From IMG/VR virus record IMGVR_UViG_3300024229_000009, positions 1-51,413 of that record: DNA of 51,413 nucleotides, one strand, 5' to 3'. The notes under the pieces were generated by a model. It did no database searches, had not been told where the DNA came from, and was given only the letters and a program-made list of their open reading frames with translations. The stretch is from a virus. The position numbers were made by a program, and so were the translations under genes. Numbering within the stretch: the stretch's first letter is position 1; the number at the start of each line of letters is the position of its first letter. Shown here piece after piece: positions 1 to 51,413 of this stretch.

Positions 1-729
1 ATGCATGGATGGAAAACAGCTTATGCATCAACAGAAAACTTTCCACAATACTTACATGTAGACAAACTTGTTAGAAAAATTTATGGAGAAACACCAAACT
101 ATAAAGAGACACAAAGTTATAAATGGAAGAGGTGTTTGGAGCATGTAAATAAAAACTTTTTCTTTATAGATTATGAAGATGGATTTGATCTTGATAAAGT
201 TTTAAAAAAGGGAGAAGAACTTGTAAAAAGAATGGGTATTAGATGTTTAGTTATTGACCCATACAATAAAGTGAGAGATAAAGACAATTTGAATGCGTCA
301 ATAAACGACTACACAAATATTTACTTAAACAAAATAGATAACTTTTGTAAAAAGAATGACGTAATATGCATATTAGTTGCTCATCCAACAAAACCACAAA
401 GCGATAACGGTAAATTAATGGAACCTACATTTTATAGTGTAAAAGGTGGTGGAGAATTTTATGATATGAGTCCTCATTGTATACTTGTACATAGAGATTA
501 TGAAGAAGGAACTGTAAAAGTCAAGGTTTTAAAAGTAAAATTTTCAAATCTTGGAGAAAACCAAGCACATACAACATATTGTTGGGATGTAAATAACGGT
601 AGATATACTACTTTAAAAGAAGGTATACCTATATGGGATAACAGTTGTTGGATTGACGAAAACAATAAGTTTAAAACAAAGCAAATGCTTGACATAGACT
701 TTGAAACAATTAATAAATTAGAAATCTAA
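1..729 (+). CDS. Replicative DNA helicase, C-terminal part (partial at left edge)
   Basis: This looks like the end of a RecA-fold hexameric helicase of the DnaB/T7 gp4/Twinkle kind, which unwinds DNA at the phage fork. A hydrophobic strand ending in an acidic residue, LVIDPYN at residues 83-89, fits the Walker B region. ILVAHPTK at 124-131 fits the motif H3 region, and a Gly-rich segment near 147-152 followed by CILVHRD (160-166) matches the later part of the core. The Walker A region is not present, so the true start lies left of the window and the first ATG is probably internal. A primase domain upstream cannot be judged. The stop overlaps the next start (TAATG). Other RecA-fold ATPases of the DnaB type remain possible. 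Confidence 0.75.
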   Translation: MHGWKTAYASTENFPQYLHVDKLVRKIYGETPNYKETQSYKWKRCLEHVNKNFFFIDYEDGFDLDKVLKKGEELVKRMGIRCLVIDPYNKVRDKDNLNASINDYTNIYLNKIDNFCKKNDVICILVAHPTKPQSDNGKLMEPTFYSVKGGGEFYDMSPHCILVHRDYEEGTVKVKVLKVKFSNLGENQAHTTYCWDVNNGRYTTLKEGIPIWDNSCWIDENNKFKTKQMLDIDFETINKLEI

Positions 730-962
730 TGGAAATACACGAAGCAATAAAAATTTGTATTGACAATGGAATTACAATTTATCCTGTAATACAGAATCAA
801 ACACACTTGACAATAGAAATTAATTTTAAAGGGAGAAAGAAAAAAGGTAAAGAACTATATAACGTAAAAAATGATCAAAAAAAACTACAAGAAAAAGCAA
901 GAGAGCTTTATATCGAATTGGCAACAAGAATACAAGATCAAAAACAAAACGTTCCTGCTTGA
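729..962 (+). CDS. Small hypothetical protein (77 aa)
   Basis: The start codon overlaps the helicase stop in a TAATG arrangement, which strongly implies translational coupling in the same operon. The protein is short and Lys-rich in its second half, with a predicted helix around residues 48-70 (repeated K/E/A). No membrane segment or recognisable catalytic motif is seen. I do not recognise the family. Its place directly behind the helicase suggests a replication-linked role, which is inference only. Confidence 0.6.
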   Translation: MEIHEAIKICIDNGITIYPVIQNQTHLTIEINFKGRKKKGKELYNVKNDQKKLQEKARELYIELATRIQDQKQNVPA

Positions 963-992
963 CACTAAAGGATTAAAAAAACAATACGATCT

Positions 993-1004
993 GTTCACAA
1001 TCAT
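993..1004 (+). repeat. Dispersed 12-base motif GTTCACAATCAT (one of six copies)
   Basis: The exact 12-mer occurs at 993, 3796, 10587, 19888, 28993 and 43662, always on the plus strand. A copy with a different first base is at 6843, and GTTCACAATCAC is at 14336. Most lie inside genes in different reading frames. The function is unknown. Confidence 0.65.
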
Positions 1005-1239
1005 GGACAACAAAACATTTATAGAAAATGCACAAAAAGCTTTACATTTTGCTTGTTACGTTTGTTGGATTAAAAATCTACCTACAAGAGAGATTCTTTC
1101 TGACGAAGGCTTAATACACCAGCTAGTTCATTTGCTTCATAAATCAACAGCTTCTTACGTAAATATTGAGGATTTAAGAAAAACTTTTAATGAAATCTTG
1201 ATTATCAACAAAAAAATCACTACATTTCCATGTAAATAA
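1003..1239 (+). CDS. Small hypothetical protein (78 aa)
   Basis: An open frame extends upstream to 871, but that part overlaps the previous gene in another frame. I take the ATG at 1003, which starts after the previous stop at 962. The protein is probably all-helical, with an aromatic and Cys-containing stretch near residues 14-22 and a His-containing helix near 39-46. The family is not recognised. It lies between the replication helicase and a MazG-like gene on the plus strand. One copy of the dispersed GTTCACAATCAT motif covers the base just before this start. Confidence 0.55.
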   Translation: MDNKTFIENAQKALHFACYVCWIKNLPTREILSDEGLIHQLVHLLHKSTASYVNIEDLRKTFNEILIINKKITTFPCK

Positions 1240-1245
1240 TTGGAA

Positions 1246-1638
1246 ATGGCTACTTTTAACAACGAAGAATCAATTATTAAATCAATCAAAGAATTTAATA
1301 GTTCTTTTGGGCTACCAATATCAAAGACTCCTTGCTTAATTGAAAAAGAGCAATATAATTTAAAATACAATTTACTTAAAGAAGAATTAGACGAATACTT
1401 AGAGGCTTGTGAAAATAAAGACCTAGTAGAAATCTGTGATAGTATTATAGACATGTTCTATGTATTATCTGGGTTTATAGTTCAACATGGTATTGATAAA
1501 CAATTTTTAGATATGTTTTTTGAAGTTCATAAATCGAATATGAGCAAATTAGAAAACGGAAAAGTTTTAAAAAGACATGATGGAAAAATAATGAAAGGAT
1601 CAGAATATTTCAGACCAAACCTAAAAAAGTATCTATGA
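1246..1638 (+). CDS. MazG-like / PRA-PH superfamily NTP pyrophosphohydrolase
   Basis: All-alpha NTP pyrophosphatases of this superfamily hydrolyse (d)NTPs or related nucleotides to monophosphate and pyrophosphate with Mg2+. The metal-binding pattern is visible: EE at 46-47 with a further E at 50 on one helix, then E62-x-x-D65 with D69 on the next. A conserved segment with HKSNMSKL (95-102) is typical of phage and bacterial PRA-PH-like members. The frame opens with a TTG at 1240, but the ATG at 1246 gives a normal N-terminus of 130 residues. In phages such enzymes are thought to adjust nucleotide pools or alarmone levels; the exact substrate cannot be read from sequence. Confidence 0.8.
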   Translation: MATFNNEESIIKSIKEFNSSFGLPISKTPCLIEKEQYNLKYNLLKEELDEYLEACENKDLVEICDSIIDMFYVLSGFIVQHGIDKQFLDMFFEVHKSNMSKLENGKVLKRHDGKIMKGSEYFRPNLKKYL

Positions 1639-1653
1639 TAATAGATAAATAAA

Positions 1654-1824
1654 ATGCCTTTAGAATACAGAGAGAAATATCTTATAAGGACCTTCAACCA
1701 AATGCATGATAAACTAAACGATGCTTTTGAAGAAATCTCTGACGGCGACTTCGAAGAATGTAAAGGCACAATCAACTCTCTTATATATGATTTAAAAGAA
1801 ATTAAAAAACGTATGGAAACATGA
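1654..1824 (+). CDS. Small hypothetical protein (56 aa)
   Basis: The short frame begins at ATG 1654, sixteen bases after the MazG-like gene, and its stop overlaps the next start as ATGA at 1821-1824. That overlap is the main reason to accept it as a gene. The product is a charged, probably two-helix peptide with an acidic patch (EEISDGDFEE) and a Lys/Arg-rich end. No family is recognised. The tight packing points to co-translation with the phosphoesterase. Confidence 0.6.
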   Translation: MPLEYREKYLIRTFNQMHDKLNDAFEEISDGDFEECKGTINSLIYDLKEIKKRMET

Positions 1825-2924
1825 GCGGTAAAAAAAGAATTTGGATTAATAAAAGCGAATCAGAAGCTTTAGGTATACCACCAAGACCAGCAGAAAAAGG
1901 AAGAACCAAGTTTAGAACTTGGCTTTCTGGAGTTCAGCAACTAGAGTTAAACAAGATAAGGCATTTCGGAGTATACAAATACTGTGAAGAAAGAGGAATT
2001 AATTTTGAAAATGTACGTCAGTATTGGGATAAAACAAAAGAATATTCTGTACAGGTAAGACCTGAAACAATATCTTATCATGATATTTCACAAGATATTA
2101 TGGATATGATGGATAAACACTCTCCAAATTATCCTAAAATAGTTAGAAAAAAATCTAAAAATGCACATTTATTAGTTATAGACCCTGCCGATGTTCACAT
2201 AGGTAAACTTAGTGATTCATTTGAAACAGGAGAGGATTACAATACGGAAATAGCTGTTAAAAGAGTTAAAGAGGGTGTCCAGGGTATATTAGATAAGTCT
2301 TCTGGATATACTATAGACAAGGTTCTTTTAATTATTGGTAATGACATACTACACATTGACACTCCTAAAAGACAAACAACTTCAGGAACTCCACAAGATA
2401 CAGACGGAATGTGGTACGATAACTTTTTAAAAGCTAAAAAACTTTATATAGAAGTTATAGAAATGTTAATGTCTGTAGCGGATCTCCATGTAACTTATAA
2501 TCCTTCAAACCATGATTATACTAACGGATTCTTTTTAGCTGACGTAATAAGAAGTTGGTTTAGAAAATCAACACAAGTTAGTTTTGATGTAAGTATATCT
2601 CATAGAAAATATTATGCTTACGGAAATAATCTAATAGGAACAACTCATGGTGACGGCGCAAAAACAGGAGATCTTCCTTTACTTATGGCTGTTGAATCTA
2701 AAAATAACTGGTCAAAATGTAAACACAGATACGTTTATACTCATCATGTTCACCATAAAAATTCTAAAGATTTTGCCGGTGTTACAGTAGAATCATTAAG
2801 AAGTCCAAGCTCGGCAGACTCTTGGCACCATAGAAATGGTTATCAACATGCACCTAAAGCAATAGAAGGGTTCTTACATCATCCAGAACACGGACAAGTG
2901 GCTAGGTTAACACATCTTTTTTAG
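1821..2924 (+). CDS. Calcineurin-like metallophosphoesterase
   Basis: Members of this fold use a two-metal centre to cut phosphoesters, including DNA ends in the SbcD/Mre11 group. The metal ligands appear in the standard order: D124-x-H126 (PADVHIG), G173-N174-D175, N230-H231-D232, H276-G-D-G, and H308/H309 with H311. The N-terminal ~115 residues lie outside the catalytic core and are basic; NFENVRQYW near 61-69 looks like a small helical DNA- or partner-binding part. At 367 residues it fits phage members of this group. It sits among replication genes, so a role in DNA processing or recombination is likely but inferred; a nucleotide or RNA phosphoesterase is also possible. Confidence 0.8.
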   Translation: MSGKKRIWINKSESEALGIPPRPAEKGRTKFRTWLSGVQQLELNKIRHFGVYKYCEERGINFENVRQYWDKTKEYSVQVRPETISYHDISQDIMDMMDKHSPNYPKIVRKKSKNAHLLVIDPADVHIGKLSDSFETGEDYNTEIAVKRVKEGVQGILDKSSGYTIDKVLLIIGNDILHIDTPKRQTTSGTPQDTDGMWYDNFLKAKKLYIEVIEMLMSVADLHVTYNPSNHDYTNGFFLADVIRSWFRKSTQVSFDVSISHRKYYAYGNNLIGTTHGDGAKTGDLPLLMAVESKNNWSKCKHRYVYTHHVHHKNSKDFAGVTVESLRSPSSADSWHHRNGYQHAPKAIEGFLHHPEHGQVARLTHLF

Positions 2925-2925
2925 T

Positions 2926-3099
2926 ATGGAATGGACAATGGTTTCTTTCGTTTTCAGATGGCCACATGAAGGTCTTATCGTTGGTTTTGAATATTATGAC
3001 CCTACTGAAAAAGAGAATTGGTACACATGGAAACTACACTTTGCAGTGTTAACAATTAATTATGAATATGGTTTTGATGAGAACCCATATGAAGAATAA
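2926..3099 (+). CDS. Small hypothetical protein (57 aa)
   Basis: The ATG lies one base after the phosphoesterase stop and the frame runs 57 codons. The product is rich in aromatic residues (five Trp or more counting clusters such as WTMVSF and WYTWKLHF) and ends in an acidic tail. The pattern suggests a small beta-sheet protein, with no membrane segment. I do not recognise it. It is the last gene before the terminator at 3158, so it probably closes this operon. Confidence 0.6.
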   Translation: MEWTMVSFVFRWPHEGLIVGFEYYDPTEKENWYTWKLHFAVLTINYEYGFDENPYEE

Positions 3100-3105
3100 A
3101 ATTAT

Positions 3106-3113
3106 TATATTTG
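3106..3113 (+). promoter_or_regulatory. Putative promoter -7 element TATATTTG
   Basis: The box matches the Bacteroidota TAnnTTTG element on the plus strand. A TTG lies about 29 bases upstream, farther than the usual 17-23. It is followed within about 45 bases by a terminator, so it could drive a very short transcript rather than the gene at 3199. Confidence 0.35.
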
Positions 3114-3157
3114 TAACGATATATTCAAATATCACTGTTTTAGTTTTCATCCCTAAG

Positions 3158-3184
3158 AACCCTCAAATTTTTTGGGGGTTTTTT
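3158..3184 (+). terminator. Rho-independent terminator, plus strand
   Basis: A nine-base stem (3158-3166 pairing with 3172-3180, one G-T pair) with a five-base loop is followed by a T run through 3184. It would end the left plus-strand operon. Confidence 0.8.
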
Positions 3185-3198
3185 AATAAATTTATGTT

Positions 3199-3657
3199 GT
3201 GAACTATAGAAACAAAATATTCATCAACAAAGATCCTGAAAAAAAAGAATTAGGACTGATAAGAAGTATAATTAAAAATATTGATATTAAACAAATTTTA
3301 AAAGACTCTTTTGTTTATATATATGTTTTTGATGATGGAAATGTGGAAGTCTTAACCTACCAAGACAATCATGTTTATTTAATTTCAAAAGACTTGAACG
3401 TAGATAATAAAATGGCTGTAGAGTATTTGATGGAAAAAGAAGAAATAGAACAAAATGTAAATAGTGTTTTATATTGGGCAGGTATAAATGATATTAAAAA
3501 GTATGTCCCTGTATTATCAGAAGAAATAAATAAAGGTGTTTTAAAAAAGAAATACGCAAATTTAAATATATATGCCAAGAACATAACTGAAGCTTTATGG
3601 AAATTACCTTCAATATCTAGTGCATTTTACTTATATTTAGAGGACGTAGATGAATAG
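3199..3657 (+). CDS. Hypothetical protein (152 aa), GTG start
   Basis: The frame opens with GTG at 3199, fifteen bases after the terminator; the ATG at 3194 is in another frame and stops at once. No ATG lies near the N-terminus, so GTG is the best start. The protein looks alpha/beta with no signal peptide, membrane segment or familiar motif. A stretch such as VYIYVFDDGNVEVLTY near 38-53 is a likely beta hairpin. It overlaps the endonuclease gene by eight bases, so the two are probably translated together. No own promoter is visible; read-through of the terminator or an unrecognised promoter is needed. Confidence 0.6.
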   Translation: MNYRNKIFINKDPEKKELGLIRSIIKNIDIKQILKDSFVYIYVFDDGNVEVLTYQDNHVYLISKDLNVDNKMAVEYLMEKEEIEQNVNSVLYWAGINDIKKYVPVLSEEINKGVLKKKYANLNIYAKNITEALWKLPSISSAFYLYLEDVDE

Positions 3658-4105
3658 ATATAAAAAAAAGAACAGGCAAATTACAAGACACAAGAAAACT
3701 AAGATTGATGGAATACAATTTCAATCAAAGCTGGAGTCTCACATGTATTTACTTTTGAAGGCTCACAAAATAAAAGCTGGATACGAATCACACAAGTTCA
3801 CAATCATTGACGGATTTGAGTTGCCTTTTTCTTCTTACGAAAAAACCCCAAAGAAAAAATACCTACACGATAAAGGCTTTAAAAAAATATTGCCCATAAC
3901 ATATACTCCTGACTTTGTAGATGTACAAGACCCTCCTAGATTTATAATTGAATGTAAAGGTAATCCAAACGAAAGGTTTCCAATGGTATGGAAGCTGTTT
4001 AAACGCCATCTAACGCTTAATAGTATAAATCCAGTGTTACTTATGCCAAGAAACCAGAAAGACTGCTTAGAAGTGATTAGAATAATAAAAGAAACTATTC
4101 TCTAG
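3650..4105 (+). CDS. PD-(D/E)XK endonuclease (phage endonuclease-I / DUF1064-like)
   Basis: This family cuts DNA, often branched recombination intermediates, with a PD-(D/E)XK metal site. The site is visible: E29 in a helix after a basic N-terminus, D88 in YTPDFV, and the E101-C-K103 pair in IIECKG. The basic start (RYKKKNRQ) suits DNA binding. At 151 residues it fits small phage resolvase-like nucleases. It overlaps the gene before it by eight bases, and its 3' end overlaps the convergent giant virion gene by eleven bases. A general nuclease for host DNA breakdown is an alternative to a junction resolvase. One GTTCACAATCAT copy lies within it (3796-3807). Confidence 0.75.
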   Translation: MNRYKKKNRQITRHKKTKIDGIQFQSKLESHMYLLLKAHKIKAGYESHKFTIIDGFELPFSSYEKTPKKKYLHDKGFKKILPITYTPDFVDVQDPPRFIIECKGNPNERFPMVWKLFKRHLTLNSINPVLLMPRNQKDCLEVIRIIKETIL

Positions 4106-7100
4106 CTTTTTTCATTTGATTTAAGGTAGATCTTTCATAGTCTTCTTTATTTAATGGACCACCTTCTAATAATAACATATAATTTGGATCTGGATTAGAT
4201 TGTGTAAATCTTTGTTCAATAGTTCTTTCTAATCCATCAGCAATTTTGTCTAGCTCAGCTCTTGGTGATCCAGGCATAGTTAAAGCCAGCAATCTTAACT
4301 TAAATAACTGGTGAACAGCTTCATTTACAGCCTTTCTCATTTGTGGAGTTTTAGCCGTTAAATAACTTGTCTGAGTTCCAAAAGCACCTGCGTATTTACT
4401 ATATGAACCATCACTATATAACTCTTTTGCTGCCATTATACTTCGAGCCTGCTCCACACCAATACTAAGCATACCAAGATTATCAAACGCAGCGTCTATA
4501 AAACCATCTATGGTTTGTGTTTTATCAATATCACTTGAAATAAATTCACTTATATCTGTACCAAATTTTTCATTAGCCAACAAAATCAATGCGTCTTCTG
4601 CAAAACTGACTCTAGGCAAAGGATTCATTGTACCAATTAAATCTTTTAAAACACTTTCCGTTGATCCATATTTTTGTCTAGCAATGTATTTATTTTCATA
4701 CGTCATGCTAAATTTATTCATTGCTTCAGCATGTGAATAAAGAACTTTGTAGTTTTCCACGGCTATATTATAATCTTCTATACTTTCAGCATTTTGTTTA
4801 GAAGTTTTACTAAAATCAAACTGTTCATTGCCAGATATTACAGGCAACCAATCTTGGGCTATTAATTTATTTTGCCCCCCAAGTTTTTCTATATCATCCA
4901 TATCTACACCCAACGCTAATGCTAAAGTTCCACCAAAACCAGCTACCCTTAAAGCCATTCCTGTTTGTTTTATAATATTAAAAGACATTATCTCTCTAAC
5001 TCTACCTTGCAATCTTTTTTTAGCAAAATCTTTTTGTTCTTCTGGGATGGTTGGATCTAAAATTACAGAAATTTGATTTGTAATATCTGCTTTAACATTT
5101 AATATAAACTTTTGAAAAGGAATAGCAGCTCTAATAGCTGTTTTTTTTCCTTCACTTACATTTTGTTGATACAAAGCAGCCTCACTCACAGCATCTGTTT
5201 GTCTCATGACCAATGCAATATTGTAATCAGCGTGTCTCACTGCTTCAAGATCAGGATTTTTATTTTGTTCAGCCCACCATAATTTCATATCCTTAGGTAA
5301 TTTTTCTCCTTTAGAAACTTTATAATCTAAATAGTGAGCCTCAAACACATTGTTTGCCGCAAGCTTATCACCATTTGCAAGCCAAAAATTTAAAGACAAA
5401 TTATTAGATGTGTTTAAAAGATTTATAACTTGATCAAAAGTATATCTTGCTGTATCTGAAAACAAACTTTTATAATCAGGGTTATCCTTGTCTAATCTAA
5501 AAGCACCTGCATAATAATCAGCAGGTAATGATTGATTTTGATCTATAGCAAGCTCCGATAATATTGAATTTCTAAAACCTGTTCTTGACTTTGAATATAA
5601 ATTTTGTAAATCTTTACTTCCTAACAACCCTTGTATTCTTTTTTTAATATCACCATCAGTAGAAGTTTTATTAGTCAAGCTATTTGTAAAAGTCGTATAT
5701 AAAATGTTTTTTTGTTGAACATATTCTTTAGCTATTTTATTTCTGAATAAAGGCATTGAACCGGTGACAGCACTACTATACTGACTAAAACCCTGGTCAA
5801 ATCTACCTAAAGCAACTACACTAATACTACCGTAAGCAGCGTTTGCAACGTCGCTTAACAATTTCATTCCACCTCCTTTTGGACTAGTAATGTCTATATC
5901 TTTCATGTTTGTTCTTCTTACATCATCGTAGAAGAATTGTTTTCTTTTCTTTAGCGCATTAAACAACCTATCTTTTTGATTACTCTGTTCAAATAAATTA
6001 TTAAAAACTTTGCTGTCTAAAAGATTACCTAATGTTTGCCAGTTCTTAAATGCAGTTATTTCCATGTTCACCCCTCTGTTTGCTGCATAAACACTATTAA
6101 AAAAATTTCCAGGACTTAGTCTCATGTTTTCATCTAATAAATTTACGCCTGTATTGTCTTTTAATGAGCTTGAATTTAAGCTTTGTGAGTTTTCTCCAAA
6201 AAAATCACTAATTTTTGAAGAATCTGTTCCCCTCATAAATAAAGGTATGTAGCTTCCTTTTTTAAAAAATGTTTTATCTCCATTTTCATGATCTCTAATT
6301 CTAGACACAGATCCTTCATAATTTTCTTCAAACATTGATCTCATTCTTTCAACTGCATTTACATTAAAAGAAAAAGCCTTGCTTGAAATGTCTTTGTAAT
6401 TTTTTGCGTTTTCTATATCTAGTTTTTTAATTAAACTATTCCATATATCATACTTATCTTTATAATCTTGTTCTTTTTTGTCTTCATATTCTTGTTTTGC
6501 TCTATTTCTTTCTTGAAGAATTAAACTTTTAATTCTAATAAACTCAGTATCTAAACCTGTCTTTGGGTCTATTTTTCCTGTTTTTCTTAGTAAAGAAGCT
6601 AAAATAAATTGCTCATAACTATTAACTAAACTATTAGGATTTTTGTCTGCTGCTTTTATTTTAGTAACGTCTTCTCCCTTTGCAGCAGCATTTTTAAACA
6701 ATAATTTATTATAATTTAAAACTTCTTGTTCAAATAATAAACGCTCCTGTGCTGCTTTTATAAGAGGTTTATTTTGACCTTCTGCTGTTGATCTCAAAGA
6801 TTCTTGAACCAAATCATAAAATGGTTTTCCTTTTACATTGTCTTTCACAATCATTTGCATTAAAACATCAGCTGTTAACACATCTAAACCGCCAGGTATA
6901 AACTTACCTGCGTATATATTTTGTGCCAAATTATTTGTAGCGGCTAACAAATCTATAGCCAAGCCTTGATTATTACCACTGCTTGAAAGTTTTATTTTTT
7001 CTGAAAAATCAGCAGCCATTCTGGTTGCGATTTCATGTGATTTCAAAATAGACTCAACATTTCCATACTGAGGAATATTACCCTTTTTTAAATCATAAAA

Positions 7101-10100
7101 ATATTTTTGTATAACTTTTTGTTGTGTAATTGGTAAAGTTTTGAGAAAATTTCCATCTGCATTAAAAAGGTTTAATTTTTCAAGTATATTTCTTTTTCTA
7201 ACTACAACAGGGTCTTCAATAGACTCTACTTCTGGTTCAATTACTATAGGTGTAACAGGTGGTATTACTACAGCTTTTTTGTCATCGTCTTTTTCTTCTT
7301 TATTTAATTCTAAATCATCTTCTAAAGGTGTTTGAGTCTGATCAGAATCAACTGGTTGTCCTAATCCTTTTTGTTGATTAATTGCTGAGCTTAAATCAAA
7401 ATCAATAACCTCACTATCTTCTACAAAATTATTTATATCGTTATTTCTATTAGACAATCCCTGAAAACCAAAAGCATAAACCTCGTTATTAAACTCTTTT
7501 TTATTTTCCAATATATCTTCATAGTACAACTTAGAAGCTCGTTCTTTTACTTTTGGATCTTGAGAGTCTATTGTAAAACTTGTTTCTCCATTTTGTATCT
7601 TTTCTTCTTGTATAGCTTTTATTGCTAGATTATCATACTTAAGTTTTATAGTATCGTCGGCAAAATAATAAGAAAGCTCACTTGGATATTTTGACAACTC
7701 GTCTTTAATTTCTTTTTTAATTTTATCTACATCATCTAAAATCAACCTTCTAGTTTCTTCTGTAGTGTCAGTATTGTTAAATATTTTAATTTTTTCTTCT
7801 AATGTTGCTAATTTATTTATAAAAGAAATCTTGTCTCCTTGAGACATTGTGTTTAATAATTGTTTTTTTCTTTCCTTAAACTTATTAATTTCAGAATCTA
7901 TAACTACTCTTCTTTTAATCAAAGATTCATATTCAACATTACCATCTAAAGAAGTTTTACTAGCAGCTGACTCATCTTCAAATGCTTTTATTTGACTTTC
8001 AATAAGCATGCTTTCAATATGAATCTCATTTTCACCTTTAACAGCTAAGTTGTTTAATATTAATCCATCTGCTGCTTTTTTAAGTCTTCTTTTGTTAGCA
8101 AACCTTAATGCTTGAGAAATACCTTTTGTACTTCCTAAAGTTGCAAGTCCTGTTTTAGTAAAAAGTTCAATAGCTTTATCTTTATCAAATTTTTCGTTAC
8201 CTGCGGCAATTTCTATACCATAATTAGTGAATGCAATCAACTGTTCCTCAGAAAGTTCGTTTAATAAAAGTTTTTTATCTATTCCTGTAAGTTTTGAGAA
8301 CATGCTTACATATTGTTCTTTAAAGTGCTTTGAATATTGTTTTGAAAAAACATTTACATCAAAAGATGTTTTATCTTTTGGTATGGATTTTTTTAAAGAT
8401 TTAAAGTATTTAAAAGTAAATAGACTAGTGAAACCCACTTCAACTCCAGACTTTAATAAAGAAGTTAATCTTTTTTCTGTATTGGACATAGATTCTAGAT
8501 TAACCTCTTCTTCTGTCAAAAACAATCCTTGAGCTTTTTTTTCTTTTATAGATCTAATTTGCTGATCATAAGACTGTAAATTACCCCCATAACCAGTAAC
8601 ACCTACTAAGCTTAATCCAAAAGCTGGATTTAATATAAAAGCTCCTGTGCTAGCCATAGAATTTGCTACAGGGTCTACAAGTTTAGATATAAACTCACCT
8701 GCGCTTTGAGATTTAACTAAATCTCCATCGTATACAGGAATATATTCAGATTTGACTCTGTTAAAAAATTCAGGGTTTATTATTTTTCTAAAATTATTTA
8801 TACCAGGGAGTCCGGTTTGTCCATATACAATAGCTTCAGCTGTTTTTTCATCAACACCAAGTCCTTTTAAACTATCATAAGCTATGTATGCAGTATTGAC
8901 TCCTAATTCCCAAGCTGAAAATCCCGCGCCTTGAACAAAGTTTTCCACATTTTCATAAGATTGGTTCATCCAGTTTAGTATACCACTTGATGCTGATCCA
9001 GGATTTGGTTGCCATCCAAATATTCCGTTTCTTGTAGCTTCTTGTGTTCTTATTAATTCTTTTGCTTTTTGAACATATCCTTTTAAAAGACCTGCTTTAT
9101 TTGGATCGTCTATCTCTATCTTTATATTTCCTTTTCTTACTTCTTGTAGTTGATTGAAGTCATAAAGCTTTTTAGTTAAATCATTTAATGAAGAAGCTTT
9201 TCCATTTATTTTAATAGCATCTAAAGGCATATCGGAAATATTCATTCCTGAATCTTGTAGTGCGTTTAAATAATTAGCGTCGTTTAGATTTATTTCTTTG
9301 TACTTTCCAGTTGCATTTAATATGTTTCCAAAATCTTCAGCAACAACTTCTTTTGTGTCATTATATCTTGATATTATTCCAGATATTTTTTGTTTTAACT
9401 CATTTGCTTCTTTTTTAGCTAGCCTTGTAGGATCCACCAAATCTCTTTCTCCATAACCAGAACCCGATCTTCTAAGTTTCTTTTTAGCTCTTTTAAGAAT
9501 TTCTTTATTTCTTTTGCTCATCAACTTATTAGCAAGCTGTAAATCGGATTCCCATAATTCTTGATTAAATCCTCCTGCAGTGTATTCTGTAATTGATCTA
9601 CCAGTATCTAAAAACTTAACAATACTTCTCATGTCTTCATGTTCAGGTATAATATTATTTCCAAACCAATCAGAGGAGATTTGAGGCAAGTCATTAATAT
9701 CGGCATTAGAAAATGTAGAAAAACTAAAGTCTATAGCGTTTCTATAAGATGAAGTTAAAAACTCCTGAAACTGTATAAATCTATTTTTTTCTAAATTATT
9801 TATTTTTTCTGTAATTTCATTTTCTGAAAGTCCAGATGTTAAGTATTGAAGTCTTTGTTTTGCTTTATAAGCGTCTGTAAAAAGATTAAAAGTTTTTGAT
9901 TTGTTCTCGGCATTTGTTACTATGACTTGGTCAAAAATTCCAGATTCTTTTATAGTAACGCCATAATTTCCTAAAAGACCAGACAAACTTGATACAACAT
10001 ATTCTTCATTTTGTGTGAATATTTCTTGCGGAATGTTTTTAATAGTTTCCTTATAAGAGCCTTTTGAAAAATCAAAATAAGTTCCATTGTTGTCAGATGG

Positions 10101-10598
10101 CTCTTTAAGAATCTCTTGCTGGTCAGGATCTATAGGTGTTGCTGATGTAGGAAACGGATCGTTAAATTCTACAACAGGGTTTTGACCTGTAATTTTATTC
10201 AATTCTTTGCCTGTAAAAATTTTAGGTTTATTTTCTTTTAATTGTGATTTCGAATCTCCAAAAGAATATATTCCAGGAATATTGATATCTTCTCTGACGA
10301 CTGGATTTTTTTTTTCATCAACAACATCGTTGCTTTCTTCTTCGTATAAGAAAGAGTTATATATGCTTAAACCCTTGTCTTTTGGAGTAATGTTGTAGTT
10401 ACCAGAACTTCTGTATATATCCTCAATATTGTTTTTTAAATTAGGATCTTTTGCAAAAAATAGAGCTCTTTTTTCATCAATTTTTCTTCCTCCATCTTTA
10501 TATAGCTTTATTATAAAATCCTTTGCTTTTTGAATGTTTACCTTTGGGTCTGGATCTAAAACACTTTGTTGTTCGTTAACTTGTTCGTTCACAATCAT
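4095..10598 (-). CDS. Giant internal virion / ejection protein candidate (2167 aa)
   Basis: No enzyme motif is evident. The protein is mostly helical and charged, with glycine-rich hydrophobic stretches near residues 640-666 (around GLSLVGVTGYGG) and 1880-1900 (GFGGTLALALG). A region near 1793-1846 (QTDAVSEAALYQQ, AAIPFQKFILN) resembles the large polyvalent-protein-associated segments found in long phage proteins that leave the capsid with DNA. Pro/acidic-rich linkers occur near 1080-1140. It follows two other likely internal virion genes in the same direction, as in podovirus-type phages. I saw no DxDxD motif of a phage RNA polymerase. The start ATG overlaps a copy of the dispersed 12-base motif. 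Confidence 0.6.
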   Translation of the reverse strand: MIVNEQVNEQQSVLDPDPKVNIQKAKDFIIKLYKDGGRKIDEKRALFFAKDPNLKNNIEDIYRSSGNYNITPKDKGLSIYNSFLYEEESNDVVDEKKNPVVREDINIPGIYSFGDSKSQLKENKPKIFTGKELNKITGQNPVVEFNDPFPTSATPIDPDQQEILKEPSDNNGTYFDFSKGSYKETIKNIPQEIFTQNEEYVVSSLSGLLGNYGVTIKESGIFDQVIVTNAENKSKTFNLFTDAYKAKQRLQYLTSGLSENEITEKINNLEKNRFIQFQEFLTSSYRNAIDFSFSTFSNADINDLPQISSDWFGNNIIPEHEDMRSIVKFLDTGRSITEYTAGGFNQELWESDLQLANKLMSKRNKEILKRAKKKLRRSGSGYGERDLVDPTRLAKKEANELKQKISGIISRYNDTKEVVAEDFGNILNATGKYKEINLNDANYLNALQDSGMNISDMPLDAIKINGKASSLNDLTKKLYDFNQLQEVRKGNIKIEIDDPNKAGLLKGYVQKAKELIRTQEATRNGIFGWQPNPGSASSGILNWMNQSYENVENFVQGAGFSAWELGVNTAYIAYDSLKGLGVDEKTAEAIVYGQTGLPGINNFRKIINPEFFNRVKSEYIPVYDGDLVKSQSAGEFISKLVDPVANSMASTGAFILNPAFGLSLVGVTGYGGNLQSYDQQIRSIKEKKAQGLFLTEEEVNLESMSNTEKRLTSLLKSGVEVGFTSLFTFKYFKSLKKSIPKDKTSFDVNVFSKQYSKHFKEQYVSMFSKLTGIDKKLLLNELSEEQLIAFTNYGIEIAAGNEKFDKDKAIELFTKTGLATLGSTKGISQALRFANKRRLKKAADGLILNNLAVKGENEIHIESMLIESQIKAFEDESAASKTSLDGNVEYESLIKRRVVIDSEINKFKERKKQLLNTMSQGDKISFINKLATLEEKIKIFNNTDTTEETRRLILDDVDKIKKEIKDELSKYPSELSYYFADDTIKLKYDNLAIKAIQEEKIQNGETSFTIDSQDPKVKERASKLYYEDILENKKEFNNEVYAFGFQGLSNRNNDINNFVEDSEVIDFDLSSAINQQKGLGQPVDSDQTQTPLEDDLELNKEEKDDDKKAVVIPPVTPIVIEPEVESIEDPVVVRKRNILEKLNLFNADGNFLKTLPITQQKVIQKYFYDLKKGNIPQYGNVESILKSHEIATRMAADFSEKIKLSSSGNNQGLAIDLLAATNNLAQNIYAGKFIPGGLDVLTADVLMQMIVKDNVKGKPFYDLVQESLRSTAEGQNKPLIKAAQERLLFEQEVLNYNKLLFKNAAAKGEDVTKIKAADKNPNSLVNSYEQFILASLLRKTGKIDPKTGLDTEFIRIKSLILQERNRAKQEYEDKKEQDYKDKYDIWNSLIKKLDIENAKNYKDISSKAFSFNVNAVERMRSMFEENYEGSVSRIRDHENGDKTFFKKGSYIPLFMRGTDSSKISDFFGENSQSLNSSSLKDNTGVNLLDENMRLSPGNFFNSVYAANRGVNMEITAFKNWQTLGNLLDSKVFNNLFEQSNQKDRLFNALKKRKQFFYDDVRRTNMKDIDITSPKGGGMKLLSDVANAAYGSISVVALGRFDQGFSQYSSAVTGSMPLFRNKIAKEYVQQKNILYTTFTNSLTNKTSTDGDIKKRIQGLLGSKDLQNLYSKSRTGFRNSILSELAIDQNQSLPADYYAGAFRLDKDNPDYKSLFSDTARYTFDQVINLLNTSNNLSLNFWLANGDKLAANNVFEAHYLDYKVSKGEKLPKDMKLWWAEQNKNPDLEAVRHADYNIALVMRQTDAVSEAALYQQNVSEGKKTAIRAAIPFQKFILNVKADITNQISVILDPTIPEEQKDFAKKRLQGRVREIMSFNIIKQTGMALRVAGFGGTLALALGVDMDDIEKLGGQNKLIAQDWLPVISGNEQFDFSKTSKQNAESIEDYNIAVENYKVLYSHAEAMNKFSMTYENKYIARQKYGSTESVLKDLIGTMNPLPRVSFAEDALILLANEKFGTDISEFISSDIDKTQTIDGFIDAAFDNLGMLSIGVEQARSIMAAKELYSDGSYSKYAGAFGTQTSYLTAKTPQMRKAVNEAVHQLFKLRLLALTMPGSPRAELDKIADGLERTIEQRFTQSNPDPNYMLLLEGGPLNKEDYERSTLNQMKKARE

Positions 10599-10608
10599 AA
10601 TTTATATT

Positions 10609-12432
10609 TTAAAAAGCTTCTGTTGCAAATTTAACTACAGCGTCAAAAGCATTTTCAGATTTGTTAAACTTACTATTACCACTTAAATTAACCCAATTTT
10701 GAAAAGATGGATAATTTTTTATTTGTTCAAAAAGTTTTGTAATTTGTTGACTAGAAAGTGGTTTAGAAATAGCATTTGTAATATCTACTGTGCTTGTTTG
10801 TTCTTCAGAAGTCAAGTCTCCTTGTCCTTTACTTTTTTTCTTAGAAGCAGTAGCATTTCCGCTTACAAATATTTGTGGATTACCTTCTATTCCTGTTACA
10901 ACAATAATACCGTTAATGTTATTGTATTTTAACCCTGTTGATGAAGTTATGTTAAGAAATTCATTTAATTTTTTTCCACTTTTCTTTTGTTGTCCAGGAA
11001 CATTGAAACCGTTAAACATTGCGTCATCGTTTAGTATAATCTTTTCTAAGTTTGAATCTATTGCGCTTCCGCCTTTAGGGTATTGCATAGAATAACCTTT
11101 TTCTGCCATTTCTTGATCAAACGACTCCTTTTTTAAACCACCAGGTATTCCTTCTTTATTAAAATCAGCTTTGTTTATATATTCTCCAAGAACACTACTT
11201 CTAAACCAGTCTTGATCATACGACTTAGATTTACTAGATTTATCTTCATATTTTCTATAAAAGGCTTCAGATAAATCATTACCTCCAACAACTGGAACAT
11301 CATCACCTTCTTTGAATCTTAAAATTTCTTGATTTATCTTGAGACCTGAATAAACTTTTGACCTATAATGAGCTTTTGCAAGCTTTAATGTTTCTTCTTT
11401 TAAGCTAATATCTCCCTTTTCATCAAATTTAAATCCTAAAACATCATCTTTTTCATTTACTTCGATCAATTTTCCTTCCTTGTCGTAATACATTCCCTTA
11501 AATTTTGCATCAAGTTTGGGTTGTTTTAATGGACCTGAATAACCGCTTTGCCATGGAGCTCTTACTTGCATTTGCTCATACGCATAAGCTTCCCAAAATT
11601 TTTCATCTTGTGAGTTTATATGTGTTTCTACGGTGTTTTTAAATGTATTAATATCTTCAATTCTAACAGCTAAATAATCATCTTGAATTTTTTGTAACAA
11701 ATTATATTGTATAGGATTACCATCAGGATCGATAAATTTTCTTTCTCCAAGCATATTAGAAAAATTATTTATCTTTTTTACAGTATGTTCGTCATTTATT
11801 TTTTCCCATTTAACATAATTTGGGTTTACAGCATCTTTTAAGGGCTTTACAACAGACTTTACTTCTGTTTTTTTTGTAGCAGGGTTGTAAATTTCATAAT
11901 TAGCAACCATATATTTTTGACCACCTATCTGTTGAATATCCATAGTATGTTTGAGATCTTGTCTCATTCCATTACCATCAACATAAGACCCTCTAGTGTT
12001 TACATCATTTAAATATACATTAGTAAGTTGATCTTTAGTTAAAGAAGAAAGGTTATCATCTTTATCAACCTCCTCTATGTTTTTTTTCATTATTTCAGGC
12101 ATCTTGCTTATAATTGAGGCCTCTGATGTTTCTCTTGCAAAAGCGGCAGTAAGTTCACTTCTAGAAATCTCACCTCTATCATTCATACCTATAAGTTCTT
12201 GCATTCTAGTTCTAGCCAACTGACCAGCTTTCATATACAAGTTATCTAGATCCTGAATACCAGTGACGACATAATCTGAAGCTTTAGCTAGGGCAGCAGT
12301 TTGCTCTCCTCTTTCTTTAAGAACACCTTCTCTAATTTCTCGAACCTTAGCCATACCTGCAGAGTAAATCTTAGCTACTGATCCGTAATCTACTTGTACT
12401 GGTTTTACTAATGCGCCTCCTCTGTATGCCAT
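10609..12432 (-). CDS. Probable internal virion protein (607 aa)
   Basis: The N-terminal 100 residues are predicted helical and coiled-coil-like (repeats such as AKVREIREGVLKERGEQ), followed by a long charged middle and a Ser/Gln-rich end. There is no signal peptide and no catalytic signature. It lies between the glycine-zipper protein at 12448 and the giant protein at 4095, with gaps of only 10-15 bases, so the three are probably one set of ejected core proteins. The assignment rests on position and composition rather than on a recognised family; a tail-associated structural protein is the main alternative. Confidence 0.55.
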   Translation of the reverse strand: MAYRGGALVKPVQVDYGSVAKIYSAGMAKVREIREGVLKERGEQTAALAKASDYVVTGIQDLDNLYMKAGQLARTRMQELIGMNDRGEISRSELTAAFARETSEASIISKMPEIMKKNIEEVDKDDNLSSLTKDQLTNVYLNDVNTRGSYVDGNGMRQDLKHTMDIQQIGGQKYMVANYEIYNPATKKTEVKSVVKPLKDAVNPNYVKWEKINDEHTVKKINNFSNMLGERKFIDPDGNPIQYNLLQKIQDDYLAVRIEDINTFKNTVETHINSQDEKFWEAYAYEQMQVRAPWQSGYSGPLKQPKLDAKFKGMYYDKEGKLIEVNEKDDVLGFKFDEKGDISLKEETLKLAKAHYRSKVYSGLKINQEILRFKEGDDVPVVGGNDLSEAFYRKYEDKSSKSKSYDQDWFRSSVLGEYINKADFNKEGIPGGLKKESFDQEMAEKGYSMQYPKGGSAIDSNLEKIILNDDAMFNGFNVPGQQKKSGKKLNEFLNITSSTGLKYNNINGIIVVTGIEGNPQIFVSGNATASKKKSKGQGDLTSEEQTSTVDITNAISKPLSSQQITKLFEQIKNYPSFQNWVNLSGNSKFNKSENAFDAVVKFATEAF

Positions 12433-12447
12433 ATTATTTTTATTATT

Positions 12448-13134
12448 TTAAAACAACCCTCTAATCAGTCCAAACAAACCTTTGCCACCTTTTCCTAAAA
12501 GCCCTAATAAACCTTTTCCAGATCCAAAACCTCCCACTAAACCTTCACCTTTATTCTTTCCCAATAATAAGCCTCCTAAATCTGTTTCTCTGAATTTTTT
12601 TTCTGGGTCTTTATCTCCGTCTTGTGCTGCTTTTGCTTGTTCAGCCACTCCGTATGCCGTGGCTATTTGACCAAGTCCTTGTATTGCTTGTGCTTGTTGA
12701 GATTCTCCTGCCATAAGTTGTTGACTTAAAGTTTGTAACTCTTGCTGATCTCTAGCTTCCTGCATTTGCATTCTTCTTTGAAAGTCTTGTCCTCTCATCA
12801 CATCAAATTGAGACTCTTTTTCAATCATTTTATTTAAAAGATTTAACTCTTTCTGCCCTATCTGTTCTTCACCAGCTCCTAATAGTGCCATAGCATCACT
12901 TGCAGATAATCCTGCAGCCACATCAACAAGACCTGATCTTTGTTGTCCTATTTGTTGTAAAGCAAATTGTTCTTGTTTTAAAGAAGGTTTGAGAGTGTCA
13001 AAAGCGCCTTGACTTAAATCCTGATATTCAAAGTTTTTTAAGCCTTTTCTTGCGTCTGAAGACATCTGAGCTCCACCCATAAATCCTTTTATAGCTCCTG
13101 CAGCTCCAGTTATAAGTCCCAGTGTTGTAAACAT
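12448..13134 (-). CDS. Small internal virion / DNA-ejection protein (228 aa)
   Basis: The N-terminus is hydrophobic and small-residue rich (LITGAAGAIKGFMGGA, residues 7-22), like a glycine zipper. The middle is a Gln-rich helical rod (about 45-165) without breaks, and the C-terminus is a Gly/Lys-rich repeat ending in GLFGLIRGLF. This plan matches small podovirus pilot or ejection proteins that enter the cell envelope during DNA delivery (T7 gp14 type), though I infer the class from architecture alone. A TAnnTTTG element lies 18 bases before the start, so it may open the internal-virion operon. Confidence 0.65.
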   Translation of the reverse strand: MFTTLGLITGAAGAIKGFMGGAQMSSDARKGLKNFEYQDLSQGAFDTLKPSLKQEQFALQQIGQQRSGLVDVAAGLSASDAMALLGAGEEQIGQKELNLLNKMIEKESQFDVMRGQDFQRRMQMQEARDQQELQTLSQQLMAGESQQAQAIQGLGQIATAYGVAEQAKAAQDGDKDPEKKFRETDLGGLLLGKNKGEGLVGGFGSGKGLLGLLGKGGKGLFGLIRGLF

Positions 13135-13152
13135 AGTTTTTTTTTAATTATA

Positions 13153-13160
13153 CAAATATA
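13153..13160 (-). promoter_or_regulatory. Promoter -7 element TATATTTG
   Basis: The element is read on the minus strand and is 18 bases from the start at 13134. No TTG is found at the expected -33 distance. It probably starts the internal-virion operon. Confidence 0.55.
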
Positions 13161-13166
13161 CAAAAA

Positions 13167-13928
13167 TTACATGTAGCTCTTTATAACTTCTGAATTAACA
13201 GCATATAGCTCCACGAAACTTGTAGAATTGTTTGTTAGTTTTATTTTAGCGTGATATCCTCTTAATCCAAAAGATTCTGACTCTGGATTTTTAACAACAA
13301 AACAAAAATCATTTACACTTGGTACGTTTGTAGACGATACTGTAGTAATAGTTTTGTCTGAAACAGTATCAATAACTCCAACAAGTTTTGTTGCCCCATC
13401 ATTGAAATACAAGCTATCTCCTCCAGCGTTTGTATCTGGATCGCTAAACTGTACTTGATTTGGTATAGCGTTTGAAAAAGTATAGTTGTTAGACGAAGGT
13501 ATAGATTGTAAATTACCTAATCCTTGTATAGATAGTTCTGAAAAATTTAATGTATCTCCTGATAATCTTCTAATATAAGAATACTTAATACCTTCTTTAT
13601 CTTGAAACTTCAAGTCACTACTAGAACCTATAGCTCCTTGCTCTAATTCTGTATCTAAAGTAGCAAACCAACTTGTGTCGTTTGATTCTAATGAAACAGC
13701 TTTAAAAAGCTTTATATCAGAGGGTCCGTCGTTTGCAGAAAACTCTACATGACAACCATAACTTGTTCCATAAAAATTAGTTCTTGTGTCATTATCGTCA
13801 TGCAAGTATAAGTTTCCGTTTTTAAATGAATAAAAACTATTACCTATTCTCTCCATCCATTCTGGTTCATAAGAATGAAATGATGTCCATGCATTGTTTA
13901 TTTCGTCAAATGTTATTGTTGTTGCCAT
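13167..13928 (-). CDS. Tail-associated virion protein (253 aa)
   Basis: The N-terminal pattern, AWTSFHSYEPEWM at 13-25 followed by FYSFKNGNLYLHDD and NFYGTSYG (near 50-58), is a module I associate with podovirus tail nozzle or stopper proteins of Bacteroidota phages, sometimes fused to the nozzle itself. The rest is predicted beta-rich. It begins two bases after the 1569-residue nozzle-type gene ends, so it may be the distal part of that assembly encoded separately. No enzymatic residues are recognised. The exact ring or plug position cannot be told from the sequence. Confidence 0.6.
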   Translation of the reverse strand: MATTITFDEINNAWTSFHSYEPEWMERIGNSFYSFKNGNLYLHDDNDTRTNFYGTSYGCHVEFSANDGPSDIKLFKAVSLESNDTSWFATLDTELEQGAIGSSSDLKFQDKEGIKYSYIRRLSGDTLNFSELSIQGLGNLQSIPSSNNYTFSNAIPNQVQFSDPDTNAGGDSLYFNDGATKLVGVIDTVSDKTITTVSSTNVPSVNDFCFVVKNPESESFGLRGYHAKIKLTNNSTSFVELYAVNSEVIKSYM

Positions 13929-13930
13929 AA

Positions 13931-16900
13931 TTAACTACATCCTGTTGTTACACCTAAATCACCTTGTCCTGATACTGGTCTACAATCTGTTCCATCAGTA
14001 TAAAAATACGCAGGAGCAGGATTATTACCATCCGAATCAGTATATATCTTTGAAGATATTGCAAATACACCTCCAGATTGAGCACTACCCACATCTACAT
14101 AAAATGTTCCTGAGTTTCCTCCTGGAAAATTACTACAAACTGAAGCACAACTTATACTACCGTACTCTAAAGTTACTGGATATGGCCCTGTGTTACCACC
14201 TCCACCACCAGAAGCAAGTATACCTATTTCAACAGTAGCTATAGCAGAACAAGCTCCTTCCTTTGTAACTTTATACTGAAACGAATCAAAGGTTGTTGCA
14301 GATCCATCATGATCATATGTTATAGTTTTATCAGCGTTCACAATCACTGACCCAAAAGATGGATATGAATGAATTGTAACTGTATGAGTACCTGAAACGG
14401 TATCATTAGATAAAACATTAATTGTAGTAGAAGCATTATTAGCTAATCCTGTAACAGTATCGTCAACTACCGTTGGTAATACGTCAATATAATCAAATAC
14501 TAAATATAAATTATCTGTCGATGAACTTTCAGTAAATGTAAACGTAATACTGTTATCTTCAGAATCAGCTAAATCAGTTTTTGTAACTGTAGGGAAAGTA
14601 GCAGCTGCTATTATATTATCCACAGTTAGATTAGAAGAAGACGAGACTAAATAGCCTAATCTATTACATGTGTTAAAATCTCCTGTATGATATCCTTTTT
14701 GTTTTAAAGAAGACATTGTTATTGATTCTCCATTATTAGGAACATATTCTGAACCCTTAGCTTCTGTAAAACTTTCGTTTCTAGTAACACCAGAAGAATC
14801 AAAGACATCCTCATCAAAGTAATATGATCTAGAACCTACTTTATATCTGTTAATAATAGATTCACTTTCTTCAGCCGGGTCGTTGACTACTATAATAGTA
14901 ACTTTTCTTGTAGCCACTACTGGACAAGAATGTGTTAACTGAACATTTCCTGCAGATACAGAAGTTAAAACTACAGTGGCTTTTCTGTTTGCTGCAATAT
15001 CTGAATCAGAAAAAGCAACAGTAAAGTTACCAGATCCTGTTAAAGAATTATTGCTTGTTGTTACTCCGTTTATTGTAACTACTGCATTAAAAGTTCCCCC
15101 AGCAACGTAAGCCACAGTAACATTTCCTGCAGATTCTGCATTTAATTCATATGTGTAAGTTTCTGAAGCTTCTGTAAAGTTTCTAGAAAGTATTGAATCA
15201 CATTCAAACTGATCATTTACAACTCCAAATGGAGATTGATTCATTGATAATACATATTGATGATGCTTTGGATCAAAACCACCTATATTAAATGAATTTT
15301 TATATTCAAATAAATTGTTTTTAAAGTAAGACTTAAGTCCAAAATAAGATATAGGAGTTATTCCATCTTGAGAAAGTCTTAATACTACCCCTCTAGAAGA
15401 ATCTGCAAAATACATTCTTCCTGCATAGTAGCTAAAACTTTCTGGGTTTTGTGAAATACCATACTCTCCACTAAAAGGTACATCTTGCCCTAATACATCC
15501 TCTATTTTTTGTAGCGAAGCTTGACCGCTTGTGTTGTATAACAAAGCTTTTCCAAACAAAACTTTAGAAACTCTATCCTCCTGAAAAACAATTAAATCTG
15601 TTTCTCTAGAAAAAAGTTTTTGTATAGACCCAAACTTACTGTCTAATGTTTTTTTAATACCTCTTGAAGAATTAAATTCATTCAAGGAGTTATAACTTGT
15701 CTCAGCATTATATTTTTGTGAATATATTAAAGTGTTTTTTAAATAAACCCTTTTATATCCATCAAGTAACGCTAAATTAGGTCTATAATCTAAATCATAA
15801 AAAGGAGATAATCTTTCGTCTCTAATTTGTATACTTTCTACACCATTTCCAAAAGAAAAACAATTACCAATAGTTAAATCACATATTCCAGGAACTGAAG
15901 AAGTTTGTGTTTGTGTGTTACCCACATGAAAACCATTAACAATATCAAAGGTTTGTTCTGTTTCATAGTAAACATCACTATCTAAATCTTCAGGATCTGT
16001 TTCAAATATTGTAATACCTTCAACTAACATAAGGTTTATTTTAGCATCTAAAAACCCTGTTTCTGTTTGTCTAGTGTACTCAGTAGTTTGTACATTAACT
16101 CTGTGTCTAGTTGCAGACCCTGACCCTGTCTTACTAAATGTTAAATAAAACTGTTCATCTTTATCAGTATAGTAAGTTTCACCTACTGGTTTTTCCCAAG
16201 CCGTTTCTTCTATTATAAACTTTTCAAATCCTGATGTAGTGGCGTCTCCTGTATAGTCACCCGAAACTATAAATTCTTTCTCATAATACTTAGAATCATC
16301 GCCTTCGGCATCTTGTCTTTCCCAAGCATCAAATTTAATATTGATAATACTACCTTTAGTTATGTTCAAATTAACATAATTGGATCCATCTAAATACTGT
16401 GCTAATCCAAACTCATCTTTTTCAGGTAATGTTACTTTAGCAAACCCTTGATTAGATGAACTAAAAAGACCCCAAGGAATTCTATCGCTTCCTTCGTACT
16501 CTGCATAATTATATGGGTTAAAATCCATAGAAAATCCAACAGGTTTTATTTTCATGTAAACGCCTGGTCTTTCTTTTATAGGATTATCAAAAGCATCTTT
16601 ATTACCTTCAATCCAGCCCTCATCAGCATCATCTCCATCATATCTTTTAACCTCTTCATCTAATTTAGTTTTGTGTGAAACTTCTAAAACTTTTACTTTT
16701 ACCTCTCTGTTCAATGGGCCATTGTCATCAGATTTAACAATCAAATTAGTGCCTTCCTCTACTTTACCAATATTATTACCACTAAGTAAAATCCATCTAT
16801 ATAAACCATCTTCGTAGTAAAACGTACTATATATGTTATAGTGTAAATTTCTATTTGTTTTTATAAAAAATTTAAATCTATCTGCCCAATACGGAGCTTT

Positions 16901-18640
16901 GTTATTTACAGTGAGTTTTGCAGAATTTATGTCTACAGCATTTTCAACAGGTACAAATATTTCAGAAGAATCGTTTCCTACAGTGCTTGTAGTTGGTATA
17001 ATGGTTGAGTATCTACCATATTTATCTAAATAAACTAAGCCAAACTCATAGCTTCTATTACTTTTTAAAGATAAATTATTAGTTGAAGGTCTTAATGTGT
17101 ACAAAGATTCACTTTGAAACTCAAAGTTTTCTGTAAAAGATGTAGAACTTGAATCAACGTAAATTATAGATGGAGCTAGTAAGACTATACTCGTAGAAGT
17201 TGAAGAATCTACAGAAAACTCTCCATAACTTGTTGTAGAATTATTTGGTGGTGGAGTTGAACTTACATTTTGAACAAAGTTACCTGTAAGATATGTAAGA
17301 AGCTCTACAAAATCATCAGAGCTTGCTAATTCACTCGCACTTGAATATGTTTTGCTTAGTTGTATAGCGTTGTTTCCAGTAAAAGTTCCGTCAAAATATG
17401 TATTTGGGGAGCTTCCTGCCTCATCAGAAGCTAAATCTGCTCCGATCAAAAGATATGACCCTTTACTTAAAGACTTATTTGTAAGGTCTAAAGTTAGTTT
17501 CCTTTCTGTATTATCAATACTTGTAGTACCTTCTGTTCCTTCTTGAGGAGATGATACTTTTTCTGCCTTATAATCAATTCTAATTACATTTGTATCAGTT
17601 TCATTTTCTAGCAAATCATACTGACTGGTAATGTTTCCAAAAACTAATCTATTTTCTATAAACTCTTGAGCTTTTGCAGTAAGAGGTACATCATCAAATA
17701 TTCTATTTATTTCATCTTTAGGTAATGCTCTATATATTTTTTTATTACTGAATGAAATTGTTTTTTCAACATTATCTACAAAATAATTTTCTTTTTTATT
17801 AATGTTATCTATAACATAAACAATACCCTCTTTTGGGTTTTTAAAACATATTTGAATATCTGTGACTCTTTTATCACCCGTGTTATACTTGATTCTATAT
17901 GCGTTAAACACATTAACCATAGCTTTATTTTCCATGGTGCTAAAATCTAGATCAAAATTACCAGGAATAAATTGATAATTAGAAAAAGCAGATAATGCAG
18001 AATACTCTCCATCCAAATACTTATATCTATACGCAAATGAAAAAAACCTCTCTTTAACAGAGTTTTCGTCTATTTTAGGCGTATTATAAGGTGAAACTGT
18101 AGGTGCGTTTCTTGGTGGTTTTTTGTAAAGATTTATATCGTCTTCATCAAAATTATTTGTTCCATAACCTTTAGCTCTTTCAATACTTATACTTCTTGGG
18201 GGATTTATACCATCAGTAAACAATAATAAATTTTTATTAGATACTATATTGTAAATTACATCTATACCTGTAATCTTATTTAATTTATTAAAATTTAAAA
18301 CTTGATCATCACCAGATCTTGTGTCAGCTAATACAACTGCACTAAATTTTTTTATAACATCATATTCATATATAAAAGAGTGTCCTGAATCATTAACAAC
18401 AAACCAATATATTTTTTCATTAGCTTCATCAGAAACAGATCCAATACACATAGGATTGTCTGACTCTGAATTAAAAGTTAGTTTTGTGTTACCTTTTTCA
18501 TTCTCTACAGCTCCAACATCGGAACCTTCAGAGTTTAAAACACGAATATTTAAGGCATCAGTATATTCCCCTTTTGGGACTAACCTTTCGTCAACATCTT
18601 TGTTGAGTTTTCCTTTTGAAAAATTACTACTTAATTTCAT
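13931..18640 (-). CDS. Tail nozzle / stabilization protein (1569 aa) with cadherin-like C-terminal domain
   Basis: The N-terminus (DERLVPKGEYTDALNIRV near 16-33, then VGAVENEKGN) matches the start of the large tail stabilization/nozzle proteins of crAss-like and related phages. The body is beta-rich with phrases such as LLLFTDGINPPRSI near 147-160, as in nozzle propellers. Near the end, a stretch starting about residue 1395 (DDTVTG, NVLSNDTV, GSVIVNADKTITYDHD) resembles a bacterial cadherin-like/Ig domain, probably exposed and used for contact. It starts one base after the upstream connector gene. At 1569 residues it is long for such proteins, mainly because of the added C-terminal beta domains. 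Confidence 0.75.
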   Translation of the reverse strand: MKLSSNFSKGKLNKDVDERLVPKGEYTDALNIRVLNSEGSDVGAVENEKGNTKLTFNSESDNPMCIGSVSDEANEKIYWFVVNDSGHSFIYEYDVIKKFSAVVLADTRSGDDQVLNFNKLNKITGIDVIYNIVSNKNLLLFTDGINPPRSISIERAKGYGTNNFDEDDINLYKKPPRNAPTVSPYNTPKIDENSVKERFFSFAYRYKYLDGEYSALSAFSNYQFIPGNFDLDFSTMENKAMVNVFNAYRIKYNTGDKRVTDIQICFKNPKEGIVYVIDNINKKENYFVDNVEKTISFSNKKIYRALPKDEINRIFDDVPLTAKAQEFIENRLVFGNITSQYDLLENETDTNVIRIDYKAEKVSSPQEGTEGTTSIDNTERKLTLDLTNKSLSKGSYLLIGADLASDEAGSSPNTYFDGTFTGNNAIQLSKTYSSASELASSDDFVELLTYLTGNFVQNVSSTPPPNNSTTSYGEFSVDSSTSTSIVLLAPSIIYVDSSSTSFTENFEFQSESLYTLRPSTNNLSLKSNRSYEFGLVYLDKYGRYSTIIPTTSTVGNDSSEIFVPVENAVDINSAKLTVNNKAPYWADRFKFFIKTNRNLHYNIYSTFYYEDGLYRWILLSGNNIGKVEEGTNLIVKSDDNGPLNREVKVKVLEVSHKTKLDEEVKRYDGDDADEGWIEGNKDAFDNPIKERPGVYMKIKPVGFSMDFNPYNYAEYEGSDRIPWGLFSSSNQGFAKVTLPEKDEFGLAQYLDGSNYVNLNITKGSIINIKFDAWERQDAEGDDSKYYEKEFIVSGDYTGDATTSGFEKFIIEETAWEKPVGETYYTDKDEQFYLTFSKTGSGSATRHRVNVQTTEYTRQTETGFLDAKINLMLVEGITIFETDPEDLDSDVYYETEQTFDIVNGFHVGNTQTQTSSVPGICDLTIGNCFSFGNGVESIQIRDERLSPFYDLDYRPNLALLDGYKRVYLKNTLIYSQKYNAETSYNSLNEFNSSRGIKKTLDSKFGSIQKLFSRETDLIVFQEDRVSKVLFGKALLYNTSGQASLQKIEDVLGQDVPFSGEYGISQNPESFSYYAGRMYFADSSRGVVLRLSQDGITPISYFGLKSYFKNNLFEYKNSFNIGGFDPKHHQYVLSMNQSPFGVVNDQFECDSILSRNFTEASETYTYELNAESAGNVTVAYVAGGTFNAVVTINGVTTSNNSLTGSGNFTVAFSDSDIAANRKATVVLTSVSAGNVQLTHSCPVVATRKVTIIVVNDPAEESESIINRYKVGSRSYYFDEDVFDSSGVTRNESFTEAKGSEYVPNNGESITMSSLKQKGYHTGDFNTCNRLGYLVSSSSNLTVDNIIAAATFPTVTKTDLADSEDNSITFTFTESSSTDNLYLVFDYIDVLPTVVDDTVTGLANNASTTINVLSNDTVSGTHTVTIHSYPSFGSVIVNADKTITYDHDGSATTFDSFQYKVTKEGACSAIATVEIGILASGGGGGNTGPYPVTLEYGSISCASVCSNFPGGNSGTFYVDVGSAQSGGVFAISSKIYTDSDGNNPAPAYFYTDGTDCRPVSGQGDLGVTTGCS

Positions 18641-18641
18641 A

Positions 18642-19529
18642 TTATTTAATCCACTTATCTCTTCCTTTTAATATCTGAGTTAGTTCGCTTAATTTTATAG
18701 TATTCAGTCTTATTTTTGCATTTCTTAAAGAAGCAGAAGATTGTTTTTGAGCTCTTCTAACAATATACTCCTGAACACCAAACTTAGATTTTAAAATAGT
18801 AGATTGCAAATAATCATACATAAAAGTCTCTGCAAGTTTGTGTACTTTTATTTCACTATCAGCATAACCATATAAACCATCAGAAACATACTCAATAATT
18901 ATGTTTTTATCTTTTAAGTTTGAGCTGAATAATATATAACCCTTGTTTTTGTCTATCAGATAACTTCCATTATGATTAGCAGAACCTGTATCTATACCAA
19001 ATCTTTTCCCTAAAGCATAAGAGTCTGGTTCAGTTAACTTGTCATTTGTGTTAGCTTTCCAATTATCTTCAATTATAGCAGTACCTTTTAAAGCATTACC
19101 ATCATTGTCCATTAAAATATTTCTACTAGCAGAATTATCTTGTAAATATGAATCTGTAATTTTAGAATTGTAATTTTGTGGAATAGGGTGTGTCATTCCA
19201 TCGTCTCCTACATAGGATATTTTTGCTGCACTAACAAAATCATGCGGCAAATGAACCTTAAGCGTTTCAGGCACTTGAATTTCAAATCCGACCACCTCTC
19301 TTAGAGCATCATAATTAAGCTCTTGTATAGCCCTTTTAGCGTGAAATACAACCTCGTTTCTATCTACTTTGTTAATTACCTTGTCGTCTCCTACATAACT
19401 TAATAAAAAATTATTAATTATGTCTTCTAACAACAAATACTGATAAGTTCCCCAGTTTTCACTTGAAGGGTCGCTACCATTATTTTGGTAATATTCTCTT
19501 TGCGTTATGCTTTGTCCTATTTTTGGCAT
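18642..19529 (-). CDS. Head-tail connector / tail tubular protein (295 aa)
   Basis: It sits between another connector-like gene and the nozzle, with one- to four-base gaps, as in the conserved neck module. The N-terminus carries NWGTYQYLLLEDIINNF (25-41), and the middle has alternating beta phrases (KVHLPHDFVSAAKISYVG). The C-terminal helix is rich in Arg, Lys and Gln (YIVRRAQKQSSASLRNAK). These features resemble adaptor/tail-tubular-A proteins that ring the portal in crAss-like and T7-like phages. Which ring it forms is not decidable here. Confidence 0.65.
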   Translation of the reverse strand: MPKIGQSITQREYYQNNGSDPSSENWGTYQYLLLEDIINNFLLSYVGDDKVINKVDRNEVVFHAKRAIQELNYDALREVVGFEIQVPETLKVHLPHDFVSAAKISYVGDDGMTHPIPQNYNSKITDSYLQDNSASRNILMDNDGNALKGTAIIEDNWKANTNDKLTEPDSYALGKRFGIDTGSANHNGSYLIDKNKGYILFSSNLKDKNIIIEYVSDGLYGYADSEIKVHKLAETFMYDYLQSTILKSKFGVQEYIVRRAQKQSSASLRNAKIRLNTIKLSELTQILKGRDKWIK

Positions 19530-19533
19530 CTAA

Positions 19534-20277
19534 TTAAGTGTTTTGTTTTTGAAATTCTTGAGTTTCTATAGCATTGGTAACCTCTAATACTTCTTTTTCT
19601 CTTATACTCAGACCTGCAAACTTACATATCTTTATTACTAGCTCTGTCTCATCGGAGCTTGATATTTCAAAATCAACAGAAGTATCACTGTTATAAACAG
19701 GATCTGATGAAATAGTATTATAACCCCAATGCGGATCTGATGGTTTTTTGATATAATTACATTTTAAAGCTATTTCAGAATTCTGTGGAGTTGAGGCTGT
19801 ATAATAAATACTTAAAGGTCTTGCAAAAACCTTTACGCCTTCTCTTTTGAATACAGGATAAGTAACAGTTGGTGAGCTAAGATTGCTGTTCACAATCATA
19901 TCAAACTTGTGTTTTGGTATCTCTTGTAATACCTTTCCATTATAAGTTAAATTAATAAGCTTGTATAAATTTGATGGAAAAGAAAAATAATCATCTTCAC
20001 CACCAACACTTACAGAACCTACATCAGTATACTGTAAAGTTGCACTTGTTGCAAAAAGGTCTATTTTGTTTTGTATTTGTACGACACTATCTCCATATCC
20101 CAAAGCTCTTTTTCTTTGATTTTGTAATAAAACAGCTCTAGAATAATCAGAAAAATAATTCTCAAATATTTCTAACTGAGCTTGTTTTGCAAAATAATCA
20201 AATTCAGAAGGAGCAATGTATCCTCGATTGTCTTTATTCAACAGAAATAAAACTGTGTTTCTTACGCTATTTATCAT
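19534..20277 (-). CDS. Head-tail connector / adaptor protein (247 aa)
   Basis: The N-terminus starts with a helix-rich segment (LLNKDNRGYIAPSEFDYFAK at 13-32), then AQLEIFENYF, which looks like portal-binding adaptor helices. A beta domain follows (FSFPSNLYKLINLTYNG). It heads the connector-nozzle operon: a terminator and a TAnnTTTG element lie just before its start, 15 bases away. No enzymatic motifs are seen. The assignment is from order and style; both this and the next gene may form stacked rings under the portal. A GTTCACAATCAT copy lies inside it (19888-19899). Confidence 0.6.
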   Translation of the reverse strand: MINSVRNTVLFLLNKDNRGYIAPSEFDYFAKQAQLEIFENYFSDYSRAVLLQNQRKRALGYGDSVVQIQNKIDLFATSATLQYTDVGSVSVGGEDDYFSFPSNLYKLINLTYNGKVLQEIPKHKFDMIVNSNLSSPTVTYPVFKREGVKVFARPLSIYYTASTPQNSEIALKCNYIKKPSDPHWGYNTISSDPVYNSDTSVDFEISSSDETELVIKICKFAGLSIREKEVLEVTNAIETQEFQKQNT

Positions 20278-20292
20278 AGGATATATTTTTTA

Positions 20293-20300
20293 CAAAAGTA
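20293..20300 (-). promoter_or_regulatory. Promoter -7 element TACTTTTG
   Basis: It lies 15 bases before the start at 20277 and directly downstream of the terminator at 20302-20335, so the connector operon appears to restart transcription here. No -33 TTG is visible. Confidence 0.5.
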
Positions 20301-20301
20301 A

Positions 20302-20335
20302 TAAAAAAAAAGAGGTCATATCTCAGGCCTCTTTT
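20302..20335 (-). terminator. Rho-independent terminator, minus strand
   Basis: An eight-base stem (20328-20335 with 20308-20315) and a 12-base loop are followed on the minus strand by a T run (about 20311-20302). It ends the capsid-operon transcript after the gene at 20363. The reverse strand is also hairpin-like but lacks as good a T run. Confidence 0.75.
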
Positions 20336-20362
20336 CTTTGCATATAAAAATAACTAAGGATA

Positions 20363-21139
20363 TTACAATTTGTTTGTAATATTTTGTAATACATCAAGAC
20401 CTTCATCAGTCTTAAAATACACTGCTAAAGCAGAATAAACGTTTTCACCATAAGGAACAACAATAATTTTTTCTTTCTTGTTATCTCCCCATACTACAGT
20501 TCTATTGTCTGATTTAATATGTAAAACATTCATTTCAACTGCTCTTACAGCTATATTTCTAAGCTTTAAGTTTTCATCATTTAAAAGATCCATAAATTCA
20601 GATGAGTTATTTCTAGCCCATATAATCATGTCTCTTCTAAGTTCAGAAGAAGTCATTCTTGATATTAAGTTTTTATTTTTTAAAACAACTCTAGCTATTG
20701 CTTCTAGGTCATTTATATCCATATCTTTTGCCGCAACTTGTGCATCTAATGATGAAACCATGTCTTGCACATCTTCTTGTGCGTCTTTTTCTGGGTCAAA
20801 CTCATAATACCTTTTATTAAAATCAGGGTGAATTAATAAAAACTTTTGAAGATTAAGGTTATAATCTGGTACAATTAATTTACCGTCTTTAAATGTAATA
20901 GGTTCAATAGTAGCTATTCCGTCTTGTTCATCAACAAAAGGAGATATTTGGTTCGTAGCCCATCTCAAAGCTCTATTAAGCTGTCCGTCAAAATATGTTA
21001 GGGGTTTAGAAGACGTATGTTTTACATTAATCATATGTCTTATAGGTGTCTTGTCACCTTTTAAAATAAATATTCTTTGTTTTCTTTCTAGTTTAGGTAG
21101 AATTACAGAATATCCTGTGTTTTTTGTTTGTATTGCCAT
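20363..21139 (-). CDS. Hypothetical virion-module protein (258 aa)
   Basis: I do not recognise the fold. Visible features are a basic N-terminus (LPKLERKQRIFILKGD), a beta-looking stretch around TIEPITFKDGKLIVPDYN, and a charged helical middle (DINDLEAIARVVLKN). It lies between the major capsid gene and the connector genes and is fenced by two terminators, so it may be transcribed only by partial read-through from the capsid gene. A head-completion or decoration role is possible from position but has no direct support. Confidence 0.6.
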   Translation of the reverse strand: MAIQTKNTGYSVILPKLERKQRIFILKGDKTPIRHMINVKHTSSKPLTYFDGQLNRALRWATNQISPFVDEQDGIATIEPITFKDGKLIVPDYNLNLQKFLLIHPDFNKRYYEFDPEKDAQEDVQDMVSSLDAQVAAKDMDINDLEAIARVVLKNKNLISRMTSSELRRDMIIWARNNSSEFMDLLNDENLKLRNIAVRAVEMNVLHIKSDNRTVVWGDNKKEKIIVVPYGENVYSALAVYFKTDEGLDVLQNITNKL

Positions 21140-21161
21140 TTTATTAAAATTTAATTAGATT

Positions 21162-21191
21162 AAAAAAAGGGGAGAAGACAAGCCCCTCCCC
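21162..21191 (-). terminator. Strong rho-independent terminator after the capsid gene
   Basis: A GC-rich six-base stem (21186-21191 with 21169-21174) is followed on the minus strand by seven T residues. It lies directly behind the major capsid gene, as expected for a highly transcribed gene. Confidence 0.85.
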
Positions 21192-21199
21192 ATTTGTTA

Positions 21200-22582
21200 T
21201 TATTGCATCAACATGAAGTTGTTAACTCCCATTGTACATAAAGCTCTTTCTGATAAGAAATGAACTTCCATATTGTCTTTATCTGATGTAGATGCACCAC
21301 CAGCAGATCCAGTTACCCAAGACTTGTATTTTCTGTCTTCAGTAGGAGAGACTCTATATCTTACATGTAAGAAAGGTCTTTTTGCATTTTCTCCTAATAC
21401 TTGATCGTAAATAGTAGTTGTCCCAGCAGGAACTAAAATACCATCAACTCCACCAATATTACCTCTAGTAGTAGCGTCGTTTAAGTATTTCCAGTCAGAC
21501 TTATAAAAGTCATATCCGATTCTAAATCCTGTAAATCCAAGATTTAAAGCCATATCTTCATCATTATCGAATAAACCATAAGAAGAAGTAGATGCTCCAC
21601 TATTGTTTTGAGCAGCTAATACTGTGTCGATTTTAAAAGATGTATCTCTGTTTACAAATAATACATTTTCTTGAATTGCTCCTTCTTTATCAAGAACTTT
21701 AGCAATGTTTTCAAGATCAGTTCTGTCTCCGATATCTCCACTTGATGTGTTACCATTGTTTTCGATTTCGTAGAAAAGACCTTTTGTACCTTTGTAACCT
21801 GCAGTTAAAGCTCCAGATCCAGAAGCAGCTGGTTCACCTTCAACCATTGAAGTCTCTAGGTAATCCTCGAATCTTAATCTAGTTTCATGCTCAGATTTTA
21901 AATACCATAAGTATCCGTTTGCTCCGTTTTCAGTGCTTACTTCTACCCACCCAACGTGTGCCATTTCAGATCCGCTTACTTCGTACTTATCTTTAATGAT
22001 GATTGGATTGTTTTCTTTAGCTTCAAAATCAGCTTCAAGAGATCCGTCCATTCCGTTTGTTCCTTTTTTAAATTCAGAACCATAAACGAAAATTGTTACA
22101 GCATCTGCTGCATCAAAAGGTCCGTTTCCGTCAGTACCTGCAACGTGTAATAAATCTTTAGTTGCAAAAGTAGCTACGTCAATAGAATCAGTTGCTACTG
22201 CTGTAATTAAAGCTTTAGCTTGAGATCCTGATTTAGAAACAATAATAGTTTGATTAACTCTAAAGCTATGTCCTGTTACAGCAATAGTATCTAAGTCTGT
22301 AATAGTACCAGAAGCTTGAATATGTAATCTTCCTTGCTCACTCCATTTAATTAAGTCAGAGCTTGAAGGAATCTCAGCGCCTACCATTCTTAAGAAAGAA
22401 GCGATAGATCTGTTTCCATATCTTTCAAATTCTTTTTCATATAAATCTGGAAGATATTGTTGTGCGAATGTGTAATCAGCATTACTAAGGTAGTTAGAGT
22501 TTCCTAACGCCTTACCTGGTGCTGGTGTCAATGATGTGCTACCGCCTATTGAGCCGTTAGCAAAATTAATCGATTGTGCCAT
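21200..22582 (-). CDS. Major capsid protein
   Basis: This 460-residue protein follows a scaffold-like gene and precedes a strong terminator, the usual place for the HK97-fold shell protein. The N-arm is Ser/Gly-rich (about 1-30). The segment YEVSGSEMAHVGWVEV (about 203-218), followed by GYLWYLKSEHETRLRFEDYL, is the kind of core seen in crAss-like capsid proteins. An inserted beta-rich part (about 95-190) could be an extra surface domain. The gene has no own promoter-like box in its 22-base leader, so expression probably comes from the box at 23784. N-terminal processing cannot be judged. Confidence 0.85.
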   Translation of the reverse strand: MAQSINFANGSIGGSTSLTPAPGKALGNSNYLSNADYTFAQQYLPDLYEKEFERYGNRSIASFLRMVGAEIPSSSDLIKWSEQGRLHIQASGTITDLDTIAVTGHSFRVNQTIIVSKSGSQAKALITAVATDSIDVATFATKDLLHVAGTDGNGPFDAADAVTIFVYGSEFKKGTNGMDGSLEADFEAKENNPIIIKDKYEVSGSEMAHVGWVEVSTENGANGYLWYLKSEHETRLRFEDYLETSMVEGEPAASGSGALTAGYKGTKGLFYEIENNGNTSSGDIGDRTDLENIAKVLDKEGAIQENVLFVNRDTSFKIDTVLAAQNNSGASTSSYGLFDNDEDMALNLGFTGFRIGYDFYKSDWKYLNDATTRGNIGGVDGILVPAGTTTIYDQVLGENAKRPFLHVRYRVSPTEDRKYKSWVTGSAGGASTSDKDNMEVHFLSERALCTMGVNNFMLMQ

Positions 22583-22604
22583 TTTAAATAATTTTTTTTA
22601 ATGT

Positions 22605-23759
22605 TTAACGTTTTTTAATTTTTAATCCAGAACTAAAACTCGCCGTATCTTGCAATACTTTGAATTGAGTTCCGCTTTTTGAAGAATCAACGTTATTTCT
22701 TACAGACATTTCTATGTTTTTTCCGTCTTTTACAACTTCATTAACCGCATCCGATTTACCTTGTTCATAAAAGAACTTAGCATACTTTTCAGGGTTCATA
22801 GCCATAGAAAGAGCTGTATGATATTTACCAGCATCTTTAAGCAATCCGTTTTCGTCAACGTGTTTGTTTATAAAGTTTGTTAAATCGCTGTTTTTATTTA
22901 CAATTTCATTAACATCTTTAGGTTTATAAGTAAGCTTACTGTCTCCTAAATTAAATTCAAAACCTTTGAACTCATCATTAAAAAACTTGTTAGTCTTTTC
23001 TTGAAAAACCTCACGTTGAGTTTGCGTTGCTTTTTCTTGCTTTGCTGACTCTTCTTTATAATTATTGAAAAACTTGAAAGCTTCTTTATAATTTTCTGGC
23101 ACATTCTCGTCACTTGACTCAAGTGGAGTTTTGTATTTCTCCTTTAAATTATTAAAATACTCTTTAGCTTTAAATAATTCTTGCTTTTTTGCTAGAGTTT
23201 TCTTCTTTATATCATATTCATTGTCACTGTCTTCTGTATAAGCAAACTTTTCGTTAATCAAAAAGTCTACATCAGAATCATCAAGACCAGGATTATTTTC
23301 CTTATAGTAATTTCTAAGTAAATTTTCCTCGTTTACATCATCTATGTTTTGCTGTAGCTTAACATAATCATCTAAACCTCTTTTTGTTTCTTTCTTATAC
23401 TCAAGATAGTTTTCTACTTCTTTTGGAAGCTCTTGCTTTTTTTCATTATTTTTAAGAACGTTATCTAAAGAATCTAAATCAATTTTATACTTATCAGACA
23501 AATACTGATTGATTACATCTTCTTTTGATATTTTTTCTTCTGTTTTTTTTTCTTCAGGTTCAGACTCCTGAGTTATTTCTTCTTTAACCTCTTCTTTAGC
23601 TTCTGTTTCAGTTTCTTGAACTTCTTTTTGTTCTTGTTCAACAACTTCATCTTTCACTTCTTCTGCAGGTTCTTCCTTTTTTGCAGAAGGTAGATTTATC
23701 TTAAAATCTACGTCATTTGAATTATCTTCAATGACTTTTGCTTTGATTTCTTCACTCAT
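22605..23759 (-). CDS. Capsid scaffolding protein candidate (384 aa)
   Basis: The first ~90 residues are extremely acidic and Glu/Lys-rich without structure-breaking motifs (many EVKEE-type repeats). The rest is long charged helices, ending in a basic tail (GLKIKKR). Position between portal and capsid genes, high charge and coiled-coil character are typical of scaffolding proteins, which guide shell assembly and then leave. No protease motif is seen. The call rests on order and composition. A TAnnTTTG element lies 24 bases upstream. Confidence 0.7.
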   Translation of the reverse strand: MSEEIKAKVIEDNSNDVDFKINLPSAKKEEPAEEVKDEVVEQEQKEVQETETEAKEEVKEEITQESEPEEKKTEEKISKEDVINQYLSDKYKIDLDSLDNVLKNNEKKQELPKEVENYLEYKKETKRGLDDYVKLQQNIDDVNEENLLRNYYKENNPGLDDSDVDFLINEKFAYTEDSDNEYDIKKKTLAKKQELFKAKEYFNNLKEKYKTPLESSDENVPENYKEAFKFFNNYKEESAKQEKATQTQREVFQEKTNKFFNDEFKGFEFNLGDSKLTYKPKDVNEIVNKNSDLTNFINKHVDENGLLKDAGKYHTALSMAMNPEKYAKFFYEQGKSDAVNEVVKDGKNIEMSVRNNVDSSKSGTQFKVLQDTASFSSGLKIKKR

Positions 23760-23783
23760 AATAAATTAAATTAAATTTTTATA

Positions 23784-23791
23784 CAAAAATA
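23784..23791 (-). promoter_or_regulatory. Promoter -7 element TATTTTTG (scaffold-capsid operon)
   Basis: The box is 24 bases before the scaffold start at 23759. A near-palindrome (ATTTTT...AAAAAT) centres just after it. No -33 TTG is present at the usual distance. Confidence 0.5.
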
Positions 23792-23797
23792 CTAAAT

Positions 23798-26245
23798 TTA
23801 TAGTATGTTTTTTTGATCCATGTTTTGTAGTAAATTAGCCATAGGGTCTTGTGCTTCTTCCTCTTGTTCTTCAAAGTTTGTAGGAGGTAAATCTTGTTTT
23901 CTTTGAGCAATCATCTTACTTTGTTGTGTTGCTTGCTTTTCAGTTCTCTTGTCTTTCCTATCTTCTTTAAAAGATTCTTTGTTTTTAAAGTTCTCTGACT
24001 CCATTTGCTTTAACTGTAATTCAAACTGATATTTCAACTGAAGCATTTCTTTTTGGATTTCAGCTTCTTGTTTCATTTTTTGTAAATCCAATTGACTTTT
24101 TAATTGTTCCAACTGTGACTCTCCTTGAAGCTTCATTTGTGACTCCTGCATTCTCGATTGAGAAGCGGCTTGTGTAGATTGAACATTAGATTGAGTTTGC
24201 ATTTGCATATTAGCTTGTTGCCTTTTCATATCTTCTTGTTCCTTTCTTTGTTTCTTTATTTTAAGAAGGGTATTAGCTAGTGTTAAATTATTAACCTGTC
24301 TAATATCTATAGCATCATCTAAATCTATTTTTTGTGCCTGTATAGATTGTTGTATGTTTTGCTCTAAAAGTTGTTTTTCTTCTTCATCTGGCTCTAACTC
24401 TATAAATATTCCAAAATCATGTAAATGTAAAGTTCTTATATCATTTAATATTTTAAAATTATTCTTACCAATCATTTTTGCAAAATCATCAGCAAAATTT
24501 GAAAACTGTAAAATATCAGATAATCTATAAGATAAAGCTTGACATAATTTCCTTGTAATAAACAAACCTGATTGAACAATATGTTTTGTAGCAGTATTAC
24601 TATTTAATGCAGCTAGCTTTTGTATTCCCACTAATGCGTACTGATCTGGTTTACTTCCATCTCTAGCCTCATTGACTCCTGTAACAGCTCTAATCATACT
24701 AAGTTGGTAATTATACATATTGATCAAACTAGATATTTTTGCATTAGAACCTGAACTTGTTAATTCTTGAATAGGCACTCTAGCGTTATTAAATTCACCG
24801 TCTTCTGTATAACTACGTCCAATTACAGAACCTGTTTGAAAATACATCGATAATGCTTCAGAAGGGTTGTAGGAAGCACCATTACCCAAATCAACACTGT
24901 TTAATCCATCTGCATCAATAAAGACACCATCTGGTATCATTTTAGAAACAACTTGTTGTAGTTTTAAATGGACTAATTGTATCTGATCTGCAAAAGGCAT
25001 CATTCTTTTAACCAAAGAGTCTATTCTTCCTTTTGACATTTTTATTGCAGACGCAATATATGGAGGTATAGTTTTTTGAAAAGACGATTTAGGTCTAACC
25101 ATGTTTTTCATCATCTCCCACTTTAACAAAGTATTTGTTCCTAAAACCATCACACCCTCATACCAAACATCTATTCTTCTTGCTACTTTTTTAAATCTAG
25201 CTTGTTCTGTTTTTGGTGGATTAAAAGAAGCATCCTTCTTTAACGCTTTTTTACCACCATTACTTCCATCTTTAATTTTATATACAATCTCTTTATCGGT
25301 TTTATATGAAAAATATAATAAAGAAACGTTTGATTTATCTAATCCACTTTGTGATGTTAAATTTTGTGTACTTCTATAACCATCATATCTTGAAGCTGTT
25401 TTAGCTATTTGTTCTAACTCCTCTTGCTCTAAATATGGATTTATCTTTTTTAATTCAGATACATGTACAGATTTTACTTCTCCAAAATAATAACAATCTC
25501 TAAAATTTGGATCTTCAGTTTGTGAATAAACAAAATTTACAGGATCTACATATTCTACCTTAACTCCATCATGTATGTCAAAATCGTGTTTAAGTACAGA
25601 TAATCCCAAAACAACATTATCTTCATCTATTCTTCTTTTAATTTCTTCATAGTCATTAATTTCTAGAATTGTTTTAAGAGCTGTCTCTTGAGCAACCTCT
25701 ACACCTTGCTTGTATCTTAAGTTCATATAAAGATCAAGCTCTTCGTCAGATTTAGGAATTACAGATTCTTCAAAGTTAAAAGCATTTACACCTGTATTGT
25801 CTTTTATAATTTTCAATGGCTCATACGCCATCATGTCTGCTCTTAATTCATTTCTGAAATTATCTCTTTCAATAGTAGAAAACTGATCAACTGCTTCCGC
25901 TTTAATATCGTATAATCTATTAGATATACCATTAACTACAATATCTACAAATTTTGGAATTATTGGAACTGGAGTCCAGTCTAAATTCAAATATGAAAGA
26001 TCTCCATTAATAGATAATTCATTTTTATATTTCTCAACAGGCTGTTCTCCTCTAGCATACAATCTCCTAGTTAAGAACTCTGATCGTATCTCTCCATATA
26101 AAGAACTTCCGTAATCTCTTGAAAACCATTCAGACTCTATTGCTCTACCTACACGAAGGCCATATTCTAAACTAGCTTTTTCTTCATCTGGTGCAAATTG
26201 ATTTGGAAATCCACTTCCAGAATTGAACTTTGGTTTGTTTATCAT
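23798..26245 (-). CDS. Portal protein
   Basis: The portal is the dodecameric vertex channel through which the terminase pumps DNA. At 815 residues this one is long, as in crAss-like phages. Supporting features: it lies directly behind the terminase large subunit (two-base gap) and ahead of scaffold and capsid genes; an alpha/beta body includes DPVNFVYSQTEDPNF near 227-241 and clip/stem-type helices near 535-590; and the C-terminal ~170 residues are a Gln/Met-rich coiled coil (QMQTQSNVQSTQAA and following), matching the extended barrel helices of long portals. The Gln-rich tail ends in an acidic segment. Confidence 0.85.
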   Translation of the reverse strand: MINKPKFNSGSGFPNQFAPDEEKASLEYGLRVGRAIESEWFSRDYGSSLYGEIRSEFLTRRLYARGEQPVEKYKNELSINGDLSYLNLDWTPVPIIPKFVDIVVNGISNRLYDIKAEAVDQFSTIERDNFRNELRADMMAYEPLKIIKDNTGVNAFNFEESVIPKSDEELDLYMNLRYKQGVEVAQETALKTILEINDYEEIKRRIDEDNVVLGLSVLKHDFDIHDGVKVEYVDPVNFVYSQTEDPNFRDCYYFGEVKSVHVSELKKINPYLEQEELEQIAKTASRYDGYRSTQNLTSQSGLDKSNVSLLYFSYKTDKEIVYKIKDGSNGGKKALKKDASFNPPKTEQARFKKVARRIDVWYEGVMVLGTNTLLKWEMMKNMVRPKSSFQKTIPPYIASAIKMSKGRIDSLVKRMMPFADQIQLVHLKLQQVVSKMIPDGVFIDADGLNSVDLGNGASYNPSEALSMYFQTGSVIGRSYTEDGEFNNARVPIQELTSSGSNAKISSLINMYNYQLSMIRAVTGVNEARDGSKPDQYALVGIQKLAALNSNTATKHIVQSGLFITRKLCQALSYRLSDILQFSNFADDFAKMIGKNNFKILNDIRTLHLHDFGIFIELEPDEEEKQLLEQNIQQSIQAQKIDLDDAIDIRQVNNLTLANTLLKIKKQRKEQEDMKRQQANMQMQTQSNVQSTQAASQSRMQESQMKLQGESQLEQLKSQLDLQKMKQEAEIQKEMLQLKYQFELQLKQMESENFKNKESFKEDRKDKRTEKQATQQSKMIAQRKQDLPPTNFEEQEEEAQDPMANLLQNMDQKNIL

Positions 26246-26247
26246 GT

Positions 26248-28464
26248 TTATTTTATAATTTCGCTAACAGAACCTTTGTTACTGTATTTTGCAAAGTTAA
26301 CATTTATTTGATTATGTTTTTGTATGTTTGTCCGTTGCTTACTCTGGTTTGCCATTATAGCAAAGCCTGAACTAACCGTAGCATCAAATCTAGTTCTATT
26401 ATTGATATCATAATTAGCCCAATCAAGTAAAGTTCTGTTAAAATACAAATTTCCACAAGAACCATAATCAAGATTTTCAATATCATTAATAACACCAACA
26501 TGGTTTTCAATATAACCTTCTATAGCTTCAGCATGTACAGATATTACAGCTTGAGAAGAGGGTATGCCTCCTAACTCTTTCTCTGATTTCGACAAGGCAT
26601 TTCTGTGTTTATCAGGTCTGTTAAGGGAAAATCTTCTATATCCTCTTTCTTTTAAATAATACAATAATCTTGGTTTGTTGTTTTCTACCAATATAGGCAT
26701 TCCGTAAAAGTGTAAAGCCATTAACACATCTTCATAAAAAATTTCTGCAGTAGGAGGTCTTGATATATACTCAAGAAAAAAACTATTTGTAGGGCCATCA
26801 TCCATATGAAACTTAGTCATACCATGTAAAGCACCTTTAGAACCACCACCTCCCACAGTACCTGATATATCATAAGAGTCACACCCAAAAGCTCCCATAT
26901 GTAAATTTCCTGGTAGTTTTAAGTTCCCTCTTTGTATTACATTGTTCATAATTTGACCTGAAGGTATCCATGAAACAAAAAACCTACCCTTATTATCTGG
27001 AGCCCAAATAACTTCACTATCTCTTTCACCATTTTTCCAATAAAAATTACCTCTATAAATATTACTTTTAATTGCAAAAGAATCATTGTAATCTATCTGT
27101 TCATATATCTTACTAAGATTGAATATTGTATTTTTAGATTCATCTCTAAAAGCATGAGATTCTGTTTTAGGAAACTGTCTATAAAACTCATTTAAAGCAT
27201 CTGAATCATTTTTCAAACCTTCTACTTCATTATCCCAACTATCTAAAACACCTGTATCAATTATATCTCCAGCATTATCAAATACATCTTCTTCTGGAGT
27301 GTCAAATACAGGATATCCATACTCATCAATATAACCTTCAAAATTCCATTCCATAGGAATAAATAAACTATATAAACCAGATTGTGTTTGACCGTTTTTA
27401 TTTCTTTCTAAGACATTAGAATTATTGTAGAGTTTTTTAAAATTTTCCCCTCCTTTATCTAAAGCATTAGATGTAGAGCCCATCATGCACTTTCCTATTA
27501 CTTTCGATCCAAGTCTAAGAGTGGTTTTCGTGACTCTCCAGTTATTAAGAATGTTTTCGGGTTTTTCCCATTTTCCTGCCTCATCATGAACGAGGAGTGA
27601 AAGTTTTTCTCCATCGTAGGAGTTGTTACCGGTGTTTTTCCAATCGATTGTGGTGTCAAGTCCGACCATTTCTTGAACTTTGGTGTTAGACTCGAGTCTC
27701 TTTCGTGTAAATTTCGAAGCGGGTACTCTGTACGCGAGTTCTGTCTTGGGGCGATCCATACCGTCTTGGATGGGTCTGAAAAAGAATGGATAATTGATCG
27801 ATATTGGTACCACCTTATCTGTGAACATCTTTTTAGCATCGGCTCCAGATTTGGACAATATCCCGTACCGTGCATCGGAAGATATGGTTGCCAAGTTAAC
27901 TGTCTCTGCGGATGCCATAAACGAAAAACCGCTACGTCTGTTCTTGAGATAGCACATTCCATAACACCTTTGATCTGCTTTACACGCTTCCCAAAAAATA
28001 AAGAATAATCTGTTTGCTTCTCGAAAGTCTGGCTTCCCAACATCAATCTTGGTCCACTGCAAGTACATATAGTGAGAGCCAGTAATATAAGTAGGAATGC
28101 CTTTGTTAGTAAACCAATAACCTTCTTCACGCTTTTTAAACTCATTATCTATGTAATTGTGCCATTTATTTTTAAAATCATCAGGTAAATCTCTCCAATC
28201 AAATATATTATTAATTCTTTTTAATTCTTTTGGATACTCTTGCCTAGTCCATTTTTTTGTGTTAGCAACATCTTCTTCTTTAGGTAATGCAATAATTAAG
28301 CCTTGAATTGAATATACTTGTCCTATTTGACCTGTTTTGCTTATTATAATAATATCATACTCTTTATTATAACCATATTTCCATGACTTCGATTTGTTTT
28401 TTGATTTTAAAACCTTAGTAGGAATTACATCTTTTAATACAGAATATAAAGTTTGTTCATACAT
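26248..28464 (-). CDS. terL: Terminase large subunit (packaging ATPase-nuclease)
   Basis: The protein powers DNA packaging and cuts the concatemer. Visible motifs: an adenine-binding region near TGSHYMYLQW (128-137), a Walker A variant KNRRSGFS (174-181), Walker B LLVHDE (290-295), and the coupling motif GST (329-331). The C-terminal RNase H-like nuclease shows an Asp in FGCDSYD (near 530) and acidic residues near LVENN. At 738 residues it matches crAss-like terminases. It overlaps the small-subunit candidate by one base. The DNA coding for residues about 125-325 is clearly richer in G+C than the rest of the gene (see findings), while the reading frame stays open throughout. Confidence 0.92.
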   Translation of the reverse strand: MYEQTLYSVLKDVIPTKVLKSKNKSKSWKYGYNKEYDIIIISKTGQIGQVYSIQGLIIALPKEEDVANTKKWTRQEYPKELKRINNIFDWRDLPDDFKNKWHNYIDNEFKKREEGYWFTNKGIPTYITGSHYMYLQWTKIDVGKPDFREANRLFFIFWEACKADQRCYGMCYLKNRRSGFSFMASAETVNLATISSDARYGILSKSGADAKKMFTDKVVPISINYPFFFRPIQDGMDRPKTELAYRVPASKFTRKRLESNTKVQEMVGLDTTIDWKNTGNNSYDGEKLSLLVHDEAGKWEKPENILNNWRVTKTTLRLGSKVIGKCMMGSTSNALDKGGENFKKLYNNSNVLERNKNGQTQSGLYSLFIPMEWNFEGYIDEYGYPVFDTPEEDVFDNAGDIIDTGVLDSWDNEVEGLKNDSDALNEFYRQFPKTESHAFRDESKNTIFNLSKIYEQIDYNDSFAIKSNIYRGNFYWKNGERDSEVIWAPDNKGRFFVSWIPSGQIMNNVIQRGNLKLPGNLHMGAFGCDSYDISGTVGGGGSKGALHGMTKFHMDDGPTNSFFLEYISRPPTAEIFYEDVLMALHFYGMPILVENNKPRLLYYLKERGYRRFSLNRPDKHRNALSKSEKELGGIPSSQAVISVHAEAIEGYIENHVGVINDIENLDYGSCGNLYFNRTLLDWANYDINNRTRFDATVSSGFAIMANQSKQRTNIQKHNQINVNFAKYSNKGSVSEIIK

Positions 28465-28745
28465 TACTTCGATCTTCTTTCAGCAAAACCACTAAAAGTT
28501 TTGTTTTCTTTTTCTAATGGTTTATTCTCAATATAACTATTTTCTTCTTCTATTCTTGTTAGTATTTCAAAAGCATCAAATATTGCTAACTTTTTGGTAG
28601 CCGCTGCATTTTTTAATCTATCTGCAGCTAATTCATCTTCAGGGTCTGGTTTAATAATTTCTTCTTCTGCAACTCTTATAAGTTGATTTACAGCTTCATG
28701 ACCTGCTTTTATAATTCTTTTTTTAATATCATTTATATCTTTCAT
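28464..28745 (-). CDS. Terminase small subunit candidate (93 aa)
   Basis: It lies immediately before the terminase large subunit, its stop overlapping that start by one base. It is small and helical, with an N-terminal basic segment (IKKRIIKAGHEA) and an acidic-then-Ala/Lys helix (DELAADRLKNAAATKKLAIF), a layout suited to a DNA-recognising oligomer. An ATG at 28766 in the same frame would add seven residues inside the upstream gene; 28745, two bases after that gene's stop, is the better start. No helix-turn-helix can be pinned down. It could also be an unrelated packaging helper. Confidence 0.5.
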   Translation of the reverse strand: MKDINDIKKRIIKAGHEAVNQLIRVAEEEIIKPDPEDELAADRLKNAAATKKLAIFDAFEILTRIEEENSYIENKPLEKENKTFSGFAERRSK

Positions 28746-28747
28746 AA

Positions 28748-29308
28748 TCAATTTAGAACAGTACATATATCAATAGTCCTCATTCTATATAAAGTTTCAT
28801 TGTTTATTTGAAACTCATATTCACTATCCTTTGTAAAATTAACTTTATCTCCTTTTTTTACACCTAATTTATCAAGAGTGTTGTTAGAGTATTTAATTAT
28901 ACCTGTGTGGTTTTCAGAACCTTCTTCATAAAGATAAGAATTTTCTTTTTCAATAGGTTTTACAAAACAATATTGACCAACAGCATTCCAATGTTCACAA
29001 TCATGATACAGGTAAAACTGATATGGGTCTATAAAATATATGTTATTTTTAAAATAATTTGGGGATTTTCTAGGTCTTCCCTTCATATCATAATAAATAC
29101 GAAAAATATTATGATGAACAATTAATGTGTCTCCAGGTTTAATTTTTCCTTTATAAGTATAAGGACATTGTATTACTTCAGCAAACCTATTTACATTGAT
29201 GTGGTTTTCTACAGTAGAGTTTATAATTATTTTTTCTCCTGCTAATTCTATCTCATTATTGTAAGCTTCTCCTTTGGGTTTTATAAGGAAAAAAAATGGA
29301 GATTTCAT
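28748..29308 (-). CDS. GroES-like protein with two Cpn10-type halves (186 aa)
   Basis: The C-terminal half reads like a co-chaperonin end: VKKGDKVNFTKDSEYEFQI followed by NETLYRMRTIDICTVL matches the Cpn10 pattern of a GD-V-F turn, an acidic strand, and a final R-x-x-D-I hydrophobic strand. The N-terminal half repeats the same order, with FFLIKPKGE, then AEVIQCP and IKPGDTLIVHHNIF, ending in IYFIDPYQFYLY. I read it as a tandem Cpn10-like duplication. T4 gp31 shows that a phage Cpn10-fold protein can support capsid folding with GroEL. It lies beside the terminase genes. A general beta-barrel adaptor is an alternative. Confidence 0.6.
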   Translation of the reverse strand: MKSPFFFLIKPKGEAYNNEIELAGEKIIINSTVENHINVNRFAEVIQCPYTYKGKIKPGDTLIVHHNIFRIYYDMKGRPRKSPNYFKNNIYFIDPYQFYLYHDCEHWNAVGQYCFVKPIEKENSYLYEEGSENHTGIIKYSNNTLDKLGVKKGDKVNFTKDSEYEFQINNETLYRMRTIDICTVLN

Positions 29309-29532
29309 TAGAAATTTATATTATACTCAATAGAGACAGGTATGTTTTTATTGAACTCTTTCCATGCAAAAACCTCGTCTCCTTTTTGTATCCATACAAC
29401 AAAAGACTCAGTTTCTTTTTTGTAATCTATTAAGTGTATTGTATGAGTTCCGTTAAGAATATATTGACCTACTATATAGTGCATAGCACTAGACTTATAG
29501 TCTGCCCCAATAGAAATCTTGCGGATTTCCAT
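29308..29532 (-). CDS. Small conserved phage protein (74 aa)
   Basis: Its stop overlaps the start of the GroES-like gene by one base. The product is mostly beta: MEIRKISIGADYKSSAMHY at the start, alternating hydrophobic strands, and VSIEYNINF at the end. I recall similar short proteins near terminase genes in Bacteroidota phages, but I know no function for them. No membrane segment or metal site is seen. It is likely co-expressed with the packaging genes. Confidence 0.6.
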   Translation of the reverse strand: MEIRKISIGADYKSSAMHYIVGQYILNGTHTIHLIDYKKETESFVVWIQKGDEVFAWKEFNKNIPVSIEYNINF

Positions 29533-29534
29533 AA

Positions 29535-29789
29535 TTATTTTTCTGTAACTTCTTGTTTGTCTTCTATAGGCTCGTAAGTTCCGTCTTGAATGTTTACAGA
29601 TACCTTGCCATATTTTTCTTCTAGTTTAGCTTGGAATTTACTAAGGTCACTTTGTAGTTCTAACCCTTGGTGTAAAAGTCCGTGCTTTTGTAACTCCATG
29701 TTACCTATTTGTAACGCTACTTGATTAATTTTTGAAACACCTGATTGTAATTCCTCTAAGTGTTCTTCAGAGATTTTATTTTCTGCCAT
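29535..29789 (-). CDS. Small coiled-coil protein (84 aa)
   Basis: Almost the whole chain (residues 3-60) has heptad-like spacing of Leu, Ile and Gln, e.g. HLEELQSGVSKINQVALQIG, so it should form a helical coiled coil. It ends in a charged tail (IEDKQEVTEK). There is no signal peptide. Small coiled coils of this type next to packaging genes may be chaperones or head components, but no function can be assigned. It is two bases from the next gene. Confidence 0.6.
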   Translation of the reverse strand: MAENKISEEHLEELQSGVSKINQVALQIGNMELQKHGLLHQGLELQSDLSKFQAKLEEKYGKVSVNIQDGTYEPIEDKQEVTEK

Positions 29790-29814
29790 TTTATTTAATT
29801 TAATTATTATTTAT

Positions 29815-30186
29815 TTATACGTCTGTATATCCATCAAATTCATCTAGAGATTTTAGATGAGTATATGCTTGTACTATAAAGTTATCAGCATCATCAGCAA
29901 TAGAAGGTGTAAATTCATAATTTTTTACAGTTATAGTTTCCTGTGGATTTGATTCCTTTGAAGAAGAGTCCTTGTGTACGTTTAAAACAAAATTACCACC
30001 AATTATAGGTGTATAAACGTTTTCGTAAACAGCTTCATTTTCTATAGTACCGTCACTATTATATGTAGCAGAAGAAACTAAATTTCTATCTACATTGTAT
30101 CTTTTACTGTATGTTAAGTTTGATATATTACAATATGCTTCTGATAAAACTATTCCTTTAAATGTATAACTTCCTTGTAATGCCAT
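29815..30186 (-). CDS. Hypothetical protein (123 aa), probably virion-associated
   Basis: The product is beta-rich and Tyr/Thr-rich, starting LQGSYTFKGIVLSEAYCNI, which resembles small phage structural proteins that begin with a short beta domain. It ends in an acidic segment (KSLDEFDGYTDV). No enzyme motif is seen. It is the first gene after a TAnnTTTG element (15 bases) and could lead the set running towards the terminase. Virion membership is inferred from the surrounding genes only. Confidence 0.5.
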   Translation of the reverse strand: MALQGSYTFKGIVLSEAYCNISNLTYSKRYNVDRNLVSSATYNSDGTIENEAVYENVYTPIIGGNFVLNVHKDSSSKESNPQETITVKNYEFTPSIADDADNFIVQAYTHLKSLDEFDGYTDV

Positions 30187-30201
30187 AACTAATATTTTTT
30201 A

Positions 30202-30209
30202 CAAATATA
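30202..30209 (-). promoter_or_regulatory. Promoter -7 element TATATTTG (packaging operon)
   Basis: It lies 15 bases before the start at 30186 and precedes the gene chain leading to terL. A six-base inverted repeat (ATATTT...AAATAT) overlaps it. No -33 TTG is seen. Confidence 0.55.
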
Positions 30210-30220
30210 CTAATAATTAT

Positions 30221-30826
30221 TTATATTATCATAGGCTTTTCGTGGCCTACAACTACATCTAGGTGTGCGTATATTGGAATGTTTGATTTAGACAGGTTGT
30301 GACAAAAGCTTAAAGTTTCTGACAGCATACCACTTTCTCCTGGAACACTGAAGTAAGGAAAAGGCATTCTCTCATAAACACCTCTTTTGATAAGCATAAA
30401 TCCCATAGCCGAAAAAGAAACCTCTATAACACCTGAATTGTTTTTTATATAATCTACGTCTATTCTTTTGTTATTAGTATCAAAACAACCAAGTAAATTT
30501 GTGTTTTCTATTCTGTAAAGCCCTGTAATTACTTCTTTTTTTGCTTTTAAAAGTTTTTCAAAATGCTCAGGGTTAAATACCATGTCAGAATCAATCCACA
30601 TTATATAATCATAAGTAGTTTCACTAAATGGATTCAAGCAAATGTTACAAGTACTTTCAGGGTTAATCATAAGACAGGAATATCTAGCCAAGTGAACTAT
30701 AGAAGTGTATCCATTACTTAGTTCATATTCTATATTGTTTTTTTCACAATACTTTAAAAGCCTTGTCCATGAAGTTAAAAAGTTATTACTGAAATTTCTT
30801 CCAGGGATGCAAAATATTATTTTCAT
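30221..30826 (-). CDS. GT-A-fold glycosyltransferase (family-2-like)
   Basis: The chain starts with a short strand-loop (IIFCIPGRNFS, 3-13), and a DxD-type metal and nucleotide-sugar motif appears in IMWIDSDMVF (75-84, D79-S-D81), as in GT-A transferases. A later SETLSFC segment near 168 fits the acceptor-side acidic position. At 201 residues it is a minimal domain with no membrane part. It lies between tail fibre genes and the packaging genes. Likely jobs are sugar modification of virion, DNA or host surface; which one is unknown. Confidence 0.75.
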   Translation of the reverse strand: MKIIFCIPGRNFSNNFLTSWTRLLKYCEKNNIEYELSNGYTSIVHLARYSCLMINPESTCNICLNPFSETTYDYIMWIDSDMVFNPEHFEKLLKAKKEVITGLYRIENTNLLGCFDTNNKRIDVDYIKNNSGVIEVSFSAMGFMLIKRGVYERMPFPYFSVPGESGMLSETLSFCHNLSKSNIPIYAHLDVVVGHEKPMII

Positions 30827-30836
30827 TTAATTTAAT

Positions 30837-31712
30837 TTAACACATTTGTGGGTAACCTGTATCCACAATACCTTGATTTGTTGATATTTTTATATATGTT
30901 CTATTTCCAACACCACTTGCTGACGGAGGTATTGTATAATATCCTGCTGCTAGCACACTTGTACCTGCACTGTCAGAATAACAGGTATCTCCTGCCGTTG
31001 GGTATTGACCACTACCGTCATGATAGTAGGTTTGATTCATTGTATTTAAAGTACCGTTGAAATTACAATTTGCATTAAACACACCCATTATAGACGAGCT
31101 GTATGATGTTAAAGAAACACATTGTTGAAAGTTTGAAACGATACCAGAGTCGCTTACTTGCATAACATAATCGGTATACGTTGCTGTTACATCGTTATTA
31201 CAACCATTACCACCCCCATAGTTACCTATTTTAATCCATCTATTGTTAGCGTCTAAAACAGTATCCAGATCACAGTCAGAATACAAAAAGTATAACGTAG
31301 TTCCATTTCCTAATGTGCCTGTGTAACCAATAGAAGTGCAGTTTCCAACTGTAGTTGTGCTAGAACAAGCTGCTGACTTGCTTGCGTGACCAATATCATT
31401 TGTTCCGTTATCACCGTTTCCAACACCAGTAACTGATGGAGACCAGCTAAATTCATTTATTGTTTGTGCACTATAATCGTGGTCATAACCATACCATTCA
31501 CTCATTTGATGAGCTACGGCTGTATTTGGAAATTGTGGGGAAGCAGTGTTTGTAGTGTCATAAGAATTACCAGAGCCGTTAGTGTTCCCACCATTTACTA
31601 AGTCGTACATTGATATAGGGTTTGTTATACCACTACTCGAAGAATAGTCATCGTGAACCTTTTCTTTAGATAATCCTAGCATTGATAATGTTCCACTACC
31701 CGGTACTGCCAT
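30837..31712 (-). CDS. Tail fibre-associated / receptor-binding protein candidate (291 aa)
   Basis: The N-terminus (AVPGSGTLSMLGLSKEKVHD) followed by ISMYDLVNGG is a short module I associate with Bacteroidota phage fibres. The rest is Ser/Thr/Gly/Asn-rich and beta-like with many Cys (AACSSTTTVGNCTS, GNGCNN, NANCNFNG), so disulphide-stabilised repeats are possible. The gene starts inside the 3' end of the 1848-residue fibre gene (17-base overlap), so both are probably translated together. It could be a fibre tip or an adhesin. Confidence 0.6.
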   Translation of the reverse strand: MAVPGSGTLSMLGLSKEKVHDDYSSSSGITNPISMYDLVNGGNTNGSGNSYDTTNTASPQFPNTAVAHQMSEWYGYDHDYSAQTINEFSWSPSVTGVGNGDNGTNDIGHASKSAACSSTTTVGNCTSIGYTGTLGNGTTLYFLYSDCDLDTVLDANNRWIKIGNYGGGNGCNNDVTATYTDYVMQVSDSGIVSNFQQCVSLTSYSSSIMGVFNANCNFNGTLNTMNQTYYHDGSGQYPTAGDTCYSDSAGTSVLAAGYYTIPPSASGVGNRTYIKISTNQGIVDTGYPQMC

Positions 31713-34700
31713 TATTTATTTTTAATTGTTCTTTTAAACTATCAACCTCTGCTTTTAATTCTTTTATAGCTTCAATAAATACACCAGCCATATTCCCATA
31801 AGCAACTGAGTACATTCCCTCATCATCTTTTTCAACAACCTCTGGTAAAACCTCTAAAACTTCTTGTGCAATTACACCAACTTTAGTTGATTTATCATCT
31901 TTATCTTTTCTAGTGTATGTAACACCTCTTAATTTAGTAACTTTATCTAAAGCATTATCAATAGTGACTATATTTTCTTTTACTCTTTTATCTGAAAAAG
32001 CTATAACATCACTTGTAGCTCTGATAGTACCCTCAACATCTAAATTATAACTAGCTGATGCCTTGTCAATGCCTATATAGTTATTAGCTGGATTAATATA
32101 AAGGGCAAACCCTTGACCATTCATATTATTGTATATATAAAATATATTATTACGACCTACAACTTCCCATGTATTATTGGCGCTTTGATCTTGAAACTGT
32201 ACTATGTTTCCAGAATTTGTAGATTGTTGTTTTAAATATAAAACCCTAGAACTAGTATTTGAGGTAATTGTAGCCGCATTGCCGACTGATGCTGTTCCAT
32301 CTACTGTTAAATCATTATATACTTTAACATCAGGTGATGAGTCAGCATTACTACTACCTAATATAGCTAATGCATTTGCTAAAGATGTTCCATTAACACT
32401 TTTTGAAAATGTCAAATCATTTCCGCCTCCATGAATAGCATAATTAGCACCAGCAACATCATTAATAGCAATACCAGCAGCTCTTGAACCAGTTCCAAAT
32501 ATTGTCCAATCCCTACTAGCTAAACCTGAGTATGTTGAATTTGGTGGTAAAATATTTAACATTAAAGCACCTTGCCTACCAATACTAAACCTATCAGCGG
32601 CATTATATTGTAAATCAACACCAGCATCCCATGAACTACTTGCGGCTGGATTTGAGGCAAACCTTATTTTAGCACCAGTTGTACTTCCAGTATGCCCATT
32701 AACACCATTTTGTAAGCATGCAATATGTGGAAAGGTAAACATAACCCATCTGTCTGCATTACTACCATATATAGTAGGGTATGCAGATGATCCACCCCAG
32801 CTAAAAGATGCACCACCTATAAATGCAGAATATGTTGCTTGAGCCGCTTCCAGAGTATTTAAAGCTGTTGTTGTACCGACATTTACTTGAAAACTTTCAC
32901 CAGTACCAGCAGAAAATGACATTCTATTGTTTGTAAAATTGTATCTAATACGACCACCATAATCAGTTCCGTTTGCATTACTAAAATCAATCCAACCACC
33001 ATTTGCATTACTTGAAGATATATCAATAAAACCATAACTATTTATATAAGTTCCTATATTGACAGATGTTGTTGTTGGTGAATTTGTTGCCCCAATATCA
33101 GTTACATTATTGCCAAAAACACTTATAGCTGTTTTAACTTGTACTCTTTCCTCTGCTGTAATATTTTTATTAGATGCAATAGTCATAGCCAAATCACTAT
33201 TACTAACCATAAAATAAAGAGGATCTTCTGTAATATTTCTAATATAACCACCAGTTCCAGCTAATCCATTATTCTCCATATAACCTAGCAATAAGCCATA
33301 ATTGCCATTTTTATTTACGCCAAACCATCTTTGACTACCATCTCCTGATGTACTAATTTGCACTGGTATATTACCATCTGCTAGCGACCCACTACCTACT
33401 GATAAAAGTGCTTGTGGATTTGTAACACCGCCTATTCCAACAAAACCAGTTCCATTATCAATTCTCATTCTCTCAACAAAATCTGCTGATGTGGAACTTT
33501 CATCACTATTATAACCAAAAACTAAATTGTCATTTACAGATGTTGTAGTCATTGCTATTCTTTGACTAGAAAAAGCCGCAATTCCACCCCTTGAATTACT
33601 GGTATAATGTGCAAACATTTTTGCATCTGTTCCATAAACCTCAAAATCATAATTTGATGTTGTATTACCAATGACTAAATTTTGTTGTGTAAAATATGCC
33701 AATGTTTCGCTAACATGAAAATCAATACTTGTTTGATTGTGTGCATACAAGTTAAATGATTCATTTGAATGATCATAACTGAATCTACCTGATGTGGAAC
33801 CATCTTGAAAAAACATCTCACCAGTTCTATTGTCAGCACTTTGAAATATAATACCAGGGTCACCGCCGCCGCCAGTTTCTAATTTTATTCTTGGGTCACC
33901 AGTTGCTAATTTTAAATGCAATGTTTCATCAGGGTTATGTGCGCCTATTGCAACTCTTTTAGTTGACCCATCAAATCTAGCAATTCTAGCATGTTTACCA
34001 TCGTATATATCGAAATCTCTTGGTTGAGTTGTACCACCATTATAACCTATATAATTTATTCTTAAATCGGCGGTACCATCTTCGTCCCTTCTAAATATAC
34101 CCAAGCCACCAATAACTATTTCCCTATCTCCATTATCTTGAAATATTGCCAATCCATTAGCATCATCATATGGTGTATCTTTAGCATCAACATGAAGCGG
34201 AGCAATTGCAGTCGTTGCTCCAATTCCTACATATCCAGATGCATTTATAAACATTCTGTTGTTCCAAGTAATTGCTGAATCTATTAATCCAGTTCCAGCA
34301 TTATCAAAATTTATTTGATCATCATTAAACCATATTCTACTTGCCGCATGAGCCGAAGCTCTTAACTCTGCATTTGCTGTTGTAAAATAAAAGTTAGTTC
34401 CAATACCGCCATCAGGGTTTGAATCATTAGCTCTACCGAACATCTTCAAACTACCAAAACCAAAGTTCCTCCAAGTACCATTAGATTGTTCTATTGTTGA
34501 ATTATATGCGACATTTCCATATCCATCTAAAGTATATCTAACAGCTCCGTTAGTGCTTATTTTCATAGCATCTTCACTATGAATATATGCTAAACGACCT
34601 CTGGCAACATTAGTAGAATCACCAAAATGAATACCAACATCGGAGGCATCACCACCACCTAAACCTATATAAGTATGCCCAGTTGATTCGACAACAAGTT

Positions 34701-37242
34701 TATTATTTGAATCTGTTGGATAACTATTTGTGCCATCTGTTACATGCAAAAATGCTTTTGGTGCTACGTTGCCATTTATACCAATGAAATTGTTAGTAGG
34801 ATTTATATATAAACTTTGTCTGCTTAATCCATTATTATAAATATAAAATTCATTATTCCTAGCTACAACCTCCCAAGTATAAGTGTCACTCTCATCTCTA
34901 AACTGTACAATGCCACCAGCATCAGTTGCATGTTGATCTAAATATAGAACTCTAGAATCAGTTGAATTACTTGTAAAATAACCAGTTCGCCCAGCTACAA
35001 AATCTCTAGTTACACTAAAATCACCATTTTCATCAACACTAGCTACAACTAAACCACCAGTTGCATCGGCATCAGCTTGTCTTACAATTCTTACTGTATC
35101 ATTATAATTATCTATTGCATACCTATAACTTCCATCAGTATCGGCTCTTAATGCAATATGACCACCCTCTGCTGTTGTAGTTGGAAAAAACTCAACTCCA
35201 TTAGCACCATCAGTGATTTTCATTACTGTATTCTCAATACTTGAATCACCAATAGCAAAAACAATTTCACTACCAGGTTTGTCAGCTCTAATAACAATTC
35301 CGCCAGTCGATTCACTCGATGCAACTAAAAGTAACGAATCAGCTATATTTGTTCCGCTAGTTGTAAAATCAGAATGTAAATAATGCAACCTAGCAAAGTG
35401 TGTTGAATTTTCGTTAGCTTGAATAGTTGTTATATTATGATCGTTACTTGTTACAATTATATCCTCGTTAAAATATGTGTGCTGTGAGCTGTCTATATAA
35501 GCAGCTTCCTCACCACTACTAAAAAATCTAAGTGTGCCATCACCCCCTCTTATTCTTTCATTGTAATCATTAGCCGAATCAGTATTTGAAAAATCAATCC
35601 AACCAGATAATGCTCCATTACTTACTATTTCTATTGCTGAATACCTATCAGCACCAGATTCTAAAACTCCAATATGCACTCCATAATCTTGACCAGTTGT
35701 ATTTAAACCACCTTTACTAACATGAATTGGTGAATCAGCTACTGCTGTTCCAACTCCTAAATTGCCATCCATAATTATATCTCCTGCAAAAGTTGCTGAT
35801 GAATTATTAATTGTAAGTTGTGTAGTACCTGCTGTTTTTAATTGAATATTAGCACCTGCACCACCACCTGTATTACTATCTACATTGATACCTAAAACAT
35901 CTCCAACTGCATTAATATTTGAAGCTATTGAATCTGTACCTAAAGTTAAATCGCCACCTGTTGCAGTAATATCTCCTGCAAAATTTGCGTTTTGAGATGA
36001 ATCTATTGTTAAGGCAGTAGTTACAGAACTTCCTGTTGAAAACACTAAATTTGTTGAATTTGAATGTGATATTCTTGATACTTCCGTTCCAGAATGTCTG
36101 AATATAATAGCTTCTGTACTTCCAGATGCACCATCAAGTTCTAATATGGCATTTCCTGTTGTGTCTATTTTTATACCTGTTGCGCTTGTAGTTGTAATCG
36201 AACCAGCAAAAGTTGCATTGTTGCTAGAATCTAATTGTAAAGGTGTTGCCCAACTAATACTAGAATTTGGTGTATCTGAACCTGCCCTTTGAAAATTAAT
36301 TACATCATCATTAAACCATATTCTGCTAGTGCCATGTGCTGATATTCTTTGTTCTGCACTAGCTGTTGTAAACTTAAAGTTTGTTCCAATACCGCCATCT
36401 GGATTTGCATTATTAGGTCTTGCAAACATACTTAAACTACCAAACACTAAATTTCTCCATGTACCAGATGAATTTTCTGGTATCACATTAAAACCAACAT
36501 TACCATTACCATCTATATTAAAAGAATCTGCAGAATCAGTTGCATTATAAACTCTAAAAGTTCCATTGTTATTAAAAATACTCCAGTCATCATTATTATC
36601 TGTGTCTGTTAGATTAATTCTTGGTAATGTTGATTCAATACTAATATTTCCTGCAAAAGTTACGTTTCTATCAATTTTATTTGGCACATCATTTGACCTA
36701 CCAGCACCAAATACTTTTATTAATCCATTACTTCCATGAGATTTTATAACTATTGCTATTTTTTGAATTAATTCATCATTTGCAGTTGGTTTAGTAGCTG
36801 TAAACGCACCAGCAGTTGTAGATACATATAGCTCATCACCAATAGTAAAACTAGATGTGTCAATTCCTGAAACAGCTCCAAACATAACCGCTGCGCCTTC
36901 AGCTTCATCTGCAATAGTTTCGTTTAGCACACCAATAGCTGGCATTTTAGCTGCATCATTTGCATCTGCTTTAATAACCTCTATTACATTTCCACTTGGT
37001 GGTGTTGCTGTTGGTGCTGCATGAACTACAGTTCCTTTTGATAAAGAACCACCTGATACGTTTTTAACTGTAACCTCTATTCTTTCTGCTGTGCTTGAAC
37101 TAGAATCTATCCATTGTGTTCCTGTTCCTGTAGATGATAATACTTGGCCAGAACTTCCAGCAGCATTACTGCCATCATATAATTCATTTGTGATTTTGAT
37201 ACCCTCTTGTGCATCAATCTGATTCTTAAATTTTTGAGCCAT
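31696..37242 (-). CDS. Giant tail fibre with S74 intramolecular chaperone (1848 aa)
   Basis: The body is a Ser/Thr/Asn/Gly-rich beta repeat protein (units such as NATFAGSI, FAGDIT), as expected for a trimeric fibre. The last 100 residues are a peptidase S74 chaperone: FSDKRVKENI at 1749-1758 supplies the Ser (1750) and Lys (1755) used for self-cleavage, followed by GVIAQEV, EVLPEVV and a terminal coiled coil (FIEAIKELKAEVDSLKEQL). S74 folds the trimer and then cuts itself off. Two pairs of long internal duplications are present (near 34.3/36.3 kb and 32.1/34.8 kb). A TAnnTTTG box lies 16 bases upstream. Confidence 0.9.
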   Translation of the reverse strand: MAQKFKNQIDAQEGIKITNELYDGSNAAGSSGQVLSSTGTGTQWIDSSSSTAERIEVTVKNVSGGSLSKGTVVHAAPTATPPSGNVIEVIKADANDAAKMPAIGVLNETIADEAEGAAVMFGAVSGIDTSSFTIGDELYVSTTAGAFTATKPTANDELIQKIAIVIKSHGSNGLIKVFGAGRSNDVPNKIDRNVTFAGNISIESTLPRINLTDTDNNDDWSIFNNNGTFRVYNATDSADSFNIDGNGNVGFNVIPENSSGTWRNLVFGSLSMFARPNNANPDGGIGTNFKFTTASAEQRISAHGTSRIWFNDDVINFQRAGSDTPNSSISWATPLQLDSSNNATFAGSITTTSATGIKIDTTGNAILELDGASGSTEAIIFRHSGTEVSRISHSNSTNLVFSTGSSVTTALTIDSSQNANFAGDITATGGDLTLGTDSIASNINAVGDVLGINVDSNTGGGAGANIQLKTAGTTQLTINNSSATFAGDIIMDGNLGVGTAVADSPIHVSKGGLNTTGQDYGVHIGVLESGADRYSAIEIVSNGALSGWIDFSNTDSANDYNERIRGGDGTLRFFSSGEEAAYIDSSQHTYFNEDIIVTSNDHNITTIQANENSTHFARLHYLHSDFTTSGTNIADSLLLVASSESTGGIVIRADKPGSEIVFAIGDSSIENTVMKITDGANGVEFFPTTTAEGGHIALRADTDGSYRYAIDNYNDTVRIVRQADADATGGLVVASVDENGDFSVTRDFVAGRTGYFTSNSTDSRVLYLDQHATDAGGIVQFRDESDTYTWEVVARNNEFYIYNNGLSRQSLYINPTNNFIGINGNVAPKAFLHVTDGTNSYPTDSNNKLVVESTGHTYIGLGGGDASDVGIHFGDSTNVARGRLAYIHSEDAMKISTNGAVRYTLDGYGNVAYNSTIEQSNGTWRNFGFGSLKMFGRANDSNPDGGIGTNFYFTTANAELRASAHAASRIWFNDDQINFDNAGTGLIDSAITWNNRMFINASGYVGIGATTAIAPLHVDAKDTPYDDANGLAIFQDNGDREIVIGGLGIFRRDEDGTADLRINYIGYNGGTTQPRDFDIYDGKHARIARFDGSTKRVAIGAHNPDETLHLKLATGDPRIKLETGGGGDPGIIFQSADNRTGEMFFQDGSTSGRFSYDHSNESFNLYAHNQTSIDFHVSETLAYFTQQNLVIGNTTSNYDFEVYGTDAKMFAHYTSNSRGGIAAFSSQRIAMTTTSVNDNLVFGYNSDESSTSADFVERMRIDNGTGFVGIGGVTNPQALLSVGSGSLADGNIPVQISTSGDGSQRWFGVNKNGNYGLLLGYMENNGLAGTGGYIRNITEDPLYFMVSNSDLAMTIASNKNITAEERVQVKTAISVFGNNVTDIGATNSPTTTSVNIGTYINSYGFIDISSSNANGGWIDFSNANGTDYGGRIRYNFTNNRMSFSAGTGESFQVNVGTTTALNTLEAAQATYSAFIGGASFSWGGSSAYPTIYGSNADRWVMFTFPHIACLQNGVNGHTGSTTGAKIRFASNPAASSSWDAGVDLQYNAADRFSIGRQGALMLNILPPNSTYSGLASRDWTIFGTGSRAAGIAINDVAGANYAIHGGGNDLTFSKSVNGTSLANALAILGSSNADSSPDVKVYNDLTVDGTASVGNAATITSNTSSRVLYLKQQSTNSGNIVQFQDQSANNTWEVVGRNNIFYIYNNMNGQGFALYINPANNYIGIDKASASYNLDVEGTIRATSDVIAFSDKRVKENIVTIDNALDKVTKLRGVTYTRKDKDDKSTKVGVIAQEVLEVLPEVVEKDDEGMYSVAYGNMAGVFIEAIKELKAEVDSLKEQLKINNGSTG
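32060..32267 (-). repeat. Fibre duplication B, downstream copy
   Basis: It encodes a stretch running from SSRVLYLKQQ through TWEVVGRNN and FYIYNN to YIGID, and is paired with about 34770-34977, where the same order of words occurs (SRVLYLDQH, TWEVVARNN, FYIYNN). The copies diverge at many positions, so the duplication is old. Confidence 0.7.
34293..34515 (-). repeat. Fibre duplication A, downstream copy
   Basis: It encodes a segment with GTWRNFGFGSLKMF, NPDGGIGTNF and RIWFNDDQINF. The partner copy at 36280-36502 has GTWRNLVFGSLSMF, NPDGGIGTNF and RIWFNDDVINF. Both copies are about 223 bases and in frame. Confidence 0.75.
34770..34977 (-). repeat. Fibre duplication B, upstream copy
   Basis: Partner of 32060-32267: the words SRVLYLDQH, GGIVQFRD, TWEVVARNN and LYINP occur in the same order. 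Confidence 0.7.
36280..36502 (-). repeat. Fibre duplication A, upstream copy
   Basis: Partner of 34293-34515 with about the same length and the same internal word order, nearer the fibre's N-terminus. Confidence 0.75.
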
Positions 37243-37258
37243 AAAAGTATGCTTTGTG

Positions 37259-37266
37259 CAAAGATA
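37259..37266 (-). promoter_or_regulatory. Promoter -7 element TATCTTTG (giant fibre)
   Basis: It is 16 bases before the fibre start at 37242. A TTG lies 23 bases upstream of the element, giving this site a possible -33 element. The CTTTGTGCAAAG palindrome overlaps it (37252-37263). Confidence 0.65.
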
Positions 37267-37271
37267 CTAAA

Positions 37272-38636
37272 TTATCCTATCTTCTTGATCAAGACTCTGT
37301 AGTCGCCGTCTGTGACAGAAGAAGCAAAAGCAACGGTTATTGTGTCTGTAGTATCTCTTGCAATATCAACAAATACAGTATCGTAATTAGTAGCATGATA
37401 AACTTCAACCATAACATCTCTACTGCCTAAAGAATGTGTAACCGTATAAGTGTTTGTAGATTTAGTTACCGAGCTTTCTGTAGCGTCTAAAGCAACTGCA
37501 AATTCTCTGTCTGAGGGAACTACTATTGTTGTAGAAGCAATACCGGTAATGTGTCCATAAGTATCTAAAGTAATATCTTGAATTACAGTGTTGCCTGAAT
37601 TATCTACTGAAGCTTGAGACGATGTGTCATCGTGATTTATTGTTATTGTATCTGAATTAGCTGTGGCTTCTGTAGTTATACCATTACCACCTGCTATTGT
37701 TAGAGTGTCTGTAGCACTATCTGCAACAGCACTATTAGTGTCAGCTGAAACTGTTTTAAATGCATTTAATACAACCGTACCTGATTCATCTGGTAAAGTA
37801 ATTGTTCTGTCTGCTGTTGGATCTACAACCGTAAGATCTGTTTCAAAGTCATTTGCTGTTGTACCCTCAAACCTAATTATATTATCTTCAACAATTTGTA
37901 TAGTTTCGTTTGATATTGTTTGATCTCCTTGAACGGTTAAGTTTTTAACAGTTAAGGTTTGTGTACTAGGGTTATAAGAAAGTTTATTAGATGCGTTTGA
38001 ATCTATATTAATAGCAACATCTCCTGTTCCGCTAACAAATGTTGGATAATAAGTAGCATCCGTGTCAACACCTGTCACATCTACACTATCGTTTTCAGGT
38101 ATAGTAATATTAGTAGTTGTAACTTCTGTAATGTGACCCCTAGCGTTTGAAGTAACCCCAGTAATAACATCAACATTACCTCCAAAATCAGGAGTTAACG
38201 CAGAGCCTGTTGTGTTAGTTCTTGTTACATCACTGTGGTTGATTGTTATTGTATCTGTTGCACTTCCTGCAGATTCTATTTCAGTTCCACCTGCAATGGT
38301 TAATGTATTTCCATTTGATATTGTTTGGTCATCTCCTGAATCGCCTGCTACAATAAAATCTTTTATAAACCTTCCGTCTATATCTACTGTGTATGTTTCT
38401 CCTGAACTGGTTGTAAATGTAATTATACCATCAGAAGTGTCAAAAGAAGCAGAGACAGTTGCATCAGCTATTACAAAAGCTGTTCCATTGTGATACTTAA
38501 GTTTATTTACACCACTACTTGAATCTAAATATATTTGTCCTTTTCCTGATGTAGGAGCTGATGAGGTTACATGTAATTTAGCATTTAATAACTGATTGTC
38601 ATCAAGGTTAATATTATTTAAAAACGGTATAGCCAT
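37272..38636 (-). CDS. Tail fibre / distal tail protein (454 aa)
   Basis: The N-terminus is an attachment-like segment (AIPFLNNINLDDNQLLNAKL), a common start in fibres of this type. The body is Thr/Asp/Val-rich with recurring words such as SATDTITINH and GHIT-type strands repeated through the chain, consistent with beta-helical or repeat-stalk architecture. The C-terminus ends in a compact beta piece (VTHSLGSRDVMVEVYH). No enzymatic site is visible. It lies six bases behind the 234-residue gene and ahead of the 1848-residue fibre, so it is probably a stalk or adaptor between tail and the big fibre. Confidence 0.7.
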   Translation of the reverse strand: MAIPFLNNINLDDNQLLNAKLHVTSSAPTSGKGQIYLDSSSGVNKLKYHNGTAFVIADATVSASFDTSDGIITFTTSSGETYTVDIDGRFIKDFIVAGDSGDDQTISNGNTLTIAGGTEIESAGSATDTITINHSDVTRTNTTGSALTPDFGGNVDVITGVTSNARGHITEVTTTNITIPENDSVDVTGVDTDATYYPTFVSGTGDVAINIDSNASNKLSYNPSTQTLTVKNLTVQGDQTISNETIQIVEDNIIRFEGTTANDFETDLTVVDPTADRTITLPDESGTVVLNAFKTVSADTNSAVADSATDTLTIAGGNGITTEATANSDTITINHDDTSSQASVDNSGNTVIQDITLDTYGHITGIASTTIVVPSDREFAVALDATESSVTKSTNTYTVTHSLGSRDVMVEVYHATNYDTVFVDIARDTTDTITVAFASSVTDGDYRVLIKKIG

Positions 38637-38642
38637 AATCTT

Positions 38643-39347
38643 TTAGTTTAAATACACTTTACCAGATTCGTCTCCAGCAAAACTTATTGTTAAATTATTA
38701 TTATCAACATATGTAACATCTCCGTATCCCTTCTGCCCTGTTGACAAAACTATTGTCGCTGCTGGAAACTTATTCATATTATGATTTATTGTCCAAGGAT
38801 TTTGCGCAATACTAATGGTTTGAGAAAAAAACTTGTCGTTACTAGCAGCAACATCATACTGAAGCAAATATACTAAATAATCTTCTTCGTCTTCGATAGC
38901 ACCTATTGAATCTACATGAGATAAAACTATATTATAAAAATTAGAATCATTTTCGTCAACAGTTGATGTTACCCAATCAAAAATACCTAAAACAGACGTG
39001 TCTGAAGCTTTTTGAATTACTACTCTAGAACCTTCCAAAAACTCATAAATAGAACTAATATTAGTGCCTAAAGTGTCAAACTTACTAAATACAATATTTG
39101 ATATATCAGAGAAATTTTTTGTAACAACGTTTTGATTTAAAGATATAGTTCCAGATGCTTTTTCAGCTGATGTACCTTTAAAAACAAACCTAGAAGAATT
39201 AGACTGAATTCTACCGCTGGTATTAAAAAAGTCTGCTATTTTTTCAAAAGAATAGTTTCTAGTAATTGTTCCAGTTGAATCAGTACCTATTACTTTATCG
39301 TTTTTTGTAATAAGAGTATCTAAAGGGTAAACGTTTATAGATGCCAT
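38643..39347 (-). CDS. Tail fibre-associated structural protein (234 aa)
   Basis: The first lines (INVYPLDTLITKNDKVIGTD) have the pattern seen at the start of several fibre-linked phage proteins, and a shorter gene at 46284 opens similarly (IGTYSNDSTIDAADKLIGSD). The middle has beta strands with Asp/Ser turns, and the end (TVDENDSNFYNIVLSHVD, QYDVAASND) remains acidic. It heads a promoter (20 bases) and lies directly before the fibre genes. A baseplate-side adaptor or short fibre is likely; no catalytic residues are seen. Confidence 0.6.
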   Translation of the reverse strand: MASINVYPLDTLITKNDKVIGTDSTGTITRNYSFEKIADFFNTSGRIQSNSSRFVFKGTSAEKASGTISLNQNVVTKNFSDISNIVFSKFDTLGTNISSIYEFLEGSRVVIQKASDTSVLGIFDWVTSTVDENDSNFYNIVLSHVDSIGAIEDEEDYLVYLLQYDVAASNDKFFSQTISIAQNPWTINHNMNKFPAATIVLSTGQKGYGDVTYVDNNNLTISFAGDESGKVYLN

Positions 39348-39359
39348 ATATGTTTAATA

Positions 39360-39377
39360 CTTATCTGCAAAGATAAG
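39360..39377 (-). promoter_or_regulatory. Promoter -7 element TATCTTTG within a perfect hairpin
   Basis: The -7 box lies at 39368-39375 (minus), 20 bases before the start at 39347. It overlaps a seven-base perfect inverted repeat, CTTATCT / AGATAAG with a four-base loop (39360-39377), which could be an operator or an RNA hairpin. No -33 TTG is seen. Confidence 0.5.
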
Positions 39378-39393
39378 ATTTTAATAGATTTAA

Positions 39394-39519
39394 TTATCTA
39401 CCTTGACCTATATACTTTTTTTTATATTTGTTTTGACCTCTACTTGCATTTTTAGAATGACATCCAGGTCTTTTAGTTTTTTTTGGTTTTATATAAGTAG
39501 ATAAAACTAACTTTGCCAT
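39394..39519 (-). CDS. Tiny basic conserved phage protein (41 aa)
   Basis: The ATG overlaps the holin stop (TAATG), so it is translationally coupled. The chain is very basic, with KPKKTKRPGCHSKNASRG and ending KKYIGQGR; a similar short basic peptide with an RPG-x-H-x-K core occurs in other marine phages as far as I recall. Its function is unknown; it could coat DNA or act as a virion cement peptide. It is too short for any fold call. Confidence 0.65.
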   Translation of the reverse strand: MAKLVLSTYIKPKKTKRPGCHSKNASRGQNKYKKKYIGQGR

Positions 39520-39977
39520 TACTTTTTGAATAAACTTGTAGACTTTTCAGCCGTTCTTCCTCCAAAATATGCTAAAACAACACTCATCATAACTTTTTCA
39601 AAGGTATCGTTCCATGTTTCTCCAATATGAAATGGTATAGATTCAACACTATCTAATATACCTGCAAAACTAAAAACAACTATACACCATACTAAAACTA
39701 GCGGACGTACATTCTTCGAAAGCCATGAATCGCTCATTTGGTCTGCCTTCCATCTTGAAGACACAGCTTCCATTTCTTTATTTTGCTGTTCGTAAATCAT
39801 TTGTTGAAGCTTAATTTTGTCTTCTGGGGATATTTTAGATTTACCTATCTCAGCTATAGCTTCTTGTGGTGAAGTTACACCGCTTAGTACTTTTCCTAAA
39901 GTAGGATTTATCATTGAAGCTGCTCCAAATAATAATTTTCCTACAGTAGAATCTTTAAATTTTTTCTTATCTGACAT
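39519..39977 (-). CDS. Holin (three-membrane-segment / gene-transfer-release type)
   Basis: The chain has a hydrophobic patch at 14-28, an amphipathic linker, then SRWKADQMSDSWLSKNVRP (near 80-98), which is typical of the 3TM holin family, followed by membrane segments around VLVWCIVVFSFAGIL and MMSVVLAYFGG. A holin permeabilises the inner membrane and lets the endolysin out. It lies next to the M15 endolysin. A TTG three codons upstream is possible, but ATG 39977 follows a -7 box by only six bases, suggesting a leaderless or nearly leaderless message. Confidence 0.75.
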   Translation of the reverse strand: MSDKKKFKDSTVGKLLFGAASMINPTLGKVLSGVTSPQEAIAEIGKSKISPEDKIKLQQMIYEQQNKEMEAVSSRWKADQMSDSWLSKNVRPLVLVWCIVVFSFAGILDSVESIPFHIGETWNDTFEKVMMSVVLAYFGGRTAEKSTSLFKK

Positions 39978-39983
39978 AATACG

Positions 39984-39991
39984 CAAATATA
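39984..39991 (-). promoter_or_regulatory. Promoter -7 element TATATTTG (holin)
   Basis: Only six bases separate it from the holin ATG at 39977, so the transcript would start at or next to the start codon. No -33 TTG is seen. Confidence 0.4.
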
Positions 39992-40000
39992 CTTAAAAAC

Positions 40001-40462
40001 TTAGATGACTTTGTAAGCTGTCTTTCCATTGTCTTTGTATGCCTTCAAACATCTTTTTCTGTTTGAATCAGCATCTACATAACTTACATGTACCCAGTCT
40101 GGATTCTCATCCGTCCCAAATTCCCATATGATTTGGTCGAAGTCTAAATTTTCTTTAATGTAATTATACATCTCTGCATTAGTCATAAAACCATACGTAT
40201 CATCCAGGTCAATTGCTCTTCCCTGGCAATGTTGTGATCGGCTCGACCCCCCAATCGCTTGATTCAATTTTTCAACCCTCATAAACGAATTGATTTTTAT
40301 TGGACCTCCTGCTTTTTCTCTTAATGGTTCGAATATTTTTTCTGCAATTAATTCCATGTTTTGTAACTGATACTCGTTTGGAGTATTGTCTATACCTAAT
40401 CGCATAGCTGTTACACTTCTTGTTGCTTCTTTGTAGCTAATGTGTTGACTTATTTTTTTCAT
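40001..40462 (-). CDS. Endolysin, peptidase M15 family
   Basis: M15 enzymes cut peptide bonds in peptidoglycan stems with one zinc ion. The zinc and catalytic pattern is intact: SQH78-x-x-G-x-A-x-D85, E114 in IIWEF, and H125 in WVHVSY. At 153 residues it is a single minimal domain without signal peptide, so it needs the holin to reach the wall. It overlaps the upstream gene at 40459-40462. Codons in the two catalytic segments (about 40081-40140 and 40201-40260) are visibly richer in G+C than the rest of the gene. Confidence 0.9.
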   Translation of the reverse strand: MKKISQHISYKEATRSVTAMRLGIDNTPNEYQLQNMELIAEKIFEPLREKAGGPIKINSFMRVEKLNQAIGGSSRSQHCQGRAIDLDDTYGFMTNAEMYNYIKENLDFDQIIWEFGTDENPDWVHVSYVDADSNRKRCLKAYKDNGKTAYKVI

Positions 40463-41844
40463 AATTTAAATTTACCTCCTATTGTTATTGAATATGTTAA
40501 AGGAAACTCATTTGTACTTTTTGCAACATTAAAGCCAATATTAGCTCTAAAGTTTTTAGTTAAAGTAAAGTCAAAGTTTGAACCTCCAACAAATAAAACA
40601 TCTTTATTAAATACAAATCTATCATCTAAGCTACTATAACTAATTGGTGTTAATGCTGTAGCCAACATTGGTGATATTGTAAATCTTTTCAAAGATATGG
40701 GTTTTAATCCAAAAAAAACTAAGGACGGCATAATGTTAAACTCTCCTTTGCTATAGAGTATATTGTTTGAAATAGAAAACCCTCCAACAACACCCTTCCA
40801 TTTATTTTCTTTCTGACCTATATAAACATTACTAATTCCTGTAGATAAATTATAAACACCGTACATGTACATTAAACCCACCGAAAGTGTTTGTACGTTA
40901 GCTATACTGCCTTTGTCGTAAAAATGACCAAACACATATTCTTTTCCATCTTCTCTTATTATTATTGGAACTTTTTTATCGTATCTGTGAAAAGTATGAC
41001 CTCTTGATCCGGTCAAGCTTATCTGTTTTAAGTTATCCCATATCATCATATTTGCAGAGTAGTTATACTGCCCGTTCATAGATGATTGAGCAAACCCTAA
41101 ACTTATAACTTGGTTAGCACCCCCATCTAAACCTGACATTCTCATAACATTAGCAGATATTATTATAGGGTTTGTATTTTTCTTTTTCTTTTCTTTTTCT
41201 TCCTCCTCCTCCTCATCTTCTTCAGACTCTTCCTTTTCTTCCTCTTCTTCTTTCTCTTCCTCTTCTTCTTTTTCTTCTTCCTTTTCCTCTTCTTTTTGTT
41301 CTTCTTCTTCAGAGTCATCGTTACCTTCGTCAGAATCATCAGAGTCATCGTTACCCCCATCATCATCACTATCCCCTCCATTATCGTCACTATCTCCACC
41401 ACCATCATCAGAGTCACCACCTCCATTATCATCGCTATCTCCCCCTCCAGAATCTCCTCCACTATCTCCTCCACTATCTCCTCCAGAGTCTGAACTACCA
41501 CCTGAATTGTCAGTTGAACCACCAGTATCTGTTGAACCACTAGAATCGGTATTTGTATTTGAGGTAGAGGTTTGAGTTGTTGTTTGTGTTGTTTGAGCTG
41601 TAGAGCACGCTGATAAAGCATACCACCATGCATAAGTTTGCTCCATCCATGTTCTTAGTGCTCCACTATAAAAATCGTTTGCTGTAAATGTTTTAGTTCT
41701 GTTATAGAAAGATACAGTAGTGTACCCTTGCATTTGTATTGAAACCGTTTTAATTTCTCCTGTACACCTGTCTGCAAATGATTGCACGAGAACCTGTGAA
41801 TATGCGCTACAAGAAAACAGCAGCATAAACAGTAACCGCTTCAT
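40459..41844 (-). CDS. Outer-membrane-barrel-like protein with acidic low-complexity region (461 aa)
   Basis: A signal peptide (KRLLFMLLFSCSAYSQ, residues 2-17) ends before Gln. After a short N-terminal domain with Cys residues comes a huge low-complexity part (about 83-225): Thr/Gln/Ser, then Gly/Ser/Asp repeats, then Glu/Lys. The last ~230 residues are alternating amphipathic strands with Gly and aromatics (YNYSANMMIWDNL, ITIGGKFKL at the end), consistent with a small outer-membrane beta-barrel and a C-terminal beta signal-like end. It overlaps the endolysin and the CsgG-like gene. The function is unknown; a surface-exposed barrel or spanin-like role is inferred from location. Confidence 0.6.
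   Translation of the reverse strand: MKRLLFMLLFSCSAYSQVLVQSFADRCTGEIKTVSIQMQGYTTVSFYNRTKTFTANDFYSGALRTWMEQTYAWWYALSACSTAQTTQTTTQTSTSNTNTDSSGSTDTGGSTDNSGGSSDSGGDSGGDSGGDSGGGDSDDNGGGDSDDGGGDSDDNGGDSDDDGGNDDSDDSDEGNDDSEEEEQKEEEKEEEKEEEEEKEEEEEKEESEEDEEEEEEKEKKKKNTNPIIISANVMRMSGLDGGANQVISLGFAQSSMNGQYNYSANMMIWDNLKQISLTGSRGHTFHRYDKKVPIIIREDGKEYVFGHFYDKGSIANVQTLSVGLMYMYGVYNLSTGISNVYIGQKENKWKGVVGGFSISNNILYSKGEFNIMPSLVFFGLKPISLKRFTISPMLATALTPISYSSLDDRFVFNKDVLFVGGSNFDFTLTKNFRANIGFNVAKSTNEFPLTYSITIGGKFKL
41175..41560 (-). repeat. Low-complexity purine-rich tract
   Basis: On the minus strand this codes the Ser/Gly/Asp and Glu/Lys repeats of the outer-membrane-like protein; on the plus strand about 41180-41330 is almost all C and T. 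It contains mirror-like runs that could adopt unusual DNA structures and may vary in length. Confidence 0.8.
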
Positions 41845-42563
41845 TAATGATCAAATATTTTCTTTCTGATCATTCTTTTTACAACTTTGGCTACTGCTGT
41901 TTCTAAAGCTTTTTTTGTAGAAGTTCCGATAGAAGATTGATTAAACTTGACATCCTCTAGATTTTCGTTATTTAATAAAGTTAATTCTCTTGTAGTAGTT
42001 GCTTTACCTAAACCAGATCCAGTCATGTATGTTCCTGTTTCTGAATCTACAAGTTTTACTTGAAGACCTAATCTTGTTACTAATTTATTTTTAATACCAT
42101 CTTTTAAGTTTATAGTTTCATCTTCTGATATACTAAAGTCATATACTTCTATATAACAAAAATATTTAGCTAAAACTATTTTACCTATAGGATTTATTAC
42201 GTTAGCTGTAAAACCTTTTTCACTAGCTTTAAACTGTTTTATCATTCTATCTTTTATTTCATCTTTTGTTTCTACAAACTCAAAACGAAATGTTTCATCT
42301 AAAAAAGCCACAGTAATATTAGTTAAACCAAGTCCTACTCTATAATCTCCAAGTTCAGGATATTGATTTAATATTTCTTCTGTAACACCAATGTTTAATA
42401 GAGCTACCGATACAGGGTCACCATTATACTCAGGTACACTCCATATAGATTCTCTAGATTCAAAGCTAGCTACATAGTCTTCTGTCGAAGTCTTTCCTAT
42501 AACTTGACTAGATACAAAGTCCGCAACCAATACAAATATCGCACATAATATATATTTTTTCAT
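41844..42563 (-). CDS. CsgG-like secreted/pore-family protein (239 aa)
   Basis: CsgG is the outer-membrane channel for curli export. Visible similarity: a signal peptide ending FVSSQ (16-20), then a domain with YRVGLGLTNITVAFLDET (~73-90), IEVYDFSI and LGLQVKLVDSETGTYMTG (~165-185), and a helix-rich end (SSIGTSTKKALETAVAKVVK) like the CsgG C-terminus. Unlike the classic lipoprotein it has no lipobox at the cleavage site. At 239 residues it is close to CsgG length. As I recall, csgG-like genes occur in some marine phages. The start overlaps the neighbouring cluster tightly. Confidence 0.6.
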   Translation of the reverse strand: MKKYILCAIFVLVADFVSSQVIGKTSTEDYVASFESRESIWSVPEYNGDPVSVALLNIGVTEEILNQYPELGDYRVGLGLTNITVAFLDETFRFEFVETKDEIKDRMIKQFKASEKGFTANVINPIGKIVLAKYFCYIEVYDFSISEDETINLKDGIKNKLVTRLGLQVKLVDSETGTYMTGSGLGKATTTRELTLLNNENLEDVKFNQSSIGTSTKKALETAVAKVVKRMIRKKIFDH

Positions 42564-42564
42564 T

Positions 42565-42810
42565 TTACCAATCTATCTCTCTTTCTTTTGGTTTTTCTAT
42601 AACCGTTTTAGTTATAACCAAAGTATCTTTTACAGCACTTGGAGGTATAGTTATTGTTTGTTCCATTGTAGGTGGTGGAGAATCTTCTTCTGGTGTAAAG
42701 ATATTTTCCATGTTTGCCACAAAAAGTCCTCCAGCCGCTGTAATAATAATACCTACAGTTGCTACAATTTGCTTTTTAAATTCTTCTAATATGTTAGTTT
42801 TTTCTTCCAT
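42565..42810 (-). CDS. Small membrane protein with Pro-rich tail (81 aa)
   Basis: A single membrane segment is visible (IVATVGIIITAAGGLFVANM, about 14-33), followed by an acidic-proline stretch (EEDSPPPTMEQTITIPPS) and a charged end. It is separated by one base from the next gene. Architecture (N-terminal anchor plus periplasmic tail) is compatible with an inner-membrane spanin component, but there is no lipobox partner within this gene and no homology I recognise. Confidence 0.5.
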   Translation of the reverse strand: MEEKTNILEEFKKQIVATVGIIITAAGGLFVANMENIFTPEEDSPPPTMEQTITIPPSAVKDTLVITKTVIEKPKEREIDW

Positions 42811-42811
42811 A

Positions 42812-42994
42812 TTAATAACCTAAAGTGTCAAACACTCCAAAGCTAGCGTTATCTATTACTGAAGGATTTGATATGATGTGAAATAATAATTGTCCCATAC
42901 CAAGAACCCACATAGCTACCAAAACACATAACCATGTTTTGACTATTATATCAACCGTTTTGTAATCGCTCATTTTTTGTTTAAGTATATTCAT
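42812..42994 (-). CDS. Small membrane protein (60 aa)
   Basis: One strongly hydrophobic segment is visible (WLCVLVAMWVLGMGQLLFHI, about 21-40). A second ATG (42973) would give 53 residues starting MSDYK; I keep 42994, which is five bases from the previous gene's stop. No motif is recognised. It sits between the lipoprotein and the Pro-rich membrane gene, so it probably serves the same envelope process. Confidence 0.5.
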   Translation of the reverse strand: MNILKQKMSDYKTVDIIVKTWLCVLVAMWVLGMGQLLFHIISNPSVIDNASFGVFDTLGY

Positions 42995-42999
42995 ATAAT

Positions 43000-43359
43000 T
43001 TAATTCATTGAAAAATTTTGTCTTCCTACAAAGATATTATTTTTTGTATATAATTCTACAGTGTAAGAACTAACGGGTAGTGAGTTTACATATATATTTA
43101 AAATGTTATCTCCCTGCTTTCCTTGTATTATTTCTTGACTCACAACTGTATTAGTAAAGTCTATAATCTTAATTCTATACTCACCATCAGAAGAAAGTTT
43201 AGTGTTTATCCTCACCTTATCCTGAACAACATAGTTTTCAAGTTTTAATCCACTGGGCTCTTGAATAAATAAAGATTCTGGTATTTCTAATATAGGCTGC
43301 TCATCATATACTTCCGTAGTACAAGAGATAAACAGTAATAGTATAAATAGTTTTTTCAT
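43000..43359 (-). CDS. Predicted lipoprotein (119 aa)
   Basis: The signal sequence MKKLFILLLFISC ends in Cys13 with preceding I-S, a lipobox-like site. The mature chain is a beta domain resembling the small C-terminal sandwich of secreted Bacteroidota proteins (YTVELYTKNN near 100, VGRQNF at the end). No catalytic residues appear. It overlaps the cohesin/dockerin-like gene by one base, so the two are co-translated. It may anchor or partner that surface protein. Confidence 0.55.
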   Translation of the reverse strand: MKKLFILLLFISCTTEVYDEQPILEIPESLFIQEPSGLKLENYVVQDKVRINTKLSSDGEYRIKIIDFTNTVVSQEIIQGKQGDNILNIYVNSLPVSSYTVELYTKNNIFVGRQNFSMN

Positions 43360-44957
43360 TATTTTATTTTTAGAATTATTTTCTTTCCTGTATCAGTAAC
43401 AGCGTCTGTTGTTTTAAAATAAACAAGTCCAGCTGTATTTGTAATTGTTTGTTTTGGATTAAATACAATTTTATATGGCTCACCTACTTTAATATTCTCA
43501 TTATTTTCTACACTAATACTTCCAAAGTATATTTTGTTTTCTCTTTCTGAAGCAAAATTTGTAAGCAGATTACCTGTATTAAACTTAACTTCTTCAAACT
43601 CTAGTATTGATTTATCATACTCAATAATAAACTGCATACCTGCAATGTCTTCTTTTTCAATGTTCACAATCATCTCAACCTTGCCATTCACTAAACTTGT
43701 TGAAATATCTAAATCTAAATTTTCTGTATTATTTCTAACAACTTGAGCTTTTGGTTCTGTTTCTTGACTAATCGGTTCAAATGAATGAGAAAAGTCTACA
43801 TCACCTATAAGTCCATGTCCAAAATCAAAAACTTTGTTTGAATCTGTTGGAGTAAAATGTTTCTTTTGACCAAAGTAATAATCGTTTGTAGAGTATCCAT
43901 ACTGAGTCTTTTCTCCCCAAACGTTCTTAGAGCCGTTTGTAGAGCTTGTAAACCACTCACTAATGTTCTCGTTCATTATGTGACTTAAAAGCACGTAAGA
44001 GTCATCAAAATCAACATTACCACTATTATTTACTTCTCCTAAAAGAAACTGTATAGAATGTGTAAATGTATTTGTTGTTCCTCCAGGAGAACTTCCAGCT
44101 CCTATTGCTTCTTTAAAAACTAAGAAAACATCTGTCACAGTTGCCACATCATCTAACCAATCAGAAGCAAGCTCATCATCTACTTTAATATCTATAGTAT
44201 ATTCAACATTATTTTCTAAACCGGTAACTATGGCCTGTGAGTTTGCATCAAAATATCCGTTAGCAACACTTGAACCACTTTGAAATATATCATATTTATA
44301 GTGTGTTGGTTTATCATTTTCGGTTTTTAAGTTTATAGTTACAGATCCAGCATCTCCACCTTCAACACCTTGTAGGGTAATTTTTTCTTGCATAGCTTCA
44401 ACATCATATAAAGTAGAAGTAGAGTTGTCTTCTGCTCTCATCCAGTTAAGATTTGTTACATTACTATAATCACTATAATCTGTATTAATCTTATCTTTTA
44501 TTTTAAAATCAACCTCTACAAGAGTATTGTTATATGTGATACCAACACCGTCTTGTATAGTTATTCTTTCTACAGACCAGTCGCTACTTGTTGGATAAGA
44601 GTCACTTCTACCTACCCAACCATAAGAATATTGATCAGAAAGGTTTTTATCTTCATAATCGCTTATTGGACTAAAACTATACCCGTCCCAATGATTTAAA
44701 GAAACCTGAGCGTTACTATTACTTTCGTTATCAGTAACCTTCCACCTGTGTTCTATTTTTTCAAGAAGCTTATTGTTATACTCATAATCGAATATATATA
44801 AGTTAGGGTTTACATTTTCAGTTACCTGTATTGTGTTGAACTTTATTGTAATAGTATCTCCAACTTCAAAATCTGCTTCATTAGTGTAACTGTGATCAAG
44901 TTTTAAATCTTGAGACAAACAAAAAAGAGGTAATAAAAGAAATAATAATTTTCTCAT
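43359..44957 (-). CDS. Secreted protein with dockerin-like and cohesin-like parts (532 aa)
   Basis: The signal peptide ends CLSQ (residues 13-16). Residues about 307-328 (GEVNNSGNVDFDDSYVLLSH) look like a dockerin calcium loop and helix, and GLIGDVDFS near 382-390 could be a second loop. Residues about 425-530 resemble a cohesin-type beta sandwich: VEMIVNIEKEDIAGMQFIIEYDKS, ILEFEEVKF, and a final KIILKIK strand. Such pairs normally join in cellulosomes by binding each other; having both on one protein suggests self-association or head-to-tail polymerisation. The N-terminal ~280 residues are beta-rich and unknown. The gene overlaps its neighbours by one and four bases. Confidence 0.6.
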   Translation of the reverse strand: MRKLLFLLLPLFCLSQDLKLDHSYTNEADFEVGDTITIKFNTIQVTENVNPNLYIFDYEYNNKLLEKIEHRWKVTDNESNSNAQVSLNHWDGYSFSPISDYEDKNLSDQYSYGWVGRSDSYPTSSDWSVERITIQDGVGITYNNTLVEVDFKIKDKINTDYSDYSNVTNLNWMRAEDNSTSTLYDVEAMQEKITLQGVEGGDAGSVTINLKTENDKPTHYKYDIFQSGSSVANGYFDANSQAIVTGLENNVEYTIDIKVDDELASDWLDDVATVTDVFLVFKEAIGAGSSPGGTTNTFTHSIQFLLGEVNNSGNVDFDDSYVLLSHIMNENISEWFTSSTNGSKNVWGEKTQYGYSTNDYYFGQKKHFTPTDSNKVFDFGHGLIGDVDFSHSFEPISQETEPKAQVVRNNTENLDLDISTSLVNGKVEMIVNIEKEDIAGMQFIIEYDKSILEFEEVKFNTGNLLTNFASERENKIYFGSISVENNENIKVGEPYKIVFNPKQTITNTAGLVYFKTTDAVTDTGKKIILKIK

Positions 44958-45409
44958 AGTTTTAATTTTTTGATGATTTTTTCACACATTTTTTTTAGAG
45001 CCGTACTAACACTTGATTGCTTGAAATCTCCCTCTTCATTTAATATAACAAAAGATGATTTTATATCTTTTCCAATACCTTTGACTTTTATTTTTTTATT
45101 TTTATATTGAGCTAGAGCTATAATCTCTACTATGTTTTCTTTTATTGTATATATTGCAGCTGTTGTTTGAGTTCTTTTATTTCCAAAATATATAATCTCA
45201 ACAAATAAACTGTCTTTACTGTTTGGATTTATATCATAACCCTTATCCTGGACAACCTCCTCTAATATATTTTTGACACCAAATGTAATAGACCTGTTAC
45301 CTACAAGAGGCCCATACTGTATGCTGTTCTGAACGTCGCTGATTTTTATATCTTGACTAAATACAAGAGTTGAAAAAAGTAAACTACTTATTACGTTTAT
45401 GAGTTTCAT
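44954..45409 (-). CDS. Secreted hypothetical protein (151 aa)
   Basis: A signal peptide ends VFSQ (~16-19). The mature part has an alternating beta pattern (KSDSLFVEIIYFG-like; DSLFVEIIYF near 67-76) and ends with a helix (SSVSTALKKMCEKIIKKL), which echoes the tail of the CsgG-like gene (SSIGTSTKKALETAVAKVVK), so it may be a distant relative of the same fold. It overlaps the 532-residue gene by four bases and the tiny membrane gene by 26. No function is known. Confidence 0.55.
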   Translation of the reverse strand: MKLINVISSLLFSTLVFSQDIKISDVQNSIQYGPLVGNRSITFGVKNILEEVVQDKGYDINPNSKDSLFVEIIYFGNKRTQTTAAIYTIKENIVEIIALAQYKNKKIKVKGIGKDIKSSFVILNEEGDFKQSSVSTALKKMCEKIIKKLKL

Positions 45410-45539
45410 ACCATTTTGAAATTGTATACCCTATTGATACGAGTAATAATATTATTTTTAAAATGGTTTCAATTTCAGTAAAAGAAATTGTTAGTGAGAA
45501 AGCGTTAAGGGCGTATATTTTAATTTGTTGCATGTCCAT
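45384..45539 (-). CDS. Tiny membrane protein (51 aa)
   Basis: One membrane segment is visible (ILKIILLLVSIGYTIS, about 26-41) after an N-terminal helix (QQIKIYALNAF), with a basic end (KWYETHKRNK). Its last 26 bases lie inside the start of the next gene in another frame. Short proteins of this type are frequent in phages of this kind as far as I recall. A second holin or pinholin-like role is possible; the lysis genes lie 5 kb away on the same strand. Confidence 0.6.
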   Translation of the reverse strand: MDMQQIKIYALNAFSLTISFTEIETILKIILLLVSIGYTISKWYETHKRNK

Positions 45540-45544
45540 TGTAT

Positions 45545-45790
45545 CTATTTTTTACTTCCTCCTCCTCGTGCTCTATTCTTTTTTTGTGACTCTAAAACCA
45601 ATTTTCCTCTTTTGTGAGAACAATCTAGCTTATCCCCTTTTTTGGATTTTTTGTTTTTCTTATTAAATAGATTACATTCAACTCTTTTTCTGACAGCCTC
45701 TTTTTTCTTTTGTGCTTTGGCACTAGACTTTCTATGCTTAACTCTTGCTTTGGGATTATCCCTATAATATCTTGCAGTTCTACTAAGCAT
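45545..45790 (-). CDS. Small basic phage protein (81 aa)
   Basis: The chain is strongly basic with a start pattern MLSRTARYYRDNPKARVKHR, then a Lys-rich region and KLDCSHKRGKLVLESQKKNRARGG at 54-76. I recall very similar peptides in many tailed phages of marine bacteria. They may bind DNA or be packaged, but the function is not established. Possible metal ligands (Cys/His at DCSHK) are seen without a clear zinc site. It lies two bases from the next gene. Confidence 0.65.
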   Translation of the reverse strand: MLSRTARYYRDNPKARVKHRKSSAKAQKKKEAVRKRVECNLFNKKNKKSKKGDKLDCSHKRGKLVLESQKKNRARGGGSKK

Positions 45791-45792
45791 AA

Positions 45793-45945
45793 TTATTTTC
45801 TATAAGGAAACATTCTATTTAGGTTATCACGTCTCTCTCCACAACCACAAGGTTTACCTGTTTTTTTGGAAATTGTTTCTACAGCTTTTTTGATTCCTGT
45901 AGCTTTTGTGAACCTTTCAATAGTATCGCCTAAACCTTTATCCAT
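45793..45945 (-). CDS. Small conserved phage protein (50 aa)
   Basis: The chain is GLGDTIERFTKATGIKKAVE followed by KTGKPCGCGERRDNLNRMFPY, with a CGC pair near 35-37. This pattern of a helix plus Cys-x-Cys and a final LNxMFPY recurs in Bacteroidota phages as far as I recall. It has its own TAnnTTTG box 18 bases upstream. No function is known. Confidence 0.65.
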   Translation of the reverse strand: MDKGLGDTIERFTKATGIKKAVETISKKTGKPCGCGERRDNLNRMFPYRK

Positions 45946-45963
45946 CAGAAGTTTATTTTTAAA

Positions 45964-45971
45964 CAAAAATA
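45964..45971 (-). promoter_or_regulatory. Promoter -7 element TATTTTTG
   Basis: It is 18 bases before the start at 45945 and is followed by a perfect seven-base inverted repeat (TATTTTT...AAAAATA). It starts the genes leading into the envelope cluster. No -33 TTG is seen. Confidence 0.55.
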
Positions 45972-45991
45972 GTCTTTTTTTTAATTAGGTT

Positions 45992-46282
45992 TTAATACTT
46001 TCCTTTTCTTGATTTTGGTGATGATTTTTTGGATCCGCCTTTTCCTGCCCATAAATTTTTACAAGCCCAATATCTAGCGGTTAGTTTGTTTGTAGCACTA
46101 GAACACTTGTGTCTAGCTTTAAATGATTTTCTAGCAGCAGCAGAATAATTATGGCCATAACCCTTTGCGCCAAAGTGAATTAGCTTTTCTTTTCCACCTG
46201 AACAGGCTTTTACCATTTTCTTTTTTCCTGCTCTATCTGAAGGTCTTGGCTTGTTGCAAGCCATTTTGCTTTTATCTGCCAT
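45992..46282 (-). CDS. Small basic Cys-containing phage protein (96 aa)
   Basis: The chain includes KEKLIHFGAKGYGHNYSAAA (32-51), then KSFKARHKCS, and TARYWACKNLWAG. This order (K-S-F-x-A-R-H-x-C, then T-A-R-Y-W-x-C-K) is a strongly conserved small-protein signature in tailed phages of marine hosts as I recall. The paired Cys/His could hold a metal. It ends in Ser/Lys-rich residues. The role is unknown; location among other basic peptides suggests a virion or DNA-associated protein. Confidence 0.7.
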   Translation of the reverse strand: MADKSKMACNKPRPSDRAGKKKMVKACSGGKEKLIHFGAKGYGHNYSAAARKSFKARHKCSSATNKLTARYWACKNLWAGKGGSKKSSPKSRKGKY

Positions 46283-46283
46283 A

Positions 46284-46553
46284 TTATGATACTCTAATTT
46301 TTAAAACACTTCCGTCTCTATATAATCCGTTTACTGGAACACCTGCGCTTGCAGCTGCAGTATCGTCAGCAGCGTTACTTAATCCTGAAATTTTAACAGG
46401 ACTTGATAAATTAGCCGCTATATGTGTAGTTAGTGATGAAACAGTATAGTTTTTTGTTTTTCCAGAATCTGCTCCTGAAGTTCCATCTGAACCAATTAAC
46501 TTGTCTGCCGCATCTATTGTACTATCGTTACTGTATGTTCCAATGTTCGCCAT
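46284..46553 (-). CDS. Small fibre-like/structural protein (89 aa)
   Basis: The start (ANIGTYSNDSTIDAADKLIGSD) resembles the N-terminus of the fibre-associated protein at 38643-39347. The rest is Ser/Thr/Ala-rich and beta-like, ending in GLYRDGSVLKIRVS. It may be a short paralogue of a fibre-linked protein, used as a trimeric plug or head fibre. It lies among basic peptides, two bases from the next gene. Confidence 0.6.
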   Translation of the reverse strand: MANIGTYSNDSTIDAADKLIGSDGTSGADSGKTKNYTVSSLTTHIAANLSSPVKISGLSNAADDTAAASAGVPVNGLYRDGSVLKIRVS

Positions 46554-46555
46554 GA

Positions 46556-46810
46556 TTATCTTTTTGTATATTTCTTGGTTACTTTACCTTTTTTTGTGTT
46601 GGCTACAACAGTTTTACCTTTTGCACCAGCTCTTTTCTTTTTTCTAGCGGTTTTTGCTCTTTCAGCTTTCGACATGCTTCTAGCTTTTGCTAAAGGCAAA
46701 CATCTATCAGGGTTTTTTTTATTTTTACTTGTACCACATGCTCCTTTAATAGAACCGTCGGTACCTATTCTAACCCACTTTTCTTCTCTCCACTTTTTAA
46801 GCTCTCCCAC
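46556..46810 (-). CDS. Small basic conserved phage protein (84 aa)
   Basis: The start is KKWREEKWVRIGTDGSIKGACG, then PDRCLPLAKARSMSKAERAK, and a Lys-rich tail. The order W-V-R-I-G-x-D-G... CG... R-C-L-P... S-K-A-E-R recurs in a family of tiny proteins of phages and bacteria (I recall DUF6321/DUF5872-type) without known function. The Cys pair may matter. The ATG lies two bases after the next gene upstream. Confidence 0.65.
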   Translation of the reverse strand: MGELKKWREEKWVRIGTDGSIKGACGTSKNKKNPDRCLPLAKARSMSKAERAKTARKKKRAGAKGKTVVANTKKGKVTKKYTKR

Positions 46811-46812
46811 GT

Positions 46813-46899
46813 CTACTTCTTTTTAGACTTAGATACTTTTTTCTTTTTTTTCATGACCTTTTTCTTTTTAGGTCCGTATGTTGCGCTTCCGTATGGCAT
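46813..46899 (-). CDS. Tiny Lys-rich peptide (28 aa)
   Basis: The reading frame MPYGSATYGPKKKK and then runs of Lys fits the gap exactly, with two bases before the next start. The MPYG-x-x-TYG-PKKK opening occurs in other phage tiny proteins as far as I recall. It is too short for a fold. Confidence 0.5.
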   Translation of the reverse strand: MPYGSATYGPKKKKVMKKKKKVSKSKKK

Positions 46900-46914
46900 A
46901 ATTATTTGTTTTTG

Positions 46915-47343
46915 TTATGGATATCTTTTAATAGCTCCTGAGATGTTATTTTTATTTCTATAAAGTCCAGTTCCATCGATTCTTGTACGATATGGAGCAA
47001 ACTTGTCTAAGGGACCTTTTTTGTTATATTTAATAATTTTTGTGTCTGTTTGATAACTGGTACCAAGTACACCTTTATGTTTTTTTGTTTCATTAGACAA
47101 TTCTACTCTACCTGAAAGTTTATTGTATTGATCAAACTTTTTATCTATATTATATGATTTTATAGCCTTATTGTCTCCTAAATGGGTGCGACTTATTTTA
47201 ACAATAGTGTCGTTTTTAAAATTTATATTCTGAAACTTTTTATCTACAATGTTTATACCCTTTTTATTATAATCTTTAATAACACTATTTCTAAAAGCTA
47301 ATTGATCAATATATGAATTTAGTTTCTTCTTTGGATCTGGCAT
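46915..47343 (-). CDS. Hypothetical protein (142 aa), paralogue of 47882 gene
   Basis: The chain is Lys/Asn-rich with PDPKKKLNSYIDQLAFRN (2-19), then IKDYNKKGINIVDKKF and a charged C-terminus with GRVELSNETKKHKGVLG. The N-terminal ~60 residues share the pattern P-D/P-x-x-K, L-x-F-[KR]-N-x-x-I-x-x-Y, GI-x-I, then DTIV with the 104-residue gene at 47882. So the two genes derive from one ancestor. No known fold or function. Confidence 0.55.
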   Translation of the reverse strand: MPDPKKKLNSYIDQLAFRNSVIKDYNKKGINIVDKKFQNINFKNDTIVKISRTHLGDNKAIKSYNIDKKFDQYNKLSGRVELSNETKKHKGVLGTSYQTDTKIIKYNKKGPLDKFAPYRTRIDGTGLYRNKNNISGAIKRYP

Positions 47344-47346
47344 AAT

Positions 47347-47463
47347 TTATCCTTTTTTGTTTTTTCTTAATTTTTTAAAGTCTGCACCAGTTATTTTATC
47401 AAAAGGTGGAGCTAGTCTAGCTAACTTCATTTGTGCTGGTGATAATTTTTTCTTTTTTGGCAT
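47347..47463 (-). CDS. Tiny basic phage protein (38 aa)
   Basis: The frame reads MPKKKKLSPAQMKLARLAPP, then KITGADFKKLRKNKKG. Similar PKKKKLTPAQ...APP...ITGADF peptides occur in other phages as I recall. No function known. It fits exactly between neighbours (3-base gaps), which supports it being real. Confidence 0.6.
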   Translation of the reverse strand: MPKKKKLSPAQMKLARLAPPFDKITGADFKKLRKNKKG

Positions 47464-47465
47464 TA

Positions 47466-47639
47466 TTATTTCTTTTTTAAAACTTTTTTTATTTCACTTT
47501 TAGATATTTGTTTTTCTTCAGGTATATCTTTAATTATTTTTTTTGAAGATTTTTTAATTTCTGGTTTCTTCTTTTTAACGTCAAAAAAATAAATAGTAAC
47601 TGCACCTGCTAGTAACAATAATAATATAATGACTTCCAT
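47466..47639 (-). CDS. Tiny membrane protein with Lys-rich tail (57 aa)
   Basis: One N-terminal membrane segment is visible (VIILLLLLAGAVTIYFF, about 3-19), followed by a Lys/Ile-rich tail to the end (KKVLKKK). There is no lipobox. It is packed against the neighbouring tiny genes. It could be an inner-membrane protein used late in infection; nothing more can be said. Confidence 0.55.
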   Translation of the reverse strand: MEVIILLLLLAGAVTIYFFDVKKKKPEIKKSSKKIIKDIPEEKQISKSEIKKVLKKK

Positions 47640-47640
47640 T

Positions 47641-47715
47641 TTATTTCTTTTTTAATTTTTTCTTTTTTGTTTGAGACCTACGTCTTCTATCTGAATCACC
47701 TCTTCTTGCACTCAT
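47641..47715 (-). CDS. Tiny Arg/Lys-rich peptide (24 aa)
   Basis: MSARRGDSDRRRRSQ followed by Lys-rich residues. The start overlaps the stop of the next gene (TAATG), which supports translation. It is too short for further call. Confidence 0.45.
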   Translation of the reverse strand: MSARRGDSDRRRRSQTKKKKLKKK

Positions 47716-47882
47716 TACTTTTTCTTTTTAGCTCCTTTTGCGTAATTAGGGTCTTTACAGTATTTACTTGCAGCCATATTTGCATAAGCTGATGGGTATG
47801 TATCGAAAGTTCTTTTTGCCCAGGCTATTCCAGCTGCACAAATTTTATTACCCTTTTTTCTACTTTTTATTTTAGACGCCAT
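47715..47882 (-). CDS. Small basic conserved phage protein (55 aa)
   Basis: The chain contains GNKICAAGIAWAKRTFDTYP (11-30), then SAYANMAASKYCKDPNYAKG. The pattern with two Cys and W-A-K-R-T-F-D-x-Y-P-S-A-Y-A-N recurs in many phages as I recall. The start overlaps the previous stop (TAATG), and its stop overlaps the next start. The role is unknown; possible metal or DNA-binding peptide. Confidence 0.65.
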   Translation of the reverse strand: MASKIKSRKKGNKICAAGIAWAKRTFDTYPSAYANMAASKYCKDPNYAKGAKKKK

Positions 47883-48196
47883 TATTTATCAATTTTATCT
47901 TTACTGTACAAACCTTGAATAATATAACTCATTCTATTTGGTTGACCAATAGTAACGCTTCTGTTTGGTAGAGCGTTTCCAAGTCCTGCATTTTTTTTGT
48001 TTTGCATATAATTTTTATTTGCAGAAACTAATGGAGAATTTGGACCAGTCATATTGCTTTGACCTTGTATCACAGTGTCTTTAGTTGTAAAAGAAGGAAA
48101 ATTGCTTTTGATATCAATTCCTTGACTCATGTATTTATCTATAAGTTTGTTTTTAAAACCTAAAGTATCTTTGATTTTTTGATTTGGGTCTTTCAT
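47882..48196 (-). CDS. Hypothetical protein (104 aa), paralogue of 46915 gene
   Basis: The better start is ATG 48196 (MKDPNQKIKD); a TTG at 48214 would add six residues. The N-terminal part KDPNQKIKDTLGFKNKLIDKYM shares its layout with the gene at 46915. The C-terminal half is Asn/Gly-rich. It is the first gene after the divergent promoter region and starts the run of tiny genes. A TAnnTTTG box is 15 bases upstream. Confidence 0.55.
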   Translation of the reverse strand: MKDPNQKIKDTLGFKNKLIDKYMSQGIDIKSNFPSFTTKDTVIQGQSNMTGPNSPLVSANKNYMQNKKNAGLGNALPNRSVTIGQPNRMSYIIQGLYSKDKIDK

Positions 48197-48211
48197 AATA
48201 ATAATTTGAAA

Positions 48212-48219
48212 CAAAGATA
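48212..48219 (-). promoter_or_regulatory. Promoter -7 element TATCTTTG (minus)
   Basis: It lies 15 bases before the start at 48196. It shares the short region with the plus-strand box at 48238, making a divergent promoter pair. No -33 TTG is visible. Confidence 0.55.
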
Positions 48220-48237
48220 AATAAAATATGTTTTCAT

Positions 48238-48245
48238 TATTTTTG
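48238..48245 (+). promoter_or_regulatory. Promoter -7 element TATTTTTG (plus)
   Basis: It lies 14 bases before the plus-strand gene at 48260. The nearest upstream TTG is about 29 bases away, longer than the usual spacing. Confidence 0.5.
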
Positions 48246-48259
48246 CTTAAATTTAATTT

Positions 48260-48748
48260 ATGATAGTCAAATCATACAAAAGAGGTAAAAGAAAAAAATT
48301 CAAAAAACAACCCAGAACAAGGGATTATAACTTTCTAAAATACTATCGCGTAGTACGTTACTATATTAAAAAAAAATACGACATAACCCTTATGGAGCTT
48401 GATATGATACTTTACTTGTATGATATGCCTTTTTTTAGAAAGGAAGACTTTAATTATTACGGCAACACTATGTCTTGGGATAAGAAAAGGTTTTATGAAA
48501 TGATAAAAAAAGGATTGATCAAAGAGTGGAGGCCAGGAAAAGAACAGTATGCTAAAGCAAAAATGTATGAATTAAGCCACAAGGCCAAAAGTATTTGTAG
48601 TTTGACTTATAAAAAACTTCTTCAAGAAGAAACTATTTCTGAAAAGACAGTTTCCAATCCTATATTTAAAAAAGAAACCTACATGGATAAAGTTTATAAG
48701 AATGTAATTGAAAAAATGAACAGGTCTAAATCCCCTTCTGATAATTAA
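48260..48748 (+). CDS. Winged-helix-like DNA-binding protein candidate (162 aa)
   Basis: The only plus-strand gene in the right 47 kb. The N-terminus is strongly basic (KRGKRKKFKKQPRTRD). Then a run of helices with ITLMELDMILYLYDM and MSWDKKRFYEMIKKGLIKEW (near 70-89) looks like a winged helix of the MarR/PadR sort. The product would bind DNA as a regulator. Its 3' end overlaps the convergent gene at 48726 by 23 bases. Divergent promoter placement suggests it may control the neighbouring tiny-gene operon; this is inference. Confidence 0.5.
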   Translation: MIVKSYKRGKRKKFKKQPRTRDYNFLKYYRVVRYYIKKKYDITLMELDMILYLYDMPFFRKEDFNYYGNTMSWDKKRFYEMIKKGLIKEWRPGKEQYAKAKMYELSHKAKSICSLTYKKLLQEETISEKTVSNPIFKKETYMDKVYKNVIEKMNRSKSPSDN

Positions 48749-49472
48749 AAATTGCTTTTTTTAAAACAGAATAATTTCTAATTGATGTTATTTTTTTTAA
48801 CTCTCTCATTTTCAGCTTATTACCTCCTTCTGTTAAAACATCTATTGCTTCAATGGCTTTTGCTAAGTCGTTTTCAGTTTTTATATCCTTGTTAATTTTT
48901 TCTAAAACTCTTAATTGTTCTTTATCAAAGTACCATTTTACAAGATGACGAGATTTATTTAAGTGTTTGGCTACTGAAGTTGTGGTGATTTTTATTTTAT
49001 CAAACCATAAATCCTCAATCGCCTCACTGATTTGTTCACTTGTTGGTCTATTTTTTCTACCCACAAGCATTCCAACTATTCTCATTTTTTCTTTCTTATC
49101 AATAATTTTCATTGGATTGAAGATTATTTTTCTAAGTTTTGGGCAATACGGTTCTTTTTTCTTGTCAAAAACTTTTTCAACCATATTTTCCACTCTATTT
49201 TGTCCGTAGGTACGAATTATGTGTCCATTTTGCCTGTCAGAAAGCAAATTGAAGTGAATTTTCATTTTTTCTAGGTCGAAATCGTTATTTAACCAGATAA
49301 ATTTCTCTGCAATGTACTCGAGTTCTGAAAAAGTGTTAATTCTTCTAGTGGTTCGGTATAAAGAAAAGAATTTTACACCATTTGGATAGTGCAAATACTC
49401 CCTTCCATTGAAAACAAAGGGAGTTTGCATTATAATTCTATCTTTTTCGTAATCAAATAACGGAATCAGCAT
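48726..49472 (-). CDS. Hypothetical protein with possible helix-turn-helix (248 aa)
   Basis: The start at 49472 lies 20 bases inside the GroES gene; an ATG at 49430 would remove 14 residues (start MQTPFVF). A stretch KITTTSVAKHLNKSRHLVKWYF (near 155-175) looks like a helix-turn-helix, and the tail is Lys-rich. The rest is helical without enzyme motifs. It lies right after groES in the same direction, so chaperonin and this gene may form one operon. A transcription factor or replication-linked DNA binder is possible. Confidence 0.5.
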   Translation of the reverse strand: MLIPLFDYEKDRIIMQTPFVFNGREYLHYPNGVKFFSLYRTTRRINTFSELEYIAEKFIWLNNDFDLEKMKIHFNLLSDRQNGHIIRTYGQNRVENMVEKVFDKKKEPYCPKLRKIIFNPMKIIDKKEKMRIVGMLVGRKNRPTSEQISEAIEDLWFDKIKITTTSVAKHLNKSRHLVKWYFDKEQLRVLEKINKDIKTENDLAKAIEAIDVLTEGGNKLKMRELKKITSIRNYSVLKKAIFNYQKGI

Positions 49473-49731
49473 TATCTACTGTAACTACAACGTCTCTTTC
49501 ACGAATGGCTTTGTATTTTTCGCCTTTAATTCTTAATTCTGATCCGGCAACCTTGTCAAAATAAACAAAAAAGCCTTTTTTAACTTCTTTTACTAAATCT
49601 CCTGTGGTTATTACTTCTCCTACAACGTATCTAATGTTTAAATCTGACTTGTCGCTAATAATAAGACCTAATTCATTTTTTTGAACTATTTCTTGATCTT
49701 TTACTATTATAAAATCACCTACTGCTTTCAT
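49453..49731 (-). CDS. groES: Co-chaperonin GroES (Cpn10)
   Basis: Cpn10 caps GroEL rings. The 92-residue chain follows the family plan: AVGDFIIVKDQEI at the start, a mobile-loop region with NELGLIISDKSDLN in which LII takes the place of the hydrophobic tripeptide, then GEVITTGD, VKKGFFVYFDKVAGSELRI, and KYKAIRERDVVVTV. The start overlaps the upstream 70-residue gene stop (TAATG), and its end overlaps the next gene by 20 bases. It is in the same operon as GroEL, which lies one small gene upstream. Confidence 0.85.
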   Translation of the reverse strand: MKAVGDFIIVKDQEIVQKNELGLIISDKSDLNIRYVVGEVITTGDLVKEVKKGFFVYFDKVAGSELRIKGEKYKAIRERDVVVTVDNADSVI

Positions 49732-49943
49732 TAGTATTGCTGTAACTTTGGTGTTCTATTATAATCTATACTTGATTTTTCTTCATCATCAATATTCCAT
49801 TTAGTAATAACTTGTCCTTCAAGGTCTATAACAGTGTATCCTTGTTTAGTTAAAAGACTAATTGCTACATTAATGTTTTTTGCTTGTTCTCGAAAATGGC
49901 TAAATATTTGATTTTCGAATGGGTGGTGATCGTGTTTTGGCAT
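49731..49943 (-). CDS. Hypothetical protein between groEL and groES (70 aa)
   Basis: The chain begins His-rich (PKHDHHPFENQIFSHF), then helix-like AKNINVAISLLTKQGYTVID, and ends charged. The His cluster could bind metal. It sits in the four-base gap-and-overlap pattern of the chaperonin operon (four bases after groEL, TAATG with groES), so it is likely co-expressed and may work with the chaperonin. The family is not recognised. Confidence 0.6.
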   Translation of the reverse strand: MPKHDHHPFENQIFSHFREQAKNINVAISLLTKQGYTVIDLEGQVITKWNIDDEEKSSIDYNRTPKLQQY

Positions 49944-49947
49944 AATT

Positions 49948-51413
49948 TTAGTTTTTATTGATTCTTTTATTAGAGATTACACATGATGTTGTAAGTATTA
50001 TTCCTGCTACCGATGCTGAATTAAGCACAGCGTTTTTGGTAACCTTGTATGGATCTATAATTCCCATAGAAAACATATTCCCATATTTTTTATTACGTAC
50101 ATCGTATCCGTAATCTTTTTTATTACTATCCATGACGTGTTCAAAGACTTCTTCTTTTTCTCCAGAATTATCTAGAATTTTATAAAACACATCTTCAATA
50201 GATGACCATACTAATTCAAAACCTGTCATAAACGATTCGTCACAGCTTCGAGGGGCCTTTTTCGCCGATTTTTTCTTTAGTAGGTTTACTAGAGCTATAC
50301 CCCCACCAGCAACAATCCCTTCATCTAAGGCTGCTTTAGTTGCATGGATGGAGTCGTCAACTCTATCTTTTTTCTCTTTCAGTTCAACTTCAGAGTTTCC
50401 TGATAGTTTTATAGTAGCTACACCACCAGATAGTTTTGATAGTCTATCTTGTAGGTGCCACTTATCAGATTTATTTTTGGTTAGTTTAATTTCACTATTA
50501 AGCCAGCTAATAATTTCATCTCGCTTTTTATTTTCATTTTCATTAAATACCAATATGGTTTCATTAGAATCGGAGATAGCTTGTTTACATCCTCCTAAAT
50601 AGCTAGCATCTATGTTTTGTGAGGAGTCTCCAGACATTTCTGAAATAATCTTAGCTCCTGTCATAAGTGCTAAGTCTTCTAACAGCTCGAATCTTTTTAT
50701 ACCAATACCTTCTGGGCTAAAAAAGTTTGCTGTTAAATTTTTCTTATTTATGTTTTGAGTTATAAATAGCTTAACCCTATCGTCTAGATCAGCTATAATT
50801 AGTAGAGGTCTCTTTTGTTTTATTGATTGTTCGAAAGCAAAATGTAATCTATCGTGCATATCGATCTTAGAATCGCTTATAACAATAAGTGGATTATTGA
50901 ACTCTACTGTTTTCTTTTTAAGATTATTTACACTAAAGGGAGTACCATATCCTCTTTTGATACGAGTTCCGTTAGTTATCTCGGTGTAGTCTTGTCCTGT
51001 TGTGGAGTCGTCCATTGTTACTACTCCGTTCTTTCCTACTTGCACATATGCATCAGAAATCATTTCACCTAGATAAGAATCCCCATTGGCTGATATGGTA
51101 GCAACTTCAGAAAGTGTTTTATCGTTTACTTTTTTAGTAAATCCTTTTAATTGTTCAACAATTTGTTTTGCTGCATACTCTATTCCACTTTTAGCCTGGT
51201 TAACATTTTCTATGTTGTCTATCTCTAAAAAGCATTTGTCTATAATAGATTTAGCAAGTACACATGAAGTTGTTGTACCATCTCCAGCTTCTGATGCTGT
51301 TTTCTGGGAGGCTTGTTTTAATATACTACATCCTAAGTTTTCTACAGGATCCGAAAGTAATATACTGTTAGCTACAGTTACTCCATCTTTAGTAATGTGA
51401 GGGTTTCCGAATT
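49948..51413 (-). CDS. groEL: Chaperonin GroEL (N-terminus beyond window)
   Basis: The frame stays open to the right edge, so the ATG at 51063 is internal and about 60 N-terminal residues are missing. Visible hallmarks: ITKDGVTVA, the ATP-binding AGDGTTT, IVAGGG, and the catalytic Asp in RVDDSIHATK. Domains in order are the equatorial part, an intermediate and apical domain (LIIADLDDRVK, TGAKIIS) and the equatorial end (YGNMFSMGIIDPYKVTKNAV). There is no GGM-type tail. It is quite diverged from bacterial GroEL but keeps the key ATPase residues, so a working phage chaperonin is likely. A 70-residue gene separates it from groES. Confidence 0.9.
   Translation of the reverse strand, partial: FGNPHITKDGVTVANSILLSDPVENLGCSILKQASQKTASEAGDGTTTSCVLAKSIIDKCFLEIDNIENVNQAKSGIEYAAKQIVEQLKGFTKKVNDKTLSEVATISANGDSYLGEMISDAYVQVGKNGVVTMDDSTTGQDYTEITNGTRIKRGYGTPFSVNNLKKKTVEFNNPLIVISDSKIDMHDRLHFAFEQSIKQKRPLLIIADLDDRVKLFITQNINKKNLTANFFSPEGIGIKRFELLEDLALMTGAKIISEMSGDSSQNIDASYLGGCKQAISDSNETILVFNENENKKRDEIISWLNSEIKLTKNKSDKWHLQDRLSKLSGGVATIKLSGNSEVELKEKKDRVDDSIHATKAALDEGIVAGGGIALVNLLKKKSAKKAPRSCDESFMTGFELVWSSIEDVFYKILDNSGEKEEVFEHVMDSNKKDYGYDVRNKKYGNMFSMGIIDPYKVTKNAVLNSASVAGIILTTSCVISNKRINKN

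Follow-up and report, generated by a model that had tools for sequence, protein, structure and literature searches.

Nishimura et al. studied a marine group of Bacteroidetes phages and reported GroEL in 36 of its 78 genomes (PMC5332604), and phage Panino carries both GroEL and GroES (PMC11590407). Peptides of the GroEL of phage phi38:1 have been seen in infected cells as well as in free-virion samples (PMC13288928). Phage T4 uses the GroEL of its host, and the chaperonins of the jumbo phages EL, OBP, and AR9 form single rings or undergo ring splitting and work without a co-chaperonin (PMC9598537). In chloroplasts, two-domain proteins join a single-domain co-chaperonin in seven-domain lids (PMC5780408). 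GroEL, GroES, and a GroES-like protein encoded next to the large terminase (TerL) are already annotated in the cultured phages Elemovirus and Callevirus, and this three-gene set is therefore not new. In Elemovirus (NC_062741), groES comes after groEL, and TerL has a GroES-like gene of 180 aa beside it, with all three chaperonin genes annotated in RefSeq; Cellulophaga phage phi38:1 (Callevirus) has GroEL, Cpn10, and a tandem-type GroES beside TerL.

The stretch of DNA analyzed here (the window) covers an IMG/VR record in full (51,413 bases, no end repeats), and the contig is probably a fragment of a phage genome. It encodes GroEL, its operon-mate and cognate GroES, and, beside the terminase, a GroES-like protein, as in Elemovirus and phi38:1. 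It differs from Elemovirus, whose GroEL is 40% identical, in having a 70-aa gene between groEL and groES and in the strand of the TerL block, which in Elemovirus is opposite to that of groEL-groES. In phi38:1 the order is instead Cpn10, a 90-aa gene, and GroEL (L264:93-2216), and this 90-aa gene gave no match to the profile built for the small gene of the window. We consider it likely that the window encodes a chaperonin system of group I that has been passed down within a phage family and that folds phage proteins with the help of GroES and of a second lid in the manner proposed below.

The large terminase gene lies at 26248 to 28464 on the minus strand (phrog_6681, 4.5e-168) and is adjoined by the portal protein gene at 23798 to 26245, also on the minus strand (phrog_6547, 1.6e-156). 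TerL was 63% identical to that of MW202828 and 43% identical to that of the Flavobacterium phage Elemovirus, followed by Cellulophaga phages. The TerL sequence puts the phage close to MW202828, Elemovirus, and Callevirus, and through these relatives the phage was linked to Bacteroidota. The leader is A-rich and has no obvious Shine-Dalgarno site, consistent with this link. Elsewhere in the window, the tail-fiber-like protein of 1,848 aa encoded at 31696 to 37242 has at its C terminus a Peptidase_S74 domain (chaperone of endosialidase), which adds a further domain of chaperone type to the phage. A small glycosyltransferase-2-like protein is encoded at 30221 to 30826, flanked by structural genes, and a 2,167-aa protein at 4095 to 10598, adjoining virion structural genes, had no Pfam or PHROG match at an E value of 0.001.

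At the contig end, the minus strand carries in order groEL (open), a 70-aa open reading frame (ORF), groES, and a 248-aa ORF. The last of these, at 48726 to 49472 on the minus strand, overlaps groES by 20 nt and encodes a protein of unassigned function that gave no match in Pfam and PHROG family searches; the gene is kept downstream of groES in the clade of the window and in L015 and L016. A 162-aa ORF (phrog_17028) lies on the plus strand at 48260 to 48748. By eye it resembles a same-strand gene found directly 3' of groES in L017, L020, and L026, its orientation being inverted in the window.

The groEL ORF (49948 to 51411, minus strand) comprises 487 aa, which cover a group I chaperonin from residue ~43 to its C-terminal end. 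It matched Pfam Cpn60_TCP1 (1.1e-50; 173.2 bits against a curated cutoff of 34.3) and phrog_5725, chaperonin groEL (3.8e-119), and its best alignments to solved GroELs in the PDB began at residues 42 to 44 and ran to the C-terminal core. The lack of an N-terminal part had been named in the original prediction as a finding that would refute it. In 12 close relatives (L002 to L013; 72 to 80% identical) the gene is complete at 531 to 535 aa, and the missing N terminus is therefore a sequencing limit rather than a defect. Alignment in E. coli numbering located the ATP-site residues D52 (TKDG), D87 (AGDGTTT), G86 to T91, D398, and D495; the AGDGTTT motif and the catalytic Asp are kept, as had been predicted. 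The segment T30 to P33 falls outside the window and reads TLGA in 12 of 12 close relatives; the changes at the ATP site are small, with P33 being A in these relatives and A480 being V. The nucleotide-site aspartates and GDGTTT were invariant in 79 viral GroEL sequences. Judged from the alignment, the ATPase residues are complete in the part of GroEL that is present.

Formation of ring contacts, which the original prediction had also named as decisive, turned out differently at the two kinds of site, since the residues of the ATP site are kept, unlike those that join two stacked rings. In the window GroEL, R452 is replaced by Y, E461 by K, S463 by E, K105 by L, and A109 by N, at positions where bacteria have R/K, E/D, S/A/G, K/R/N, and A/S, respectively. 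V464 was left out of this comparison because its state depends on gap placement. Such interface residues are not strictly defining, as single-ring group I chaperonins exist. In E. coli, the changes R452E, E461A, S463A, and V464A together turn GroEL into the single-ring form SR1 (PMC5653362). Because the residues joining two GroEL rings are not kept, we predict, from the alignment of a gappy region (E. coli 430 to 465), that the phage GroEL ring probably works singly or splits easily.

The apical domain was altered as well. Its positions L234, F204, L259, V263, and V264 bind clients and GroES in E. coli GroEL. In the window these read L234H, F204S, L259K, V263T, and V264Q; L237 and Y203 are both F, and Y199 is kept. 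At the five replaced positions 234, 204, 259, 263, and 264, all 12 close relatives agree with the window, except that position 263 is A in ten of them. Since the client- and lid-binding surface is altered, the phage GroEL probably prefers phage clients and phage lids; alternatively, the lost hydrophobic residues could mean weak binding of GroES or clients.

The groES gene (49453 to 49731, minus strand) encodes a co-chaperonin of 92 aa that matched Pfam Cpn10 (4.6e-08; 33.4 bits, curated cutoff 21.1) and phrog_3188 (7.5e-11). The mobile loop had been predicted to be kept, and a hydrophobic GLIIS stretch indeed aligned to GIVLT. The roof hairpin is short, with 10 residues compared with 19 in E. 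coli and 14 in many sampled bacteria, and a 10-residue roof region was found in 66 of the 67 viral GroES sequences compared. The roof of T4 gp31 is likewise reduced.

Between groEL and groES, the 70-aa ORF (49731 to 49943, minus strand) encodes a protein of unassigned function. Its dN/dS was 0.07 to 0.15 where dS was unsaturated (the window and L245 to L247), similar to that of GroES, and because a value of about 0.1 indicates purifying selection, it is by this measure a real coding gene and a chance ORF was ruled out. A tightly spaced, His-rich gene had been predicted here; the gene and the spacing were confirmed, with 4 nt separating groEL from the ORF and a 1-nt overlap (TAATG) joining it to groES, but "His-rich" amounts to 4 His in 70 residues, all within the first 16 and not conserved in relatives, for which reason a functional His-rich metal site is an unlikely reading. 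The conserved core of the small protein is NxIF...AIxLLxxQGYTVIDLEGxxITK. A model of the 70-aa protein consisted of a helix and a beta-hairpin at low confidence (pLDDT 63), for which Foldseek gave no meaningful fold match, and searches of family databases returned only weak matches that were not counted as evidence.

The small gene was variably present among relatives. At the junction it encodes 70 to 71 aa in L002 to L004, L014, and L245 and 51 aa in L005 to L007, and L010 has two copies. It is absent from the junction in L008, L009, L011, L012, and L013, where groEL and groES overlap, and none was detected elsewhere in these five partial contigs; it was also missing from L015 and L016, and no other groEL-groES locus in the GroEL scan had it. 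A single-protein viral scan found a homologue at the groEL/groES junction of a distant lineage (L249, L252, and L253), where the GroELs of L249 and L252 are 36 to 38% identical to that of the window. Recent joint transfer of the small gene and groES between the lineages was rejected, as the groES of L252 is only 39% identical to that of the window. Other homologues lie away from the junction in phages L248, L250, L251, L254, and L255 or in unrelated neighborhoods (L256 to L262), and in phage G004 the sole detected copy is ~9 kb from groEL. The chaperonin role implied for this gene by the original prediction was thus not borne out. Because it is absent in some close relatives and located elsewhere in other phages, the gene is, on its distribution, dispensable and not a chaperonin subunit, a candidate role that could be discarded. 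It is best read as an optional accessory gene that Bacteroidota phages carry and that has come to lie within the chaperonin operon.

The third gene, at 28748 to 29308 on the minus strand, lies one gene upstream of the large terminase and encodes a GroES-like protein of 186 aa. The protein matched phrog_13932, "co-chaperonin GroES" (5.2e-23). Its C-terminal half matched a GroES profile (probability, 93%; E value, 2.7e-07), and the N-terminal half had no such match by sequence. The AlphaFold model (pLDDT 80) had its best PDB match, over approximately the full length, to 7ekq_R (E value, 8.6e-05; TM, 0.54), followed by Cpn10 chains. The structure search gave 7EKQ only the title "CrClpP-S2c"; we take its chains R and Q to be the Cpn20/Cpn23 cofactors. 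The model suggests that the protein probably consists of two tandem GroES domains and is Cpn20-like. The original prediction of three chaperonin-related genes in this segment is upheld by the match to phrog_13932 and by the resemblance of the model to tandem-GroES Cpn20/23 chains.

This gene was present in 20 of the 21 contigs with a groEL-groES cassette examined in the GroEL scan, the exception (L011) being a 43-kb fragment, and in none of five contigs with other phage GroELs. Conversely, all three contigs above 58 kb that were found via the 186-aa gene also hold GroEL; 10 of the 15 shorter ones lacked it, which as fragments are not decisive on linkage. At least 586 relatives of the protein were found in viral contigs, where existing annotations read GroES, cpn10, or hypothetical. 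Among cultured relatives, Elemovirus, MW202828, phi38:1, and Panino have both GroEL and a gene of the 186-aa type, and Gundel_1 matched neither family. Phage phi18:3 has GroES and the tandem-type gene without GroEL, and the parts are therefore not obligatorily linked. The gene thus goes with the terminase block and in most, but not all, cases with GroEL. The literature that we found, with incomplete coverage, contained no discussion of a tandem structure for the terminase-linked GroES. A 187-aa protein with two GroES matches was also observed in Flavobacterium phage MaF61 (L272:80-643), encoded directly upstream of a divergent groEL.

Phage GroEL had been called uncommon, which is correct for phage records overall (253 of 50,697) and not for this phage group, in which it is the rule. 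The original prediction had called for a phylogeny with bacterial and phage copies. In a tree of 61 GroELs, the 22 phage sequences with the groEL-groES arrangement formed one clade (support, 100/99), with the 30 sampled bacterial sequences and nine other phage GroELs on the other side; the bootstrap was not fully settled and some branches were long, and AR9, EL, MaF61, phi14:2, and phi38:1, which have very long branches, were left out. The order groEL then groES, mostly with overlapping genes, was found in 66 of 67 viral loci having both genes on one strand, and bacterial loci were groES-groEL in 80 of 80. The remaining viral contig, L053, has the groES-groEL order and a groEL that branches with Polynucleobacter; it may have been captured recently from a host or may be a piece of host DNA. 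The separate phage clade and its inverted gene order argue strongly against recent acquisition from a host, and groEL-groES was probably inherited within a Bacteroidota podovirus-like phage family. Recent capture of a Bacteroidota host gene would fit the top-scoring PDB match of the window GroEL, a Bacteroidetes-group ancestor, and the position of phages SJC03 and L043/L044, which branch within or beside Bacteroidota, but it is highly improbable: it is already refuted by the separation of the phage clade from the bacterial GroELs sampled in the tree, the order of the genes is inverted relative to bacteria, and the window GroEL is at most ~40% identical to any bacterial GroEL returned. It is also very unlikely that the phage GroEL has lost its folding activity and persists as a relic or moonlighting protein, as its polar residues at the apical binding positions might suggest. 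Such a loss is contradicted by the retention of groEL together with groES and by the nucleotide site, whose aspartates and GDGTTT motif do not vary in the 79 viral sequences and which shows no changes beyond small ones (e.g., P33A and A480V).

The two other proteins invite rival readings of their own. The junction position of the 70-aa gene could mean that its product is a dedicated chaperonin modulator (an adaptor, a client selector, or a ring regulator), and both its occurrence there in two distant GroEL lineages and the purifying selection on it are in keeping with this. We regard this as unlikely given the many junctions that lack it (L008, L009, L011 to L013, L015/L016, and the other groEL-groES loci scanned), the distant copy in G004, the unrelated neighborhoods of L256 to L262, and the failure of the model to match a fold. 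The reading of the 186-aa protein as a head or packaging part reusing the GroES fold, e.g., as a ring at the portal, is a more serious contender, although still a doubtful one. Its gene is just upstream of TerL and the portal gene in phi18:3, Panino, and phi38:1 and beside TerL in Elemovirus, and phi18:3 has it without a phage GroEL; however, the protein matches GroES family profiles, its gene co-occurs with the groEL-groES cassette, and the two-domain GroES of MaF61 directly precedes its groEL.

In the chaperonin system that we propose, the phage GroEL would form a seven-membered ring after infection and bind unfolded phage proteins, its likeliest clients being virion proteins that are abundant or large. 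It would hydrolyze ATP, and the phage GroES would cap the ring and enclose the client for folding. The 186-aa protein, probably built of two GroES domains, would serve as an additional lid for the phage GroEL or for the host GroEL, and the 70-aa protein would probably be expressed with groEL and groES without being needed for chaperonin function. By analogy with the lid proposed for chloroplast Cpn10/Cpn20, one may go further and imagine a three-part chaperonin in which a naturally single-ring GroEL is closed by a mixed lid of seven domains, one from a single GroES and six from three two-domain GroES proteins, giving a phage-specific chamber for head and tail proteins; we view this version as a long shot. 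A search of the literature found no biochemistry on this phage GroEL clade.

The window set shares with E. coli GroEL/GroES the group I fold, the ATPase residues, and a co-chaperonin with a mobile loop, but departs from it in gene order, in the replaced inter-ring and apical residues, and in the shorter GroES roof (10 versus 19 residues). EL, OBP, and AR9 likewise encode GroEL homologues; the window has groES in the operon, which argues against membership of the EL/OBP/AR9 type, and its GroEL is much closer to bacterial GroEL than to those of EL and AR9 (25 to 26% identical to the window). T4 gp31 is also a phage-encoded lid of GroES fold, which the 186-aa model matched weakly (1g31), but the phage of the window, unlike T4, has its own GroEL. 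The pairing of one single-domain and one two-domain GroES-like lid recalls chloroplast Cpn10 and Cpn20, and the model matched 7EKQ chains R and Q; in the structural alignment, however, the identity to Cpn20 was 14%, and a joint lid in the phage of the window is putative. Because the EL, OBP, and AR9 chaperonins do without a lid, phage chaperonins of group I that bring their own form a distinct branch, and as far as we found it has been little studied. Tests would be worthwhile for the tandem lid and for the predicted loss of stacking between rings; the small gene matters least. A phage family that keeps GroEL-GroES together with a tandem GroES offers a natural test of which viral clients depend on a chaperonin of the phage's own, of how a group I chaperonin and its co-chaperonin function should the rings fail to stack, and of whether the tandem lids of phages have an origin separate from those of plastids, and cultured relatives with laboratory hosts (Elemovirus with Flavobacterium and Callevirus with Cellulophaga) make these questions testable.
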